From Antedon mediterranea (Eukaryota > Echinodermata > Crinoidea > Comatulida > Antedonidae), in contig NC_092672.1 in NCBI RefSeq assembly GCF_964355755.1, positions 7,068,001 to 7,132,000 of the forward strand: DNA of 64,000 nt. Direction: 5' to 3'. A program made the translations under genes and the position numbers. A model generated the notes under the pieces. That model searched no databases and was not told the origin of the DNA. It saw nothing but the letters and a program-made list of their open reading frames with translations. This document shows, piece by piece, positions 1 through 64,000 of the stretch. Position 1 is the stretch's first letter; every line of letters starts with the position of its first letter.

Positions 1-2688
1 ACATGCATAGTTAATTGAAGGTAGTGCTATAGTTTTCCACAAGATATTACCAAAATAAATCCTATTAAAATCTTCTTGCTCATTAAAAATGGACTTGATA
101 TATCCAATTAATCTATTTCCTTTTCTAACTACATCATTAACATGTATACTTTCGGAGAAGTTTCTTGAAATATTCACTCCCAAGTATTTGTAACAATCTA
201 CTTCTTTGATGAAGTGGTTTACAAGAGGCCATTGTTTAGTTTTATTAGTACGTTTACCAACAACCACAACATTTGATTTGTCATAATTAAAGTTAAGTTT
301 CCATTTTTTGGAGAAAATTCCAGCGATAGATAACATTTTCTCCAGATCATTTTCATCTTTAGCAATCAAGACAACGTCGTCAGCCCAAAAAAGACAGCTA
401 ATTTTTGTGCCTAAAGTATGACATCCGACATTTTCATTATATAACATTTTGGAGAGTTCATTTATAAAAATACAGAATAAGGTCGGTGATAATACGCAGC
501 CTTGCTTAACCCCTTCATCGACATCAAAATAATCAGTTACAATATCACCAAACTTAACATTACATTTGACGTTTGTATAAAGTTTATCAATAATTTTCCA
601 GACTTTACCACGGATACCAGTATTCCATGCTATTGACAAAAGGCCATTACGCCAAACCGTGTCAAAAGCCTTACGGAAATCCAGGAAGGCTAAGTATGTT
701 AACTTATTTTCCGCATTTCGCGTAGCCAATATGCTTTTAAGTGTAAATATGTGGTCCTCACATCTATGATTTTTCCTAAAGCCTCCCTGGATTTCCGTAA
801 GAATACTATTACTCTCAAGAAATTCTGAGATACGATCACAAATAATACGATTGAAAATTTTAGCAACACATGATGATAATGTGATACCTCTATAGTTATT
901 TAAATCGTTCTTGCTACCTTTTTTATGGATAGGTATAATGATCCCTTTATTCCACTCGGTGGGAATTTTCTCTGATTTAACAAAATAGTTAAAAAGATAT
1001 GTAAGTGACCTAATAAGGCAGTCACCTCCGTTCTTTAACAATTCGTTAGTGATGCCATCAACACCAGGTGCTTTATTGTTTTTAGAACGAAGTATTGAAC
1101 TTTTAACATCTTCAAATGAAATTCTTATATCATCCAGTACTTTTTGTGGATCATCATTAACATAATTTATATAATTTTCCCTAATATCAGAAACATGACT
1201 ATTGATAACTATATCATTATAAGTATTGACACCAGTTTGATTACCCAAGTTACTCCAATAAATTTTAATCAAGTTAGCCATAACCTGTTTGTCTGAGGTA
1301 ACTTGTGTAGAGTCGGGAATTTTTAGGTTAGAAGGAACAATTACCTTCTTAGGCCCCCTTAATTCGTTCCAAAAGTCTTTAGAACTCTGACCACCTGCTT
1401 TCGCTATGGCAACACTTTTGTCAACTTTCAATTGCATCATTTTATTTTTTATTACATTTTTCGCTTGAGTTTTTTTCATTTTATAATCCTTCCATAAAGC
1501 ATCCCCCTTATCAAGATCTGCCCTATTATGTTTAGACCATGCACGATGCTCCTTACAAGCACGTTTACGTTCTTGAATGGCAGTGTCTATTGTCTTATCC
1601 CACCATTGTTTACTTTTGCTTTTAACATCCTTAAAGCCAATTGTATTATTAGTAACTGAAATAAGAGTATCTTTCCATTTTTCCCAACCATAATTTATAT
1701 CACTAATATCCTCAAGGTTATTATTAAACCAAATGTTGTCAAATTTATCAATAATTGAATTTTTGTAAGCAGACCAGTCTTGATCGCTTTTAATATTCCA
1801 AACTTGTCGTTTATTATCATTCGAATTTTTTACATTAGTATTATATTCAAATTTAAGATAGGCTAGTAGCACATTATGGTCACTACCCATGTGGTAGTTT
1901 CTTTCCTCATCGATGACCATTTTATGTATAAATTTATCGACACTACACGAGGAAAGCACATAATCAATGCAGCTTGAGTGTGGGTGTCTAAACCAAGTTA
2001 TCTTTCCAAAACATTTTTGTGAGCAGTTTAGAATATTTAGCCCTGTGTCAATACTAAAATTTATCAAACGCTCCCCATTAGAATTAATTATGGGATCACC
2101 ATTACTTACATTATTACCTATTCTGCCATTAAAATCGCCTACAATTAAGATAAGTGGGTCACAATTTTCAACTTCATTTTCAATTTGAATTATTTCAGAG
2201 AGTAGTTGGTTATATAGTTCATCAGCAAGGTCAGGATTAGACCCCTCTACTGGAAAATATACCACAGCAATATTAAGCAATTTATCACAAATTTTAACAA
2301 AAATCCAACATCTCTCAATGTCATCACAAAACGAATCATAAAGATTATCATCTAAAACAGTTACTTTATCTGAGACAAGTAGGCCAATACCTCCTCCCCC
2401 TTTTCCTACTCTATTTTTACCATACCATTTAAAACCATTTATCCTTATAGACTCATTTGATTTAAGAAAAGTTTCGGCAATACCAAATATGTCAATTTTA
2501 CAATTAATTAAAAAATTCTTAATTTCATATAATTTGTTTTTGATTCTGTTAACATTATTGAATGCAATACTTATGCCAATGTTAGAGTTAGTATTAGTGT
2601 TAATATTTTTACGGTTACCACGCCTAATCCGTTTTTGTTTAGCATTAGTATGCCACCTGTTGTTGTCTTTGATATTGCCGGCATAATC
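1..2688 (-). CDS. LINE 1 ORF2: endonuclease-reverse transcriptase (partial, C-terminus off edge)
   Basis: The frame is open for all 896 visible codons. The APE-type endonuclease occupies about 2580-1860 with the motifs GDFNGRIG (near 2136) and GSDHN (near 1875). The reverse transcriptase follows: NNKAPGVDGI near 1080, FLDFRKAFD near 680 (motif A), GVKQGCVLSP near 510 (motif B), and FWADDVV near 385 (motif C, an F-W-ADD variant of YADD). It should nick DNA and prime reverse transcription from the target site. The frame is the same as ORF1 and begins right after the ORF1 TAG. No in-frame ATG occurs before position 1920, which is already inside the endonuclease, so how translation begins is unclear. 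Confidence 0.92.
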
Positions 2689-4131
2689 CTATGTCCGTAC
2701 TTGACGCTGAATGCTCATCTGGCGGCATAAATAAGGTCGTCGTCCAGGTATGAAGGATTTATGACCAAATTCATGACAGGTATGACATTGTACTGGTTCA
2801 GAGTGTCTACATTCATCAGTTATATGGTTCGAAAGTCCACAAAAATCACAGCCATGTTCAATGGGCCTGGCGAAATTACCAGTATGATATGTATTCCAAC
2901 TGTCCCTGGAATCCTCAACATTGTATTGCTGTTGTCTGAATTGCTGATTATAGTAGCTATTAACTTCCTCATTATAATGCTGCTTGTATGGATATTGAGA
3001 GCCATAATCTTCACTGTATTGCTGGTTTGGGCGAGATCGCCGATGATGTTTAATCCGCCGTTGTCTCTTAGTTTTTGAAGGAAAGCGAGTCTCTTTACCT
3101 GAACGATGCTCAGTAGGGTTGTCACTAGAATTATACAAGTCTTGGCGTGGTTTGAGTATGGTGTGTGCTTTATTAATGTTACTTAGCAATCTACTTGTAC
3201 CTACTTTGGTAAGGTGAAGACCTCTTTTGTCTAGAGTAGACCTGTCAGCATCATTATTCTTTAGTTTGAAGGTTTCATCGTTATCGATTAGTGTGCAAGC
3301 ATGTTGATTCGCAATATGTTTAAGCCCAGTATTAAACTTGTCAACTCTTTCTTGATGCGCGTTGTCATCAGTACGAGGGCATACTGTTGAGAGCACTTTA
3401 GTTACAGAGGGTGCGGCTACATTTAGTTTAGTAATGAGATCGTCATATTCAGTTAATCCTAATACAACATTGTCGTCTTCAGTGCAGTCATTTGTTCCAA
3501 CATGTATAATAATAGATGAGAGGTTCTCTACAGCGACAGATTCCAACTGATTACGAATACCCTTAACTTTGCCACCACGTATACACATAATATTTATAGT
3601 GTTGTCTAAACCTTGTTCACGAACGTCACGAATCATCGAGTCTCCAATTAATAAGTGTTGGATAACTGGTTGAGACATAGGCTCTGCATTATTGCCCTTG
3701 GCTTCCATTGTGGGGTATTGTACTTGTTGGTCATCAACATGTTTAGCCTCCATTACTTTGATGACATCTTGTAGGGAATTTACTTTGACCAGAATATTTC
3801 TAATTTGATCTTCTTGCACTTCAACTATCTTAGTAAGGTTCTTGACTAAAGATGGCAGAGATTTACATGTTTTACATATCCAAGCAGATGGCTTCTTTGA
3901 TTTAATTCCAACGCATTCCCTGTGAAACATCTCCTTACATAGTGTGCAATCGATCATTTGATTCACTTCACGATGATCATTAAAACAGCCCTCCACACAT
4001 TCAATAATCGTAGAAGTTACCTTAGTTTTTGAAGTACTGGTAGAATTATCCTGCGATGAGATCCCATTAGATATGGAACCTAGGCCCATATTTGGGTCCA
4101 CTTGGCTTGTTTGAGGTACACAGGAAGCCAT
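2689..4131 (-). CDS. LINE 1 ORF1: PHD finger / SGNH esterase / zinc-knuckle protein
   Basis: I start this ORF at the ATG at 4131 (480 aa). The frame also has an ATG at 4242, but that lies upstream of the inferred 5' end of the element. Numbered from 4131: a PHD-type Cys/His cluster at about residues 45-89; an SGNH esterase at about 159-321 with GDSM, GTND and RGLHL blocks carrying the Ser, Asn and His positions; a basic Tyr/Gln-rich segment; one complete CX2CX4HX4C knuckle at about 428-441; and a second knuckle whose last Cys is Pro. ORF1 proteins of this type bind element RNA. The ORF ends in a single TAG followed in frame by ORF2. Confidence 0.88.
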   Translation of the reverse strand: MASCVPQTSQVDPNMGLGSISNGISSQDNSTSTSKTKVTSTIIECVEGCFNDHREVNQMIDCTLCKEMFHRECVGIKSKKPSAWICKTCKSLPSLVKNLTKIVEVQEDQIRNILVKVNSLQDVIKVMEAKHVDDQQVQYPTMEAKGNNAEPMSQPVIQHLLIGDSMIRDVREQGLDNTINIMCIRGGKVKGIRNQLESVAVENLSSIIIHVGTNDCTEDDNVVLGLTEYDDLITKLNVAAPSVTKVLSTVCPRTDDNAHQERVDKFNTGLKHIANQHACTLIDNDETFKLKNNDADRSTLDKRGLHLTKVGTSRLLSNINKAHTILKPRQDLYNSSDNPTEHRSGKETRFPSKTKRQRRIKHHRRSRPNQQYSEDYGSQYPYKQHYNEEVNSYYNQQFRQQQYNVEDSRDSWNTYHTGNFARPIEHGCDFCGLSNHITDECRHSEPVQCHTCHEFGHKSFIPGRRPYLCRQMSIQRQVRT

Positions 4132-4229
4132 TCTTTGTGCATACAATGCTGATACAATAGGCAAACAATGGCCTAGGGAGCTGAGATAAACAACGTCCAC
4201 TCTGTTTGGTGATCTAATACACAAGTCTG

Positions 4230-4941
4230 AATGGTTATTCATTCATTCACTATTATTGCCATAAATAAACGACAAGAAAAAAAACCAGATAACACCAACT
4301 TATAAAATGGCGATATGAGGTTATTGGGTTGATAAAACTGATTCTGTGTCTTTATTATAGGCCTATGGTAATTTATTTTGGTTTGTTGTAATTTATCAAA
4401 ATCTCTTCTTAATTCGGTTCCTAACCGATTAACAACCAATAATGCTTGTAATAATTATTAATCAGAAATTGATTACTGTGTACATGCATACGTTCAAAAT
4501 TAAGGAAATTAACACTTCACTGCATTATATCACAACTTATGAAATAATGTTTACAATAGCATTTTTGTTTGCGGTGTGTCAAGACCGGAATTCAGGTTTT
4601 ATTTTCTGTGTGTGCTGAGAATTGAATTTTTCTCATTTATTATCTATTATTTTTAGAAAATGTTAACTGTTTTTTTGTGTTTTTATTTGAGAAATAAAAA
4701 TTATTGATTGATTGATTGATTGAATTCAGAGGGAGTAATGTCATTTGATAAGCTTAACTGACTATCGCAAGTCATCTAGTCACTAGTATGGTGTATTACG
4801 TAATTTTAATACATGTTATATGTTTGATGGACGGCCATTGTCTTATAATATCCAAGCGCAAAATTCATATTATTCTAAAATAAACTTATTCTGAATAGCT
4901 ACATATTACGATAAAGTTACTTGTTTCTCCACAGAAGTGTA
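4230..4941 (+). other. 5' flank / possible 5' UTR of receptor copy 1
   Basis: No ORF of note. The sequence ttgtttctccacag just before the ATG (ending at 4934) looks like a splice acceptor, so a 5' UTR exon may lie further upstream; I could not identify it or a promoter. The block aligns with 43345-43990 apart from a LINE-tail insertion at 4627-4722. Confidence 0.5.
4627..4722 (+). mobile_element. Short 5'-truncated LINE/SINE tail
   Basis: About 95 bp present in copy 1 and missing from the matching place in copy 2 (near 43735). It ends in repeated attg units after an aataaaaatt stretch, which is how many non-LTR elements end. A gaattgaat-like sequence lies at both edges and may be the target-site duplication. 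Confidence 0.6.
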
Positions 4942-5011
4942 ATGGCAGCTTACCGTCACGCTATAAAGTTGATTATGCTGTTTACAACTATAACGTCAAG
5001 TGCTAGCAATG
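4942..5011 (+). CDS. Receptor copy 1, exon 1: signal peptide
   Basis: Exon 1 encodes 23 residues with a hydrophobic core (IKLIMLFTT) ending in small residues, typical of a secretory signal peptide. It ends in phase 1 at a GTTCGT donor. The start is the first ATG after a possible 5' UTR splice acceptor. Its phase joins exon 2 at 17092 to give an Asp codon that starts the PDST repeats. Confidence 0.8.
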
Positions 5012-8000
5012 GTTCGTGTATTATTTCTATACCTTTTTCAAAAGAGATCCTATACATCATCATCATCATCAAGTAGCATAATTGTGAAACCTTGATGGAT
5101 TATTTGTAATATACCCTGCTTACTACATTCATTCTTTCTTGGAGATCCAAGAAACATTTATTATATATGGCCTTTGGCCCAAATAATATACAATGTAATA
5201 CAATATTAAATAAATATCAGTTGAGTGCGTTTAAAAATTCTGTTCTACGTTTAAATGAAAAAATTAAATATTTTCCAAGTTTAACAATAAGATCAGTATT
5301 TGTGCCAGACATAAGATAAATATATTTTAATTTAGTTGGGTTGTTTGTATAAAAGGAAAACATATATTTAGTTCTAATATCTGAATAAAATGGACAAACT
5401 AAAGTGAAATGATATTCATCTTCAATTGATTGTAAAGCACATAATTTGCATAATCTTTCATTTCTATTTATACAATTCCATCTTCCTTTTTCAATTACTA
5501 ATTCTAAAATTCCTAGTCGTATCTTAGTCATAATTTGTCTATGTTTGTAATTTGTTACTTTTGTTAGATATTCTTCAATTCCAAACTTATATTTAATGTG
5601 CTTGTAATATTGGAGCTTAGAGTGTAGCCTAGTATCTTCGTAGAATTTCTGTCGTTCAATGTCTGTAAGCCTTTGTTTAAAATTTGAAATAAAAGTATAT
5701 ATATTATTAACCTGTTGTGAGTACCATATGTTACCAAATCCATTTATGCATAGTATTTGTTTTACGTCATTGGCCCAACATTGCTCATTTCTTTGAGCTT
5801 TTCTATATTGAAAATCATAACATTGTTTAATAAATTTGTCATTATCCATTTGGATTACTCTTAGCCAATAACGAATTATATTAATGATAATTTGAATTTG
5901 GATAGTGAATCTTCCACATTCTCCTCTCACTGCAACACTTGGTGCAGAATTACCTATTCCTAGAATGTATTTACAGAATCTTAGATGAACTTTCTCTAAT
6001 ACTGATATATCATTTAAACCCCATATTTCGCTACCATAAAGTAAGATTGGCATAATCTTAACATCAAATATATGGTTCCATATATTAACTTAGAGGTTAC
6101 CAAAACGCCTATGGGTCAATCCTTTTAATGTGAACAAAGCCTTATTAGCTTGTTGACAATTGTATTCTTTGGCTTTATTCCAATTACCATTTGAGTTGAA
6201 AACAACTCCTAAATATTTAAAGGATTTGACAATGTCAACTGTATTTCCATTGTAATTCCATTTTTCAAATTTGTTAAGATTACCACCATTCTTAAACACC
6301 ATAATATTACTCTTGTTAACATTGACAGTTACATCCCATCTTGTACAATAGGTAGATAACTTGTTTAAATAATATTGTAGACCATAAACGGTATCACCAA
6401 ATAACATAAGGTCATCTGCATAGAGTAAATGATTAATTTTTAGATTTCCTATTTGGATTCTATGCTCGTCGCCTTCCTCATTTAATGTTTCACTCAAATC
6501 ATTAATAAAAACATTAAATAAAAAGGACGAGAGTGGCGAACCCTGTTGTATACCTATTAGACATTTGAAAGAATTACTAATATTGCCGTCGACCTTAACA
6601 TGTGCTGATAACTTATTGTACATTGAATTAATAACGTTTAACATTTTTCCTTTTACTCCTCAATTTTTTAGTTTTATGTGAAGATATTGATGTCCTACGG
6701 AGTCAAAGGCTCGTTTAAAATCAATGAAAGCAACATATACTTTCCCACGTTTTTTTCCTAGGTATTTATTAATGATTGTGTTAAGAATAAATACATTATC
6801 CGATGTTCTGAACCCCTTTCTAAAACCGGCTTGTTCCTGATGTAGAATGTTATTATCTTCTGCCCAAAATTGTAATCTTTTATTAATAATATGTAAGAAA
6901 ATTTTAGCAAAAACAGGAATAAGTGATATTCCTCTATAATTCTCTGGTTGTTCTTTGTCACCTTTTTTAAATATTGGGACAATAAGGCTGGTTGCCCATT
7001 GCTGTGGAAACTGTCCTGTATTATAAATTATATTATATGATTTTGTTATTAGATTGATTACATTTTGAGATGAGTGTATAAAAAGTTCTGGTAATAATCC
7101 ATCGATTCCAGGTGATTTACCTGTTTTTTGGGATTTAATGGCATGAATTACCTCATCTACTGTAATGTCATTATTTAGGTTAGGTTCGTTTTCATTTACA
7201 GCAGGTTCATCATTAATGATACTTTCTACATTTTGATTATCTCTATTTTCATTATTATGAAATAAGGATTCGAAGTGAGTGCGCCATGTATTAATACATA
7301 TGTTACTTGGAAAATTTGGTTTTGTTTGTTTTAGTTTAATCCAGAATGATTTGGAGTTTTTTTCTCCTAATGATCTAATCAATTCTGTACGTGATCTTTT
7401 AATATAGCTGTATTTCTTATTTTTTATTAATGTTTTATATTCTTTTTTTATTTCCAGGTATGCATTAAGCAATGTTTGTGTACGATTGTGTCGGAATCTA
7501 TTTAAACTTCTTCGAACTTTGTTTTTAAGTGCAAGACATTGATTGTCATACCATGTGTCTTTAGCTTTAGTTGTTTTATTGTTGGATTTCCTATGGATAA
7601 TTCCTTTACATGCATATTCATACAATCTACCTACAGTTGAAACAGCTTCATCAATTAGGTTATCATTAATCAAGTTAGTTATTTCATTTTTAAGTTCATC
7701 GATTTTATTATGCTGTAATCTTAATTTAAATGTTTCAGTATATGTTTCTGACCAATTCAGTGGGACAGCCAGTCGACAAATCGTGTCAAATTTCGACTCG
7801 GAGAGGGCGCCCTACTTTTCTAATTTAGTTCAAAATTGCTAAATTTTAGGGTGTTGGAAAAACACAATATTTGTAAATTTAGCTGATTATCGGAAAAATA
7901 TTGTATGTGAAATAAATTCATAAATGGTTTTAATATATTGTCATGTAAAATTAAATGTATTTGAACAAAACGATAATCTGTAATTTAACGGCAAAATCAA

Positions 8001-11000
8001 CCAATGTCTTTTTTTCGAAATTGTACCCTAGAAAATCATTAAAATAAAATATTTAGAAAAATTGAACAGTCCTGAATTTAAAATCCCTGTTAGAAAAATT
8101 AATAATCTACAGAATACGATATTAAGATACAAAATTCGGTGGTTGGGATGCAGCTCCGACTATTCAAACTAAAGGTACCACTATTTGTTCCATCGAAAAC
8201 TAGCGAAACCGCCATTTTGTAAACACATCGTCATCGTGTTTATGAATTTATTTATATCGAACGATATACGCGATGTTTATAATTGTCCGCGTATAAGAAT
8301 TCATATAAATAAATACATTCCAATACAACGTATATTATTACTTGTTTATTTATCACAGTATACATTTTAGTTGAGGAATATTTATCATAACTATTATAAT
8401 AGCTTTTATACGAGTCCGAGGCCTAGCCCTATTAGCGACCGATTGTTCCAGGGGCGGAAAGTCACTTAGTGACGTTGTGATCGGGCGCGTCGGGCCTAGC
8501 TAATATTAATAATATGACCTGAAATAAGCGGCTAACAAGAACTGTTATATACTTGCTTACAATTGTTTTGTTATTGATGAACAAACAAGCAATTAGATTG
8601 AATAACAAATTATTTATTCATTTTTTTGGGGTAAAAACATGTACAAACTAGTACTGTATAATAGAAATTATAATAATAGTAATTTTAAACTAATACAGTA
8701 TTAATAAAATATAAAATAGGCCTAAAATACAATAAATATTCAATTTTTAAGGTCTACCACATGACAATAACATAATTTACAGAGTATAGTGTAGTAGGTT
8801 TGCATTCAACATAAATATTTGTATGTATTGTAATTCATCTAAATCCTCTGCAACATACATATATATTTGTAATTCAACATGTTGTTTTAAATAATTAAAT
8901 TATAGTTTGGGTATGACAATGTCGATAGGTACCGGTGTCATCTTTTTATCCACTTCACTCTCAGTTTGAAGTCACAAAGACAAAGAACTCTGCATCATCA
9001 ACGATTTGAGTCCTGAAAGTGTCAGAAAAAATAATAAACATTATTTTAAAAAAACGTTAATGTCTGGTTGTATATATAATTATAATATAATATTATATGA
9101 TGACATAAAAGTAAGGCAAATGGAAGCTGTATTTTATTAATTAAATTACAGTATTTACTATTATTATTTATATAATCTAGGCCTACTACTAGTACTAGTA
9201 GCCTGCTAGGCATCTATTGAGCCTAATAAATCAAATAATAAATGAAAAATAAAATAATAATATTAATACTGATTGAAAAAAAGTTTTTTTTTTTGCGGGG
9301 ATCAGATCACCAGGCTAGGCCGGCCAGGACCAATGATACTCGTAATCAGTACAACTTAACGACTATCGGATCAGCATCAACACAGTACAACACACGTCTC
9401 GCTATCGCCTATATACTGACACACGTGTCTCGCGTTGCCGAAACCACGCTCACAGCTAGAAAATGTACCTACCTTTCGAGGCCTGAGAATACACCAACAA
9501 ATTTTGAACAGGATAGAAATATATCATACTCGATTAAACTAATATTATTCTTGATAAAACAATTGATTATAATTGTTTTAATTTGTTGGGATGCACCTCC
9601 GACTATTCAGAAAATGGACAACAAAACAGTAGTCAAATCGTACCACATTTATAAATTTCACGAGTCCCGACTTCAGTCGCCGAATGTATTGTATTAGCTT
9701 CGGTTTCTTTGAAGGAAACCGATTGGTTATTCAATAATACTTATTAGGAAATGCTTTAACCATAATAGGTAATGTTGGGCGGGTCTTAAATATTTATGAG
9801 AGCTTAAAATAAAACAGCACTTATTTGCTAGGCGACGAAAAATCGTGGTTTCAGTTTTCAACGATAGGTGGCGCTTCAAAATCGTCAATGCGGAAGTAAG
9901 TCGATTTTACACGATTTAACGGTCAAAACGCGAAGTGGCTTTCCCACTGAATTGAATTTAGTTTGTTTGGGACAATTTTCAATATTTAATTTTTTTATTT
10001 TTATATTATCTTTAGTTAGTAGGCCTAATTGAAACGTAATTGGCATATGATCAGATTCTATTCTATTTTCTACTTTCAAATCTGCTATGTACCTGAAGTT
10101 ATCAGCTTTTGTCAATATATAATCGACTACGCTTTTGCCTTGTTGTCCTATGAAAGTGTAGCTTTTACTATACATTGGGTTAATTCTGCCATTAGCAATT
10201 CTTACATTTGTTTCTTTACAAACATTGAGAAGATCTATGCCATAAGTATTCGTGACGTCATCTTCATTAATTCTAATTGTTACATTATCTTCATCATCTT
10301 CAATATATAATTCGTTATCCCAATCTATTGGGCATACATCGTTGTTGACATAATCCAATAAATCTCCTGTTTTACCATTGAAGTCTCCAACAATGAATAT
10401 TTGATTTTTATTATTATATTTATATAAATATTCAGCGTATTCGTTTGTAAGTATTTCATATAAATTGTTATTATTAGCATATGGGGAGTTTTGTGGTGGT
10501 CTGTAAACTACAGCCATTATTATAGAATCGTTCTCCGTTTTGATTCGTAACCACATAATATACTTAGATAAGCTAGGTAATTCTTTAACTTTGATATTAG
10601 TTTTATAATATATCATAATTCCACCTGTATTTCTACCACGGTGTTGTAACTTTTCTTGCATTTTACTTATACAATTATATCCCTTAATATAGTAGTCATC
10701 ACTAAAAGTTGTCCAAGTTTCAACCAAACATATTACATCGAAATCACAAATAAATTTTATAAATTCACAATCACTAAAATTACTTTTTAAACCATTTATA
10801 TTCCACACAATAGTCTTTAAAGAGTAGGACGTGTAAATACTTTTACTTATATTTTTATTTGTAACATTGGTATATATATTGTTATTATTGACGTTGTTAT
10901 TCCTATTATTAACGTCGGCGTTTATGTTATCGTTATCTATACCATTAGTTTGACCATTATTAGTTGTATTGTCAATATTTTCTTTTTCATGATTTTCGTT

Positions 11001-14000
11001 ATTATTCTCACCTTTATTATTATTATTATTGTCATTTACGTCATTATCAACAATTGTACCAATAATATTATTACATTTGTTGTTTATTTGATATGTGTTT
11101 GGGCCATGGCCGGACCCCTATCTAGGTTTATATCTACTATACTTAACTACTTTATCATTATCTATATCATATGTAAAAGTTTCGTCATCAATAATGAGTT
11201 TATCGTATCTTATTTTGAACGGTTTTCCGCTTTTAATAGCTTCATCTATTTTTGGTTGTAAATTTTTTCTGATCTTACGAACTCTTGCTGTGTAATCTTC
11301 GCTGATAGTAATTTGTTTCCTTCTTTCACCCCGGTCTTCATTTTTGTTCATTTTTCGACGTTGTGTTCTACTTGCTTTTAGAACATTTTCTTTAGTTTTG
11401 TAATCTTTGAATTTCACAATGATCGGTCTCGGTTTAAATCTTGCGTTGAGCCTATGTGCCCTCTCAATCTCAATATTCTCCCCACCAATACCGAGATCAT
11501 TTGTAAAGTGTTCTTTTACTTTCTTCTCACTCTGATCCCAATTCTCATGTTCGCTATCTACCACTCCATATACTATTAAGTTGTTACGTCTGCTTTGACC
11601 TTCAATTTTGTCTATATGTTTGATTAATTGTAAGTTCATTGTTTTAAGTTGTTGATTTTCTTCTTCTATTATTGTCATTCTTTCGTTTAGTGAGTCCATG
11701 TTGCTATTTAGTGTATCAATTTTTTCTTTTACGCTTTTAACATCTCCTGAAATGTCATCCATTTTCTTATTCAATTTCGTGTTCATTGTTTGTAGTTGTA
11801 TTAATATATTTTGTATTGAAGGTTCATTTCCTCCCGCATTCAGCGCAACTTGTGTTGTTGCGTCTTCCGTTGTGGGTTTACCAGTAAGTTCATCCAATGT
11901 AGCTTGTCTAGTGTAAACTGGACCTGGATTGCTTTCAATATCGCCGGCCAAAAAAAGTAACAAGCATAACGCAGATAGTCGTAGTGTAGGCCTAGTTCTA
12001 ATGACTGCACCTAAAGAACCATGACATTTTATGCGCTTTTGTTTATTTCGTTTTCCTCTCCAATATAGTCCTATTCTTAACCGGTAATTATCAATGTCAA
12101 TCATATTGATGTAGGAGTTTAAGTGTGATTAGACGTGTAGTTATGTAAGCCAGTGCGTGCTATGTTGAGGTATTGTAGAACCAGAAGCAACTGGTTTCGG
12201 TAATGTGACGTGGCGTTTTTCGATCAAGTCCGGTCATGTGACTTGAAAATTCCGTTGAAGGGCAATATTTATACTGAAGTTATAGATTAAGTTAATGTAA
12301 CGAAAATTTATAAAGTGAAATTGATATAACTTGTGGTATTTACTATTGAGTTATTACAATAAACCAAACAAAAGCAACTTATCTTGGTTTGACAGGCCTA
12401 TGTCGTGGGCCTGCCGCTTAACAGCTGCTCTGGAATGTCGCCATGAGTTATGTTAATCCAACAAGTAAAAAAATCAGTTCCAATCGGTGTTTAAAAATCC
12501 CGCCGCTTAATTGCGGCTTACACAGGTAGTTTACAGTAGCTGTATATAACGTTAAATGTAGTTTCCGATGAGAAGGCTGTATAAAAAACGGTTGTCGTAG
12601 GCCTAGTATATTGATACTAGTGTACAGCGGAAAACATCGGGGTGTCGTGTTGAGATAGTATGAATAGACCGGGCTAGGGAGCACCGAACAAACACGTCTT
12701 CACTCGACCGCACTCACTCACGTAGCCTACTACGTTAATCTATATATAAATTTACGTAAGGGCAAAATTCGATAAATCGCTGTTTATTTCTAGAATTTTT
12801 ATTCGATGGTATATAAAGTTGGTTCGTACTTTCGGTACTGATTTTAACCACCTGATGTAACCCTGTTTACTAATTAAATTGAGTTAGATAATTAGTTGTT
12901 GACGATTAAAACGAATTTAGGTTCAACGATTTGCCCCAAATAGGGGTGTTTTCCGATCGTGGTATACACTGTCTAATGGATGTCCAACTTGAAAAATACC
13001 CGCACACAATAATACTAGGACGCTTCGCATTTTCCTATCTCCTCCTACGATAATTGTTTTTAACTAGATGGTACGCTCGCTTCGCTCGCGTACCATCTAG
13101 GTCGTGCCCACATAATGGTTCTCGAATACATAGTAATTTCAGCGTAAAAAAAACTGGCGATTTCAAAATTTAGGCCTACGTACCGCATGACTATAAAACA
13201 TTTATTTATGTATTATGTAGTCAACCAAAATTAGCACCGTGCGAATTACTTCCAAAAGAGAAACTTCTCACAAAATTAGTCCAAATGTTTGATTTGGACT
13301 CATTTAAACAAACCCAATTTGTGTTTTGTATCTAACATTATTGAGGGTTGGTTTTTTTTAATAGGCCTATAAATAATATAACACTACATAGAGTAAAACA
13401 TTTCCGATTTAATAACTGTTAAAATTGTCACTGTCATAGTCGATTGAAGCAGTAAAAGTACATGTAACGATACACCACCACGACGTTTATATTTTTTTGT
13501 AATTATTAATTAATACAAACGTTGAGAAGCAACTGTCAGTAATAAAGTATTATATTATTTATGTGTTTATAATCTAAAAGTAGGGGCTACCCACACTCAC
13601 AGTAATAAAGTTTATTAGTATATTTGTTTATACTAGAGGGTGAGCTCGCTTCGCTCGCTCCCCCTCTAGGAAGTGTAGACGATGGTTCTCGGAATGATAA
13701 TGTTCTCCTTATACATTTTCTGTCGGTTACCATTATTGAAAATGCTTGACATTCGTAAAACTGAACTACTTTGTTTCACAGTGTTTTAGATGATTAATAA
13801 CATTTTAAAGTATAGTTTTTATTGTTTGGTAGGGCCCTTTGGGGAGGCGGAGGTCATTTGAGGGAGGTGCTTATTCGAGGGATATATGTTAAATTTTTTA
13901 GTTCTAATAATATGTTAACATTTATAATCAAATGAAATCCTCTCATAGATATGAAAAGTGGTAAAAAAGAATAACAAATGCTTGGTAAATTGCAGATAAC

Positions 14001-17000
14001 AGTGCGGTGAATTCTACTACAAATAGTATAATTGTGTTATTATAAATATGTGGATGGACGTTTATTAGATAGTTGGGTTGTGGTGGTGGGGGGGGGGGGG
14101 GGGGTTATTATTCAAAGTGATGTTTTATTGGAGAGGCGTTTATTCAAATGAATACCATCCTAATAATTATTAATACATTATTTAATTTAATCATCTTTTG
14201 AAACTAACTGCCGTGACAGAGTGGGCCCAAGAAAGAAGACATTACGGCTTGCAACATGGGCAGACATCTCGGTCCTAACGGGACACAGGAAGATAGCCTA
14301 CAGTTATTCCTGCAAGCTTACTCAATGAAACTCAGCTATCGGGATTTCACTCGAAAAATGTCTTATCAAATCTCCCTATGTAATTTTATAATACTATTCC
14401 CCACAATATATTCTGATTCTTTATGGCATATATTTAATTTGATCTTTATTAATTTGCAGTACAATTCCTATTATTTAACTACTGTACCTTCACACACGTG
14501 TGGTATGTTTTAAAATAAACAAAAAACTGAAATGGCTATGATTAATGGCCAATTTTTTTTTCGTCTTCCAAAGGGACACTGTATTGATTGATGGAAAGTG
14601 CCTGTTTCCAGTCACCTTTAGGGTCAAATCTATTATTTTAACTGCTCCCTTGTGTATAAAAGAGAGAAAATATTTGAAACTAAGGTGAACTTATCTTAAA
14701 CCCGGAAATTACTTTGACCGGGAAGAATTGAAATTGAGAGGAAAATCCAATGTTGAAATCATAAATGTTGTTAAAAAACTCTTTATAATATCTTCCTAAG
14801 ATATAAATATGGAACAATAGCGTCGGCGTGCACACTAATGTTATCAAATCTACGTTTCGCGGTACATCTCGGATAGATAAGGTAGGTATCCAAGGCGGAG
14901 ATTTGTAGAGAAGTTTTTGCATTGTGCTCGCCTATGTCAGAATTAACCATAATTTATATATAGATTATAATAAACAGTAGGCCTACAAACACACACAATA
15001 AGAAATTTGCGATTCAAATGGCTATCAAAAGTGGTTAATACCTATTTACAGTATTGTATAGCTTTACAATACTATTTATGTTTATTCTCAAAGGGCCCAT
15101 AAATTGACCTACTTGTGTTAAATCATGGAGGTATGCAAGCATGGTTAAACCAAATAATTTGGAATGTTCCATTCATCGCAAATCAATACATTTGTATAAA
15201 CTTATATTAAATCTATCAAAATAGTATTTTTTAAAGAAAATCGGCCTGTCTTCAACATTATGATACTGTACTCGAGCTGTTCAACCGGTTTTCAGCTATT
15301 AAAAACAATTATCGTAGGAGGAGATAGGAAAATGCGAAGTATCCTCGTATTATTGTGTACAGGTATTTTTCATGAGGACATCCATTAGACAGTGTATACC
15401 ACGATCGGAAAACACCCCTATTTGGGGCAAATGGTTGAACCTAAATTCGTTTTAATTGTCATTAACTAATTATCTAACTAAATTTAATTAGTAAACAGGG
15501 TTACATCAGGTGGTTAAAATCAGTACCGAGATTCTAACCAACTTTATATACCATCGAGTAAACATTCTAGAAATAACGCGCGATTTACCGAATTTTGCCC
15601 TTACGTAAATTTATATATAGATAGCTGAAAACCGGTTGAACTGCCCGAGTACAGCATCATAATGTTGAAGACAGGCCGATTTTCTTAAAAAAATACTATT
15701 TTGATAGATTTAATTTACGTTTTTACAAATGTATTGATTTGCGATGAATGGAACATTCCAATCTCTCAGTCTGCCAGTTTGGTTTAACACAAGTAGGTAA
15801 ATTTATGAGCCCTTGGAGAATAAACTTGCAATACTTTGACAATACAGTACTGCAAATACCTATTAACCATTTTTGGTCGTCATTTGAATCGAACATTTCT
15901 TACTGTGAATACTGTTAGATGTAAAAAAATATATACAAACATTTCTTACTGTGAATACTGTTAGATGTAAAAAATATATACAATAAACTTTATTACTGTG
16001 ATTATGGGTAGGCTCTACTGTAGTGTTAGATATATAAACACGTAATATACAAATAAACTTTATTACTTCTCAACGTTTGCATTAATTAATAATTACAAAA
16101 AATATAAACGTCGTAGTGGTGTATCGTTACATGTACTTTACTATTTCAATCGACTATGACAGTGACAGTTTTAACAAAGTATTAAATCGCAAATGTTTTA
16201 CTATATTTAGTCACCGGCCGTTAGTGGTATATTATTTATAGGCCTATAAAAAATGAAAACAATATTTCGTTACTGACGTGGATAAAGAATATATTTAAAA
16301 ATTGTTCCTCTTTCCCATCCCTTAACCCTAATTGGGTTTCTTAAAATGAATAAACAATTTGGACTCATTTTGTGGTAAGTTTCTCTTTCGGAAGTAATTC
16401 CCAGGGTGCTAATTTTGGTTGACTACATAAATCATTGTGTCTACTTATTCGTTTCTGTAAACGGCAATGTATTATAGTCCTGCGGTACGTGCATTTAAAA
16501 TCGCCAGATTTTTTACCCTGAAATTACTGTGTATTCGAGAACCATCTGTGGGCACGACCTAGATGGTACGCGAGCGAAGCGAGCGTACCATCTAGTTGTT
16601 ATAATTCAGTGAAAGTTAGACAGCGTCTTCTTCTTCTTTTCTTCTTCATGATTTAACAGTCCACTACAGGATATCGCTCCTCCAAATCTCTCCATTTACT
16701 TTTCTCTTTTGCTATTCTGAACCAGTTGTTTTCTCATGTCATGTCATGTCATGTCATCCCTCCATCTCCCTTTGAGTTTGCTTCTTTTCCTTTTCCCTAT
16801 CCTTGTCTGCCAAACTGTATAGTCCTGCTTGTCCACATGTTTTTGCTTGAAGTAGATCTCTGTTTATTATATCTTTCCTTTTGCATGGTACCTTGTTCAT
16901 TATTGTTATGCCAAGTATTTTCCGATCTATTGCATACTGGGTTGATCTTAACTTATCCTTCTTCTCAGTAAGTCTCAAAGTTGAAAAGAAGAGAAAGAAG

Positions 17001-17567
17001 AAGGTTATTACACACTTCATCTAAATTATAGTGAATGGAGTAATATTATAGAAAAATGTGATCTAATGCAAGGCTCTTCGGTTTATTTCAGATTCAACCT
17101 TGTATCCCGATCCAACTTTGTACCCAGATTCAACCTCGTATCCAGATACAACCTTATATCCAGTTTCAACTTCATATCCACATTCGACCTTTTATCCAGA
17201 TACAACCTCATATCAAGATTCAATCTCATATCCAGATACAACCTCATATCCAGATACAACCTCAAATCAACATTCAACATCATATCTAGATACAACCTCG
17301 TATTCAAATTCAATCTCAAAGCCAGATACAACCTTATATCCAGATACAACCTCATATCAAGATCCAATATCATATCCAGATACAACATCATATCCAGATA
17401 CAACCTCATATCCAGATACAACCTCAAATCCTCATACAACTTCATATCCAGATTCAATCTCATATCTAGATACAACTTGGTATCCAGATTCAAACTCATA
17501 TCCAGATTCACCCTGGTATCTAGATCCAAGCTCATATTCAATATTTTCTTCAGAATATTATTACTCT

Positions 17568-17600
<33 letters not shown>

Positions 17601-20600
17601 GAATATTTGTATTGTGAGTTTAACGAATATTATTGATTTTTTTTTTCAGCTATTTGTTTAATAAGTATCAACAATTATGATTACAAGCAAATATACCTGT
17701 CCTGGGATGGGTTTCAAATAATATAGTTTTACATTCATTTTAGAAAAAATGTATAGATTATTTAGACCAGTTGTCATAATCACATTGTAATCTATTTTCC
17801 AGATAACAATGAAGTTATAAATCTTGTTGGTGGCAATGTAAAACGAGAAGGTCGACTTGAACTGAAAGGTGATATTTCTGGTACTGTTTGTTCTGTTGGC
17901 TGGACCGAAGCAGATGCTGCATTAGTCTGTAAGAGTCTTGGTTATGAAGGTGTTGACGAATATTTGGTGTATAGCTTTGGAGAAGGGAATGGGACAATTT
18001 GGTCGAATATTAATGGTTGTATTGAACATCCTACGTGTAATCCAACGGATTCAACAGAAGATCCACAATGCACTCATGCAAATGATGTCGGGATAGTATG
18101 TTCACCTTGTAAGTTAACAGGGAGCTTCGATTTGTTACGACCAACCTAGGCCAGGTCAACCGATGTGTCGGCGGTCCCTCGCCTGAACACAGAAACCGTC
18201 AAATCTGTGTCGAGGTGGAGATCGCGGACACACGTCCAAATAATTTCCTCATGGTCGCCGGTCGTTTAAAAGCGAAAGCTTCTAATATTAAATTGTAATT
18301 TCAAAAAATCATGCATGTACCACTTTGAAGCTCAACTTGTTTACCCCTTTTTTAAAGTGACAATTCGACTTGTTGGTGGTGATAATCTGAATGAAGGGCG
18401 TGTAGAGTTTAATTATTTTGGTGAGTTTTCAACAATAAGTGATCTACATATCAGCGAAGCCGACGTCATTTGTCGTTCGCTTCCCTTTCCTTCTGCTGAG
18501 TTCTCGGATTGCTGTGGAATATATGGTACTGCCTTTGACCTGCCTTCTTATCAAGTCGAATGTAAAGGAAATGAGAAAGAATTATCTGCCTGTTCGATAT
18601 ATACTACCTATGATATTGACCAACAATCTGGGATTAGATGTTCAACTGGTAAGAATATGCAATGCAATATTGTTTGCCAAAAGGTATCTGATGAGTTTAG
18701 AATTTCTTTATAACATTTCTATCTATTTCTTTGTATATTAACATTTGTACTAAATTTAACCCGCACTGATTATGTCAATGATAATAAATGTATGACAATT
18801 ATTATACATTAAATAGTATTTTCTTAAAACAATTTAGTGTACTTAAAAGTCTTATTTCACAATATATTATTATAACACCAGCTCCTCAATTTTAGAGGTT
18901 TTCTTTTAAAGAAACATGTACTAGGCCTACATCTTGTAAATGTATTAAAGGGCGGAGAGAAGATTCTGGGTGGGTATTTTAATTATTAATTTATCTTTTA
19001 ATAGTGGTTATGATATTTCCTCAGATGGCGTAAGATTAACTGGACAGTTTGAATCAGATGGACCACTTGAAATCTTTACAAGCTCTGCTTGGCATAAAGT
19101 ATGTTCGGTTGATTTTAACATTGAAGTTGGCGAAGTAATCTGCAGTCAACTCAACTTTGATGGTGTTTTAAATGTCACTGACATTGACAGTGACAACGGA
19201 ACAACAACCATACGAGAAATTAATTGCACAGGAATGGAGAGAAAATTTGAAGAATGCTCTTTCAATATTGTGCCTGAACAAATGTGCACAAGTTTTGTGA
19301 AGCTGTCATGCATTGGAAGTAAGCAAATACAGTACTTAAATATACATTATTAAGCAGGGACAAATTCTTGATATACAAACATTAACTTTCCCTAAGTTGT
19401 TATATATTATCTTTTTATATTAATCCACACGTCGACGTTTCGAATTTGTCTGAAAAATTTCGAGCTCAGGTATTATAAGTATGAAACGCCATGTGTGCCA
19501 AAATATTTATGTTTTACCAATATTATATTCAGCCTATAACCAAGACATTTGACATTAGAACGTCTTCTTTGGGACACTCTATTTAGATAAACACCTTTAC
19601 AGAAAACATCCTTTTCAGAGGAAACCTCTTTTCATGGACATTTAGGCCTCCGGGTAAAACGAGGGGCAAACATTGTATATTAATACTGTTGACAGACTCT
19701 CAGTTGAATCTCTAAAGTTTCCCTTTAATATGTGTCCATTGTTGTAAACATAAGATATTCTTCATCCAGCTACGAAATTTATAGTAAAAAATGACTGACC
19801 TTTAATCAACAAAATATTGTTTTCTTGACAGAAAAAATGTTTTAATAATGACATACTGCAGCTAATAATCGTAAGCCATTTGTCTATATTAATTTGTATT
19901 TATAATAATATTTACAGGTGGATCAAGATTTGCTGATGGGTATACTAGGAATTCAGGGTATGCGCAGGCATACATTAATAGCGAATGGAATTATATTTGC
20001 GACAGTGAAAGAAGAGTTACTGAATTTATCTGCTTACAAGAGCAATCAACTGGTGTTCACTTAGTACGAAACCAATACCCATTCTACATTTCTGACGAAT
20101 ACGCTGATTGTGACATCACACCCGAAAACAGTCTACAGTGTAGTCAAAGCTTGGTTGATTGTTTTCCTTATCTTATTTATACGGAATGCTCAACGGGTAT
20201 GTAATTTTTGTTTTATATGCCATCCCTGAGTTCAAATCCTTCATCTAATTTAAGCCTAATTAACCCTTCATAAAATGCATGTTGAATTCAATAAATGGTA
20301 GGTCTATAGGTCTAAATCTGTGTTAAGTGTTAATTAATCGTTTCTAAAAGAGTTGTTTCTGACGGTACTTAATGCTTGGATAAATATTTTGCAATAACTG
20401 CTTTAAAATCAGAACGTCCATCCATACTATTTGTCATGTCATCCGCATTATTACTATGATGTCCGTCAGTTATAAGCCTCTGATGACAAATGCAAATAAC
20501 GATCGACAATCATCTAAATTCATCCATTCTTTATCTACAACACATCTTCTTCACAATAGTATAACATACACTGGTCTCCAGTACCATGAACCCCGAATAC

Positions 20601-23600
20601 CAATTCCACGTTCTTGGTATTTATGCCGTTTGTTCATTACGTCATTCTATTAACTAGTCAAGCACAGCGGGGAGTAACTAGTGCCATCATTTTGTTTTAA
20701 AGATGAGCTTATGAGATAATACTGTACCGCAATTTATATTTAGATGTTGTACGAATCAAGGGAGGAGGTCATCGTGGATTTGTTCAAATCTTCAAAGATG
20801 GCAAATGGAATTATATTTGCAGTGAAAACTGGAATGTTCAGACTACTGAGCTTGCTTGTAAAGAACTCAACTTTCGCTCCACTTCTACAGTGACTGGTGT
20901 TGGTGTAAACACAACCGCCGTAGTACCCGATGCTCAGATCATTATGTGTGATGGAAGTGAATCGAGTTTGCTGAATTGTCAATTTGATACCAACATGCAA
21001 TGTAAACGTCATGCTGTACAAGTCACGTGTTCTGACGGTGATAATTTGTGCTTTTTTGCTACACTACTATTGTCCTATTATTGTATTATTTTTGTATAAA
21101 TTAATTAAATTTGTCTAGACCTATCTATACTTACTTTTTCACTGCCACATTCGTGATTTTATGATAGGAGTATTGGGTATTTAGCAAGAATAGGATTACC
21201 TGTAGTAACTAGTGCTGATAAGTAGCGACATCTTTCTTTTATCTTACTCTACAGTTGGTATACGTCTTAGAGGATCGCCAGTAAAGCATGCTGGTCGTGT
21301 GGAAATATACAACAACAACCAGTGGTGGACGGTTTGCGATGATTATTGGGATACCAATGACGCGAACGTGGCATGCATTATGGCGGGTTATTCTGGAGCT
21401 ACCAGAGGGTATCGTGAGGCAGCGTTTGGTGAAGGGGTTGGTCCTATTTTGCGCTATGATTTTTTTTGTGACGGTGATGAAGACGACTTATTTGATTGCC
21501 CATTTGGTACACATTCCGATGGATTCTGTTCACATTACGAAGATGCAGGAGTGATTTGTTCTACAGGTACGTTTCAGATCTTTGTATATGTGTACCAAAA
21601 TAATCCAAAGGCATAACACCATAAAGGAGTATAACTGGGTTTACATGCAAAATTCACACATTTTTATACTTTTTATACAATAAAAAAAACACTACAAGAC
21701 CTTGAGATTTAGTGTTCAGATTCAAATTCATACACATTAATTAGGTTATTTGACAATAACTAGGGCCCGCACTAGAAGCAATAGCTTGTATCATGAGGGC
21801 CCCTACAAAATAAATATAAATATGCAAAATAAATAAAAAGAAACATCCCGTCTTAATGTCTGCCCTTTCATGTTATCGTCGCGTAATTGATGTTATTGTG
21901 CCGTGATTGTAATTTGTACGATTAATTAAAATGAATGTCTTGTTCCTTGTAACAGATATAATTCGTCTTTCTGATGGAAGCCCATCTGCCGGTCGGGTTG
22001 AACTATTTATCAATGGCCAATGGGGAACTATTTGTGACGATAACTGGGACATAAATGATGCCATTGTTATTTGCCGACAATTAGGGTTTGACAGAGCTGC
22101 TAACGCATACGACATGGCTAGATTTGGTCCTGGCAAAGGTCCAATACATTTTGATGAAGTTCAGTGTGCGGGAAGCGAAACCGATATCTTACTGTGTAAC
22201 ACTAAAATTATTCATGATTGTGAACATTCTGAAGACGCAGCGGTGTCCTGTGTTTCTGGTAAATATTGAACAAAATATATAAGTTAGAGTTTTTTTTTCA
22301 CAGTAGATTTTCCGTCAGATGTTACACACAGTTGTTTATCTTTTTCATCTAGTCAGACGAATATGTGGTGAATATTAATTTACAACATTTTGTTGTTCCA
22401 TATTTTTTTTTGGACCAATTAGTTTGTGGCGAGTTAAACTGTGGCCGAGTTTACTTGGGGTCGAGTTATGTATGGTAGATAAGATAGATGATTAAATATC
22501 AAATACCTATCATCAATACGTTAGGCAATAAGGAGTATCTAAACATTAAATTGAAGCTCCCTTAATAAATCAACATTATTTTCATTGTAAGCTGTACTCT
22601 TTTCCTATTTAGACTCATCTGTGACTCCGTCATGGTTGAAACCATTTAACAGTATTCTGACAAAGGGTAAGTTACCATAAGATCAGTAATAACAAAGTAA
22701 ATGTTATATTAATGAACAATGGACAGAGAATAAGAAGTATTATTCTCATCTGCCATATTCTATAATAAAAAAGAAACGAAAATGAATAAGAATGCAAGCA
22801 AAATCATAATTTATCGAATAAGATAGTAAGATTGAAATGAAAAGATAATATCAAGAGTAATGAAACATAAAAGAGAGAAAATTATTACATTTGATTTTTA
22901 ATTTAACAAAATAAAAATAACCTATACTAGCAGTAATGATAGCTTTGATAGAAGCTCTAAGATGATAGACGATACAATTGTTATTTCTAAGAGCTATAGT
23001 GTATAAACGGAGTATTTAATCGAACGTTCCGATCTTTATTTGAGATCTTTATCAACTCACTGCTTGTTGAATCCAATAGATTCAGGATCAGTTAAAAAAT
23101 AAAATTATTGTTAATTTAAATGAAGCGAATAAGCAAATCACCCGTCGTAAACATTGAATTTTCAACAAAGTGTTCAATTTTTGTTTGCAGGTTGTAAAGA
23201 CTATTGGTTTCAAAACGATAATTCTTGTCTAACAGTTATACATACAGAGCATAGTACTACGCTTTCCGAATTGTCTTGTCCAGAAGGATCGTCAGTTCTT
23301 TCAGTAGACACAGAAGTAGGCATGTTAGGAGAATATCTTCGAATAATTTATTACTATTATGAAGAAATCACTCTTAAACTATTTCTTTGGCAAGATGGTA
23401 AATCAAAAACTTGCACTTTTTTTAATCGTACTGGTGATAATGGAGACACATGGGATGTGATTAGTGTACCGGCAATACAGTGTAACGACGTCTATGCTTA
23501 TGTTTGTAAAATGGATATTAAAGGTACAGTATTTGTAATGTCTCTATGCCATTGTACAATTGTTCTGTATTTAATCATCTACTCAATGATAACATTAATG

Positions 23601-26600
23601 AACGAGTCTTGTGGTTAATCACGTGTGAAACCAAATTTTATAGAGAGTGGTTCAGTACAACATACAGTATTTGTTAAATATACATCATCACATACCTAAC
23701 ATTTTAAAGTATTTATTTGATTAATTCAAACAAATTAAATTTTAGATCAGTCTCAAACATGTTCAAACAATCAATTCAGATGTTTATCTGGCGCTTGTAT
23801 TCTAAAATCATTACAATGTGACGGAAACTTTGATTGCCCTGACAACAGCGATGAAGATGAACAATATATTCAAGGTAATATAGTAGGCCTATATCAGTAT
23901 TATTCTCGAGATATTCTCGTGTATTTCTGGTGGAATTTCTCTCGTTTTCACGACGTAGGCATCCGCGGTCTAAAGGGAATTCTTCTGCGCAGACAAAAAA
24001 GTACAGGCCGAATGAAGATAGTTACCACCGGTAAAGTACTATAGGCCAGGAATGAGTAGTTCTTTTTTCAAAACCAAAAATTAGTGAAACTAACCTGCTT
24101 GACAGCTTCTTTAGAAGAATGGCTATAGGCTATAGGCTTCGCATATTCCATATTATGTATCAATAATATTGCGGTTTTTCTTATTTTAGAGTGTTCCGAT
24201 TCGTTGGACGGCCACGGCTATCGGGGGACAAAGAACAAGACAACAAATGGAATACGTTGTATAAAATGGACAAGTAATTTCAAAGGAACTGATGCGATAT
24301 ATCCAGTAGATTACATTGGTAAAGGTATTGGGGATCACAACTTTTGTCGGAATCCAAACGGAAGACAACAGCCATGGTGTTATACAGAGGATTTTTATGA
24401 AGTTGAAGATTGTGAAATTCCATTATGTGGTGAGGAAATGAATATCAGAGTCTATTGTATGCAGTATTTGTTTCAAACAATCTCTTATGGCCAAATCAGA
24501 CAGCGTCGTATGACGAGGCGGGAAAACATTAAACATGTTTAAAGTTCTCGTGACGACCTAAAAACTGCACCTGAAGCTAGCTCAAGACGACTCGTTTCGT
24601 CGGGATTCAACTCAGACAGCACCGACGAGTCAAGACGTTGCGTTTCACTAAAACCTATTCCAAAGTTTTGGTAACAAGTTGTTATTATTTGGGTTATAAC
24701 ACTATATCATTTTTTTAGATCAAGTTTCAGATGCAGATTTAAACAATTGTCCAATCACAAGCTTCCAGTGTTCAACAGGTCATTGTATTTCCTATTCATT
24801 CCGTTGTGACCATAAACCAGACTGCCCAGATAGCTCAGATGAACAAGATTGTAGTAAGTTTATGTTCACATGACTGTTATATTGTTATTTTGGATAAAGA
24901 TTTGTGCAAAAAAAAGAAAAATAAATAATGTATACGCTTTGTACTTTGTGCATAGCGCACCGCATAGTCACTTGTTAGGCGCACTCACTGGGCCACTCAG
25001 TGCTTTAAAATGCGCATAATACATGTTTTTTTTTAATGGTAGTATTCAGGAATTGCACCGATGTCGAGTTTTCCTGTGATAATGGACGCTGTTTACAATC
25101 TTCATTGCAATGTAACATAATTAAAGACTGTTTAGATGGAACAGACGAACTAAAATGTGGTAGGCGGTTTTTTTCCTGAATAACATGACATAACATTAGC
25201 ACAACATTTTATTGTAAGGGGAGTTTACAGTTGGAGAGATTTTTTTGGATATATTGTCTTACAGTGCATTATGCCTCATGTAATGTATACAACAACAAAA
25301 GACTGATAGGTTGTAGATACAAAATGGGAAGATCTTTAATGTATGGAAAATTAGACGTTAAACTAGTCGTTGAAGGTGAAGCCTAGAACGTGCCACACTG
25401 CAACTGCAATTGTATTAAAATAATTTCGCTCGAGTAACAAAAGTGCTGTATATATCCATTTATTTTTTCCGGTGCAAGTGTCACTTAATACAGTTATCTT
25501 TACCAGGTGAATGCAGCTCAGGTTTTTTACGATGTAGTGATGGTAAATGTTTGCACCCAAAATTCAAATGTGATCGAATAAGAGATTGTCCAACAGGAAT
25601 TGATGAGCCCATGGATGAGCCAAATAATTGCCGTAAGTAGTAGCAATCAAATAGCCTAATCACTAACATTTCACATTTCATTGAGTTTAGACAGGTATTT
25701 GAAGCAAGTTTTTCTTAAGTGAACATATAAATGATGACAGTGACAAAACTAGACTAGCTTTATCATTTGGAGGCAAGTTATCGCTAATTCTTAACTTGTG
25801 TTGTCATTCCTATTATAGAATATACTGATACAAAATCGTTATGTAATAAAACAGAGATGGTATGCGAAAATGGCATTTGCATCGATCAGCGTCACCTGTG
25901 TCTATTAGACTACGATGTGTATTCAGACGACGTTATAACAGGTTGTCGAGATCGTAGTCACTTACAACATTGTGGTGAGTTGAGTTGTTTCATGTGTTGT
26001 GCAACCTTCGTATTTATTCAATATTATAATCATACAACGATCCTGTTTATTCAGGAACGATGGTACTTGACAAAAATGTATAGTTTAACTTTGTATAACA
26101 TAAAGGTTTCAATTGCTTTGTTTATCGTGCATTTTCTACTTGTCAGAAGTTATGACACGCCATATATGCCTTTTTAAAAAATTAAGTCAAAACACCTGGA
26201 CCCGAAGACTGTCATATGAAAGTACTTTTCGTGAATAGGTGCATTTTGTAGGATTGTAGATAATAAATAAATAATTTTGTTTGAAAAATCCAGTAAAGTA
26301 ATTACTCACATTCTTTAGCTTTCGCCATCTTGGCTGACGGCTTGATCACAAGTGATCCGGTCCACGGCTACTTCCTGGAAATCTGTTGATTGTTTCTAGG
26401 TGACGTCATACTTTTTCGTAGCAATGATGTGTATACGTGATCGAGAAATACAGCTCCTTCGTCGTGGTTGATTGCGTTATACCCCACTCCTCTCTTTCTG
26501 ATTTGGATTGCTTTTACTTTGTAAATTATTTGTTTTATTTTTAAAGTGTGAATTATTTAAAGTACGATTGTTTTATTATTTATTATAAACAGTTTTCATT

Positions 26601-29600
26601 GGGGACCTACATGCAACATTATAGTAACTCAGCATTTATTTATTATATTTTGATTTGAAGACCCTTACAGAAGACTCGGTTCTCGGGCAAATTGTTCCAT
26701 ATATTGTTCCACTAACACAAGAACTTATGAGATAACTCTCCCTTTTTTGCAAAAGTTTCTAACGCTTTAAATCATACTTTGTCGTGTAGCTTCATTCGAG
26801 TGTCCAGCAAACACATACAAATGTCCGAGCTCGTACTGCATAACAATCAAAAGCCGATGTGATGGGCGAGATGATTGCGAAAATGGAGAAGATGAACAGT
26901 ATTGTGAGGATTATAACTGTCCAGGATACTTCAAATGTCAAGATGCGTCAAATTGTATTTCTCAAGATCTTGTGTGTGATGGCATCAAAGACTGTCTTCG
27001 TGGGGATGATGAACTTTTTTGCGGTAAGATGTGATTCAAAATTCAAAAAATATTAATACTAAATAAATAGAGAATCAGTCATAAAATAATAACACAAAGT
27101 GTCATCCATGTGTTCTAGATTATTTGGATACGTTGATTTAGGAAAAAAAAGAAACCGTAACTAATTGATCTATTTAAGATTTATACATTGTTGATAGATG
27201 TATGATCCTGAGCTTAATTTAACCCTCGGAGAAATATAATAGTCTCCTAAGAAGTTGTTACTACAGATTTACTTAGTACTATTTAATTTTGTCTTGCTAT
27301 GATTTTATATTTTTTTTCTAATAAAACTTACATCTACCAAGAAGTAGAACGTAAATGTGCGTAAGTTCTACTTGTGTGATGTGAATTACACTTGTGTAAT
27401 TTAATTGATTTACATTTCCCTTTCTTGCCTAAAATAATAAATTGTTTAAACTACTTTTTCATTGATAACGTCTGTCATAGATATACAGTGCCCTAACGGA
27501 TGTGTCTGCCAGGACCTTTCATACAACTGTCATGGAGTAGAATGGACAGCAGAAAAAGCTGCATTAATTTCGCCAGATGTACGATACTTGTAAGTATAAT
27601 AATTTATATTTTTATATATGTATTGTTTATAAAAAGAAACATTGTTTCCTTGCACACATAAGTCCATGTATATATATGCACGCGCACACGACACACATAC
27701 TATACATATACAGTCCATACAAAATTTGTCGCAGCCAATCAGAAGATCAAAGGACTGTTAGAACTTGGTCCTATTGGCAAGACGAGCTCAACATCATTTT
27801 GTTAGATTGCCTTGATATTAAATAAGTTTTTTATTTTCAGAAATCTAAGCAATGTATCTATAGTTCCTTCAGAAGACACGGGTGAAGATCTGCTATTCTT
27901 ACATCCCAGTATTTTCAAATTTAATTTTGTTTTGTAAGTTTAATTAAATAAAAAAATACACTAAGCTTGTTTAAGTAATATTTATGTCTAGAGATGAAAA
28001 CTATGAGTAGCTGCTGTAGTAGTTATCCAGTATATTCAAGTATTTTGTTTACACTTGTAGATGTAGTATAACTATTGTGCTTTTTCATGCATTTTCTTTT
28101 TATAGAGATATCTCTGGAAACAATATCAAGAAACTAGCAGGTGAAATGTTTTATCAGTTTGACCATCTGACAACTCTGTAAGTCATCATCACAATTTAGT
28201 AAACACATTTACACAGAGTTTTTAAAATTCGTTGCATCGTCAATAGACGTAATAGGGGCCGGCCACAACGCGGCACAATTCAACAAAATAAATGCACCCG
28301 ATTCTGTGGCTGTTACTAGACTCTCTGTGGAAGACTGTCTACCAGATACCTATCTAACTGTATTAAGTACTTTTAATACATGATATCTCTGACGTCATTA
28401 GGTTCCTATCTAGAGACAATGTATAACGTTATAATATGTATTCATCAAATGCACCAGAAAGCAGAATAGCAGGTTTATCGTAAATAAAACGAAATTATAA
28501 ACGTATATTTACCTATTCTAGATACATGCAAGGCAACAATATAGCATCATTGGAAGGTGATGTCTTTCAGGATTTAAAACAATTGAAATATCTGTAAGTA
28601 AACCATGTTAAACCTATATAGAGTAGGCTAGTTTTAGTTTTTTAGGTAAACGTTTGTGTTTATTTTTTCTAAAATTAATTTAAAGCTCATTAAACATGTT
28701 TAGTTAAATTTCTTTATACCGCTACAATAATAGTAGACTACATAATACTTTTACATAAAAAAGACTATGGAAACAGCAGAAAATTGCTGTACATTTTGGA
28801 ACTAATTGTTTATTTGTTTCATTAACAGTAATATCCATGGTAATGGATTGGAATCCATCGGCAGAGGAACATTTTTCGGATTATCAAAACTCGAGTATTT
28901 GTAAGTATAAAGTATTTTAGATGTACGTCATGGGTGACATTGTATGGGTTAATGGAGAGAACACCTTACAATTTAAATACAAAATAACAGAAAACGATAC
29001 ACAGCAATTTAATTCCTAAGTAAAAGTGTATATGTATAACAGAATGGTTCTGTGGTAACATTATTTATGTGTGCTCTATTTTAGAAATATGTCTGGAAAT
29101 AACATTGGTAACGTTGATAAATTGATATTCAAGGACTTGATGTCTCTTAAAACATTGTGAGTAATGTATATATAATCTTGTACTTTAGAAAATGGAAGTT
29201 ACAGTACAATAAATGTATGTCAATATTGTGTCAGAGTAGACTAGATATAGAGAGATGAAAGAGAAATACTCGTCTACAAAGTATATACAGTAGCTCTTGC
29301 TCTTATAGCGGTGTTGTGTCCATGTAGGAACCGAGCTTCATGAAGTAAATCTTTCATTTCAGAATATCTGATGATTATTCATTTTGCTGTTTGTTGGAAG
29401 ATGTTGGTTTTAACGACGTTGACTGTACGCCAGATGCAGACGTGTTTTCATCATGTGACAATCTTATGCAGAATGTGTACCTTAGAGCTTTCTTATGGTT
29501 ATTTGGACTGAGTGCACTTCTAGGAAACAGTTTTGTAATCTTATGGCGATGGATAAATTGGCCTGCAAAGAAAAGTCCATCTTACACACAATCGTTTCTA

Positions 29601-31719
29601 ATTACTAATCTTGCAGTTGCCGATATGCTTATGGGGTTGTATATGTTGATCATTGCCAGTGCCGATTCCTACTATCGGGAAGATTACGTCACACATGATA
29701 GCGAATGGAAGGCCAGTCGAATATGTACGCTTGCAGGAATCTTAGCCTTTCTATCCAGTGAATCGTCTGTGTACACTCTAACCGTCATTAGCTGCGACAG
29801 GTTTTTGCACATTGCATTTCCATTTCGCCGTTTCCATCTCGCCGTTTCCATCTTACACAAGAAACAGTACAATTTGCAGTGGCTGTCGGATGGTTTCTGA
29901 CCCTCGTCGCGAGTATTCTGCCAGCATTACCAATCCCGTACTTTAACAATGAGTATTACGGTGTCACCAGCGTGTGTCTTGCATTGCCATTGACGTCGGA
30001 AAAAGTGAGAGGTTGGGAATATACCACTGCGATTTTTATTGGTTTTAATTCTTTGTGCTTCTTGTTAATTTTTGTTTGTTATTCAGGTGTGTTCATTTTA
30101 ATAAAGATATCCAGTAGTAAAGTAAATCAAGCAGGACACATGAATTCTGACAAAAATAAGCACATTGCAATTGCTATACGAATGGCTGTTATTGTCGCTA
30201 CCGACTTCTGCTGCTGGGTACCAATCATAGTAATGGGTATTTTATCACTGACAACATCTGTTAACATACCCGCCACGGTATATGCCTGGGCTGCAGTCTT
30301 CATTTTGCCAATAAATTCAGCAATTAACCCATACTTATATACAATAGCATCTTTAAAGAAACTTCAAAGGCAACTAAAACCTTCTAAACATGTATCGGAA
30401 AGTATGCCATCTACGGAGAGAACAAATGTGAAAATTGGTATGTAAAGAAAAATTATCTATTTCTTTATGTAATTAGGATGATTAATCTGTGACTACAGAG
30501 ATTATTAAAAAATTGTGTTTTATTCTATATAAATAGTTGTATCTAAATTTAAACGAATATTTGTTTTGGGTAGCCCTCTCAGTAATAATAATAAACCCTG
30601 TTTTTCCAAGGAGCCCTACGATACTTATTTTATAATTGATTGTTAAAATTTTTGTCCAAGGAATTATTATGTATGTCCCAGAAAAGTAATGTCATCCGTC
30701 ACGACGTCACATTGTCTCTCTCCACCTAGTTACAGTAAGAACAAGTCATTATTATAGTCATGCTTTTAACTCCAGTTTTTGTCATTGTTTACTCAGAAGG
30801 TGTAAACATCCCACGAAATCAAAAAGAGCAATCTACAGTTGAGAAAATAGAAGCTATGTTATCAAATGGAACAGATAGACATGGGAAAGAACTTGATGCA
30901 GACGTACGTAAACACCTTTCAATGGCGTTGAGATTTGCTAAGCAGCAACAAGCTGGTATTGTACAAGTAAGAACGTTTATTTATATTCTTATGCAAGTAC
31001 ACATAAAAAAAATAGAAATATTTCTGAATAAAATTACAATGCGACGGGTAGGCCTGTCAGTAGCTGGATCTCAATGTAGATTCAAATAAAATATGCAAAA
31101 ATATAAATCTGAGTTTTGCTAAACGTTATAATCATTCGTCAGTGCAAGTATATTACATAAACTAATGTGTTGTGAGCAAGTTGCTTATCTTATTATATTA
31201 CAATAACGTCATTAGATGAAGACGACACACTTTTTCAGCATTAAATGGCAGTTCCAAAATAATATCGTCCGAACAATATCATTGTCTCTTTCATTAGTTA
31301 ATGTTAAAAATGTTTTATTCTGAACAAATATGTTTGTACAATTTTTTGGTTGGATATGTCATTTTTAATTTACAAATACTTTATAAAAATGTTTTCATGT
31401 AGTAAATTAAGTTCAGTTATATTAGATAATGCAAGTCGTTCCTCTGTTGTATCTAAAGGAACAAATGATATGTCGTATAAATGACAATAAAGATGTATTT
31501 ATTGTTCTGTTTGGTTTCTTGCAGGTTGAGGTTGAGGATTGTGTGGAATTCGAAGAAAGCACACAAGAAGAATCTGAAGACAATACACAAAATCAATCTC
31601 AAGACAAAACACAAGAACGAAGCGAATACTGTATAGGAGTGTCTAATCCTGCCTACGATAACGAATCATACGTCACTAGAAGTCTCGCCTATGAAGACGA
31701 CACATTTTTTCAGCATTAA
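4942..31719 (+). CDS. SRCR/CTLD/LDLa/kringle/LRR G-protein-coupled receptor, copy 1 (frameshifted in 7TM)
   Basis: This gene has 27 exons spliced in compatible phase, with the same architecture as copy 2 (43991-59210). Exon blocks are listed separately. Intron 1 is 12 kb because of transposon insertions, against 642 bp in copy 2. A 14-bp tandem duplication at 29826-29853 shifts the frame just after the CDRF motif at the end of TM3. The reading then stops at 29900, giving about 1740 aa that keep the whole ectodomain and TM1-3 but lose TM4-7 and the tail. LDLa 1 has also lost its sixth cysteine. The exons after the frameshift still encode intact TM4-7 and tail sequence, so the damage is recent. 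It may be a pseudogene, a truncated receptor, or a sequencing or assembly error. Confidence 0.85.
5217..7757 (-). pseudogene. LINE 2 ORF2, reverse transcriptase part (two in-frame stops)
   Basis: One continuous frame holds the [13 protein letters not shown] near 7110, [10 protein letters not shown] near 6715 (motif A), [11 protein letters not shown] near 6550 (motif B) and [10 protein letters not shown] near 6425 (motif C). A C-terminal Cys/His cluster, [16 protein letters not shown], lies near 5430. The frame is broken by TGA at 6662-6660 and TAA at 6092-6090, both plausible point mutations because the frame continues unchanged on each side. The N-terminal endonuclease half lies at 9950-11117, separated by a transposon inserted at 7758. 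Confidence 0.9.
7758..9949. mobile_element. Non-autonomous DNA transposon inserted in LINE 2 ORF2
   Basis: The block begins cagtgggacagcca and ends with the reverse complement of cagtgggaaagcca, a roughly 14-bp terminal inverted repeat. It is flanked by AATT on both sides. Removing 2192 bp plus one AATT leaves the LINE 2 reading frame continuous (2196 is divisible by 3), which fixes both ends. There is no recognisable transposase. The longest internal ORF (9242-9697) has no family features I know. A 24-bp near-repeat, ttgggatgca(g/c)ctccgactatt, occurs at 8143 and 9586 inside it. I do not assign a superfamily: a 4-bp duplication argues against hAT and Tc1/mariner. Confidence 0.82.
9950..11117 (-). 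pseudogene. LINE 2 ORF2, endonuclease part
   Basis: An APE-type endonuclease with WNINGLKSN at its start (near 10805), [19 protein letters not shown] (near 10390) and [10 protein letters not shown] (near 10055). Upstream of the domain is an Asn-rich linker (about 11040-10850). The frame is the same as ORF1 and follows the ORF1 TAG at 11120-11118 directly. There is no in-frame ATG between the TAG and the endonuclease core. The 3' part of the frame is cut by the transposon at 9949 and resumes at 7757. Confidence 0.88.
11096..11120 (-). promoter_or_regulatory. In-frame UAG between LINE 2 ORF1 and ORF2 with GC-rich palindrome
   Basis: On the minus strand the codon TAG is followed by GGGTCC and then the perfect 10-bp palindrome GGCCATGGCC. 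This is the only strongly GC-rich patch in an AT-rich element. ORF2 continues in the same frame. A stop followed by G and a stable hairpin is compatible with stop-codon readthrough. The role is an inference. Confidence 0.35.
11118..12104 (-). CDS. LINE 2 ORF1: 2A peptide, coiled coil, RRM-type RNA-binding protein
   Basis: The ORF encodes 328 aa. A hydrophobic stretch ([12 protein letters not shown]) leads into GDIESNPGP at residues 54-62, a consensus 2A sequence. In known 2A peptides the ribosome skips the bond between the last Gly and Pro, here G61 and P62. Next comes a heptad-rich coiled coil at about 98-172. An L1 ORF1-like RRM follows at about 173-255 ([23 protein letters not shown]), then a basic C-terminal domain. 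The coiled coil plus RRM indicates trimer-forming nucleic-acid chaperone activity, as in L1 ORF1p. The hydrophobic 2A leader resembles sea urchin sequences that act as both 2A and signal peptide. The ORF is intact. Confidence 0.9.
   Translation of the reverse strand: MIDIDNYRLRIGLYWRGKRNKQKRIKCHGSLGAVIRTRPTLRLSALCLLLFLAGDIESNPGPVYTRQATLDELTGKPTTEDATTQVALNAGGNEPSIQNILIQLQTMNTKLNKKMDDISGDVKSVKEKIDTLNSNMDSLNERMTIIEEENQQLKTMNLQLIKHIDKIEGQSRRNNLIVYGVVDSEHENWDQSEKKVKEHFTNDLGIGGENIEIERAHRLNARFKPRPIIVKFKDYKTKENVLKASRTQRRKMNKNEDRGERRKQITISEDYTARVRKIRKNLQPKIDEAIKSGKPFKIRYDKLIIDDETFTYDIDNDKVVKYSRYKPR
13064..15621 (-). mobile_element. Non-autonomous Helitron H2, nested in H1 in opposite orientation
   Basis: It belongs to the same family as H1 but is inverted, so the pair forms long inverted repeats (12739-13063 with 15300-15621; 14985-15300 with 15622-15930; 13064-13560 with 16070-16595). 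On the minus strand it starts TCTATATATA (15621) and ends CTAG (13064). H1 is split exactly at an A-T step (tattaaaaa read from H1), as expected for Helitron insertion. Its own sequence is 13064-13632 plus 14965-15621. Confidence 0.85.
13633..14964 (-). mobile_element. Non-autonomous Helitron H3, nested in H2
   Basis: On the minus strand it begins TCTATATATAAATTATGG (14964) and ends in CTAG (13633) after the hairpin GAGCGAAGCGAGC within a GAGGG/CCCTC stem. The H2 relative at 36595-36640 reads straight through (gtttatattat), which gives the empty site and an A-T insertion point. It is a different family from H1/H2 but with similar ends. It includes a poly-G run at 14090-14104. Part of its 3' region recurs at 42990-43318. 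No coding potential is recognised. Confidence 0.8.
16645..17022 (-). mobile_element. RTE-like LINE fragment (RT C-terminus), copy in intron 1 of receptor copy 1
   Basis: The minus strand encodes [17 protein letters not shown] and later [12 protein letters not shown] before a stop, the pattern seen at the C-terminus of RTE/BovB-type reverse transcriptases. A (gaa)n-rich 3' tail lies around 16620-16650. The frame is disturbed where a catgt microsatellite (16735-16757) has expanded inside it. The same fragment is at 44250-44632, so it predates the gene duplication. Confidence 0.6.
16735..16757. repeat. (TCATG)n microsatellite, intron 1 copy 1
   Basis: About four units of tcatg. The matching array in copy 2 (44340-44368) has about one unit more. 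Confidence 0.7.
17092..17613 (+). CDS. Receptor copy 1, exon 2: YPDTTS-repeat stalk ending in poly-Tyr
   Basis: The exon is 174 codons long, built from a degenerate 18-bp unit encoding YPDTTS, rich in Ser/Thr (likely O-glycosylated, an inference) and Tyr. It ends in a run of Tyr codons from a (tac)n tract at about 17560-17598, then SEYLY. The acceptor is tttatttcag at 17091 and the donor GTGAGT at 17614, phase 1-1. It has 54 bp (three units) more than copy 2. The array is also open in two other frames because of its 18-bp period. Splice phase with exons 1 and 3 selects this frame. Confidence 0.82.
17803..22258 (+). CDS. Receptor copy 1, exons 3-9: seven SRCR modules
   Basis: One module per exon: 17803-18108, 18358-18648, 19025-19318, 19918-20196, 20744-21037, 21255-21566 and 21956-22258, all phase 1-1. 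Modules 6 and 7 are canonical six-cysteine group A SRCR domains ([36 protein letters not shown] in module 7). Modules 1-5 are divergent. Module 2 lacks the first conserved Cys (GEFSTISDL) and has an extra Cys pair (DCC). Module 4 lacks most of the WGTVCDD consensus but keeps six Cys. SRCR domains usually bind proteins or microbial polyanions; the ligand here is unknown. Between the copies, modules 1-4 carry mostly amino-acid-changing differences. Confidence 0.85.
22613..23523 (+). CDS. Receptor copy 1, exons 10-11: linker and C-type-lectin-like domain
   Basis: Exon 10 (22613-22666) encodes 18 residues of linker ([14 protein letters not shown]). Exon 11 (23191-23523) encodes 111 residues with [12 protein letters not shown] at the start and [14 protein letters not shown] at the end. 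This is the six-cysteine frame of a long-form C-type-lectin-like domain. The calcium/sugar motifs (EPN or QPD, and WND) are absent, so sugar binding is not predicted. Both exons are phase 1-1. Confidence 0.72.
23746..23874 (+). CDS. Receptor copy 1, exon 12: LDLa module 1 with lost cysteine
   Basis: An LDL receptor class A module with five of six cysteines ([18 protein letters not shown]) and the acidic DNSDEDE calcium loop. The sixth Cys is Tyr in this copy: codon TAT at 23865-23867, against TGT at 51374-51376 in copy 2. This leaves one disulphide unpaired and probably destabilises the module. Confidence 0.85.
24190..24429 (+). CDS. Receptor copy 1, exon 13: kringle domain
   Basis: About 80 residues with six cysteines in kringle order: C..YRGT, GIRC..W, NFCRNP, PWCYT, DCEIPLC. 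A single complete kringle on its own phase 1-1 exon, lying between LDLa 1 and LDLa 2. The lysine-binding pocket acids (DXD) are not evident. Confidence 0.88.
24719..27023 (+). CDS. Receptor copy 1, exons 14-18: LDLa modules 2-7
   Basis: Exons 24719-24853 (LDLa 2, PDSSDEQDC), 25043-25159 (LDLa 3, GTDELKC), 25507-25632 (LDLa 4, with a two-residue-longer acidic loop, [10 protein letters not shown]), 25819-25974 (LDLa 5, divergent, no DxSDE) and 26790-27023 (LDLa 6 and 7 on one exon: NGEDEQYC and GDDELFC). All are phase 1-1. Calcium-binding acids are present in most. In RXFP1/2 the LDLa module is needed for signalling, and snail GRL101 has an LDLa array next to the LRRs. Confidence 0.9.
27481..29156 (+). 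CDS. Receptor copy 1, exons 19-24: LRR cap and leucine-rich repeats
   Basis: Exon 19 (27481-27589) is the N-terminal cap (CPNGCVC...NC). Exons 20-24 (27841-27933, 28106-28177, 28522-28593, 28829-28900, 29085-29156) each carry one LRR. The last four are exactly 72 bp (24 aa) with the pattern LxxxxGNxIxxLxxxxFxxLxxL. Exon 19 switches phase from 1 to 2 and all LRR exons are phase 2-2, as in relaxin/glycoprotein-hormone receptor genes. Five repeats plus edges is short compared with the ten or so in RXFP1. Confidence 0.9.
29363..30437 (+). CDS. Receptor copy 1, exon 25: LRR C-cap and 7TM with 14-bp frameshifting duplication
   Basis: This exon encodes the C-cap (SDDYSFCC...[11 protein letters not shown]), TM1 ([10 protein letters not shown]), TM2 (LAVADMLMG), TM3 and CDRF. 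The unit cgccgtttccatct then appears twice (29826-29839 and 29840-29853), whereas copy 2 has it once. The new frame runs 19 residues to TAA... at 29900 (TGA). The original frame resumes after the duplication and still encodes TM4-TM7 with NPYLY and no other stop to the GTATGT donor at 30438. The exon length given includes the 14 extra bases. Confidence 0.9.
30797..31719 (+). CDS. Receptor copy 1, exons 26-27: cytoplasmic tail
   Basis: Exon 26 (30797-30966) encodes a helical, Gln/Lys-rich segment ([18 protein letters not shown]). Exon 27 (31525-31719) encodes an acidic Glu/Gln/Ser-rich stretch and [10 protein letters not shown], then EDDTFFQH and stop. NPAY resembles NPxY endocytic/PTB signals, so arrestin-independent sorting is possible (inference). 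These exons cannot be reached in frame in copy 1 because of the exon 25 frameshift. Confidence 0.78.
31216..31318 (+). repeat. Duplicated fragment of the last exon and 3' UTR inside intron 26 (copy 1)
   Basis: About 100 bp nearly identical to 31691-31793, including the codons for EDDT(L)FQH, the stop and the start of the 3' UTR. The same relic occurs in copy 2 (58707-58809), so it predates the gene duplication. It is not joined to a usable acceptor in the correct phase. Confidence 0.75.
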
Positions 31720-31861
31720 ATGGCAGTTCCAAAATAATATCGTCCGAAAAATAATAAGTATGTCTCTTTCATTACTTAATGTTAAAAATGTTTCTAGCTA
31801 TTCTTCGGGTCATTAGAAAAGTCTGGAAAATCGCGAAAATGTCTAGTAAACACACTTTGTA

Positions 31862-31867
31862 AATAAA
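31862..31867 (+). terminator. Probable polyadenylation signal, receptor copy 1
   Basis: AATAAA about 143 nt after the stop codon, the first such hexamer after the last exon. Confidence 0.45.
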
Positions 31868-32124
31868 TCGTAAAAAAAGAGAATTTTCCGAAGCATATAG
31901 GAAAATAGTTTTGTGTCACTTAGCAGACAGGTATAATTGTAATTCCTGATAGAGGGTGTTTCATTTGCCAAGTCATGCATAACATATCGCTGGAGGGGCT
32001 TTCATTCCCATTCTTCCCCCGTTTTACTTTGGCTGGGCGCTGACACTCTTATCTACAGCCAATTTCATATTTTATTGTATTTTAATCAGACTCAAGTAGA
32101 TTTATAGATATATTTGATGCTTAA

Positions 32125-33703
32125 AGGGGGATTCTGGGTTTAAAATTGCTTTTAAATATCGTTTATTTCTTAAATAAAAAATATTATAACAATATAGACA
32201 TTTCAGAATGAAGAAGTAATAACGAGAAATTAAAAAAATTAAATTTCATATACATTTTAGGGTAAATTCATGGAAAGTCTGTTTTTTAGCAGCTTAGGGA
32301 AGCTCATTAATATTCATGAGATATTCACAAAATCACGTCACCAGTGGATTCCAAACTCGCGACGTCATGTACGTTGTGTTTGTCAACTAATTTACATCTC
32401 TCTCCCCTGTCAAACGACGACCACCATTGTGATCATTGTGAAATACATTTTTTTTAGATTTTCTAAGCTAGGCCTAAAGTGTAATAATAACAGTAGTAGC
32501 ATATATTTATTTGACATTTAATGAAATACAAAATTTAGTACAGATACGGAGTCATAAATTATACTATTTTTATACCTCTATAGTACAGATCGTATTATCG
32601 GCTTCACGTACAATACTACTCTAGGCCTAGCCTAATAATAATATATATGGGCGAGAGCCATTCTGACTAGGGATTCCATGCCACGATGGCTACGTTAAAA
32701 CAATGGGGCCCATGGGCCTAGCTAGCCTACTACTAGACGATTGGCCCATAAATAACAAAACCCATCCTATCAACCAAACTCCTAAACAATCTAAACCTAA
32801 AACATTCTACAAAATCGGCTGTAAATATTGAAGCAAAACAAGGTCCGATCGCCGTCCACACGTATGGTGTCCCGATCGTCTAAGTAGGCCTAAAATAAAT
32901 AGGTTTAGTTTACTCTCCAAAAAAGCGGATACTCATGCATCAAGCAAGTAGACCAGGTAGTAGGAAGGAGACCTAGCCGATCCGGCCCAGTTAAAAATTG
33001 AGCTAGTAGTGTAGTAGACCCTATGCGAATTGATACTACCAGGCCTTTTACGATAGGCTGTACTACACAAATATTCCAACTCTCTCATTCGAGCTATATT
33101 ATCTATACCATTCCGGTAGGTCGAGTCGACCTTCAATCAAATACTGTACATCGTTCATGTTGTGATTATAGACGGGGTATACTCGACCCGACCAGTTTGG
33201 TGTTGTTGTATCTGCTTATCACGTGACGATGCCAGGCATGGGCAGCAGAGAGAGCACGTGTATCGTCGTCTCGCTCGATCCTCAGCAGGAATGTACAGTA
33301 TACGTTACGCTTCATTGATTTTGATTTTTCCCTAAGTCGGTGCGAAAATCGGCAAACGTAAAGTGCAAACATATCTAATTTTTCACTGTTTTGATGAATT
33401 TTCATAAAAAATTGACTTTATAAATGGGAAGACCGACTAAAATTACATCAGATAAGTATAATTTTACAAAAGTAATTGATATGGTTTATGATAACGAGTC
33501 GTCGGAAGATGGACCATTTCACGAATTTCCTATTTTGTAACCACAGTGTGATTTTGCCGTAGCTGCACTTGTAATCTGGCCTGATTTCACAGCCTTCGTT
33601 CTGCTTCACTGGGCGCTTATATAAATTGAAACTTTTACCGTTCAAGAGACAAACAAATATATTTTACATTTTTTACTATTCATTTTAAACCCGGAACCCC
33701 CCT
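32125..33703. mobile_element. TTAA-target DNA transposon, non-autonomous (copy 1 flank)
   Basis: Inverted ends agggggattctgggtttaaa and agggggg-ttccgggtttaaa style, flanked by TTAA on both sides (32121-32124 and 33704-33707). TTAA duplication points to piggyBac or Kolobok; the AGGGG start suits Kolobok better. No transposase is recognisable. A 38-codon ORF starting MGRPTKITSD lies at 33425-33538 and may be a remnant of an element-encoded protein. Confidence 0.75.
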
Positions 33704-34728
33704 TTAAGTCAAATTTTGTTTAACCTAATATTAAGTACTGTTTAGTAAGTAGAGTTTAATACTTTGATTTATACTTTGTTTAAATATTCTGATTACTGAT
33801 ATCCGTTATGCAGTATTTGATTTATGGTTCCAGATGACATAACGTATAGGGCGTAACCCCTTTTTATATTATGTAATATAATTAAGTTTTATACTAGAAG
33901 TGATATGTCATCTATGTTTTACCAATATACAGGTTTTAATATTCGTCATTTTAATAAATGACATTTCCATCCAATGATGGTTTATCTGTGTTTGTTTGTT
34001 GTCCTGTCCGGTCGCTAGCGTAACACAAATATAAATGCTGATTTTTTTTTTATTGTTTCTTTTGCTTATCTGGATAATGAAGTGTTTTTTAAAAATACCA
34101 GGCTAAAAATTTTGGCAAATTTAAGCCTAAAACAGGTCAAATAAGCAATTGAAGTGACGGTACCTATCGTTTGTATATGAACTACAGTAAAAACTCATGA
34201 CGTAAATGTTACGATGCACCTGTGACGTCTTAGCAATTTACGGCTGTACGGCGAGCGCGTGTAGCGGTATCCTTAATCTCTCGATTTTTCTGAAATTACA
34301 TATATATAGTTCTCGTCAAGTTGTCCTTTAAATAGTAGGACCTGTAGATGGAGCCAGATTTCCACTTTAAACATCTATTTTACTTTGATGGACCGTTATG
34401 TTGCATAGCGTGTATTTGTCTATTCTCTATTTTTTGTAATCAGTGTAGGCCTATTTATAATACAAAAGACAATATGACGAATGCCATACTCTAGAAAAGT
34501 AACACATATTACAGTACAACATTTTTTGAATGATGTCAAAATATCATACGATCCCAAAAACGACGGTGTTAACGTTGAAATCTTAGAGCATCTTTTATGG
34601 GTCTAACTAAGAAGTATAATACTGACATTTCACAGGTAGTTGAGTATGATTTTAATCGAATATCCTTCGAAAAAAAACAAAGTTTTTGCTGATTTTGTTC
34701 ATGGTCATGGTCATAATTAAGGTTTATC
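33704..34728. other. Non-coding stretch
   Basis: Nothing recognised: no supportable ORF, repeat family or RNA gene. Confidence 0.5.
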
Positions 34729-34901
34729 GCAAATAGTTTGCGCGAAGCACTGTGGGAAGGATTTGGGAACAAACGTCACGATATCTACGTACGTGATTTG
34801 TTGCTTGTATGTATACGTAGTGACGTTTGCTCCCAAACCCTTCTCACCGTGCATTGTGCAATGACGTTCCTCACGAAATCAGGCTATTTGCGATAAACCT
34901 T
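34729..34901. mobile_element. Foldback MITE (copy 1 flank)
   Basis: Perfect 18-bp inverted ends (aaggtttatcgcaaatag) enclose a longer imperfect palindrome (gtttgggaNcaaacgtcac on both arms). At about 173 bp, it could fold into one long hairpin. Repeated at 62219-62391. Confidence 0.75.
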
Positions 34902-36223
34902 TTTGGCCTAAAAAAGAAGGATTGTGAATCATATGTTTTTCCGGTATTTTCGCCTAACTTTGTTAATGTAATAATTAATCTGTGTATTTTGTGAATTATT
35001 TCTGGGTTTTTTTAAAAATTAGATTGACGTTAGAAATCGTTTACAGCCTAACATAGTAACGACAACAACCAAGTTATAAATATTGTAAATGTAAATGTAA
35101 TTAGTCGATGCTGCTTTATTTTTCGCATATTGTTTAATGTCGACGACGAAGATAGATTAAACGAGTCATGGTACTATTTGTAGATTGAATTGTTAATGTA
35201 TAATTTAATTGTTGTTATTGTTAAACACTAATCGAATTTTTTTTTTTTAATGTGACAATCATTTACGTAGGCGTAAAAGTGTATTATAGATACATAACTT
35301 GTATTTTTAAGGGAGGAGTTAGTTCACTTGTTATATTACGTACAGCCTGCAGCATTGTCTGCAGACGTAAAGATCGCTTCGATTCTTATGCATATTTATT
35401 AATGTCTTTATATAATACGTTTACAATAGTACAAAACAAATATGTATATTAGTTTAATTATTCAATCCTTTAGAAACAATATTGTTGCTCTATATAAATA
35501 GTAGACAATGACACTGAATTTAAAGTCTCGTACAATATAGCTAGTGTATTTTGTTGTAATAAACCGACACCGATTGTTTTGTAGCCGCACCATACATTAG
35601 AAACCGACACCGATTGTTTTGTAGCCGCACCATACATTAGAAAGCGTGTATAATATAATTATCCTAGTTGTATTTACCCAGCTTCTGGGAATACTTATTA
35701 TAACTACTGCACGGTAAAGTACATCTCATGAATTATCGTATGTTAGGCTGAGGTGGTCTCGATGAACAAATTTGACTACGTCGTATGTTTTCAATTATTT
35801 CGTGGAATGGTTTGTGGCATAACATACATCGACGTTTACATGTTTTTCCGTGAATACATAAGTAATTCAAATCTCTGTACAATGCCGGTACAATAGAGAA
35901 TAAAGTTGGAATTTCCCTTTTCATTGTGTTGCTGTGTTGTTTCTAACAACGTCACTATAAAAACTCAAATCAAATCCGGGCCTAGAACCAGCAGAAAACA
36001 AGAAGAAAAGTAATATATGCCACGCGTAATGTTATTTGATTTATATTGGCTTAACTGGCAATTGAAATAGACTAAGCAAGATTTCTCTGGTTGGTAACGT
36101 TGCTACCAAGGTAAGCGTTTTCGATTGTTAACCCCGAGACCGAGTTTGCTTTAACCGACTAAACCTGTTCCACGATAAAAGCCTCATCGTCAAAAATCTC
36201 ATATTCCAAATTAATTTTTTATT
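34902..36223. other. Non-coding stretch with a 40-bp direct repeat
   Basis: No gene recognised. The only structure is the exact 40-bp tandem repeat at 35561-35640. Confidence 0.5.
35561..35640. repeat. Exact 40-bp direct repeat, two units
   Basis: Two identical units beginning aaaccgacaccgattg. Both duplication copies have exactly two units (see 63051-63130). Confidence 0.9.
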
Positions 36224-37265
36224 TTTTGACTCATTTAAAAAAAAACACTTTGTGTTTTGTATGTAACATTAATGTTGATGGAAGTTACAAAGAGGAACAA
36301 TTTATATTTATATACAACAATACATTCTTTATCCACTCAACAACGAAATATTTTGTTCATGTTTTATAGGCCTATAAATAATATACCACTAATAAATTTA
36401 ATACTTTGTTAAAACTGTCACTGTCATAGTCGATTGAAATAGTAAAGTACATGTGACGATACACCACTACGACGTTTATATTTTGTTGTAATTATTAATT
36501 AATACAAACGTTGAGAAGCAACTGTTAGTAATATAGTTTATTTGTATACTATGTGTTTATGATCTAACAGTAGGGCCTCCCACACCCACAGTAATACAGT
36601 TTAGTATATGTTTATATTATATCTAACAGTAGGCCTACCAAACACTCACCTCACAGTAAGAAATTTGCGATTCAAATGGAGACCAAAAGTGGTTAATATG
36701 TATTTACAGTATTGTATAGTATTGCAATACTATATATTAAGGTTTTAAGTTTATTCTGTAAGGGCCCATACATTTACCTACTTGTGTTAAACCATGGAAA
36801 GATACCTCCATGTTTAAATAATTAGGAATGTTCAATTCATCGCAAATCAATACAGTCGTATATTAAATCAATCAAAATAGTATTATTTAAAGAAAATCGG
36901 CCTGTTTTTAACATTATGATGCTGTATTCGAGCTGTTCAGTCGCTTTTCAGCCATTAAAAACAATTATCGTATGAGGAGATAGGGAAATGCGAAGCATCC
37001 TCGTATTATTGTGTGCGGGTATTTTCAAGATTGACATCCATTAGACAGTGTATACCACAATCGGTTTGGGGCGAATCGTTAAAACTAAATTCGTTTCAAT
37101 TGTCAATAACTAATTATCGAACTTAATTTAATTAGTAAACAGGGTTACATCATGTGGTTAAAATCAGTATCGAGATTCTAACCAACTTTATATACCATCG
37201 AGTAAACATTCTAGAAATAACGCGCGATTTACCGAATTTTGACCTTACGTAAATGTATATATAGA
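36224..37265 (-). mobile_element. Helitron of the H1/H2 family, 3'-truncated
   Basis: It aligns with H2 (13296-13632 joined to 14965-15621) without the H3 insertion. On the minus strand it starts TCTATATATACATTTACG at 37265 after an A. The 3' end with hairpin and CTAG is missing, as homology stops near 36224. Confidence 0.75.
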
Positions 37266-37568
37266 TTATTATTATTTAATAATTTAATATTAATATATTC
37301 TATTTTCAGGATAGTTGTTTCATTGTTTAAAAAAATAAACAGGATACAACTTGTTTGGTGAATACAACCTATCATGACTTATATGGTTATTCAATTTGCA
37401 TATTAGGCCTATAATAGGTTTTTAACGTCTAAAGCTCTGTCTACACTATCAAAAAAAGTTTAATAAAAAGTCCATGTCCATATATGGGCACATCACATTT
37501 TTTTGTCATATAAAGTCTTATAGTGTAGACAAAGCATAATGTGTGTGTATTGATGTAAATTTACAAAA

Positions 37569-37880
37569 CTAGATGGTACGCTCGCATCGCTCGAGTACAA
37601 TCTAGGTTGTGCCCACAGATGGTTCTCGAATACACATAGTAAATTCAGCGTAAAAAAACTGGCGATTTCAAAATGTATGTACCACAGGACTATAAATACA
37701 TGTTTACAGGAACGAATAAAAGTTGATTCGTATGTAGTCAACTAAAATTAGCACTCTGGGAATTACTTCCGAAGAGAAACTTGTCACAAAATGATTAAAA
37801 TTTAAACAAACCGAACCTGTGTTTTGTAAAGGATGGGGATTGGTGCTTTTATCCTCTAAGTAACGAAATATTATGATGAT
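37569..37880 (-). mobile_element. Helitron 3'-end fragment of the H1/H2 family
   Basis: It matches 13064-13370: CTAG end (37569), the hairpin region with one substitution in the loop (gctcgcatcgctcg), then the adjacent 300 bp. The rest is absent. Confidence 0.7.
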
Positions 37881-38760
37881 GATGATGACAATTTAACAAG
37901 CATTTTGATAATTGTTACTGTATTTTATCACTTCTTGATATTGATTGTGTTATGTTTTTCATATTCAGGGAGAAATTATTTTATTAGGCCTATACCTGTT
38001 ACCATTCGTTAAAAAATTAAACACCTCCCTTGAAAAAACCATGAAAATACAAATAATGTATATATCGTTTTTGAACATAATACCGCTCGCGTATCACATA
38101 ACGGTGTTCGAAATGCCATGAAACCTGATATGGATATTGATTGAACGTCAAATATCTGTTGATGAGAGGTTTTCATTATTATTTGCTGAGCCTAGTGGAA
38201 CAGCGGTGTACTTGTTTAGATTATCATTTGTGTGTTAAACTAATGGATTTGCCGGGTGAATGTAAATGGCATATTTCAATCATTGTTTAATTCAAAGCCC
38301 AAGTTAACTAATATAATACCCAGGATGTGCTAAGCCAACCGTGGAATATTTTTTACATTTTTCATTGCCTTTCCTCGATTAAACACAATTTCTACCACAC
38401 ACTATTCAAAAAATGTATTATTACTAAATACTGTAATATAATCATCTAATCCTTAACTAAATGAGCATGCGTGAGTTTTCGACTTGCGTGTGTTCAGTAC
38501 CTTTGCATAAAAGAAATTCTCCATGGTATAACAATTCTCCGATACATTTCATAATAATACCTGTTTCAAAAAGAAAATAGTCAATGCTAAGCTTCATTAT
38601 TCATCACAACCACTAGCCCATGCAATAACCTTAAATAAAAATACAGTATTGTTTACAAAGGAAACTGGTATTTTGTTTTTGTATTATTATAGTTCAGGAG
38701 ACGTGCATCGTCATTAGGTTATATGCATGATATGCATATAACCTCTTGATTCTGTCAGAA
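37881..38760. other. Non-coding stretch
   Basis: No gene recognised. A perfect inverted repeat, ggttatatgcat / atgcatataacc, lies at about 38719-38745, just upstream of the tandem Helitron. A second hairpin, gattctgtcagaatc, follows. Confidence 0.45.
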
Positions 38761-40192
38761 TCTTTATTTATTTCTTTATTTATTCTTTCCTTAGCACTAT
38801 TTTGTCCGTGAATTATCTTGATATCAGTTTCATCTATCTAAGTCAATTTTTCAGAGTATATTCCTTATGGCCAGGAATCGATGTGGTTATGTTTTCAGGG
38901 TGCGCAATCAAACATTACGCGGTCTACGCGCGATTTAACGAAATCACGTTTGTAATCATATCTTCACAAGCATGAATCACTTTTAAACAAAATTTGGTAC
39001 TCATAAATTTCAGGTCATATTTCATCATATGGCAATACAATTACGTGCGTAGCGCATATAACGCATGCGTACGCGCGCTTAGAATGTTGAAAATTGTCAG
39101 AATTTATTTTCGATGAAATTAGAATACGTTTCAGGCAATTTTAAGCGTTTAAAAAATTGCCATGAGTGCGCAGATTTTTGCACGTGCACTGCGCGTCAAA
39201 CGTTAATGCGCACTGTTTTTGTCCGATTACTGTTGTATAACCTTTCTTTAATAATATCATCATATTTTATTCACTTTTCAATGCGAAACAGCGTTATACG
39301 AGCACGTCAAAAGTGACAGGCTACGCACGTGTAAGTTAACAAAATGGTGAAAATATGCTAAATTTTAAAATTAATATATATCGTTAGAATGCTCGGGAAC
39401 ACCTATTTTTTATTTAATTTTCTTGAAGTGTATGTATCATATGTATGATTTCTTATCAAATAAAGAGAACAAAAGTTGATTAAGTCATCATTAATTGCAT
39501 ATTAAATTAAAAAAAAATAATTTCGACAATCAAACAAATTATGACATTCTCTTAGGCCAAAATAACAAACTTAACATTAACTTTCTTCCTTCAAAAATTC
39601 ATATATTAAAGTTAAAAGTATGTAGTTTGACAGTCCATCATTTGTATACATTTTAAAGATGTCATCATAGTAAAAAATTATAATTCATTTCGGTATGTAA
39701 TAATCTATTTGCATCAAACTGGTTACTGCATAGTAAATACACGGAGGAATTTTTCTACAACTTTTAGTCAGTTGTGTACGGCTCGGTGGTCTGTGCTCGT
39801 GTCTATGGCATTCAAGGTACCGAGATCGAGTCTCACCTTGGGAAACGAAATACGAATTTTTTTTTTTTATTATCCGTATTGTTTGTTCAAATTTATTTCT
39901 TAGTGTATAGATTATACACATGATTTATAATGAAATCTAGATAAAAATTAACTTATGTCTTTATTTTATTATGTAACAACAAATGTGGTTTATGACATTA
40001 TACGCAGATGGATCTTTGATCGGATTGTGATACCGGCTATGGTGTTCGCGTTAGCAAGGTCCTATCATATATTATAAATAATTAAAGATTCTGAGAAAAT
40101 CAATCAATCAATATATCTTTTAAAAATCAATTATCTTTATTTAAATCAAGGCATATAACCTATAATTCGTCATAGTGACGAATTAAATCTAG
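38761..40192 (+). mobile_element. Helitron H6, first tandem unit
   Basis: It starts TCTTTATTTATTTC after an A. It ends in CTAG after the hairpin attcgtca-tag-tgacgaat, with T as the next base. The second unit follows with no spacer. A tRNA-like segment and an (aatc)n tail lie inside. The short ORFs are not conserved proteins. Confidence 0.7.
39773..40110 (+). mobile_element. tRNA-derived SINE-like segment inside Helitron unit 1
   Basis: A Pol III A-box-like sequence (near 39780-39789) and a B-box-like gagatcgagtc (39821-39831) are followed about 270 bp later by an aatcaatcaatca tail. The second unit has the better B box, GTTCGAGTC at 41243-41251, and an A box TGGCTCAATGG at 41198-41208. The stems of a real tRNA do not form, so it is not a functional tRNA gene. 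Confidence 0.45.
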
Positions 40193-41606
40193 TTTATTTA
40201 TTCTTTCCTTAGCACTATTTGTCCGTGAATTATCTTGGCATCAGTTTCATCTATCTAAGTCAATTTTTCAGAGTATATTCCTTATGGCCAGGAATCGAAG
40301 TGGTTATGTTTTCACGATGCGCAATCAAAAATTACGCGGTCTACGCGTGATTTAACGAAATCACGTTTGTAATCATATCTTCACAAGCATGAATCACAAT
40401 TAAACAAAATTTGGTACTCATAAATTTCAGGTCATATTTCATCATATGGCAATACAATTACGTGCGTAGCGCATATAACGCATGCGTACGCGCGCTTAAA
40501 ATGTTGAAAATTGTCAGAATTTATTTTCGATGAAATTAGAGTACGTTTCAGGCAATTTTAAGCGTTTAAAAAATTGCCATGAGTGCGCAGATTTTTGCAC
40601 GTGCACTGCGCGTCAAACGTTAATGCGCACTGTTTTTGTCCGATTACTGTTGTATAACCTTTCTTTAATAATATTATCATATTTTATTCACTTTTCAACG
40701 CGAAACAGCGTTATACGAGCACGTCAAATGTGACAGGCTACGCACGTGTAAGTTAACAAAATGGTGAAAATATGCTAAATTTTAAAATTAATATATATCG
40801 TTAGGATGCTCGGGAACACCTATTTTTTATTTAATTTTCTTGAAGTGTATGTATCATATGTATGATTTATTATGAAATTAGAAGAACAAAAGTTGATTAA
40901 GTCATCATTAATGGCATATTAAATTTAACAAAATTAATTTCGACAATCAAACAAATTATAACATTTTCTTAGGCCAAAATAACAAACTTAACATTAACTT
41001 TCTTCCTTAAGAAGTTCATATATTAAAGGTAAAAGTATATAGTTTGACAGTGCATCATTTTTTTTCAATTTTTAAAGATGTCATCATAGTAAAAAATTAT
41101 AATTCATTGCGGTATGTAATAATCTATCTGCACCAAAGTGGTTACTGCATAGTAAATACACGGAGGAATTTTTCTCCAACTTTTAGTCAGTTGTGTATGG
41201 CTCAATGGTCTGTGCTCGTATCTATGGCATTCAAGGTACCGAGTTCGAGTCTCACCTTGGGAAACGAAATAAGATTTTTTTTTTATTATCCGTATTGTTT
41301 GTTCAAATTTATTTCTTAGTGTATAGATTATACACATGATTTATAATGAAATCTAGATAAAAATTAACTTATGTCTTTATTATTATGTAACAACAAATGT
41401 GGTTTATGACATTATACGCATATGGATCTTTGATCGGATTGTGATACCGGCTATGGTGTTCGCGTTAGCAAGGTCCTATCATATATTATAAATAATTAAA
41501 GATTCTGACAAAATCAATCAATCAATATATCTTTCAAAAATCAATTATCTTTATTTAAATCAATGCATATAACCTATAATTCGTCATAGTGACGAATTAA
41601 ATCTAG
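40193..41606 (+). mobile_element. Helitron H6, second tandem unit
   Basis: Head-to-tail repeat of the first unit at 1415-1417 bp spacing, differing by scattered substitutions and small indels. It lacks the first 14 bases of the 5' end (starting TTTATTTATTC) and ends in CTAG before a T at 41606. Confidence 0.7.
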
Positions 41607-42989
41607 TTGGATATTGAAATACTACTTTCGTTTCAAAATCTTAGTGGTCTTTCAAAGAATATTTATTGTATTTTTATACTTTTATTTTCGAATGGAATAT
41701 GTAGGCCTAGTACGCCACTAACTCGAGGAAGTAACTGCAGGTAATTATCTTTCATTTCAATATTCCCCCTTATTTTCTTTCTACAAAAAAATGTTTCCAA
41801 AAATGTTGCTTAGTTTTTTTGAAGTCTTGGAAAGCAGTAGAACACCTGTAGATTGAGGAGAAACTTACAGCATGTAGCATTGGTACAAAGTCAGTGCCGT
41901 GGTACTCCAGATAATAATCCTATGGAGAGAGGTGCTGTGTGTGTGGTTTGAGGATTTGCCTTTCCCTCTTTTCAAACTAGATTTCAGCAGTAAAAATGCA
42001 TGACTCCTCATGACAAACCAACCATGTAAAACCCTACGGGCTTGGACTGAACAATCAGATTATTATAGGTGGATCATGGTTTGAGGGAGGGTATTTTTTT
42101 TTTTAATTCAAATTGGCTTTAAAACATTTCAGGCACACGTGCACATGTTATGAATGTTGAAAGTAACTAAAACAGTCGCGCTTTTCAATCGTGAAACACG
42201 TCACGTTTGTGTTCACCTCATTTCGAAAGAAACCCCCTTAAATAAAAATTACCAAATTGTTAATAAACATTCGGTCTAAACATGATGCAAAAAAATAAGT
42301 AAGTAAGCCGTAATCACATTTCTTAATAAATTGCAGCAATGAATCCCAAAAGCAGACCATATTAACTGCGGAAATTTAACTGTATTTTACGTCGTTATTA
42401 TAATATGCTGAATAACCATGGGTAAAAAGCATGTACAGTACATTATATAAGCATGTATGATGTTTAAGAATGTATACACAATCTCACATAATATCTTCCC
42501 TTCTATTGTCCCATAGGCATAACTCATATTGTACAAGATAAGTCTATTAAATCCAAAAGTATGCACATACAATTTATACTCCATTATGAGTCACTCGATA
42601 ATTACTTAATGAAATATTTACCGCGAAACCTATTACAATAGTGTTCAATATTTCTTTATTAGGAAGATATCATGGACGATTTAAAAACGAAATGTAGGGT
42701 TTCATCGGCGGTAAAGTTAGTTCCGGGTTCACGGTGAGTCATCACCTTGCAACTTCACGTGTTCAACTAAGTTGGCCGTTGGTGGCGATAGCCATTATAG
42801 TTGTTTGTTTATTTTCGAACCGCGTTTGAAAGTACATTAGTTAGCAAAATAAAAATTATACTGCAAATTAATAAAGATCAAATTAAATATATTCATAAAG
42901 CATCGGACTATATTGTGGAGAATAATATAAAAAAATACAAAAACAAATTAAATCGGGAGAACTGATGATAAGACCTTTTGTTTGAAATC
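41607..42989. other. Non-coding stretch between the gene copies
   Basis: Nothing recognised on either strand beyond short chance ORFs. This is one of few segments of the window seen only once. Confidence 0.5.
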
Positions 42990-43318
42990 GAATGAAACCC
43001 ACTGTTGAGTAAGCTGGCAGGACTGTGTCCCGTTAGGACCCTCTGAAACGTCTCCCTTCTTAGGACAAATCGCCCCACTGTGTCGCTGAAGTTAGTTTCA
43101 AAAGATGTTTAAACTAAATAATGTATTAATTATACCAAGAGGATGGTATTTATTTGAATAAACTATACGTTAAATTGTTATTAATCTAAGACTGTGAAAC
43201 ATTGACAACAGCAAGCATTTCAGTAATGGTAACCGACCGAAAACGTCCAAGCCAAGACTTCCTTCTAAAACCTTTTTACTCGAGTCATTATCAGTCCGAG
43301 AACCATCGTCTACACTTC
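42990..43318 (+). mobile_element. Partial Helitron related to H3
   Basis: It is similar to the reverse complement of about 13675-14285: gtgtcccgttaggacc, gtttcaaaagatg and ccgagaaccatcgtctacacttcc recur in order. It stops just short of the 3' hairpin and CTAG. Confidence 0.55.
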
Positions 43319-43344
43319 CATCAAAGTTAAGTTATAGCATGAGC

Positions 43345-43990
43345 AATGGTTATTCATTCATTCACTATTATTGCCATAAATAAACGACAAGCAAAACAAA
43401 ACCAGATAATATCAACTTAAATTGCAAAATGAGGTTATTGGGTTGATAAAACTGATTCTGTGTCTTTAATATATGGTAATTTATTTTGGTTTTTTCTATT
43501 TTAGACTTACAACCAATAATGCTTATAATAATTCATAATTAATAATCAGAAATTGATTACTGTGTACATGCATACGTTTAAAATTAATTAAATTAACACT
43601 TCACTGCATTATTTACTCAAATTTATGAAATAATGTTTACAATTGCATTTTTGTTTACGGTGCATGAAGTGAAAAGACGTGTTTGTCGATAATTTCAAGC
43701 CCAGAATTCAGGTTTTATTTTCTGTTTGTGCTGAAAAATGAATTCAGAGGGAATAACGTCTACTCTGATCAATCGATTTTGCAGCTGCCATTCGATAAGA
43801 TTAACTGACTATCGCCAGTCATCTTAGTCACAAGTATGGTGCATTACGTAATTTTAATACATGTTATAATGTTTGATGGACGGCCATTGTCTTATAATAT
43901 CCAAGCGCAAAATCCATATTATTCTAAAATAAACCTATTCTGAATAGCTACATATTACGATAAAGTTACTTGTTTCTCCACAGAACTGTA
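43345..43990 (+). other. 5' flank / possible 5' UTR of receptor copy 2
   Basis: It aligns with 4230-4941 without the LINE tail and with a few extra short segments. The same acceptor-like ttgtttctccacag precedes the ATG. No promoter element can be named. Confidence 0.5.
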
Positions 43991-44060
43991 ATGGCAGCTT
44001 ACCGTCACGCTATAAAGTTGATTATGCTGTTTACAACTATAACCTCAAGTGCTAGCAATG
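43991..44060 (+). CDS. Receptor copy 2, exon 1: signal peptide
   Basis: Same 23-residue leader as copy 1 (ATG at 43991), phase 1 donor GTTCGT. Intron 1 is only 642 bp here and contains the old RTE fragment but none of the later insertions. Confidence 0.8.
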
Positions 44061-45124
44061 GTTCGTGTATTATTTCTATACCTGTTTCAAAAGAGATCCT
44101 ATACATCATCATCATCAATTAGCATAATTGTGGAACCTTGATGGGTTATTTGTAATATACCTTGCTTACTACGTTAATTTTTATAATTCAGTGAAAGTTA
44201 GACAGATTTATGTGATAGACCTAAGTTCTTCGTCTTCTTCTTCTTTTCTTCTTCATGATTTAGCAGTCCACTACAGGGCATCCCTCCTCCAAATCTCTCC
44301 ATTTACTTTTCTCTTTTGCTATTCTGAACCAGTTGTTTTCTCATGTCATGTCATGTCATGTCATGTCATCTCCATCTCCCTTTGAGTTTGCTTCTTTTGC
44401 TGTTCGCTATCCTTGTCTGCCAAACTGTATAGTCCTGCTTGTCCACATGTTTTTGCTTGAAGTAGATCTCTGTTTATTATATCTTTCCTTTTGCATGGTA
44501 CCTTGTCCATTATTGTTATGCCAAGTATTTTCCGTTCTATTGCATACTGGGTTGATCTTAACTTATCCTTCTTCTCAGTAAGTCTCAAAGTTGAAAAGAA
44601 GAGAAAGAAGAAGATTATTACACGCTTCATCTAAATTATAGTGAAATGGAGTAATATTATAGAAAAATGTGATCTAATGCAAGGCTCTTCGGTTTATTTC
44701 AGATTCAACCTTATATCCCGATCCAACTTTGTACCCAGATTCAACCTCGTATCCAGATACAACCTTATATCCAGTTTCAACTTCATATCCACATTCGAAC
44801 TTATATCCAGATACAACCTCATATCAAGATTCAATCTCATATCCAGATACAACCTCATATCCAGATACAACCTCGTATCCAGATACAACCTTATATCCAG
44901 ATACAACATCATATCCAGATTCAATATCATATCCAGATACAACATCATATCCAGATACAACCTCATATCCAGATACAACCTCAAATCCTCATTCAACTTC
45001 ATATCCAGATTCAATCTCATATCTAGATACAACTTGGTATCCAGATTCAAACTCATATCCAGATTCACCCTGGTATCTAGATCCAAGCTCATATTCAATA
45101 TTTTCTTCAGAATATTATTACTCT

Positions 45125-45157
<33 letters not shown>

Positions 45158-48100
45158 GAATATTTGTATTGTGAGTTTAACGAATATTATTGATTTTTTT
45201 TGTTCAGCTATTTGTTTAATAAGTATCAACAAATATGATTACAAGCAAATATACCTGTCGGTCCTGGGATGGGTTTCAAATAATATAGTTTTACATTCAT
45301 TTTAGAAAAAATGTATAGATTATTTAGACCAGTTGTCATAATCACATTGTAATCTATTTTCCAGATAACAATGAAGTTATAACTCTTGTTGGTGGCAATG
45401 TAAAACGAGAAGGTCGACTTGAACTGAAAGGTGATATTTCTGGTACTGTTTGTTCTGTTGGCTGGACCGAAGCTGATGCTTCATTAGTCTGTAAGAGTCT
45501 TGGTTATGAAGGTGTTGACGAATATTTGGTGTATAGCTTTGGAGAAGGGAATGGGAGAATTTGGTCGAATATTAATGGTTGTATTGAATATCCTACGTGT
45601 AATCCAATGGATTCATCGGAAGATCCACAATGCACTCATGCAAATGATGTCGGGATAGTATGTTCACCTTGTAAGTTAAAAGGGAGCTACGATTTGTTAT
45701 GACCAACCTAGGCCAGGTCAACTGATGTGTCGGCGGTCGTCGCCTGAACACAGAAACCATCAAATCTGTGTCGAGGTGGAGATCGCGGACACACGTCCAA
45801 ATAATTTCCTCATGGTCGCCGGTCGTTTAAAATCGAAAGCTTCTAATATTAAATTGTAATTTCAAAAAATCATGCATGTACCACTTTGAAGATCAACTTG
45901 TTTACCCCTTTTTTAAAGTGACAATTCGACTTGTTGGTGGTGATAATCTGAATGAAGGGCGTGTAGAGTTCAATTATTTTGGTGAGTTTTCAACAATAAG
46001 GGATCTACATATCAGCGAAGCCGACGTCATTTGTCGTTCGCTTCACTTTCCTTCTGCTGAGTTCTCGGATTGCTGTGGAATATATGGTACTGCCTTTGAC
46101 CTGCCTTCTTATCAAGTCGAATGTAAAGGAAATGAGAAAGAATTATCTGACTGTTCGATATATACTACCTATGATATTGACCAACAATCTGGGATTAGAT
46201 GTTCAACTGGTAAGAATATGCAATGCAATATTGTTTGCCAAAAGGTATCTGATGAGTTTAGAATTTCTTTTAAATATATTAACATTTGTACTAAATTTAA
46301 CCTGCACTGATTATGTCAATGATAAATGTATGACAATTATTATACATTAAATAGTATTTTCTTAAAACAATTTAGTGTACTTAGTCTTATTTCACAATAT
46401 ATTATTATAACACCAGCTCCTCAATTTTAGATGTTTTCTTTTAAAGAAACATGTACTAGGCCTACATCTTGTAAATGTATTAAAGGGCGGAGAGAAGATT
46501 CTGGGTGGGTATTTTAAATATTAATTTATCTTTTAATAGTGGTTATGATATTTCCTCAGATGGCGTAAGATTAACTGGACAGTTTGAATCAGATGGACCA
46601 CTTGAAATCTTTACAAGCTCTGCTTGGCATAAAGTATGTTCGGTTGATTTTAACATTAAAGTTGGTGAAGTAATCTGCAGTCAACTCAACTTTGATGGTG
46701 TTTTAAATGTCACTGACATTGACAGTGACAACGGCACAACAACCATACGAGAAATTAATTGCACAGGAATAGAGAGTAGATTTGAAGAATGCTCTTTCAA
46801 TATTGTGCCTGAACAAATGTGCACAAGTTTTGTGAAGCTGTCATGCATTGGAAGTAAGCAAATGCAGTACTTAAATATACATTATTAAGCAGGGACAAAT
46901 TCTTGATATACAAACATTAACTTTCCCTAAGTTGTTATATATTATCTTTTTATATTAATCCACACATCGACGTTTCGAATTTGTCTGGACAATTTCGAGC
47001 TCAGGTATTATAAGTATGAAACGCCATGTGTGCCAAAATATTTATGTTTAACCAATATTATATTCAGCCTATAACCAAGACATTTGACATTAGAACGTCT
47101 TCTTTGGGACACTCTATTTAGATAAACACCTTTACAGAAAACATCCTTTTCAGAGGAAACCTCTTTTCATGGACATTTAGGCCTCCGGGTAAAACGAGGG
47201 GCAAACATTGTATATTAATACTGTTGACAGACTCTCAGTTGAATCTCTAAAGTTTCCCTTTAATATGTGTCCATTGTTGTAAACATAAGATAATCTTCAT
47301 CCAGCTACGAAATTTATAGTAAAAAATGACTGACCTTTAATCAACAAAATATTGTTTTCTTGACAGAAAAAATGTTTTAATAATGACATAATGCAGCTAA
47401 TAATCGTAAGCCATTTGTCTATAATAATTTGTATTTATAATATTTACAGGTGGATCAAGATTTGCTGATGGGTATACTAGGAACTCGGGGTATGCGCAGG
47501 CATACATTAATAGCGAATGGAATTATATTTGCGACAGTGATAGAAGAGTTACTGAATTTATCTGCTTACAAGAGCAATCAACTGGTGTTCACTTAGTACG
47601 AAACCAATACCCATTCTACATTTCTGACGAATACGCTGATTGTGACATCACACCCGAAAACAGTCTACAGTGTAGTCAAACCTTGGTTGATTGTTTTCCT
47701 TATCTTATTTATACGGAATGCTCAACGGGTATGTAATTTTTGTTTTATATGCCATCCCTGAGTTCAAATCCTTCATCTAATTTAAGCCTAATTAACCCTT
47801 CATAAAATGCATGTTGAATTCAATAAATGGTAGGTCTATAGGTCTAAATCTGTGTTAAGTGTTAATTAATCGCTTCTAAAAGAGTTGTTTCTGACGGTAC
47901 TTAATGCTTGGATGAATATTTTGCAATAACTGCTTTAAAATCAGAACGTCCATCCATACTATTTGTCATGTCATAAGCATTATTACTATGATGTCTGTCA
48001 GTTATAAGCCTCTGATGACAAATGCAAATAACGATCGACAATCATCTAAATTCATCCATTCTTTATCTACAACACATCTTCTTCACAATAGTATAACATA

Positions 48101-51100
48101 CACTGGTCTCCAGTACCATGAACCCCGAATACCAATTCCACGTTCTTGGTATTTATGCCGTTTGTTCATTACGTCATTCTATTAACTAGTCAAGCGTAGC
48201 GGGGAGTAACTAGTGCCATCATTTTGTTTTAAAGATGAGCTTATGAGATAATACTGTACCGCAATTTATATTTAGATGTTGCACGAATCAAGGGAGGAGG
48301 TCATCGTGGATTTGTTCAAATCTTCAAAGATGGCAAATGGAATTATATTTGCAGTGAAAACTGGAATGTTCAGACTACTGAGCTTGCTTGTAAAGAACTC
48401 AACTTTCGCTCCACTTCTACAGTGACTGGTGTTGGTGTAAACACAACCGCCGTAGTACCCGATGCTCAGATCATTATGTGTGATGGAAGTGAATCGAGTT
48501 TGCTGAATTGTCAATTTGATACCAACATGCAATGTAAACGTCATGCTGTACAAGTCACGTGTTCTGACGGTGATAATTTGTGCTTTTTTGCTACACTACT
48601 ATTGTCCTATTATTGTATTATTTTTGCATAAATTAATTAAATTTGTCTAGACCTATCTATACTTACTTTTTCACTGCCACATTCGTGATTTGATGATAGG
48701 AGTATTGGGTATTTAGCAAGAATAGGATTACCTGTAGTAACTAGTGCTGATAAGTAGCGACATCTTTCTTTTATCTTACTCTACAGTTGGTATACGTCTT
48801 AGAGGATCGCCAGTAAAGCATGCTGGTCGTGTGGAAATATACAACAACAACCAGTGGTGGACGGTTTGCGATGATTATTGGGATACCAATGACGCGAACG
48901 TGGCATGCATTATGGCGGGTTATTCTGGAGCTACCAGAGGGTATCGCGAGGCAGCGTTTGGTGAAGGGGTTGGTCCTATTTTGCGCTATGATTTTTTTTG
49001 TGACGGTGATGAAGACGACTTATTTGATTGCCCATTTGGTACACATTCCGATGGATTCTGTTCACATTACGAAGATGCAGGAGTGATTTGTTCTACAGGT
49101 ACGTTTCAGATCTTTGTATATGTTTACCAAAATAATTCAAAGGCATAACACCATAAAGGAGTATAACTGGGTTTACATGCAAAATTCGCACATTTTTATA
49201 CTTTTTATACAATAAAAAAAACACTACAAGACCTTGAGAGTTAGTGTTCAGATTCAAATTCATACACATTAATTAGGTTATTTGACAATAACTGGGGCCC
49301 GCACTAGAAGCAATAGCTTGTATCATGAGGGCCCCTACAAAATAAATATAAATATGCAAAATAAATAAAAAGAAACATCCCGTCTTAATGTCTGCCCTTT
49401 CATGTTATCGTCGCGTAATTGATGTTATTGTGCCGTGATTGTAATTTGTATGATTAATTAAAATGAATGTCTTGTTCCTTGTAACAGATATAATTCGTCT
49501 TTCTGATGGAAGCCCATCTGCCGGTCGGGTTGAACTATTTATCAATGGCCAATGGGGAACGATTTGTGACGATAACTGGGACATAAATGATGCCATTGTT
49601 ATTTGCCGACAATTAGGGTTTGACAGAGCTGCTAACGCATACGACATGGCTAGATTTGGTCCTGGCAAAGGTCCAATACATTTTGATGAAGTTCAGTGTG
49701 CGGGAAGCGAAACCGATATCTTACTGTGTAACACTAAAAGTATTCATGATTGTGAACATTCTGAAGACGCAGCGGTGTCCTGTGTTTCTGGTAAATATTG
49801 AACAAAATATATAAGTTTGAGTTTTTTTTTCACAGTAGATTTTCCGTCAGATGTTACACACAGTTGTTTATCTTTTTCATCTAGTCAGACGAATATGTGG
49901 TGAATATTAATTTACAACATTTTGTTGTTCCATATTTTTTTTTTGGACCAATTAGTTTGTGGCGAGTTAAGCTGTGGCCGAGTTTACTTGGGGCCGAGTT
50001 ATGTATGGTAGATAAGATAGATGATTAAATATCAAATACCTATCATCAATACGTTAGGCAATAAGGAGTATCTAAACATTAAATTGAAGCTCCCTTTATA
50101 AATCAACATTATTTTCATTGTAAGCTGTACTCTTTTCCTATTTAGACTCATTTGTGACTCCATCATGGTTGAAACCATTTAACAGTATTCAGACAAACGG
50201 TAAGTTAACATAAGATCAGTAATAACAAAGTAAATGTTATATTAATGAACAATGGACAGAGAATAAGAAGTATTATTTTCATCTGCCATATTCTATAATA
50301 AAAAAGAAACGAAAATGAATAAGAATGCAAGCAAAATCATAATTTATCGAATAAGATAGTAAGATTGAAATGAAAAGATAATATCAAGAGTAATGAAACA
50401 TGAAAGAGAGAAAATTATTACATTTGATTTTTAATTTAACAAAATAAAAATAACCTATACTAGCAGTAATGATAGCTTTGATAGAAGCTCTAAGATGATA
50501 GACGATACAATTGTTATTTCTAAGAGCTATAGTGTATAAACGGAGTATTTAATCGAACGTTCCGATCTTTATTTGAGATCTTTATCAACTCACTGCTTGT
50601 TGAATCCAATAGATTCAGGATCAGTTAAAAAATAAAATTATTGTTAATTTAAATGAAGCGAATAAGCAAATCACCCGTCGTATCAATTTTTGTTTGCAGG
50701 TTGTAAAGACTATTGGTTTCAAAACGATAATTCTTGTCTAACAGTTATACATACAGAGCATAGTACTACGCTTTCCGAATTGTCTTGTCCAGAAGGATCG
50801 TCAGTTCTTTCAGTAGACACAGAAGTAGGCATGTTAGGAGAATATCTTCGAATAATTTATTACTATTATGAAGAAATCACTCTTAAACTATTTCTTTGGC
50901 AAGATGGTAAATCAAAAACTTGCACTTTTTTTAATCGTACTGGTGATAATGGAGACACATGGGATGTGATTAGTGTACCGGCAATACAGTGTAACGACGT
51001 CTATGCTTATGTTTGTAAAATGGATATTAAAGGTACAGTATTTGTAATGTCTCTATGCCATTGTACAATTGTTCTGTATTTAATCATCTACTCAATGATA

Positions 51101-54100
51101 ACATTAATGAACGAGTCTTGTGGTTAATCACGTGTGAAACCAAATTTTATAGAGAGTGGTTCAGTACAACATACAGTATTTGTTAAATATACATCATCAC
51201 ATACCTAACATTTTAAAGTATTTATTTGATTAATTCAAACAAATTAAATTTTAGATCAATCTCAAACATGTTCAAACAATCAATTCAGATGTTTATCTGG
51301 CGCTTGTATTCTAAAATCATTACAATGTGACGGAAACTTTGATTGCCCTGACAACAGCGATGAAGATGAACAATGTATTCAAGGTAATATAGTAGGCCTA
51401 TATCAGTATTATTCTCGAGATATTCTCGTGTATTTCTGGTGGAATTTCTCTCGTTTTCACGACGTAGGCATCCGCGGTCTAAAGGGAATTCTTCTGCGCA
51501 GACAAAAAAGTACAGGCCGAATGAAGATAGTTACCACCGGTAAAGTACTATAGGCCAGGAATGAGTAGTTCTTTTTTCAAAACCAAAAATTAGTGAAACT
51601 AACCTGCTTGACAGCTTCTTTAGAAGAATGGCTATAGGCTATAGGCTTCGCATATTCCATATTATGTATCAATAATATTGCGGTTTTTCTTATTTTAGAG
51701 TGTTCCGATTCGTTGGACGGCCACGACTATCGGGGGACAAAGAACAAGACAACAAATGGAATACGTTGTATAAAATGGACAAGTAATTTTAAAGGAACTG
51801 ATGCGATATATCCAGTAGATTACATTGGTAAAGGTATTGGGGATCACAACTTTTGTCGGAATCCAAACGGAAGACAACAGCCATGGTGTTATACAGAGGA
51901 TTTTTATGAAGTTGAAGATTGTGAAATTCCATTATGTGGTGAGGAAATGAATATCAGAGTCTATTGTATGCAGTATTTGTTTCAAACAATCTCTTATGGC
52001 CAAATCAGACAGCGTCGTATGACGAGGCGGGAAAACATTAAACATGTTTAAAGTTCTCGTGACGACCTAAAAACTGCACCTGAAGCTAGCTCAAGACGAC
52101 TCGTTTCGTCGGGATTCAACTCAGACAGCACCGACGAGTCAAGACGTTGCGTTTCACTAAAACCTATTCCAAAGTTTTGGTAACAAGTTGTTATTATTTG
52201 GGTTATAACACTATATCATTTTTTTAGATCAAGTTTCAGATGCAGATTTAAACAATTGTCCAATCACAAGCTTCCAGTGTTCAACAGGTCATTGTATTTC
52301 CTATTCATTCCGTTGTGACCATAAACCAGACTGCCCAGATAGCTCAGATGAACAAGATTGTAGTAAGTTTATGTTCACATGACTGTTATATTGTTATTTT
52401 GGATAAAGATTTGTGCAAAAAAAAGAAAAATAAATAATGTATACGCTTTGTACTTTGTGCATAGCGCACCGCATAGTCACTTGTTAGGCGCACTCACTGG
52501 GCCACTCAGTGCTTTAAAATGCGCATAATACATGTTTTTTTTTAATGGTAGTATTCAGGAATTGCACCGATGTCGAGTTTTCCTGTGATAATGGACGCTG
52601 TTTACAATCTTCATTGCAATGTAACATAATTAAAGACTGTTTAGATGGAACAGACGAACTAAAATGTGGTAGGCGGTTTTTTTCCTGAATAACATGACAT
52701 AACATTAGCACAACATTTTATTGTAAGGGGAGTTTACAGTTGGAGAGATTTTTTTGGATATATTGTCTTACAGTGCATTATGCCTCATGTAATGTATACA
52801 ACAACAAAAGACTGATAGGTTGTAGATACAAAATGGGAAGATCTTTAATGTATGGAAAATTAGACGTTAAACTAGTCGTTGAAGGTGAAGCCTAGAACGT
52901 GCCACACTGCAACTGCAATTGTATTAAAATAATTTCGCTCGAGTAACAAAAGTGCTGTATATATCCATTTATTTTTTCCGGTGCAAGTGTCACTTAATAC
53001 AGTTATCTTTACCAGGTGAATGCAGCTCAGGTTTTTTACGATGTAGTGATGGTAAATGTTTGCACCCAAAATTCAAATGTGATCGAATAAGAGATTGTCC
53101 AACAGGAATTGATGAGCCCATGGATGAGCCAAATAATTGCCGTAAGTAGTAGCAATCAAATAGCCTAATCACTAACATTTCACATTTCATTGAGTTTAGA
53201 CAGGTATTTGAAGCAAGTTTTTCTTAAGTGAACATATAAATGATGACAGTGACAAAACTAGACTAGCTTTATCATTTGGAGGCAAGTTATCGCTAATTCT
53301 TGTGTTGTCTTTCCTATTATAGAATATACTGATACAAAATCGTTATGTAATAAAACAGAGATGGTATGCGAAAATGGCATTTGCATCGATCAGCGTCACC
53401 TGTGTCTATTAGACTACGATGTGTATTCAGACGACGTTATAACAGGTTGTCGAGATCGTAGTCACTTACAACATTGTGGTGAGTTGAGTTGTTTCATGTG
53501 TTGTGCAACCTTCGTATTTATTCAATATTATAATCATACAACGATCCTGTTTATTCAGGAACGATGGTACTTGACAAAAATGTATAGTTTAACTTTGTAT
53601 AACATAAAGGTTTCAATTGCTTTGTTTATCGTGCATTTTCTACTTGTCAGAAGTTATGACACGCCATATATGCCTTTTTAAAAAATTAAGTCAAAACACC
53701 TGGACCCGAAGACTGTCATATGAAAGTACTTTTCGTGAATAGGTGCATTTTGTAGGATTGTAGATAATAAATAAATAATTTTGTTTGAAAAATCCAGTAA
53801 AGTAATTACTCACATTCTTTAGCTTTCGCCATCTTGGCTGACGGCTTGATCACAAGTGATCCGGTCCACGGCTACTTCCTGGAAATCTGTTGATTGTTTC
53901 TAGGTGACGTCATACTTTTTCGTAGCAATGATGTGTATACGTGATCGAGAAATACAGCTCCTTCGTCGTGGTTGATTGCGTTATACCCCACTCCCGTCTT
54001 TCTGATTTGGATTGCTTTTACTTTGTAAATTATTTGTTTTATTTTTAAAGTGTGAATTATTTAAAGTACGATTGTTTTATTATTTATTATAAACAGTTTT

Positions 54101-57100
54101 CATTGGGGACCTACATGCAACATTATAGTAACTCAGCATTTATTTATTATATTTTGATTTGAAGACCCTTACAGAAGACTCGGTTCTCGGGCAAATTGTT
54201 CCATATATTGTTCCACTAACACAAGAACTTATGAGATAACTCTCCCTTTTTTGCAAAAGTTTCTAACGCTTTAAATCATACTTTGTCGTGTAGCTTCATT
54301 CGAGTGTCCAGCAAACACATACAAATGTCCGAGCTCGTACTGCATAACAATCAAAAGCCGATGTGATGGGCGAGATGATTGCGAAAATGGAGAAGATGAA
54401 CAGTATTGTGAGGATTATAACTGTCCAGGATACTTCAAATGTCAAGATGCGTCAAATTGTATTTCTCAAGATCTTGTGTGTGATGGCATCAAAGACTGTC
54501 TTCGTGGGGATGATGAACTTTTTTGCGGTAAGATGTGATTCAAAATTCAAAAAATATTAATACTAAATAAATAGAGAATCAGTCATAAAATAATAACACA
54601 AAGTGTCATCCATGTGTTCTAGATTATTTGGATACGTTGATTTAGGAAAAAAAAGAAACCGTAACTAATTGATCTATTTAAGATTTATACATTGTTGATA
54701 GATGTATGATCCTGAGCTTAATTTAACCCTCGGAGAAATATAATAGTCTCCTAAGAAGTTGTTACTACAGATTTACTTAGTACTATTTAATTTTGTCTTG
54801 CTATGATTTTATATTTTTTTTCTAATAAAACTTACATCTACCAAGAAGTAGAACGTAAATGTGCGTAAGTTCTACTTGTGTGATGTGAATTACACTTGTG
54901 TAATTTAATTGATTTACATTTCCCTTTCTTGCCTAAAATAATAAATTGTTTAAACTACTTTTTCATTGATAACGTCTGTCATAGATATACAGTGCCCTAA
55001 CGGATGTGTCTGCCAGGACCTTTCATACAACTGTCATGGAGTAGAATGGACAGCAGAAAAAGCTGCATTAATTTCGCCAGATGTACGATACTTGTAAGTA
55101 TAATAATTTATATTTTTATATATGTATTGTTTATAAAAAGAAACATTGTTTCCTTGCACACATAAGTCCATGTATATATATGCACGCGCACACGACACAC
55201 ATACTATACATATACAGTCCATACAAAATTTGTCACAGCCAATCAGAAGATCAAAGGACTGTTAGAACTTGGTCCTATTGGCAAGACGAGCTCAACATCA
55301 TTTTGTTAGATTGCCTTGATATTAAATAAGTTTTTTATTTTCAGAAATCTAAGCAATGTATCTATAGTTCCTTCAGAAGACACGGGTGAAGATCTGCTAT
55401 TCTTACATCCCAGTATTTTCAAATTTAATTTTGTTTTGTAAGTTTAATTAAATAAAAAAATACACTAAGCTTGTTTAAGTAATATTTATGTCTAGAGATG
55501 AAAACTATGAGTAGCTGCTGTAGTAGTTATCCAGTATATTCAAGTATTTTGTTTACACTTGTAGATGTAGTATAACTATTGTGCTTTTTCATGCATTTTC
55601 TTTTTATAGAGATATCTCTGGAAACAATATCAAGAAACTAGCAGGTGAAATGTTTTATCAGTTTGACCATCTGACAACTCTGTAAGTCATCATCACAATT
55701 TAGTAAACACATTTACACAGAGTTTTTAAAATTCGTTGCATCGTCAATAGACGTAATAGGGGCCGGCCACAACGCGGCACAATTCAACAAAATAAATGCA
55801 CCCGATTCTGTGGCTGTTACTAGACTCTCTGTGGAAGACTGTCTACCAGATACCTATCTAACTGTATTAAGTACTTTTAATACATGATATCTCTGACGTC
55901 ATTAGGTTCCTATCTAGAGACAATGTATAACGTTATAATATGTATTCATCAAATGCACCAGAAAGCAGAATAGCAGGTTTATCGTAAATAAAACGAAATT
56001 ATAAACGTATATTTACCTATTCTAGATACATGCAAGGCAACAATATAGCATCATTGGAAGGTGATGTCTTTCAGGATTTAAAACAATTGAAATATCTGTA
56101 AGTAAACCATGTTAAACCTATATAGAGTAGGCTAGTTTTAGTTTTTTAGGTAAACGTTTGTGTTTATTTTTTCTAAAATTAATTTAAAGCTCATTAAACA
56201 TGTTTAGTTAAATTTCTTTATACCGCTACAATAATAGTAGACTACATAATACTTTTACATAAAAAAGACTATGGAAACAGCAGAAAATTGCTGTACATTT
56301 TGGAACTAATTGTTTATTTGTTTCATTAACAGTAATATCCATGGTAATGGATTGGAATCCATCGGCAGAGGAACATTTTTCGGATTATCAAAACTCGAGT
56401 ATTTGTAAGTATAAAGTATTTTAGATGTACGTCATGGGTGACATTGTATGGGTTAATGGAGAGAACACCTTACAATTTAAATACAAAATAACAGAAAACG
56501 ATACACAGCAATTTAATTCCTAAGTAAAAGTGTATATGTATAACAGAATGGTTCTGTGGTAACATTATTTATGTGTGCTCTATTTTAGAAATATGTCTGG
56601 AAATAACATTGGTAACGTTGATAAATTGATATTCAAGGACTTGATGTCTCTTAAAACATTGTGAGTAATGTATATATAATCTTGTACTTTGGAAAATGGA
56701 AGTTACAGTACAATAAATGTATGTCAATATTGTGTCAGAGTAGACTAGATATAGAGAGATGAAAGAGAAATACTCGTCTACAAAGTATATACAGTAGCTC
56801 TTGCTCTTATAGCGGTGTTGTGTCCATGTAGGAACCGAGCTTCATGAAGTAAATCTTTCATTTCAGAATATCTGATGATTATTCATTTTGCTGTTTGTTG
56901 GAAGATGTTGGTTTTAACGACGTTGACTGTACGCCAGATGCAGACGTGTTTTCATCATGTGACAATCTTATGCAGAATGTGTACCTTAGAGCTTTCTTAT
57001 GGTTATTTGGACTGAGTGCACTTCTAGGAAACAGTTTTGTAATCTTATGGCGATGGATAAATTGGCCTGCAAAGAAAAGTCCATCTTACACACAATCGTT

Positions 57101-59210
57101 TCTAATTACTAATCTTGCAGTTGCCGATATGCTTATGGGGTTGTATATGTTGATCATTGCCAGTGCCGATTCCTACTATCGGGAAGATTACGTCACACAT
57201 GATAGCGAATGGAAGGCCAGTCGAATATGTACGCTTGCAGGAATCTTAGCCTTTCTATCCAGTGAATCGTCTGTGTACACTCTAACCGTCATTAGCTGCG
57301 ACAGGTTTTTGCACATTGCATTTCCATTTCGCCGTTTCCATCTTACACAAGAAACAGTACAATTTGCAGTGGCTGTCGGATGGTTTCTGACCCTCGTCGC
57401 GAGTATTCTGCCAGCATTACCAATCCCGTACTTTAACAATGAGTATTACGGTGTCACCAGCGTGTGTCTTGCATTGCCATTGACGTCGGAAAAAGTGAGA
57501 GGTTGGGAATATACCACTGCGATTTTTATTGGTTTTAATTCTTTGTGCTTCTTGTTAATTTTTGTTTGTTATTCAGGTGTGTTCATTTTAATAAAGATAT
57601 CCAGTAGTAAAGTAAATCAAGCAGGACACATGAATTCTGACAAAAATAAGCACATTGCAATTGCTATACGAATGGCTGTTATTGTCGCTACCGACTTCTG
57701 CTGCTGGGTACCAATCATAGTAATGGGTATTTTATCACTGACAACATCTGTTAACATACCCGCCACGGTATATGCCTGGGCTGCAGTCTTCATTTTGCCA
57801 ATAAATTCAGCAATTAACCCATACTTATATACAATAGCATCTTTAAAGAAACTTCAAAGGCAACTAAAACCTTCTAAACATGTATCGGAAAGTATGCCAT
57901 CTACGGAGAGAACAAATGTGAAAATTGGTTTGTAAAGAAAAATTATCTATTTCTTTATGTAATTAGGATGATTAATCTGTGACTACAGAGATTATTAAAA
58001 AAAATGTGTTTTATTCTATATAAATAGTTGTATCTAAATTTAAACGAATATTTGTTTTGGGTAGCCCTCTCAGTAATAATAATAAACCCTGTTTTTCCAA
58101 GGAGCCCTACGATACTTATTTTATAATTGATTGTTACAATTTTTGTCCAAGGAATTATTATGTATGTCCCAGAAAAGTAATGTCATCCGTCACGACGTCA
58201 CATTGTCTCTCTCCACCTAGTTACAGTAAGAACAAGTCATTATTATAGTCATGCTTTTAACTCCAGTTTTTGTCATTGTTTACTCAGAAGGTGTAAACAT
58301 CCCACGAAATCAAAAAGAGCAATCTACAGTTGAGAAAATAGAAGCTATGTTATCAAATGGAACAGATAGACATGGGAAAGAACTTGATGCAGACGTACGT
58401 AAACACCTTTCAATGGCGTTGAGATTTGCTAAGCAGCAACAAGCTGGTATTGTACAAGTAAGAACGTTTATTTATATTCTTATGCAAGTACACATAAAAA
58501 AAATAGAAATATTTCTGAATAAAATTACAATGCGACGGGTAGGCCTGTCAGTAGCTGGATCTCAATGTAGATTCAAATAAAATATGCAAAAATATAAATC
58601 TGAGTTTTGCTAAACGTTATAATCATTCGTCAGTGCAAGTATATTACATAAACTAATGTGTTGTGAGCAAGTTGCTTATCTTATTATATTACAATAACGT
58701 CATTAGATGAAGACGACACACTTTTTCAGCATTAAATGGCAGTTCCAAAATAATATCGTCCGAACAATATCATTGTCTCTTTCATTAGTTAATGTTAAAA
58801 ATGTTTTATTCTGAACAAATATGTTTGTACAATTTTTTGGTTGGATATGTCATTTTTAATTTACAAATACTTTATAAAAATGTTTTCATGTAGTAAATTA
58901 AGTTCAGTTATATTAGATAATGCAAGTCGTTCCTCTGTTGTATCTAAAGGAACAAATGATATGTCGTATAAATGACAATAAAGATGTATTTATTGTTCTG
59001 TTTGGTTTCTTGCAGGTTGAGGTTGAGGATTGTGTGGAATTCGAAGAAAGCACACAAGAAGAATCTGAAGACAATACACAAAATCAATCTCAAGACAAAA
59101 CACAAGAACGAAGCGAATACTGTATAGGAGTGTCTAATCCTGCCTACGATAACGAATCATACGTCACTAGAAGTCTCGCCTATGAAGACGACACATTTTT
59201 TCAGCATTAA
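43991..59210 (+). CDS. SRCR/CTLD/LDLa/kringle/LRR G-protein-coupled receptor, copy 2 (intact, 2018 aa)
   Basis: This model has 27 exons; all junctions use GT-AG sites in compatible phase, and the summed coding length is 6057 bases with a single stop. Domains by residue: signal peptide 1-21; YPDTTS stalk and poly-Tyr 24-179; SRCR 1-7 180-872; linker 873-890; C-type-lectin-like 891-1001; LDLa 1 1002-1044; kringle 1045-1124; LDLa 2-7 1125-1380; LRR cap and repeats 1381-1543; C-cap and 7TM about 1544-1870; cytoplasmic tail to 2018. The LDLa-LRR-7TM half matches LGR type C receptors (relaxin RXFP1/2, snail GRL101), which act at the plasma membrane. The N-terminal SRCR, lectin-like and kringle modules are not part of those families as I know them. 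The ligand and G protein are unknown. Confidence 0.88.
44250..44632 (-). mobile_element. RTE-like LINE fragment in intron 1 of receptor copy 2
   Basis: Counterpart of 16645-17022. It encodes [17 protein letters not shown] on the minus strand, with the tcatg microsatellite inside. Confidence 0.6.
44703..45170 (+). CDS. Receptor copy 2, exon 2: YPDTTS-repeat stalk ending in poly-Tyr
   Basis: 156 codons of the 18-bp YPDTTS unit array and a Tyr run, phase 1-1. It is three units shorter than copy 1, with several unit-level substitutions, as expected of a minisatellite that changes length by slippage or unequal exchange. Confidence 0.82.
45365..49790 (+). CDS. Receptor copy 2, exons 3-9: seven SRCR modules
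   Basis: Exons 45365-45670, 45919-46209, 46560-46853, 47450-47728, 48276-48569, 48787-49098 and 49488-49790, phase 1-1, each the same length as in copy 1. Changes from copy 1 in modules 1-3 include A to S, T to R, H to Y, S to R, P to H, A to D and E to K. Module 6 has only a silent change. Confidence 0.85.
50146..51032 (+). CDS. Receptor copy 2, exons 10-11: linker and C-type-lectin-like domain
   Basis: Exon 10 (50146-50199) differs from copy 1 at three residues (S to F, L to Q, K to N). Exon 11 (50700-51032) is the same lectin-like domain with the same protein sequence. Confidence 0.72.
51255..51383 (+). CDS. Receptor copy 2, exon 12: LDLa module 1, complete
   Basis: All six cysteines are present, ending DEDEQC (TGT at 51374-51376). 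This is the ancestral state for the C-to-Y change in copy 1. Confidence 0.9.
51699..51938 (+). CDS. Receptor copy 2, exon 13: kringle domain
   Basis: Complete six-cysteine kringle. It differs from copy 1 at one residue near the start (HDYRG against HGYRG). Confidence 0.88.
52228..54527 (+). CDS. Receptor copy 2, exons 14-18: LDLa modules 2-7
   Basis: Exons 52228-52362, 52552-52668, 53016-53141, 53323-53478 and 54294-54527, phase 1-1. The protein sequence is the same as copy 1 in all visible positions. Confidence 0.9.
54985..56660 (+). CDS. Receptor copy 2, exons 19-24: LRR cap and leucine-rich repeats
   Basis: Exons 54985-55093, 55345-55437, 55610-55681, 56026-56097, 56333-56404 and 56589-56660. 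Same repeats and phases as copy 1. Confidence 0.9.
56867..57927 (+). CDS. Receptor copy 2, exon 25: LRR C-cap and intact seven-helix domain
   Basis: The whole 7TM is on one exon, as in many LGRs. Seen: the C-cap [16 protein letters not shown] (TM1); LAVADM (TM2); [13 protein letters not shown] (TM3 end and loop 2, a DRF form of DRY, residues 1688-1691); [16 protein letters not shown] (TM4); [15 protein letters not shown] (TM6, the TDxxCW-P form seen in LGRs); [11 protein letters not shown] (TM7, NPxxY). The donor is GTTTGT here, against GTATGT in copy 1. If it is not used, the protein ends two residues later at TAA. Confidence 0.92.
58288..59210 (+). CDS. Receptor copy 2, exons 26-27: cytoplasmic tail
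   Basis: Exons 58288-58457 and 59016-59210, reached in phase 1 and phase 0. They encode the same tail as copy 1 with [10 protein letters not shown] near the C-terminus, stop at 59208-59210. Confidence 0.8.
58707..58809 (+). repeat. Duplicated last-exon fragment in intron 26 (copy 2)
   Basis: Counterpart of 31216-31318, matching 59182-59284. Confidence 0.75.
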
Positions 59211-59352
59211 ATGGCAGTTCCAAAATAATATCGTCCGAAAAATAATAAGTATGTCTCTTTCATTACTTAATGTTAAAAATGTTTCTAGCTATTCTTCGGG
59301 TCATTAGAAAAGTCTGGAAAATCGCGAAAATGTCTAGTAAACACACTTTGTA

Positions 59353-59358
59353 AATAAA
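59353..59358 (+). terminator. Probable polyadenylation signal, receptor copy 2
   Basis: AATAAA at the same distance from the stop as in copy 1. Confidence 0.45.
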
Positions 59359-59615
59359 TCGTAAAAAAAGAGAATTTTCTGAAGCATATAGGAAAATAGT
59401 TTTGTGTCACTTAGCAGACAGGTATAATTGTAATTCCTGATAGAGGGTGTTTCATTTGCCAAGTCATGCATAACATATCGCTGGAGGGGCTTTCATTCCC
59501 ATTCTTCCCCCGTTTTACTTTGGCTGGGCGCTGACACTCTTATCTACAGCCAATTTCATATTTTATTGTATTTTAATCAGACTCAAGTAGATTTATAGAT
59601 ATATTTGATGCTTAA

Positions 59616-61193
59616 AGGGGGATTCTGGGTTTAAAATTGCTTTTAAATATCGTTTATTTCTTAAATAAAAAATATTATAACAATATAGACATTTCAGAAT
59701 GAAGAAGTAATAACGAGAAATTAAAAAAATTAAATTTCATATACATTTTAGGGTAAATTCATGGAAAGTCTGTTTTTTAGCAGCTTAGGGAAGCTCATTA
59801 ATATTCATGAGATATTCACAAAATCACGTCACCAGTGGATTCCAAACTCGCGACGTCATGTACGTTGTGTTTGTCAACTAATTTACATCTCTCTCCCCTG
59901 TCAAACGACGACCACCATTGTGATCATTGTGAAATACATTTTTTTTAGATTTTCTAAGCTAGGCCTAAAGTGTAATAATAACAGTAGTAGCATATATTTA
60001 TTTGACATTTAATGAAATACAAAATTTAGTACAGATACGGAGTCATAAATTATACTATTTTTATACCTCTATAGTACAGATCGTATTATCGGCTTCACGT
60101 ACAATACTACTCTAGGCCTAGCCTAATAATAATATATATGGGCGAGAGCCATTCTGACTAGGGATTCCATGCCACGATGGCTACGTTAAAACAATGGGGC
60201 CCATGGGCCTAGCTAGCCTACTACTAGACGATTGGCCCATAAATAACAAAACCCATCTATCAACCAAACTCCTAAACAATCTAAACCTAAAACATTCTAC
60301 AAAATCGGCTGTAAATATTGAAGCAAAACAAGGTCCGATCGCCGTCCACACGTATGGTGTCCCGATCGTCTAAGTAGGCCTAAAATAAATAGGTTTAGTT
60401 TACTCTCCAAAAAAGCGGATACTCATGCATCAAGCAAGTAGACCAGGTAGTAGGAAGGAGACCTAGCCGATCCGGCCCAGTTAAAAATTGAGCTAGTAGT
60501 GTAGTAGACCCTATGCGAATTGATACTACCAGGCCTTTTACGATAGGCTGTACTACACAAATATTCCAACTCTCTCATTCGAGCTATATTATCTATACCA
60601 TTCCGGTAGGTCGAGTCGACCTTCAATCAAATACTGTACATCGTTCATGTTGTGATTATAGACGGGGTATACTCGACCCGACCAGTTTGGTGTTGTTGTA
60701 TCTGCTTATCACGTGACGATGCCAGGCATGGGCAGCAGAGAGAGCACGTGTATCGTCGTCTCGCTCGATCCTCAGCAGGAATGTACAGTATACGTTACGC
60801 TTCATTGATTTTGATTTTTCCCTAAGTCGGTGCGAAAATCGGCAAACGTAAAGTGCAAACATATCTAATTTTTCACTGTTTTGATGAATTTTCATAAAAA
60901 ATTGACTTTATAAATGGGAAGACCGACTAAAATTACATCAGATAAGTATAATTTTACAAAAGTAATTGATATGGTTTATGATAACGAGTCGTCGGAAGAT
61001 GGACCATTTCACGAATTTCCTATTTTGTAACCACAGTGTGATTTTGCCGTAGCTGCACTTGTAATCTGGCCTGATTTCACAGCCTTCGTTCTGCTTCACT
61101 GGGCGCTTATATAAATTGAAACTTTTACCGTTCAAGAGACAAACAAATATATTTTACATTTTTTACTATTCATTTTAAACCCGGAACCCCCCT
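59616..61193. mobile_element. TTAA-target DNA transposon (copy 2 flank)
   Basis: Same insertion as 32125-33703, one base shorter, flanked by TTAA. It was present before the segmental duplication. Confidence 0.75.
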
Positions 61194-62218
61194 TTAAGTC
61201 AAATTTTGTTTAACCTAATATTAAGTACTGTTTAGTAAGTAGAGTTTAATACTTTGATTTATACTTTGTTTAAATATTCTGATTACTGATATCCGTTATG
61301 CAGTATTTGATTTATGGTTCCAGATGACATAACGTATAGGGCGTAACCCCTTTTTATATTATGTAATATAATTAAGTTTTATACTAGAAGTGATATGTCA
61401 TCTATGTTTTACCAATATACAGGTTTTAATATTCGTCATTTTAATAAATGACATTTCCATCCAATGATGGTTTATCTGTGTTTGTTTGTTGTCCTGTCCG
61501 GTCGCTAGCGTAACACAAATATAAATGCTGATTTTTTTTTTATTGTTTCTTTTGCTTATCTGGATAATGAAGTGTTTTTTAAAAATACCAGGCTAAAAAT
61601 TTTGGCAAATTTAAGCCTAAAACAGGTCAAATAAGCAATTGAAGTGACGGTACCTATCGTTTGTATATGAACTACAGTAAAAACTCATGACGTAAATGTT
61701 ACGATGCACCTGTGACGTCTTAGCAATTTACGGCTGTACGGCGAGCGCGTGTAGCGGTATCCTTAATCTCTCGATTTTTCTGAAATTACATATATATAGT
61801 TCTCGTCAAGTTGTCCTTTAAATAGTAGGACCTGTAGATGGAGCCAGATTTCCACTTTAAACATCTATTTTACTTTGATGGACCGTTATGTTGCATAGCG
61901 TGTATTTGTCTATTCTCTATTTTTTGTAATCAGTGTAGGCCTATTTATAATACAAAAGACAATATGACGAATGCCATACTCTAGAAAAGTAACACATATT
62001 ACAGTACAACATTTTTTGAATGATGTCAAAATATCATACGATCCCAAAAACGACGGTGTTAACGTTGAAATCTTAGAGCATCTTTTATGGGTCTAACTAA
62101 GAAGTATAATACTGACATTTCACAGGTAGTTGAGTATGATTTTAATCGAATATCCTTCGAAAAAAAACAAAGTTTTTGCTGATTTTGTTCATGGTCATGG
62201 TCATAATTAAGGTTTATC

Positions 62219-62391
62219 GCAAATAGTTTGCGCGAAGCACTGTGGGAAGGATTTGGGAACAAACGTCACGATATCTACGTACGTGATTTGTTGCTTGTAT
62301 GTATACGTAGTGACGTTTGCTCCCAAACCCTTCTCACCGTGCATTGTGCAATGACGTTCCTCACGAAATCAGGCTATTTGCGATAAACCTT
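62219..62391. mobile_element. Foldback MITE (copy 2 flank)
   Basis: Same element as 34729-34901, with identical 18-bp inverted ends. Confidence 0.75.
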
Positions 62392-63050
62392 TTTGGCCTA
62401 AAAAAGAAGGATTGTGAATCATATGTTTTTCCGGTATTTTCGCCTAACTTTGTTAATGTAATAATTAATCTGTGTATTTTGTGAATTATTTCTGGGTTTT
62501 TTTAAAAATTAGATTGACGTTAGAAATCGTTTACAGCCTAACATAGTAACGACAACAACCAAGTTATAAATATTGTAAATGTAAATGTAATTAGTCGATG
62601 CTGCTTTATTTTTCGCATATTGTTTAATGTCGACGACGAAGATAGATTAAACGAGTCATGGTACTATTTGTAGATTGAATTGTTAATGTATAATTTAATT
62701 GTTGTTATTGTTAAACACTAATCGAATTTTTTTTTTTTAATGTGACAATCATTTACGTAGGCGTAAAAGTGTATTATAGATACATAACTTGTATTTTTAA
62801 GGGAGGAGTTAGTTCACTTGTTATATTACGTACAGCCTGCAGCATTGTCTGCAGACGTAAAGATCGCTTCGATTCTTATGCATATTTATTAATGTCTTTA
62901 TATAATACGTTTACAATAGTACAAAACAAATATGTATATTAGTTTAATTATTCAATCCTTTAGAAACAATATTGTTGCTCTATATAAATAGTAGACAATG
63001 ACACTGAATTTAAAGTCTCGTACAATATAGCTAGTGTATTTTGTTGTAAT

Positions 63051-63130
63051 AAACCGACACCGATTGTTTTGTAGCCGCACCATACATTAGAAACCGACAC
63101 CGATTGTTTTGTAGCCGCACCATACATTAG
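63051..63130. repeat. Exact 40-bp direct repeat, two units (copy 2)
   Basis: Same two units as 35561-35640. Confidence 0.9.
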
Positions 63131-63713
63131 AAAGCGTGTATAATATAATTATCCTAGTTGTATTTACCCAGCTTCTGGGAATACTTATTATAACTACTGC
63201 ACGGTAAAGTACATCTCATGAATTATCGTATGTTAGGCTGAGGTGGTCTCGATGAACAAATTTGACTACGTCGTATGTTTTCAATTATTTCGTGGAATGG
63301 TTTGTGGCATAACATACATCGACGTTTACATGTTTTTCCGTGAATACATAAGTAATTCAAATCTCTGTACAATGCCGGTACAATAGAGAATAAAGTTGGA
63401 ATTTCCCTTTTCATTGTGTTGCTGTGTTGTTTCTAACAACGTCACTATAAAAACTCAAATCAAATCCGGGCCTAGAACCAGCAGAAAACAAGAAGAAAAG
63501 TAATATATGCCACGCGTAATGTTATTTGATTTATATTGGCTTAACTGGCAATTGAAATAGACTAAGCAAGATTTCTCTGGTTGGTAACGTTGCTACCAAG
63601 GTAAGCGTTTTCGATTGTTAACCCCGAGACCGAGTTTGCTTTAACCGACTAAACCTGTTCCACGATAAAAGCCTCATCGTCAAAAATCTCATATTCCAAA
63701 TTAATTTTTTATT

Positions 63714-64000
63714 TTTTGACTCATTTAAAAAAAAACACTTTGTGTTTTGTATGTAACATTAATGTTGATGGAAGTTACAAAGAGGAACAATTTATATTTA
63801 TATACAACAATACATTCTTTATCCACTCAACAACGAAATATTTTGTTCATGTTTTATAGGCCTATAAATAATATACCACTAATAAATTTAATACTTTGTT
63901 AAAACTGTCACTGTCATAGTCGATTGAAATAGTAAAGTACATGTGACGATACACCACTACGACGTTTATATTTTGTTGTAATTATTAATTAATACAAACG
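63714..64000 (-). mobile_element. Helitron (H1/H2 family), cut by the window end
   Basis: Equivalent of 36224-36510. It shows that the duplication includes this Helitron. Confidence 0.75.

Follow-up and report, generated by a model that had tools for sequence, protein, structure and literature searches.

A predicted LGR type C receptor of the crinoid Antedon mediterranea with an arm of SRCR and kringle modules

Positions 43991-59210 of the stretch analysed here (the window; 64,000 nucleotides of contig NC_092672.1 of Antedon mediterranea, starting at 7,068,001) appear to hold a single gene, known from DNA alone, in which a long SRCR/kringle arm, built of modules typical of immune and clotting proteins, is placed on an LGR type C core, a signalling core of the hormone-receptor kind; this combination is very unlikely to result from a misreading of the sequence. 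The product would be one large LGR type C receptor at the cell surface, encoded by many exons, with an arm that captures a ligand and an LDLa-LRR-hinge part that switches a G protein; we give this reading a probability of about 0.6.

The gene model lies on the plus strand and consists of 26 exons in order, with 25 GT-AG introns and a predicted protein of 1850 aa. Donors are weak in a few introns (GTTCGT after exon 1, GTGATA after exon 6). The intron phases agree at every junction, being 1-1 around the N-terminal modules and 2-2 around the LRRs, so that all 26 exons join without a phase break, as the preliminary description had stated. Below, B is the gene at 43991-59210, A its tandem copy, D4 and D5 are near copies, P1 is an inverted locus, and P2 and P3 are others. 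The length of 2018 aa given previously is replaced by 1850 aa, and an 18-base minisatellite at 44700-45094, in intron 1, probably accounts for the gap. A phase-compatible ORF in this intron (44703-45170) would add 156 aa; it was omitted from the model because it is a simple repeat and has no match in P1 or P2 (2.5-3.1 kb upstream of exon 2 covered). The predicted protein begins with a probable signal peptide (assigned by eye, not by a predictor), followed by seven SRCR modules, a linker, a CTLD-like module, one LDLa, a kringle, six more LDLa modules, the LRRs, the hinge, the 7TM, and a spliced tail. The features are as follows.

43991-44060 (+), exon 1: start codon, likely signal peptide of 23 residues, donor phase 1 (by eye; counterpart at 4942, upstream in copy A)
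45365-45670 (+), exon 2: SRCR 1 (gene model, Pfam, paralogues)
45919-46209 (+), exon 3: SRCR 2 (gene model, Pfam, paralogues)
46560-46853 (+), exon 4: SRCR 3 (gene model, Pfam, paralogues)
47450-47728 (+), exon 5: SRCR-like module 4, degenerate (gene model; positional homologue in P1 and P2)
48276-48569 (+), exon 6: SRCR 5 (gene model, Pfam, paralogues)
48787-49098 (+), exon 7: SRCR 6 (gene model, Pfam)
49488-49790 (+), exon 8: SRCR 7 (gene model, Pfam)
50146-50199 (+), exon 9: 18-residue linker (P1 agrees at 10 of the 17 residues compared; no counterpart found in P2)
50700-51032 (+), exon 10: six-cysteine CTLD-like module (all six conserved in the five aligned copies)
51255-51383 (+), exon 11: LDLa 1 (gene model, Pfam)
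51699-51938 (+), exon 12: kringle (gene model, Pfam)
52228-52362 (+), exon 13: LDLa 2 (gene model)
52552-52668 (+), exon 14: LDLa 3 (gene model)
53016-53141 (+), exon 15: LDLa 4 (gene model)
53323-53478 (+), exon 16: LDLa 5, spacing atypical (gene model)
54294-54527 (+), exon 17: LDLa 6 and 7 in a single exon (split over two exons in P1, P2, and P3)
54985-55093 (+), exon 18: cysteine-rich, resembles an LRR N-terminal cap (by eye)
55345-55437 (+), exon 19: LRR-like, irregular (by eye)
55610-55681 (+), exon 20: LRR, 72 nt, phase 2-2 (gene model, Pfam)
56026-56097 (+), exon 21: LRR, 72 nt, phase 2-2 (gene model, Pfam)
56333-56404 (+), exon 22: LRR, 72 nt, phase 2-2 (gene model, Pfam)
56589-56660 (+), exon 23: LRR, 72 nt, phase 2-2 (gene model, Pfam)
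56867-57891 (+), exon 24: hinge plus 7TM, motifs DRF, CWVP, and NPYLY (alternative end at its own stop, 57935)
58288-58457 (+), exon 25: cytoplasmic tail (weak counterparts: 15 of 56 residues in P1, 12 of 56 in P2)
59016-59210 (+), exon 26: tail end with NPAY, then stop (gene model)
4942-31719 (+), copy A: tandem copy of this gene, exon 1 lying at 4942 and exons 2-26 within 17803-31719

In Pfam, the full 1850-aa model matches SRCR (7.5e-98, six stretches), Ldl_recept_a (4.7e-40, six stretches; seven modules are counted by eye), 7tm_1 (1.4e-27), LRR_8 (1.4e-19), and Kringle (5.4e-16). The SRCR, kringle, LDLa, LRR, and 7TM entries of the earlier domain list are thereby upheld, while its lectin is unproven and one of its seven SRCR modules is degenerate. 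Exon 5, which encodes the latter, has no Pfam match when searched alone; its P2 counterpart matches SRCR with an E value of 0.014, under the cut-off, and its P1 counterpart has no match. The predicted structure of exon 5 is too poor for use (pLDDT 45). A Kyte-Doolittle scan of the model finds no segment above 1.6 before residue 1430; the threshold is also missed by the signal peptide and by two helices out of the seven.

The lectin-like character proposed earlier for exon 10 is unproven. It retains the support of the six conserved cysteines and of a weak profile match (the five-copy profile has CLEC9A as its top match in the PDB, with an E value of only 0.018), but exon 10 of B has no match in Pfam, and its structure model (pLDDT 60) has no Foldseek match at E<=0.001. 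Among the matches listed in a Lectin_C search of the genome, in which 150 of 529 candidates were scored, none lies in the seven loci described below. Exon 10 is missing from P1.

The SRCR, kringle, and 7TM exons are present in the same order at six further loci, seven with B; the gene is not alone. The order is conserved in D4, D5, P1, P2, and the covered part of P3. The 7TM of P2 and P3 is 70% identical to that of B; for P1, which is inverted and located 4 Mb away, the value is 73%, and 1603 codons over 23 exons are read there with no stop. Exons 2-24 are open in B, D4, and D5, and the far diverged P1 and P2 are likewise without a stop. Copy A is 98% identical to B, with its 7TM exon frameshifted by a 14-base tandem duplication; its SRCR half resembles D5, and the half with the LRRs and tail resembles B. 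Exon 1 was located for A and B only (a crude scan gave a candidate in P2, and none within 3.1 kb upstream of P1), and exon 26 was not reliably found in P1 or P2. A partial duplicate begins within exon 14, and D5 contains a further stretch resembling exon 26, whose reading frame runs into a stop. In a separate cluster (C7), three SRCR exons precede a related 7TM by about 28 kb, with a reverse-transcriptase-like ORF, recognised by eye, between them.

The dN/dS ratio is below 1 in every block where it is defined (five pairs, no significance test), ranging within 0.41-0.54 for SRCR and 0.06-0.16 for the 7TM. The LRRs drift like the SRCRs (identity between B and P1 is 0.52 for LRR and 0.49 for SRCR; between B and P2, 0.46 and 0.56). 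The 7TM alone is clearly more conserved between the paralogues, where it changes little, with the LRRs, the SRCRs, and the CTLD-like exon drifting, and the ectodomain can apparently gain or lose modules from one paralogue to another.

Chance juxtaposition is very unlikely, because the module order recurs in diverged paralogues. A different possibility is that two neighbours, one for a secreted protein with SRCR and CTLD modules and one for an LDLa-LRR-GPCR, were misjoined through phase-compatible exons. The gene model is derived from DNA only, phase 1 exons fit any phase 1 partner, and two related genes would agree with such a misjoining: C4, a 7TM gene with LDLa-LRR, has no SRCR match within the 20 kb examined, and C11 is likewise without SRCR in the 20 kb examined, save for one SRCR-like scrap (E 0.0098). 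This is opposed by the finding of the same order in seven loci, one of them the inverted P1, and by the intron lengths. The introns from exon 7 to exon 13 are short, 79-675 bases in six copies apart from E11-E12 of P2 (1700 bases), and E10-E11 measures 213-240 bases in five of the six copies, those having exon 10; in P3 the spacing is about 950 bases at E8-E10 and 810 at E11-E12. Moreover, the small linker exon 9 is kept in P1, where the E8-E9 intron places it only 105 bases past the last SRCR. Given the same order at six further loci and this 105-base junction, two separate genes are therefore unlikely, and we regard the misjoining as highly improbable; the earlier one-gene claim is supported by the order kept in dispersed paralogues and the short introns at the module junctions. 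An assembly or duplication artefact, or a decaying pseudogene cluster, could be suspected from the near identity of A and B, the frameshift in A, the partial duplicate from inside exon 14, and the additional stretch in D5, yet the open exons 2-24 of B, D4, and D5, the lack of stops in the diverged P1 and P2, and the dN/dS values below 1 make this explanation extremely improbable.

The predicted core is of LGR type C, in agreement with the preliminary description. With the 7TM exon alone, RXFP1 scores 170 bits, TSHR 135, and LGR4 68 in a comparison confined to solved structures in the PDB; from LDLa 7 to the 7TM, the scores are 249, 137, and 137 bits, respectively. The main RXFP1 alignment spans the LRRs, hinge, and 7TM; LDLa and LRR are covered by a second, smaller one. 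The DRF, CWVP, and NPYLY motifs of exon 24 are the customary switch motifs of a rhodopsin-class 7TM. The LRR block (exons 18-24 region) directly precedes the hinge and the 7TM, and the seven LDLa modules are N-terminal to the LRRs, an arrangement described as a feature of LGR type C (PMC11863921). Only by analogy, the multiple LDLa modules would favour the C2 (GRL101) subtype. As for traits of Adhesion GPCRs, 7tm_1 is the sole 7TM family found by Pfam, with GPS/GAIN and 7tm_2 not listed. An NCBIfam search with the 7TM gave no match. Given the one-gene reading, the product is not a secreted SRCR protein lacking a membrane anchor, as the gene model runs on into the 7TM.

According to the preferred reading, the long arm would capture an extracellular ligand, such as a microbial surface, a modified host protein, or matrix; binding would move the membrane-proximal LDLa-LRR-hinge part, which may then act on the 7TM in the manner of RXFP1, switching the G protein. 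The receptor may in this way recognise microbes. SRCR, kringle, and LDLa modules are also used in development, coagulation, and adhesion. An ordinary receptor for an insulin/relaxin peptide (GRL101-type), with the SRCR/kringle arm serving adhesion or localisation and not the recognition of microbes, deserves serious weight even if it is unlikely: RXFP1 is the closest match for the LRR-hinge-7TM part, and an IGF has been put forward as the ligand of GRL101 (PMC8286064). A fixed hormone, however, would need neither several same-armed receptors in a tandem array nor a family member with differently shuffled modules. The family could also be chemosensory, with a tandem expansion and a variable ectodomain that senses environmental macromolecules and not pathogens. 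In a 7TM search of the genome, 69 of 104 rows reach at least 228 bits, many of them in tandem groups, and GRL101 is reported to be expressed in starfish sensory organs (PMC6267866); invertebrate SRCR proteins, on the other hand, are described as tied mainly to microbe responses (PMC7308585). We judge the chemosensory role unlikely, with odds that overlap those of the ligand-capturing receptor because the two readings are partly compatible. Extending the ligand-capturing reading to the family, we tentatively suggest that the LGR type C receptors of this crinoid may be GPCR-type pattern-recognition receptors, with a fixed relaxin-receptor-like 7TM and an exchangeable SRCR/CTLD/kringle/CUB/LDLa arm renewed by tandem duplication and exchange between copies. 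Copy A, with its D5-like and B-like halves, is adduced for such exchange.

Among known receptors, RXFP1 (PDB 7tmw) aligns with the receptor described here in the LDLa, LRR, hinge, and 7TM. It has one LDLa and about ten LRRs and, to our knowledge, no SRCR and no kringle. GRL101, the LGR type C2 receptor first described from Lymnaea, shares the succession of several LDLa modules, LRRs, and a rhodopsin-class 7TM close to RXFP1, with 12 LDLa and 6 LRRs as compared to 7 LDLa and 4-5 LRRs here (PMC8286064); the seven SRCRs, the CTLD-like module, and the kringle are additions. The GRL101-like receptors of the Biomphalaria SudRes2 region, which is associated with schistosome resistance, likewise form a tandem cluster, and their LRR-LDL-7TM core is joined to a recognition module (PMC12297450). 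That module is an N-terminal C-type lectin, and SRCR and kringle are not mentioned in the main text of the report, whereas here seven SRCRs and a kringle are combined with a weak lectin call. The same kinds of modules (kringle, SRCR, C-type lectin, LDLa) are described on amphioxus Adhesion GPCRs, which have their own 7TM type (PMC2246102), unlike the 7tm_1 and LRRs found here. The earlier statement that no family was known to add SRCR, CTLD, and kringle modules to the LDLa-LRR-7TM layout has to be read beside the published lectin on a GRL101 core and the published amphioxus combinations; seven SRCRs and a kringle on an LGR type C core were not found in the open-access literature searched. A recognition module on such a core is already known from the snail receptors.

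Recognition of patterns and signalling through G proteins are, as a rule, distinct steps, which a 7TM core bearing an SRCR arm could unite in one molecule. The relaxin-receptor core is well studied, so that chimeras expressed in cultured cells would put the idea to a direct test. The receptor family of Antedon mediterranea would extend the report of lectin-bearing GRL101 receptors in snails by a different and larger set of modules (PMC12297450).

The window corresponds to C3:7068001-7132000 of the genome assembly searched (354 Mb, 18 contigs). Gene B (window 43991-59210, plus strand) was modelled with 26 exons, with the start codon in exon 1 and the stop at 59210. The 25 introns are all of the GT-AG type and their phases are consistent, so that the exons join without a phase break, as had been described preliminarily. 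The product comprises 1850 aa and not the 2018 aa first estimated; intron 1 of B and of its 98% tandem copy A contains a minisatellite with an 18-base unit (44700-45094 and 17089-17537, respectively), which is open in several frames and could be spliced in phase (44703-45170 in B), and this reading frame may account for the longer estimate. Exon 1 probably encodes a signal peptide, which stays below 1.6 in a Kyte-Doolittle scan; every segment above this threshold falls within residues 1430-1689, that is, inside the 7TM domain, where five of the seven helices exceed it. The ectodomain contains 104 cysteines.

A Pfam search of the B protein retrieved SRCR (six stretches), LDLa (six), kringle, LRR and 7tm_1, and to this extent the module list of the preliminary description stands; for its lectin-like module, exon 10, the evidence of the fold is weak. 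Counted exon by exon, there are seven SRCR positions (the one in exon 5 is degenerate) and seven LDLa modules, and profiles derived from the copies, B itself included, place seven LDLa modules and four 72-base LRRs. Exon 10 carries six cysteines at the same places in all five copies aligned, in the long-form CTLD order, and a CTLD fold is weakly suggested. Its genome search gave six matches, all in the cluster on contig C3 (6 of 6 candidates scored).

The signalling core was correctly assigned to LGR type C: LDLa modules precede the LRRs, and RXFP1 is the best match of the 7TM exon among the solved structures (170 bits, vs. 135 for TSHR and 68 for LGR4). For the segment from LDLa 7 through the 7TM the scores are 249, 137 and 137 bits, respectively. 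The presence of several LDLa modules points, by analogy, to a putative C2 (GRL101) type. The cytoplasmic tail has two possible ends: exon 24 either reaches its own stop at 57935 or has its donor at 57891, with exons 25 and 26 following. The spliced end is the preferred prediction, because the similarity of the diverged locus P2 to B stops at 57890, P1 and P2 each have a weak counterpart of exon 25 (15 and 12 of 56 residues), and A and the near copies D4 and D5 keep exons 25-26 open. In D5, a second exon-26-like stretch runs into a stop. The spliced tail carries an NPAY motif.

At least six loci besides B (A, D4, D5, and the diverged P1, P2 and P3) show SRCR, kringle and 7TM matches in the same order on one strand, with 150 of 408 candidates scored in the SRCR genome search. 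Exons 2-26 are open in D4 and D5, and also in A, except for exon 24 (window 29363-30401), where a tandem duplication of 14 bases puts the sequence out of frame directly after the DRF motif. P1 is inverted and lies about 4 Mb from B; the 7TM identity to B is 73% for P1 and 70% for P2. Exons 2-24, assembled from 23 exons each, give 1603 codons in P1 and 1702 in P2, with no stop. Exon 10 is absent from P1, where the E9-E11 intron measures 373 bases, and exon-by-exon projection from B did not recover exon 9 in P2. The splice sites and phases of P1 and P2 are not independent tests, since the projection sought only exons with the AG, GT and phase of B; independent evidence comes from the shared order, the uninterrupted frames and the similarity (37-73% by block). 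A 16-kb piece of P3 contains 20 of the 24 P2 exons, none with a stop, and AG and GT lie exactly at the ungapped place in 18 of the 20 (exceptions are exons 15 and 24); exons 2-5 were not found in this piece and presumably lie outside it. The E7-E13 introns of the six copies other than P3 span 79-675 bases, except E11-E12 of P2 (1700 bases); for P3 the values are about 950 (E8-E10) and about 810 bases (E11-E12). LDLa 6 and 7 are split by an intron in P1, P2 and P3 and unsplit in B, A, D4 and D5, so the B group has apparently lost this intron, unless P1, P2 and P3 gained it. A partial duplicate (C3:7050547 onward) begins inside exon 14, and its 7TM exon at 7054365 is open; the matches listed between it and the D4 7TM include neither an SRCR nor a kringle.

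The dN/dS ratios (Nei-Gojobori) cover five of the six possible pairings of A, B, D4 and D5, with A left out for the 7TM; the underlying substitution counts are small and the values carry no significance test.

Divergence by block: dN/dS; identity of B to P1 and to P2
SRCR: 0.41-0.54; 0.49 and 0.56
Exons 9-10: 0.52-0.80 (values near 0.8 say little); exon 10 absent and 0.37
LDLa-kringle: 0.23-0.33; 0.63 and 0.64
LRR: 0.27-0.66, where defined; 0.52 and 0.46
7TM: 0.06-0.16; 0.73 and 0.70
Tail: 0.37-0.63, where defined

The A-B pair shows zero changes in the LRRs and tail. Constraint on the 7TM is clear from these ratios, and the block identities to P1 and P2 show that the whole ectodomain drifts, LRRs included, with only the 7TM held.

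In exons 2-8, A is closer to D5 (dS 0.0045) than to B (0.0204), while its LRRs are identical to those of B (dS 0) and apart from D5 (0.106). A is thus a mosaic with a D5-like SRCR half and B-like LRRs and tail, a pattern that suggests gene conversion or unequal exchange among the copies. Other features of the window are:

2689-4242 (minus strand): 517-aa ORF whose cysteine patterns resemble zinc fingers; it may derive from a mobile element
5217-12128 (minus strand): LINE-like element in intron 1 of A, between exon 1 (4942) and exon 2 (17803), with endonuclease- and reverse-transcriptase-like ORFs (by eye)
35561-35643 and 63051-63133: two 40-base double repeats of common consensus, about 27.5 kb apart

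As the spacing of the double repeats equals the period of the A and B 3' ends, they may mark the duplicated unit.

The 7TM exon of B has at least 104 genome matches (113 of 246 candidates scored), and at least 69 rows of the search reach 228 bits or more, with identities of 41-100% (A occupies two rows). On contig C8 (24384677-24487359), related 7TM exons stand in tandem, and all eight listed rows have an in-frame TAA within the matched stretch. The kringle search scored all 88 candidates and gave 76 matches; seven fall in the seven loci and one lies about 24 kb before another 7TM family member on C1 (both by eye); two others lie 74-85 kb before a C7 member, too far to judge linkage. The DNA upstream of four other members was scanned with SRCR, LDLa, kringle, LRR, exon-10-type and 7TM profiles, a set that would miss ordinary lectin or CUB exons. 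The C4 member reads LDLa-LRR-7TM, and the C11 piece LDLa-LRR with one SRCR-like scrap (E 0.0098), its 7TM being beyond the piece. The GRL101-like member at C1:20195001-20225000 has a differently shuffled arm: on one strand follow a kringle, four LDLa, a lectin-type exon, two SRCR, a CUB-like exon (no Pfam match), CUB, a second lectin-type exon with a weak donor, seven LDLa, LRR and 7TM. Phase 1 splice sites are available at the module exons, and phase 2 sites at the LRRs and at the acceptor of the 7TM exon, in what is a site list and not a full gene model. Pfam supports SRCR (2e-21 and 5e-22) and CUB (2e-20); the Lectin_C matches (3e-4 and 3e-3) are both partial and below the curated cut-off. 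If C1 is one gene, modules would therefore have been shuffled on this core at least twice here.

RXFP1 uses its LDLa and LRR parts to present the ligand and to act on the 7TM, and kringles are protein-binding modules. The SRCR-kringle arm would add a capture step ahead of the LDLa-LRR-7TM core, and the NPAY motif could serve adaptor-led uptake. Kringle, SRCR, lectin and LDLa modules occur on amphioxus Adhesion GPCRs (PMC2246102), LRR and LDLa on choanoflagellate rhodopsin-class GPCRs (PMC12716839), and invertebrate SRCR proteins are linked to microbe responses (PMC7308585). In the open-access literature searched, no LRR-type rhodopsin GPCR with an SRCR or kringle module was found; database annotations or subscription papers could hold cases. 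Candidate roles of B are immune recognition, chemosensing and that of a hormone receptor whose arm is adhesive, with immune or general pattern recognition slightly ahead because of the precedent of the Biomphalaria GRL101-like receptors with an N-terminal C-type lectin (PMC12297450).
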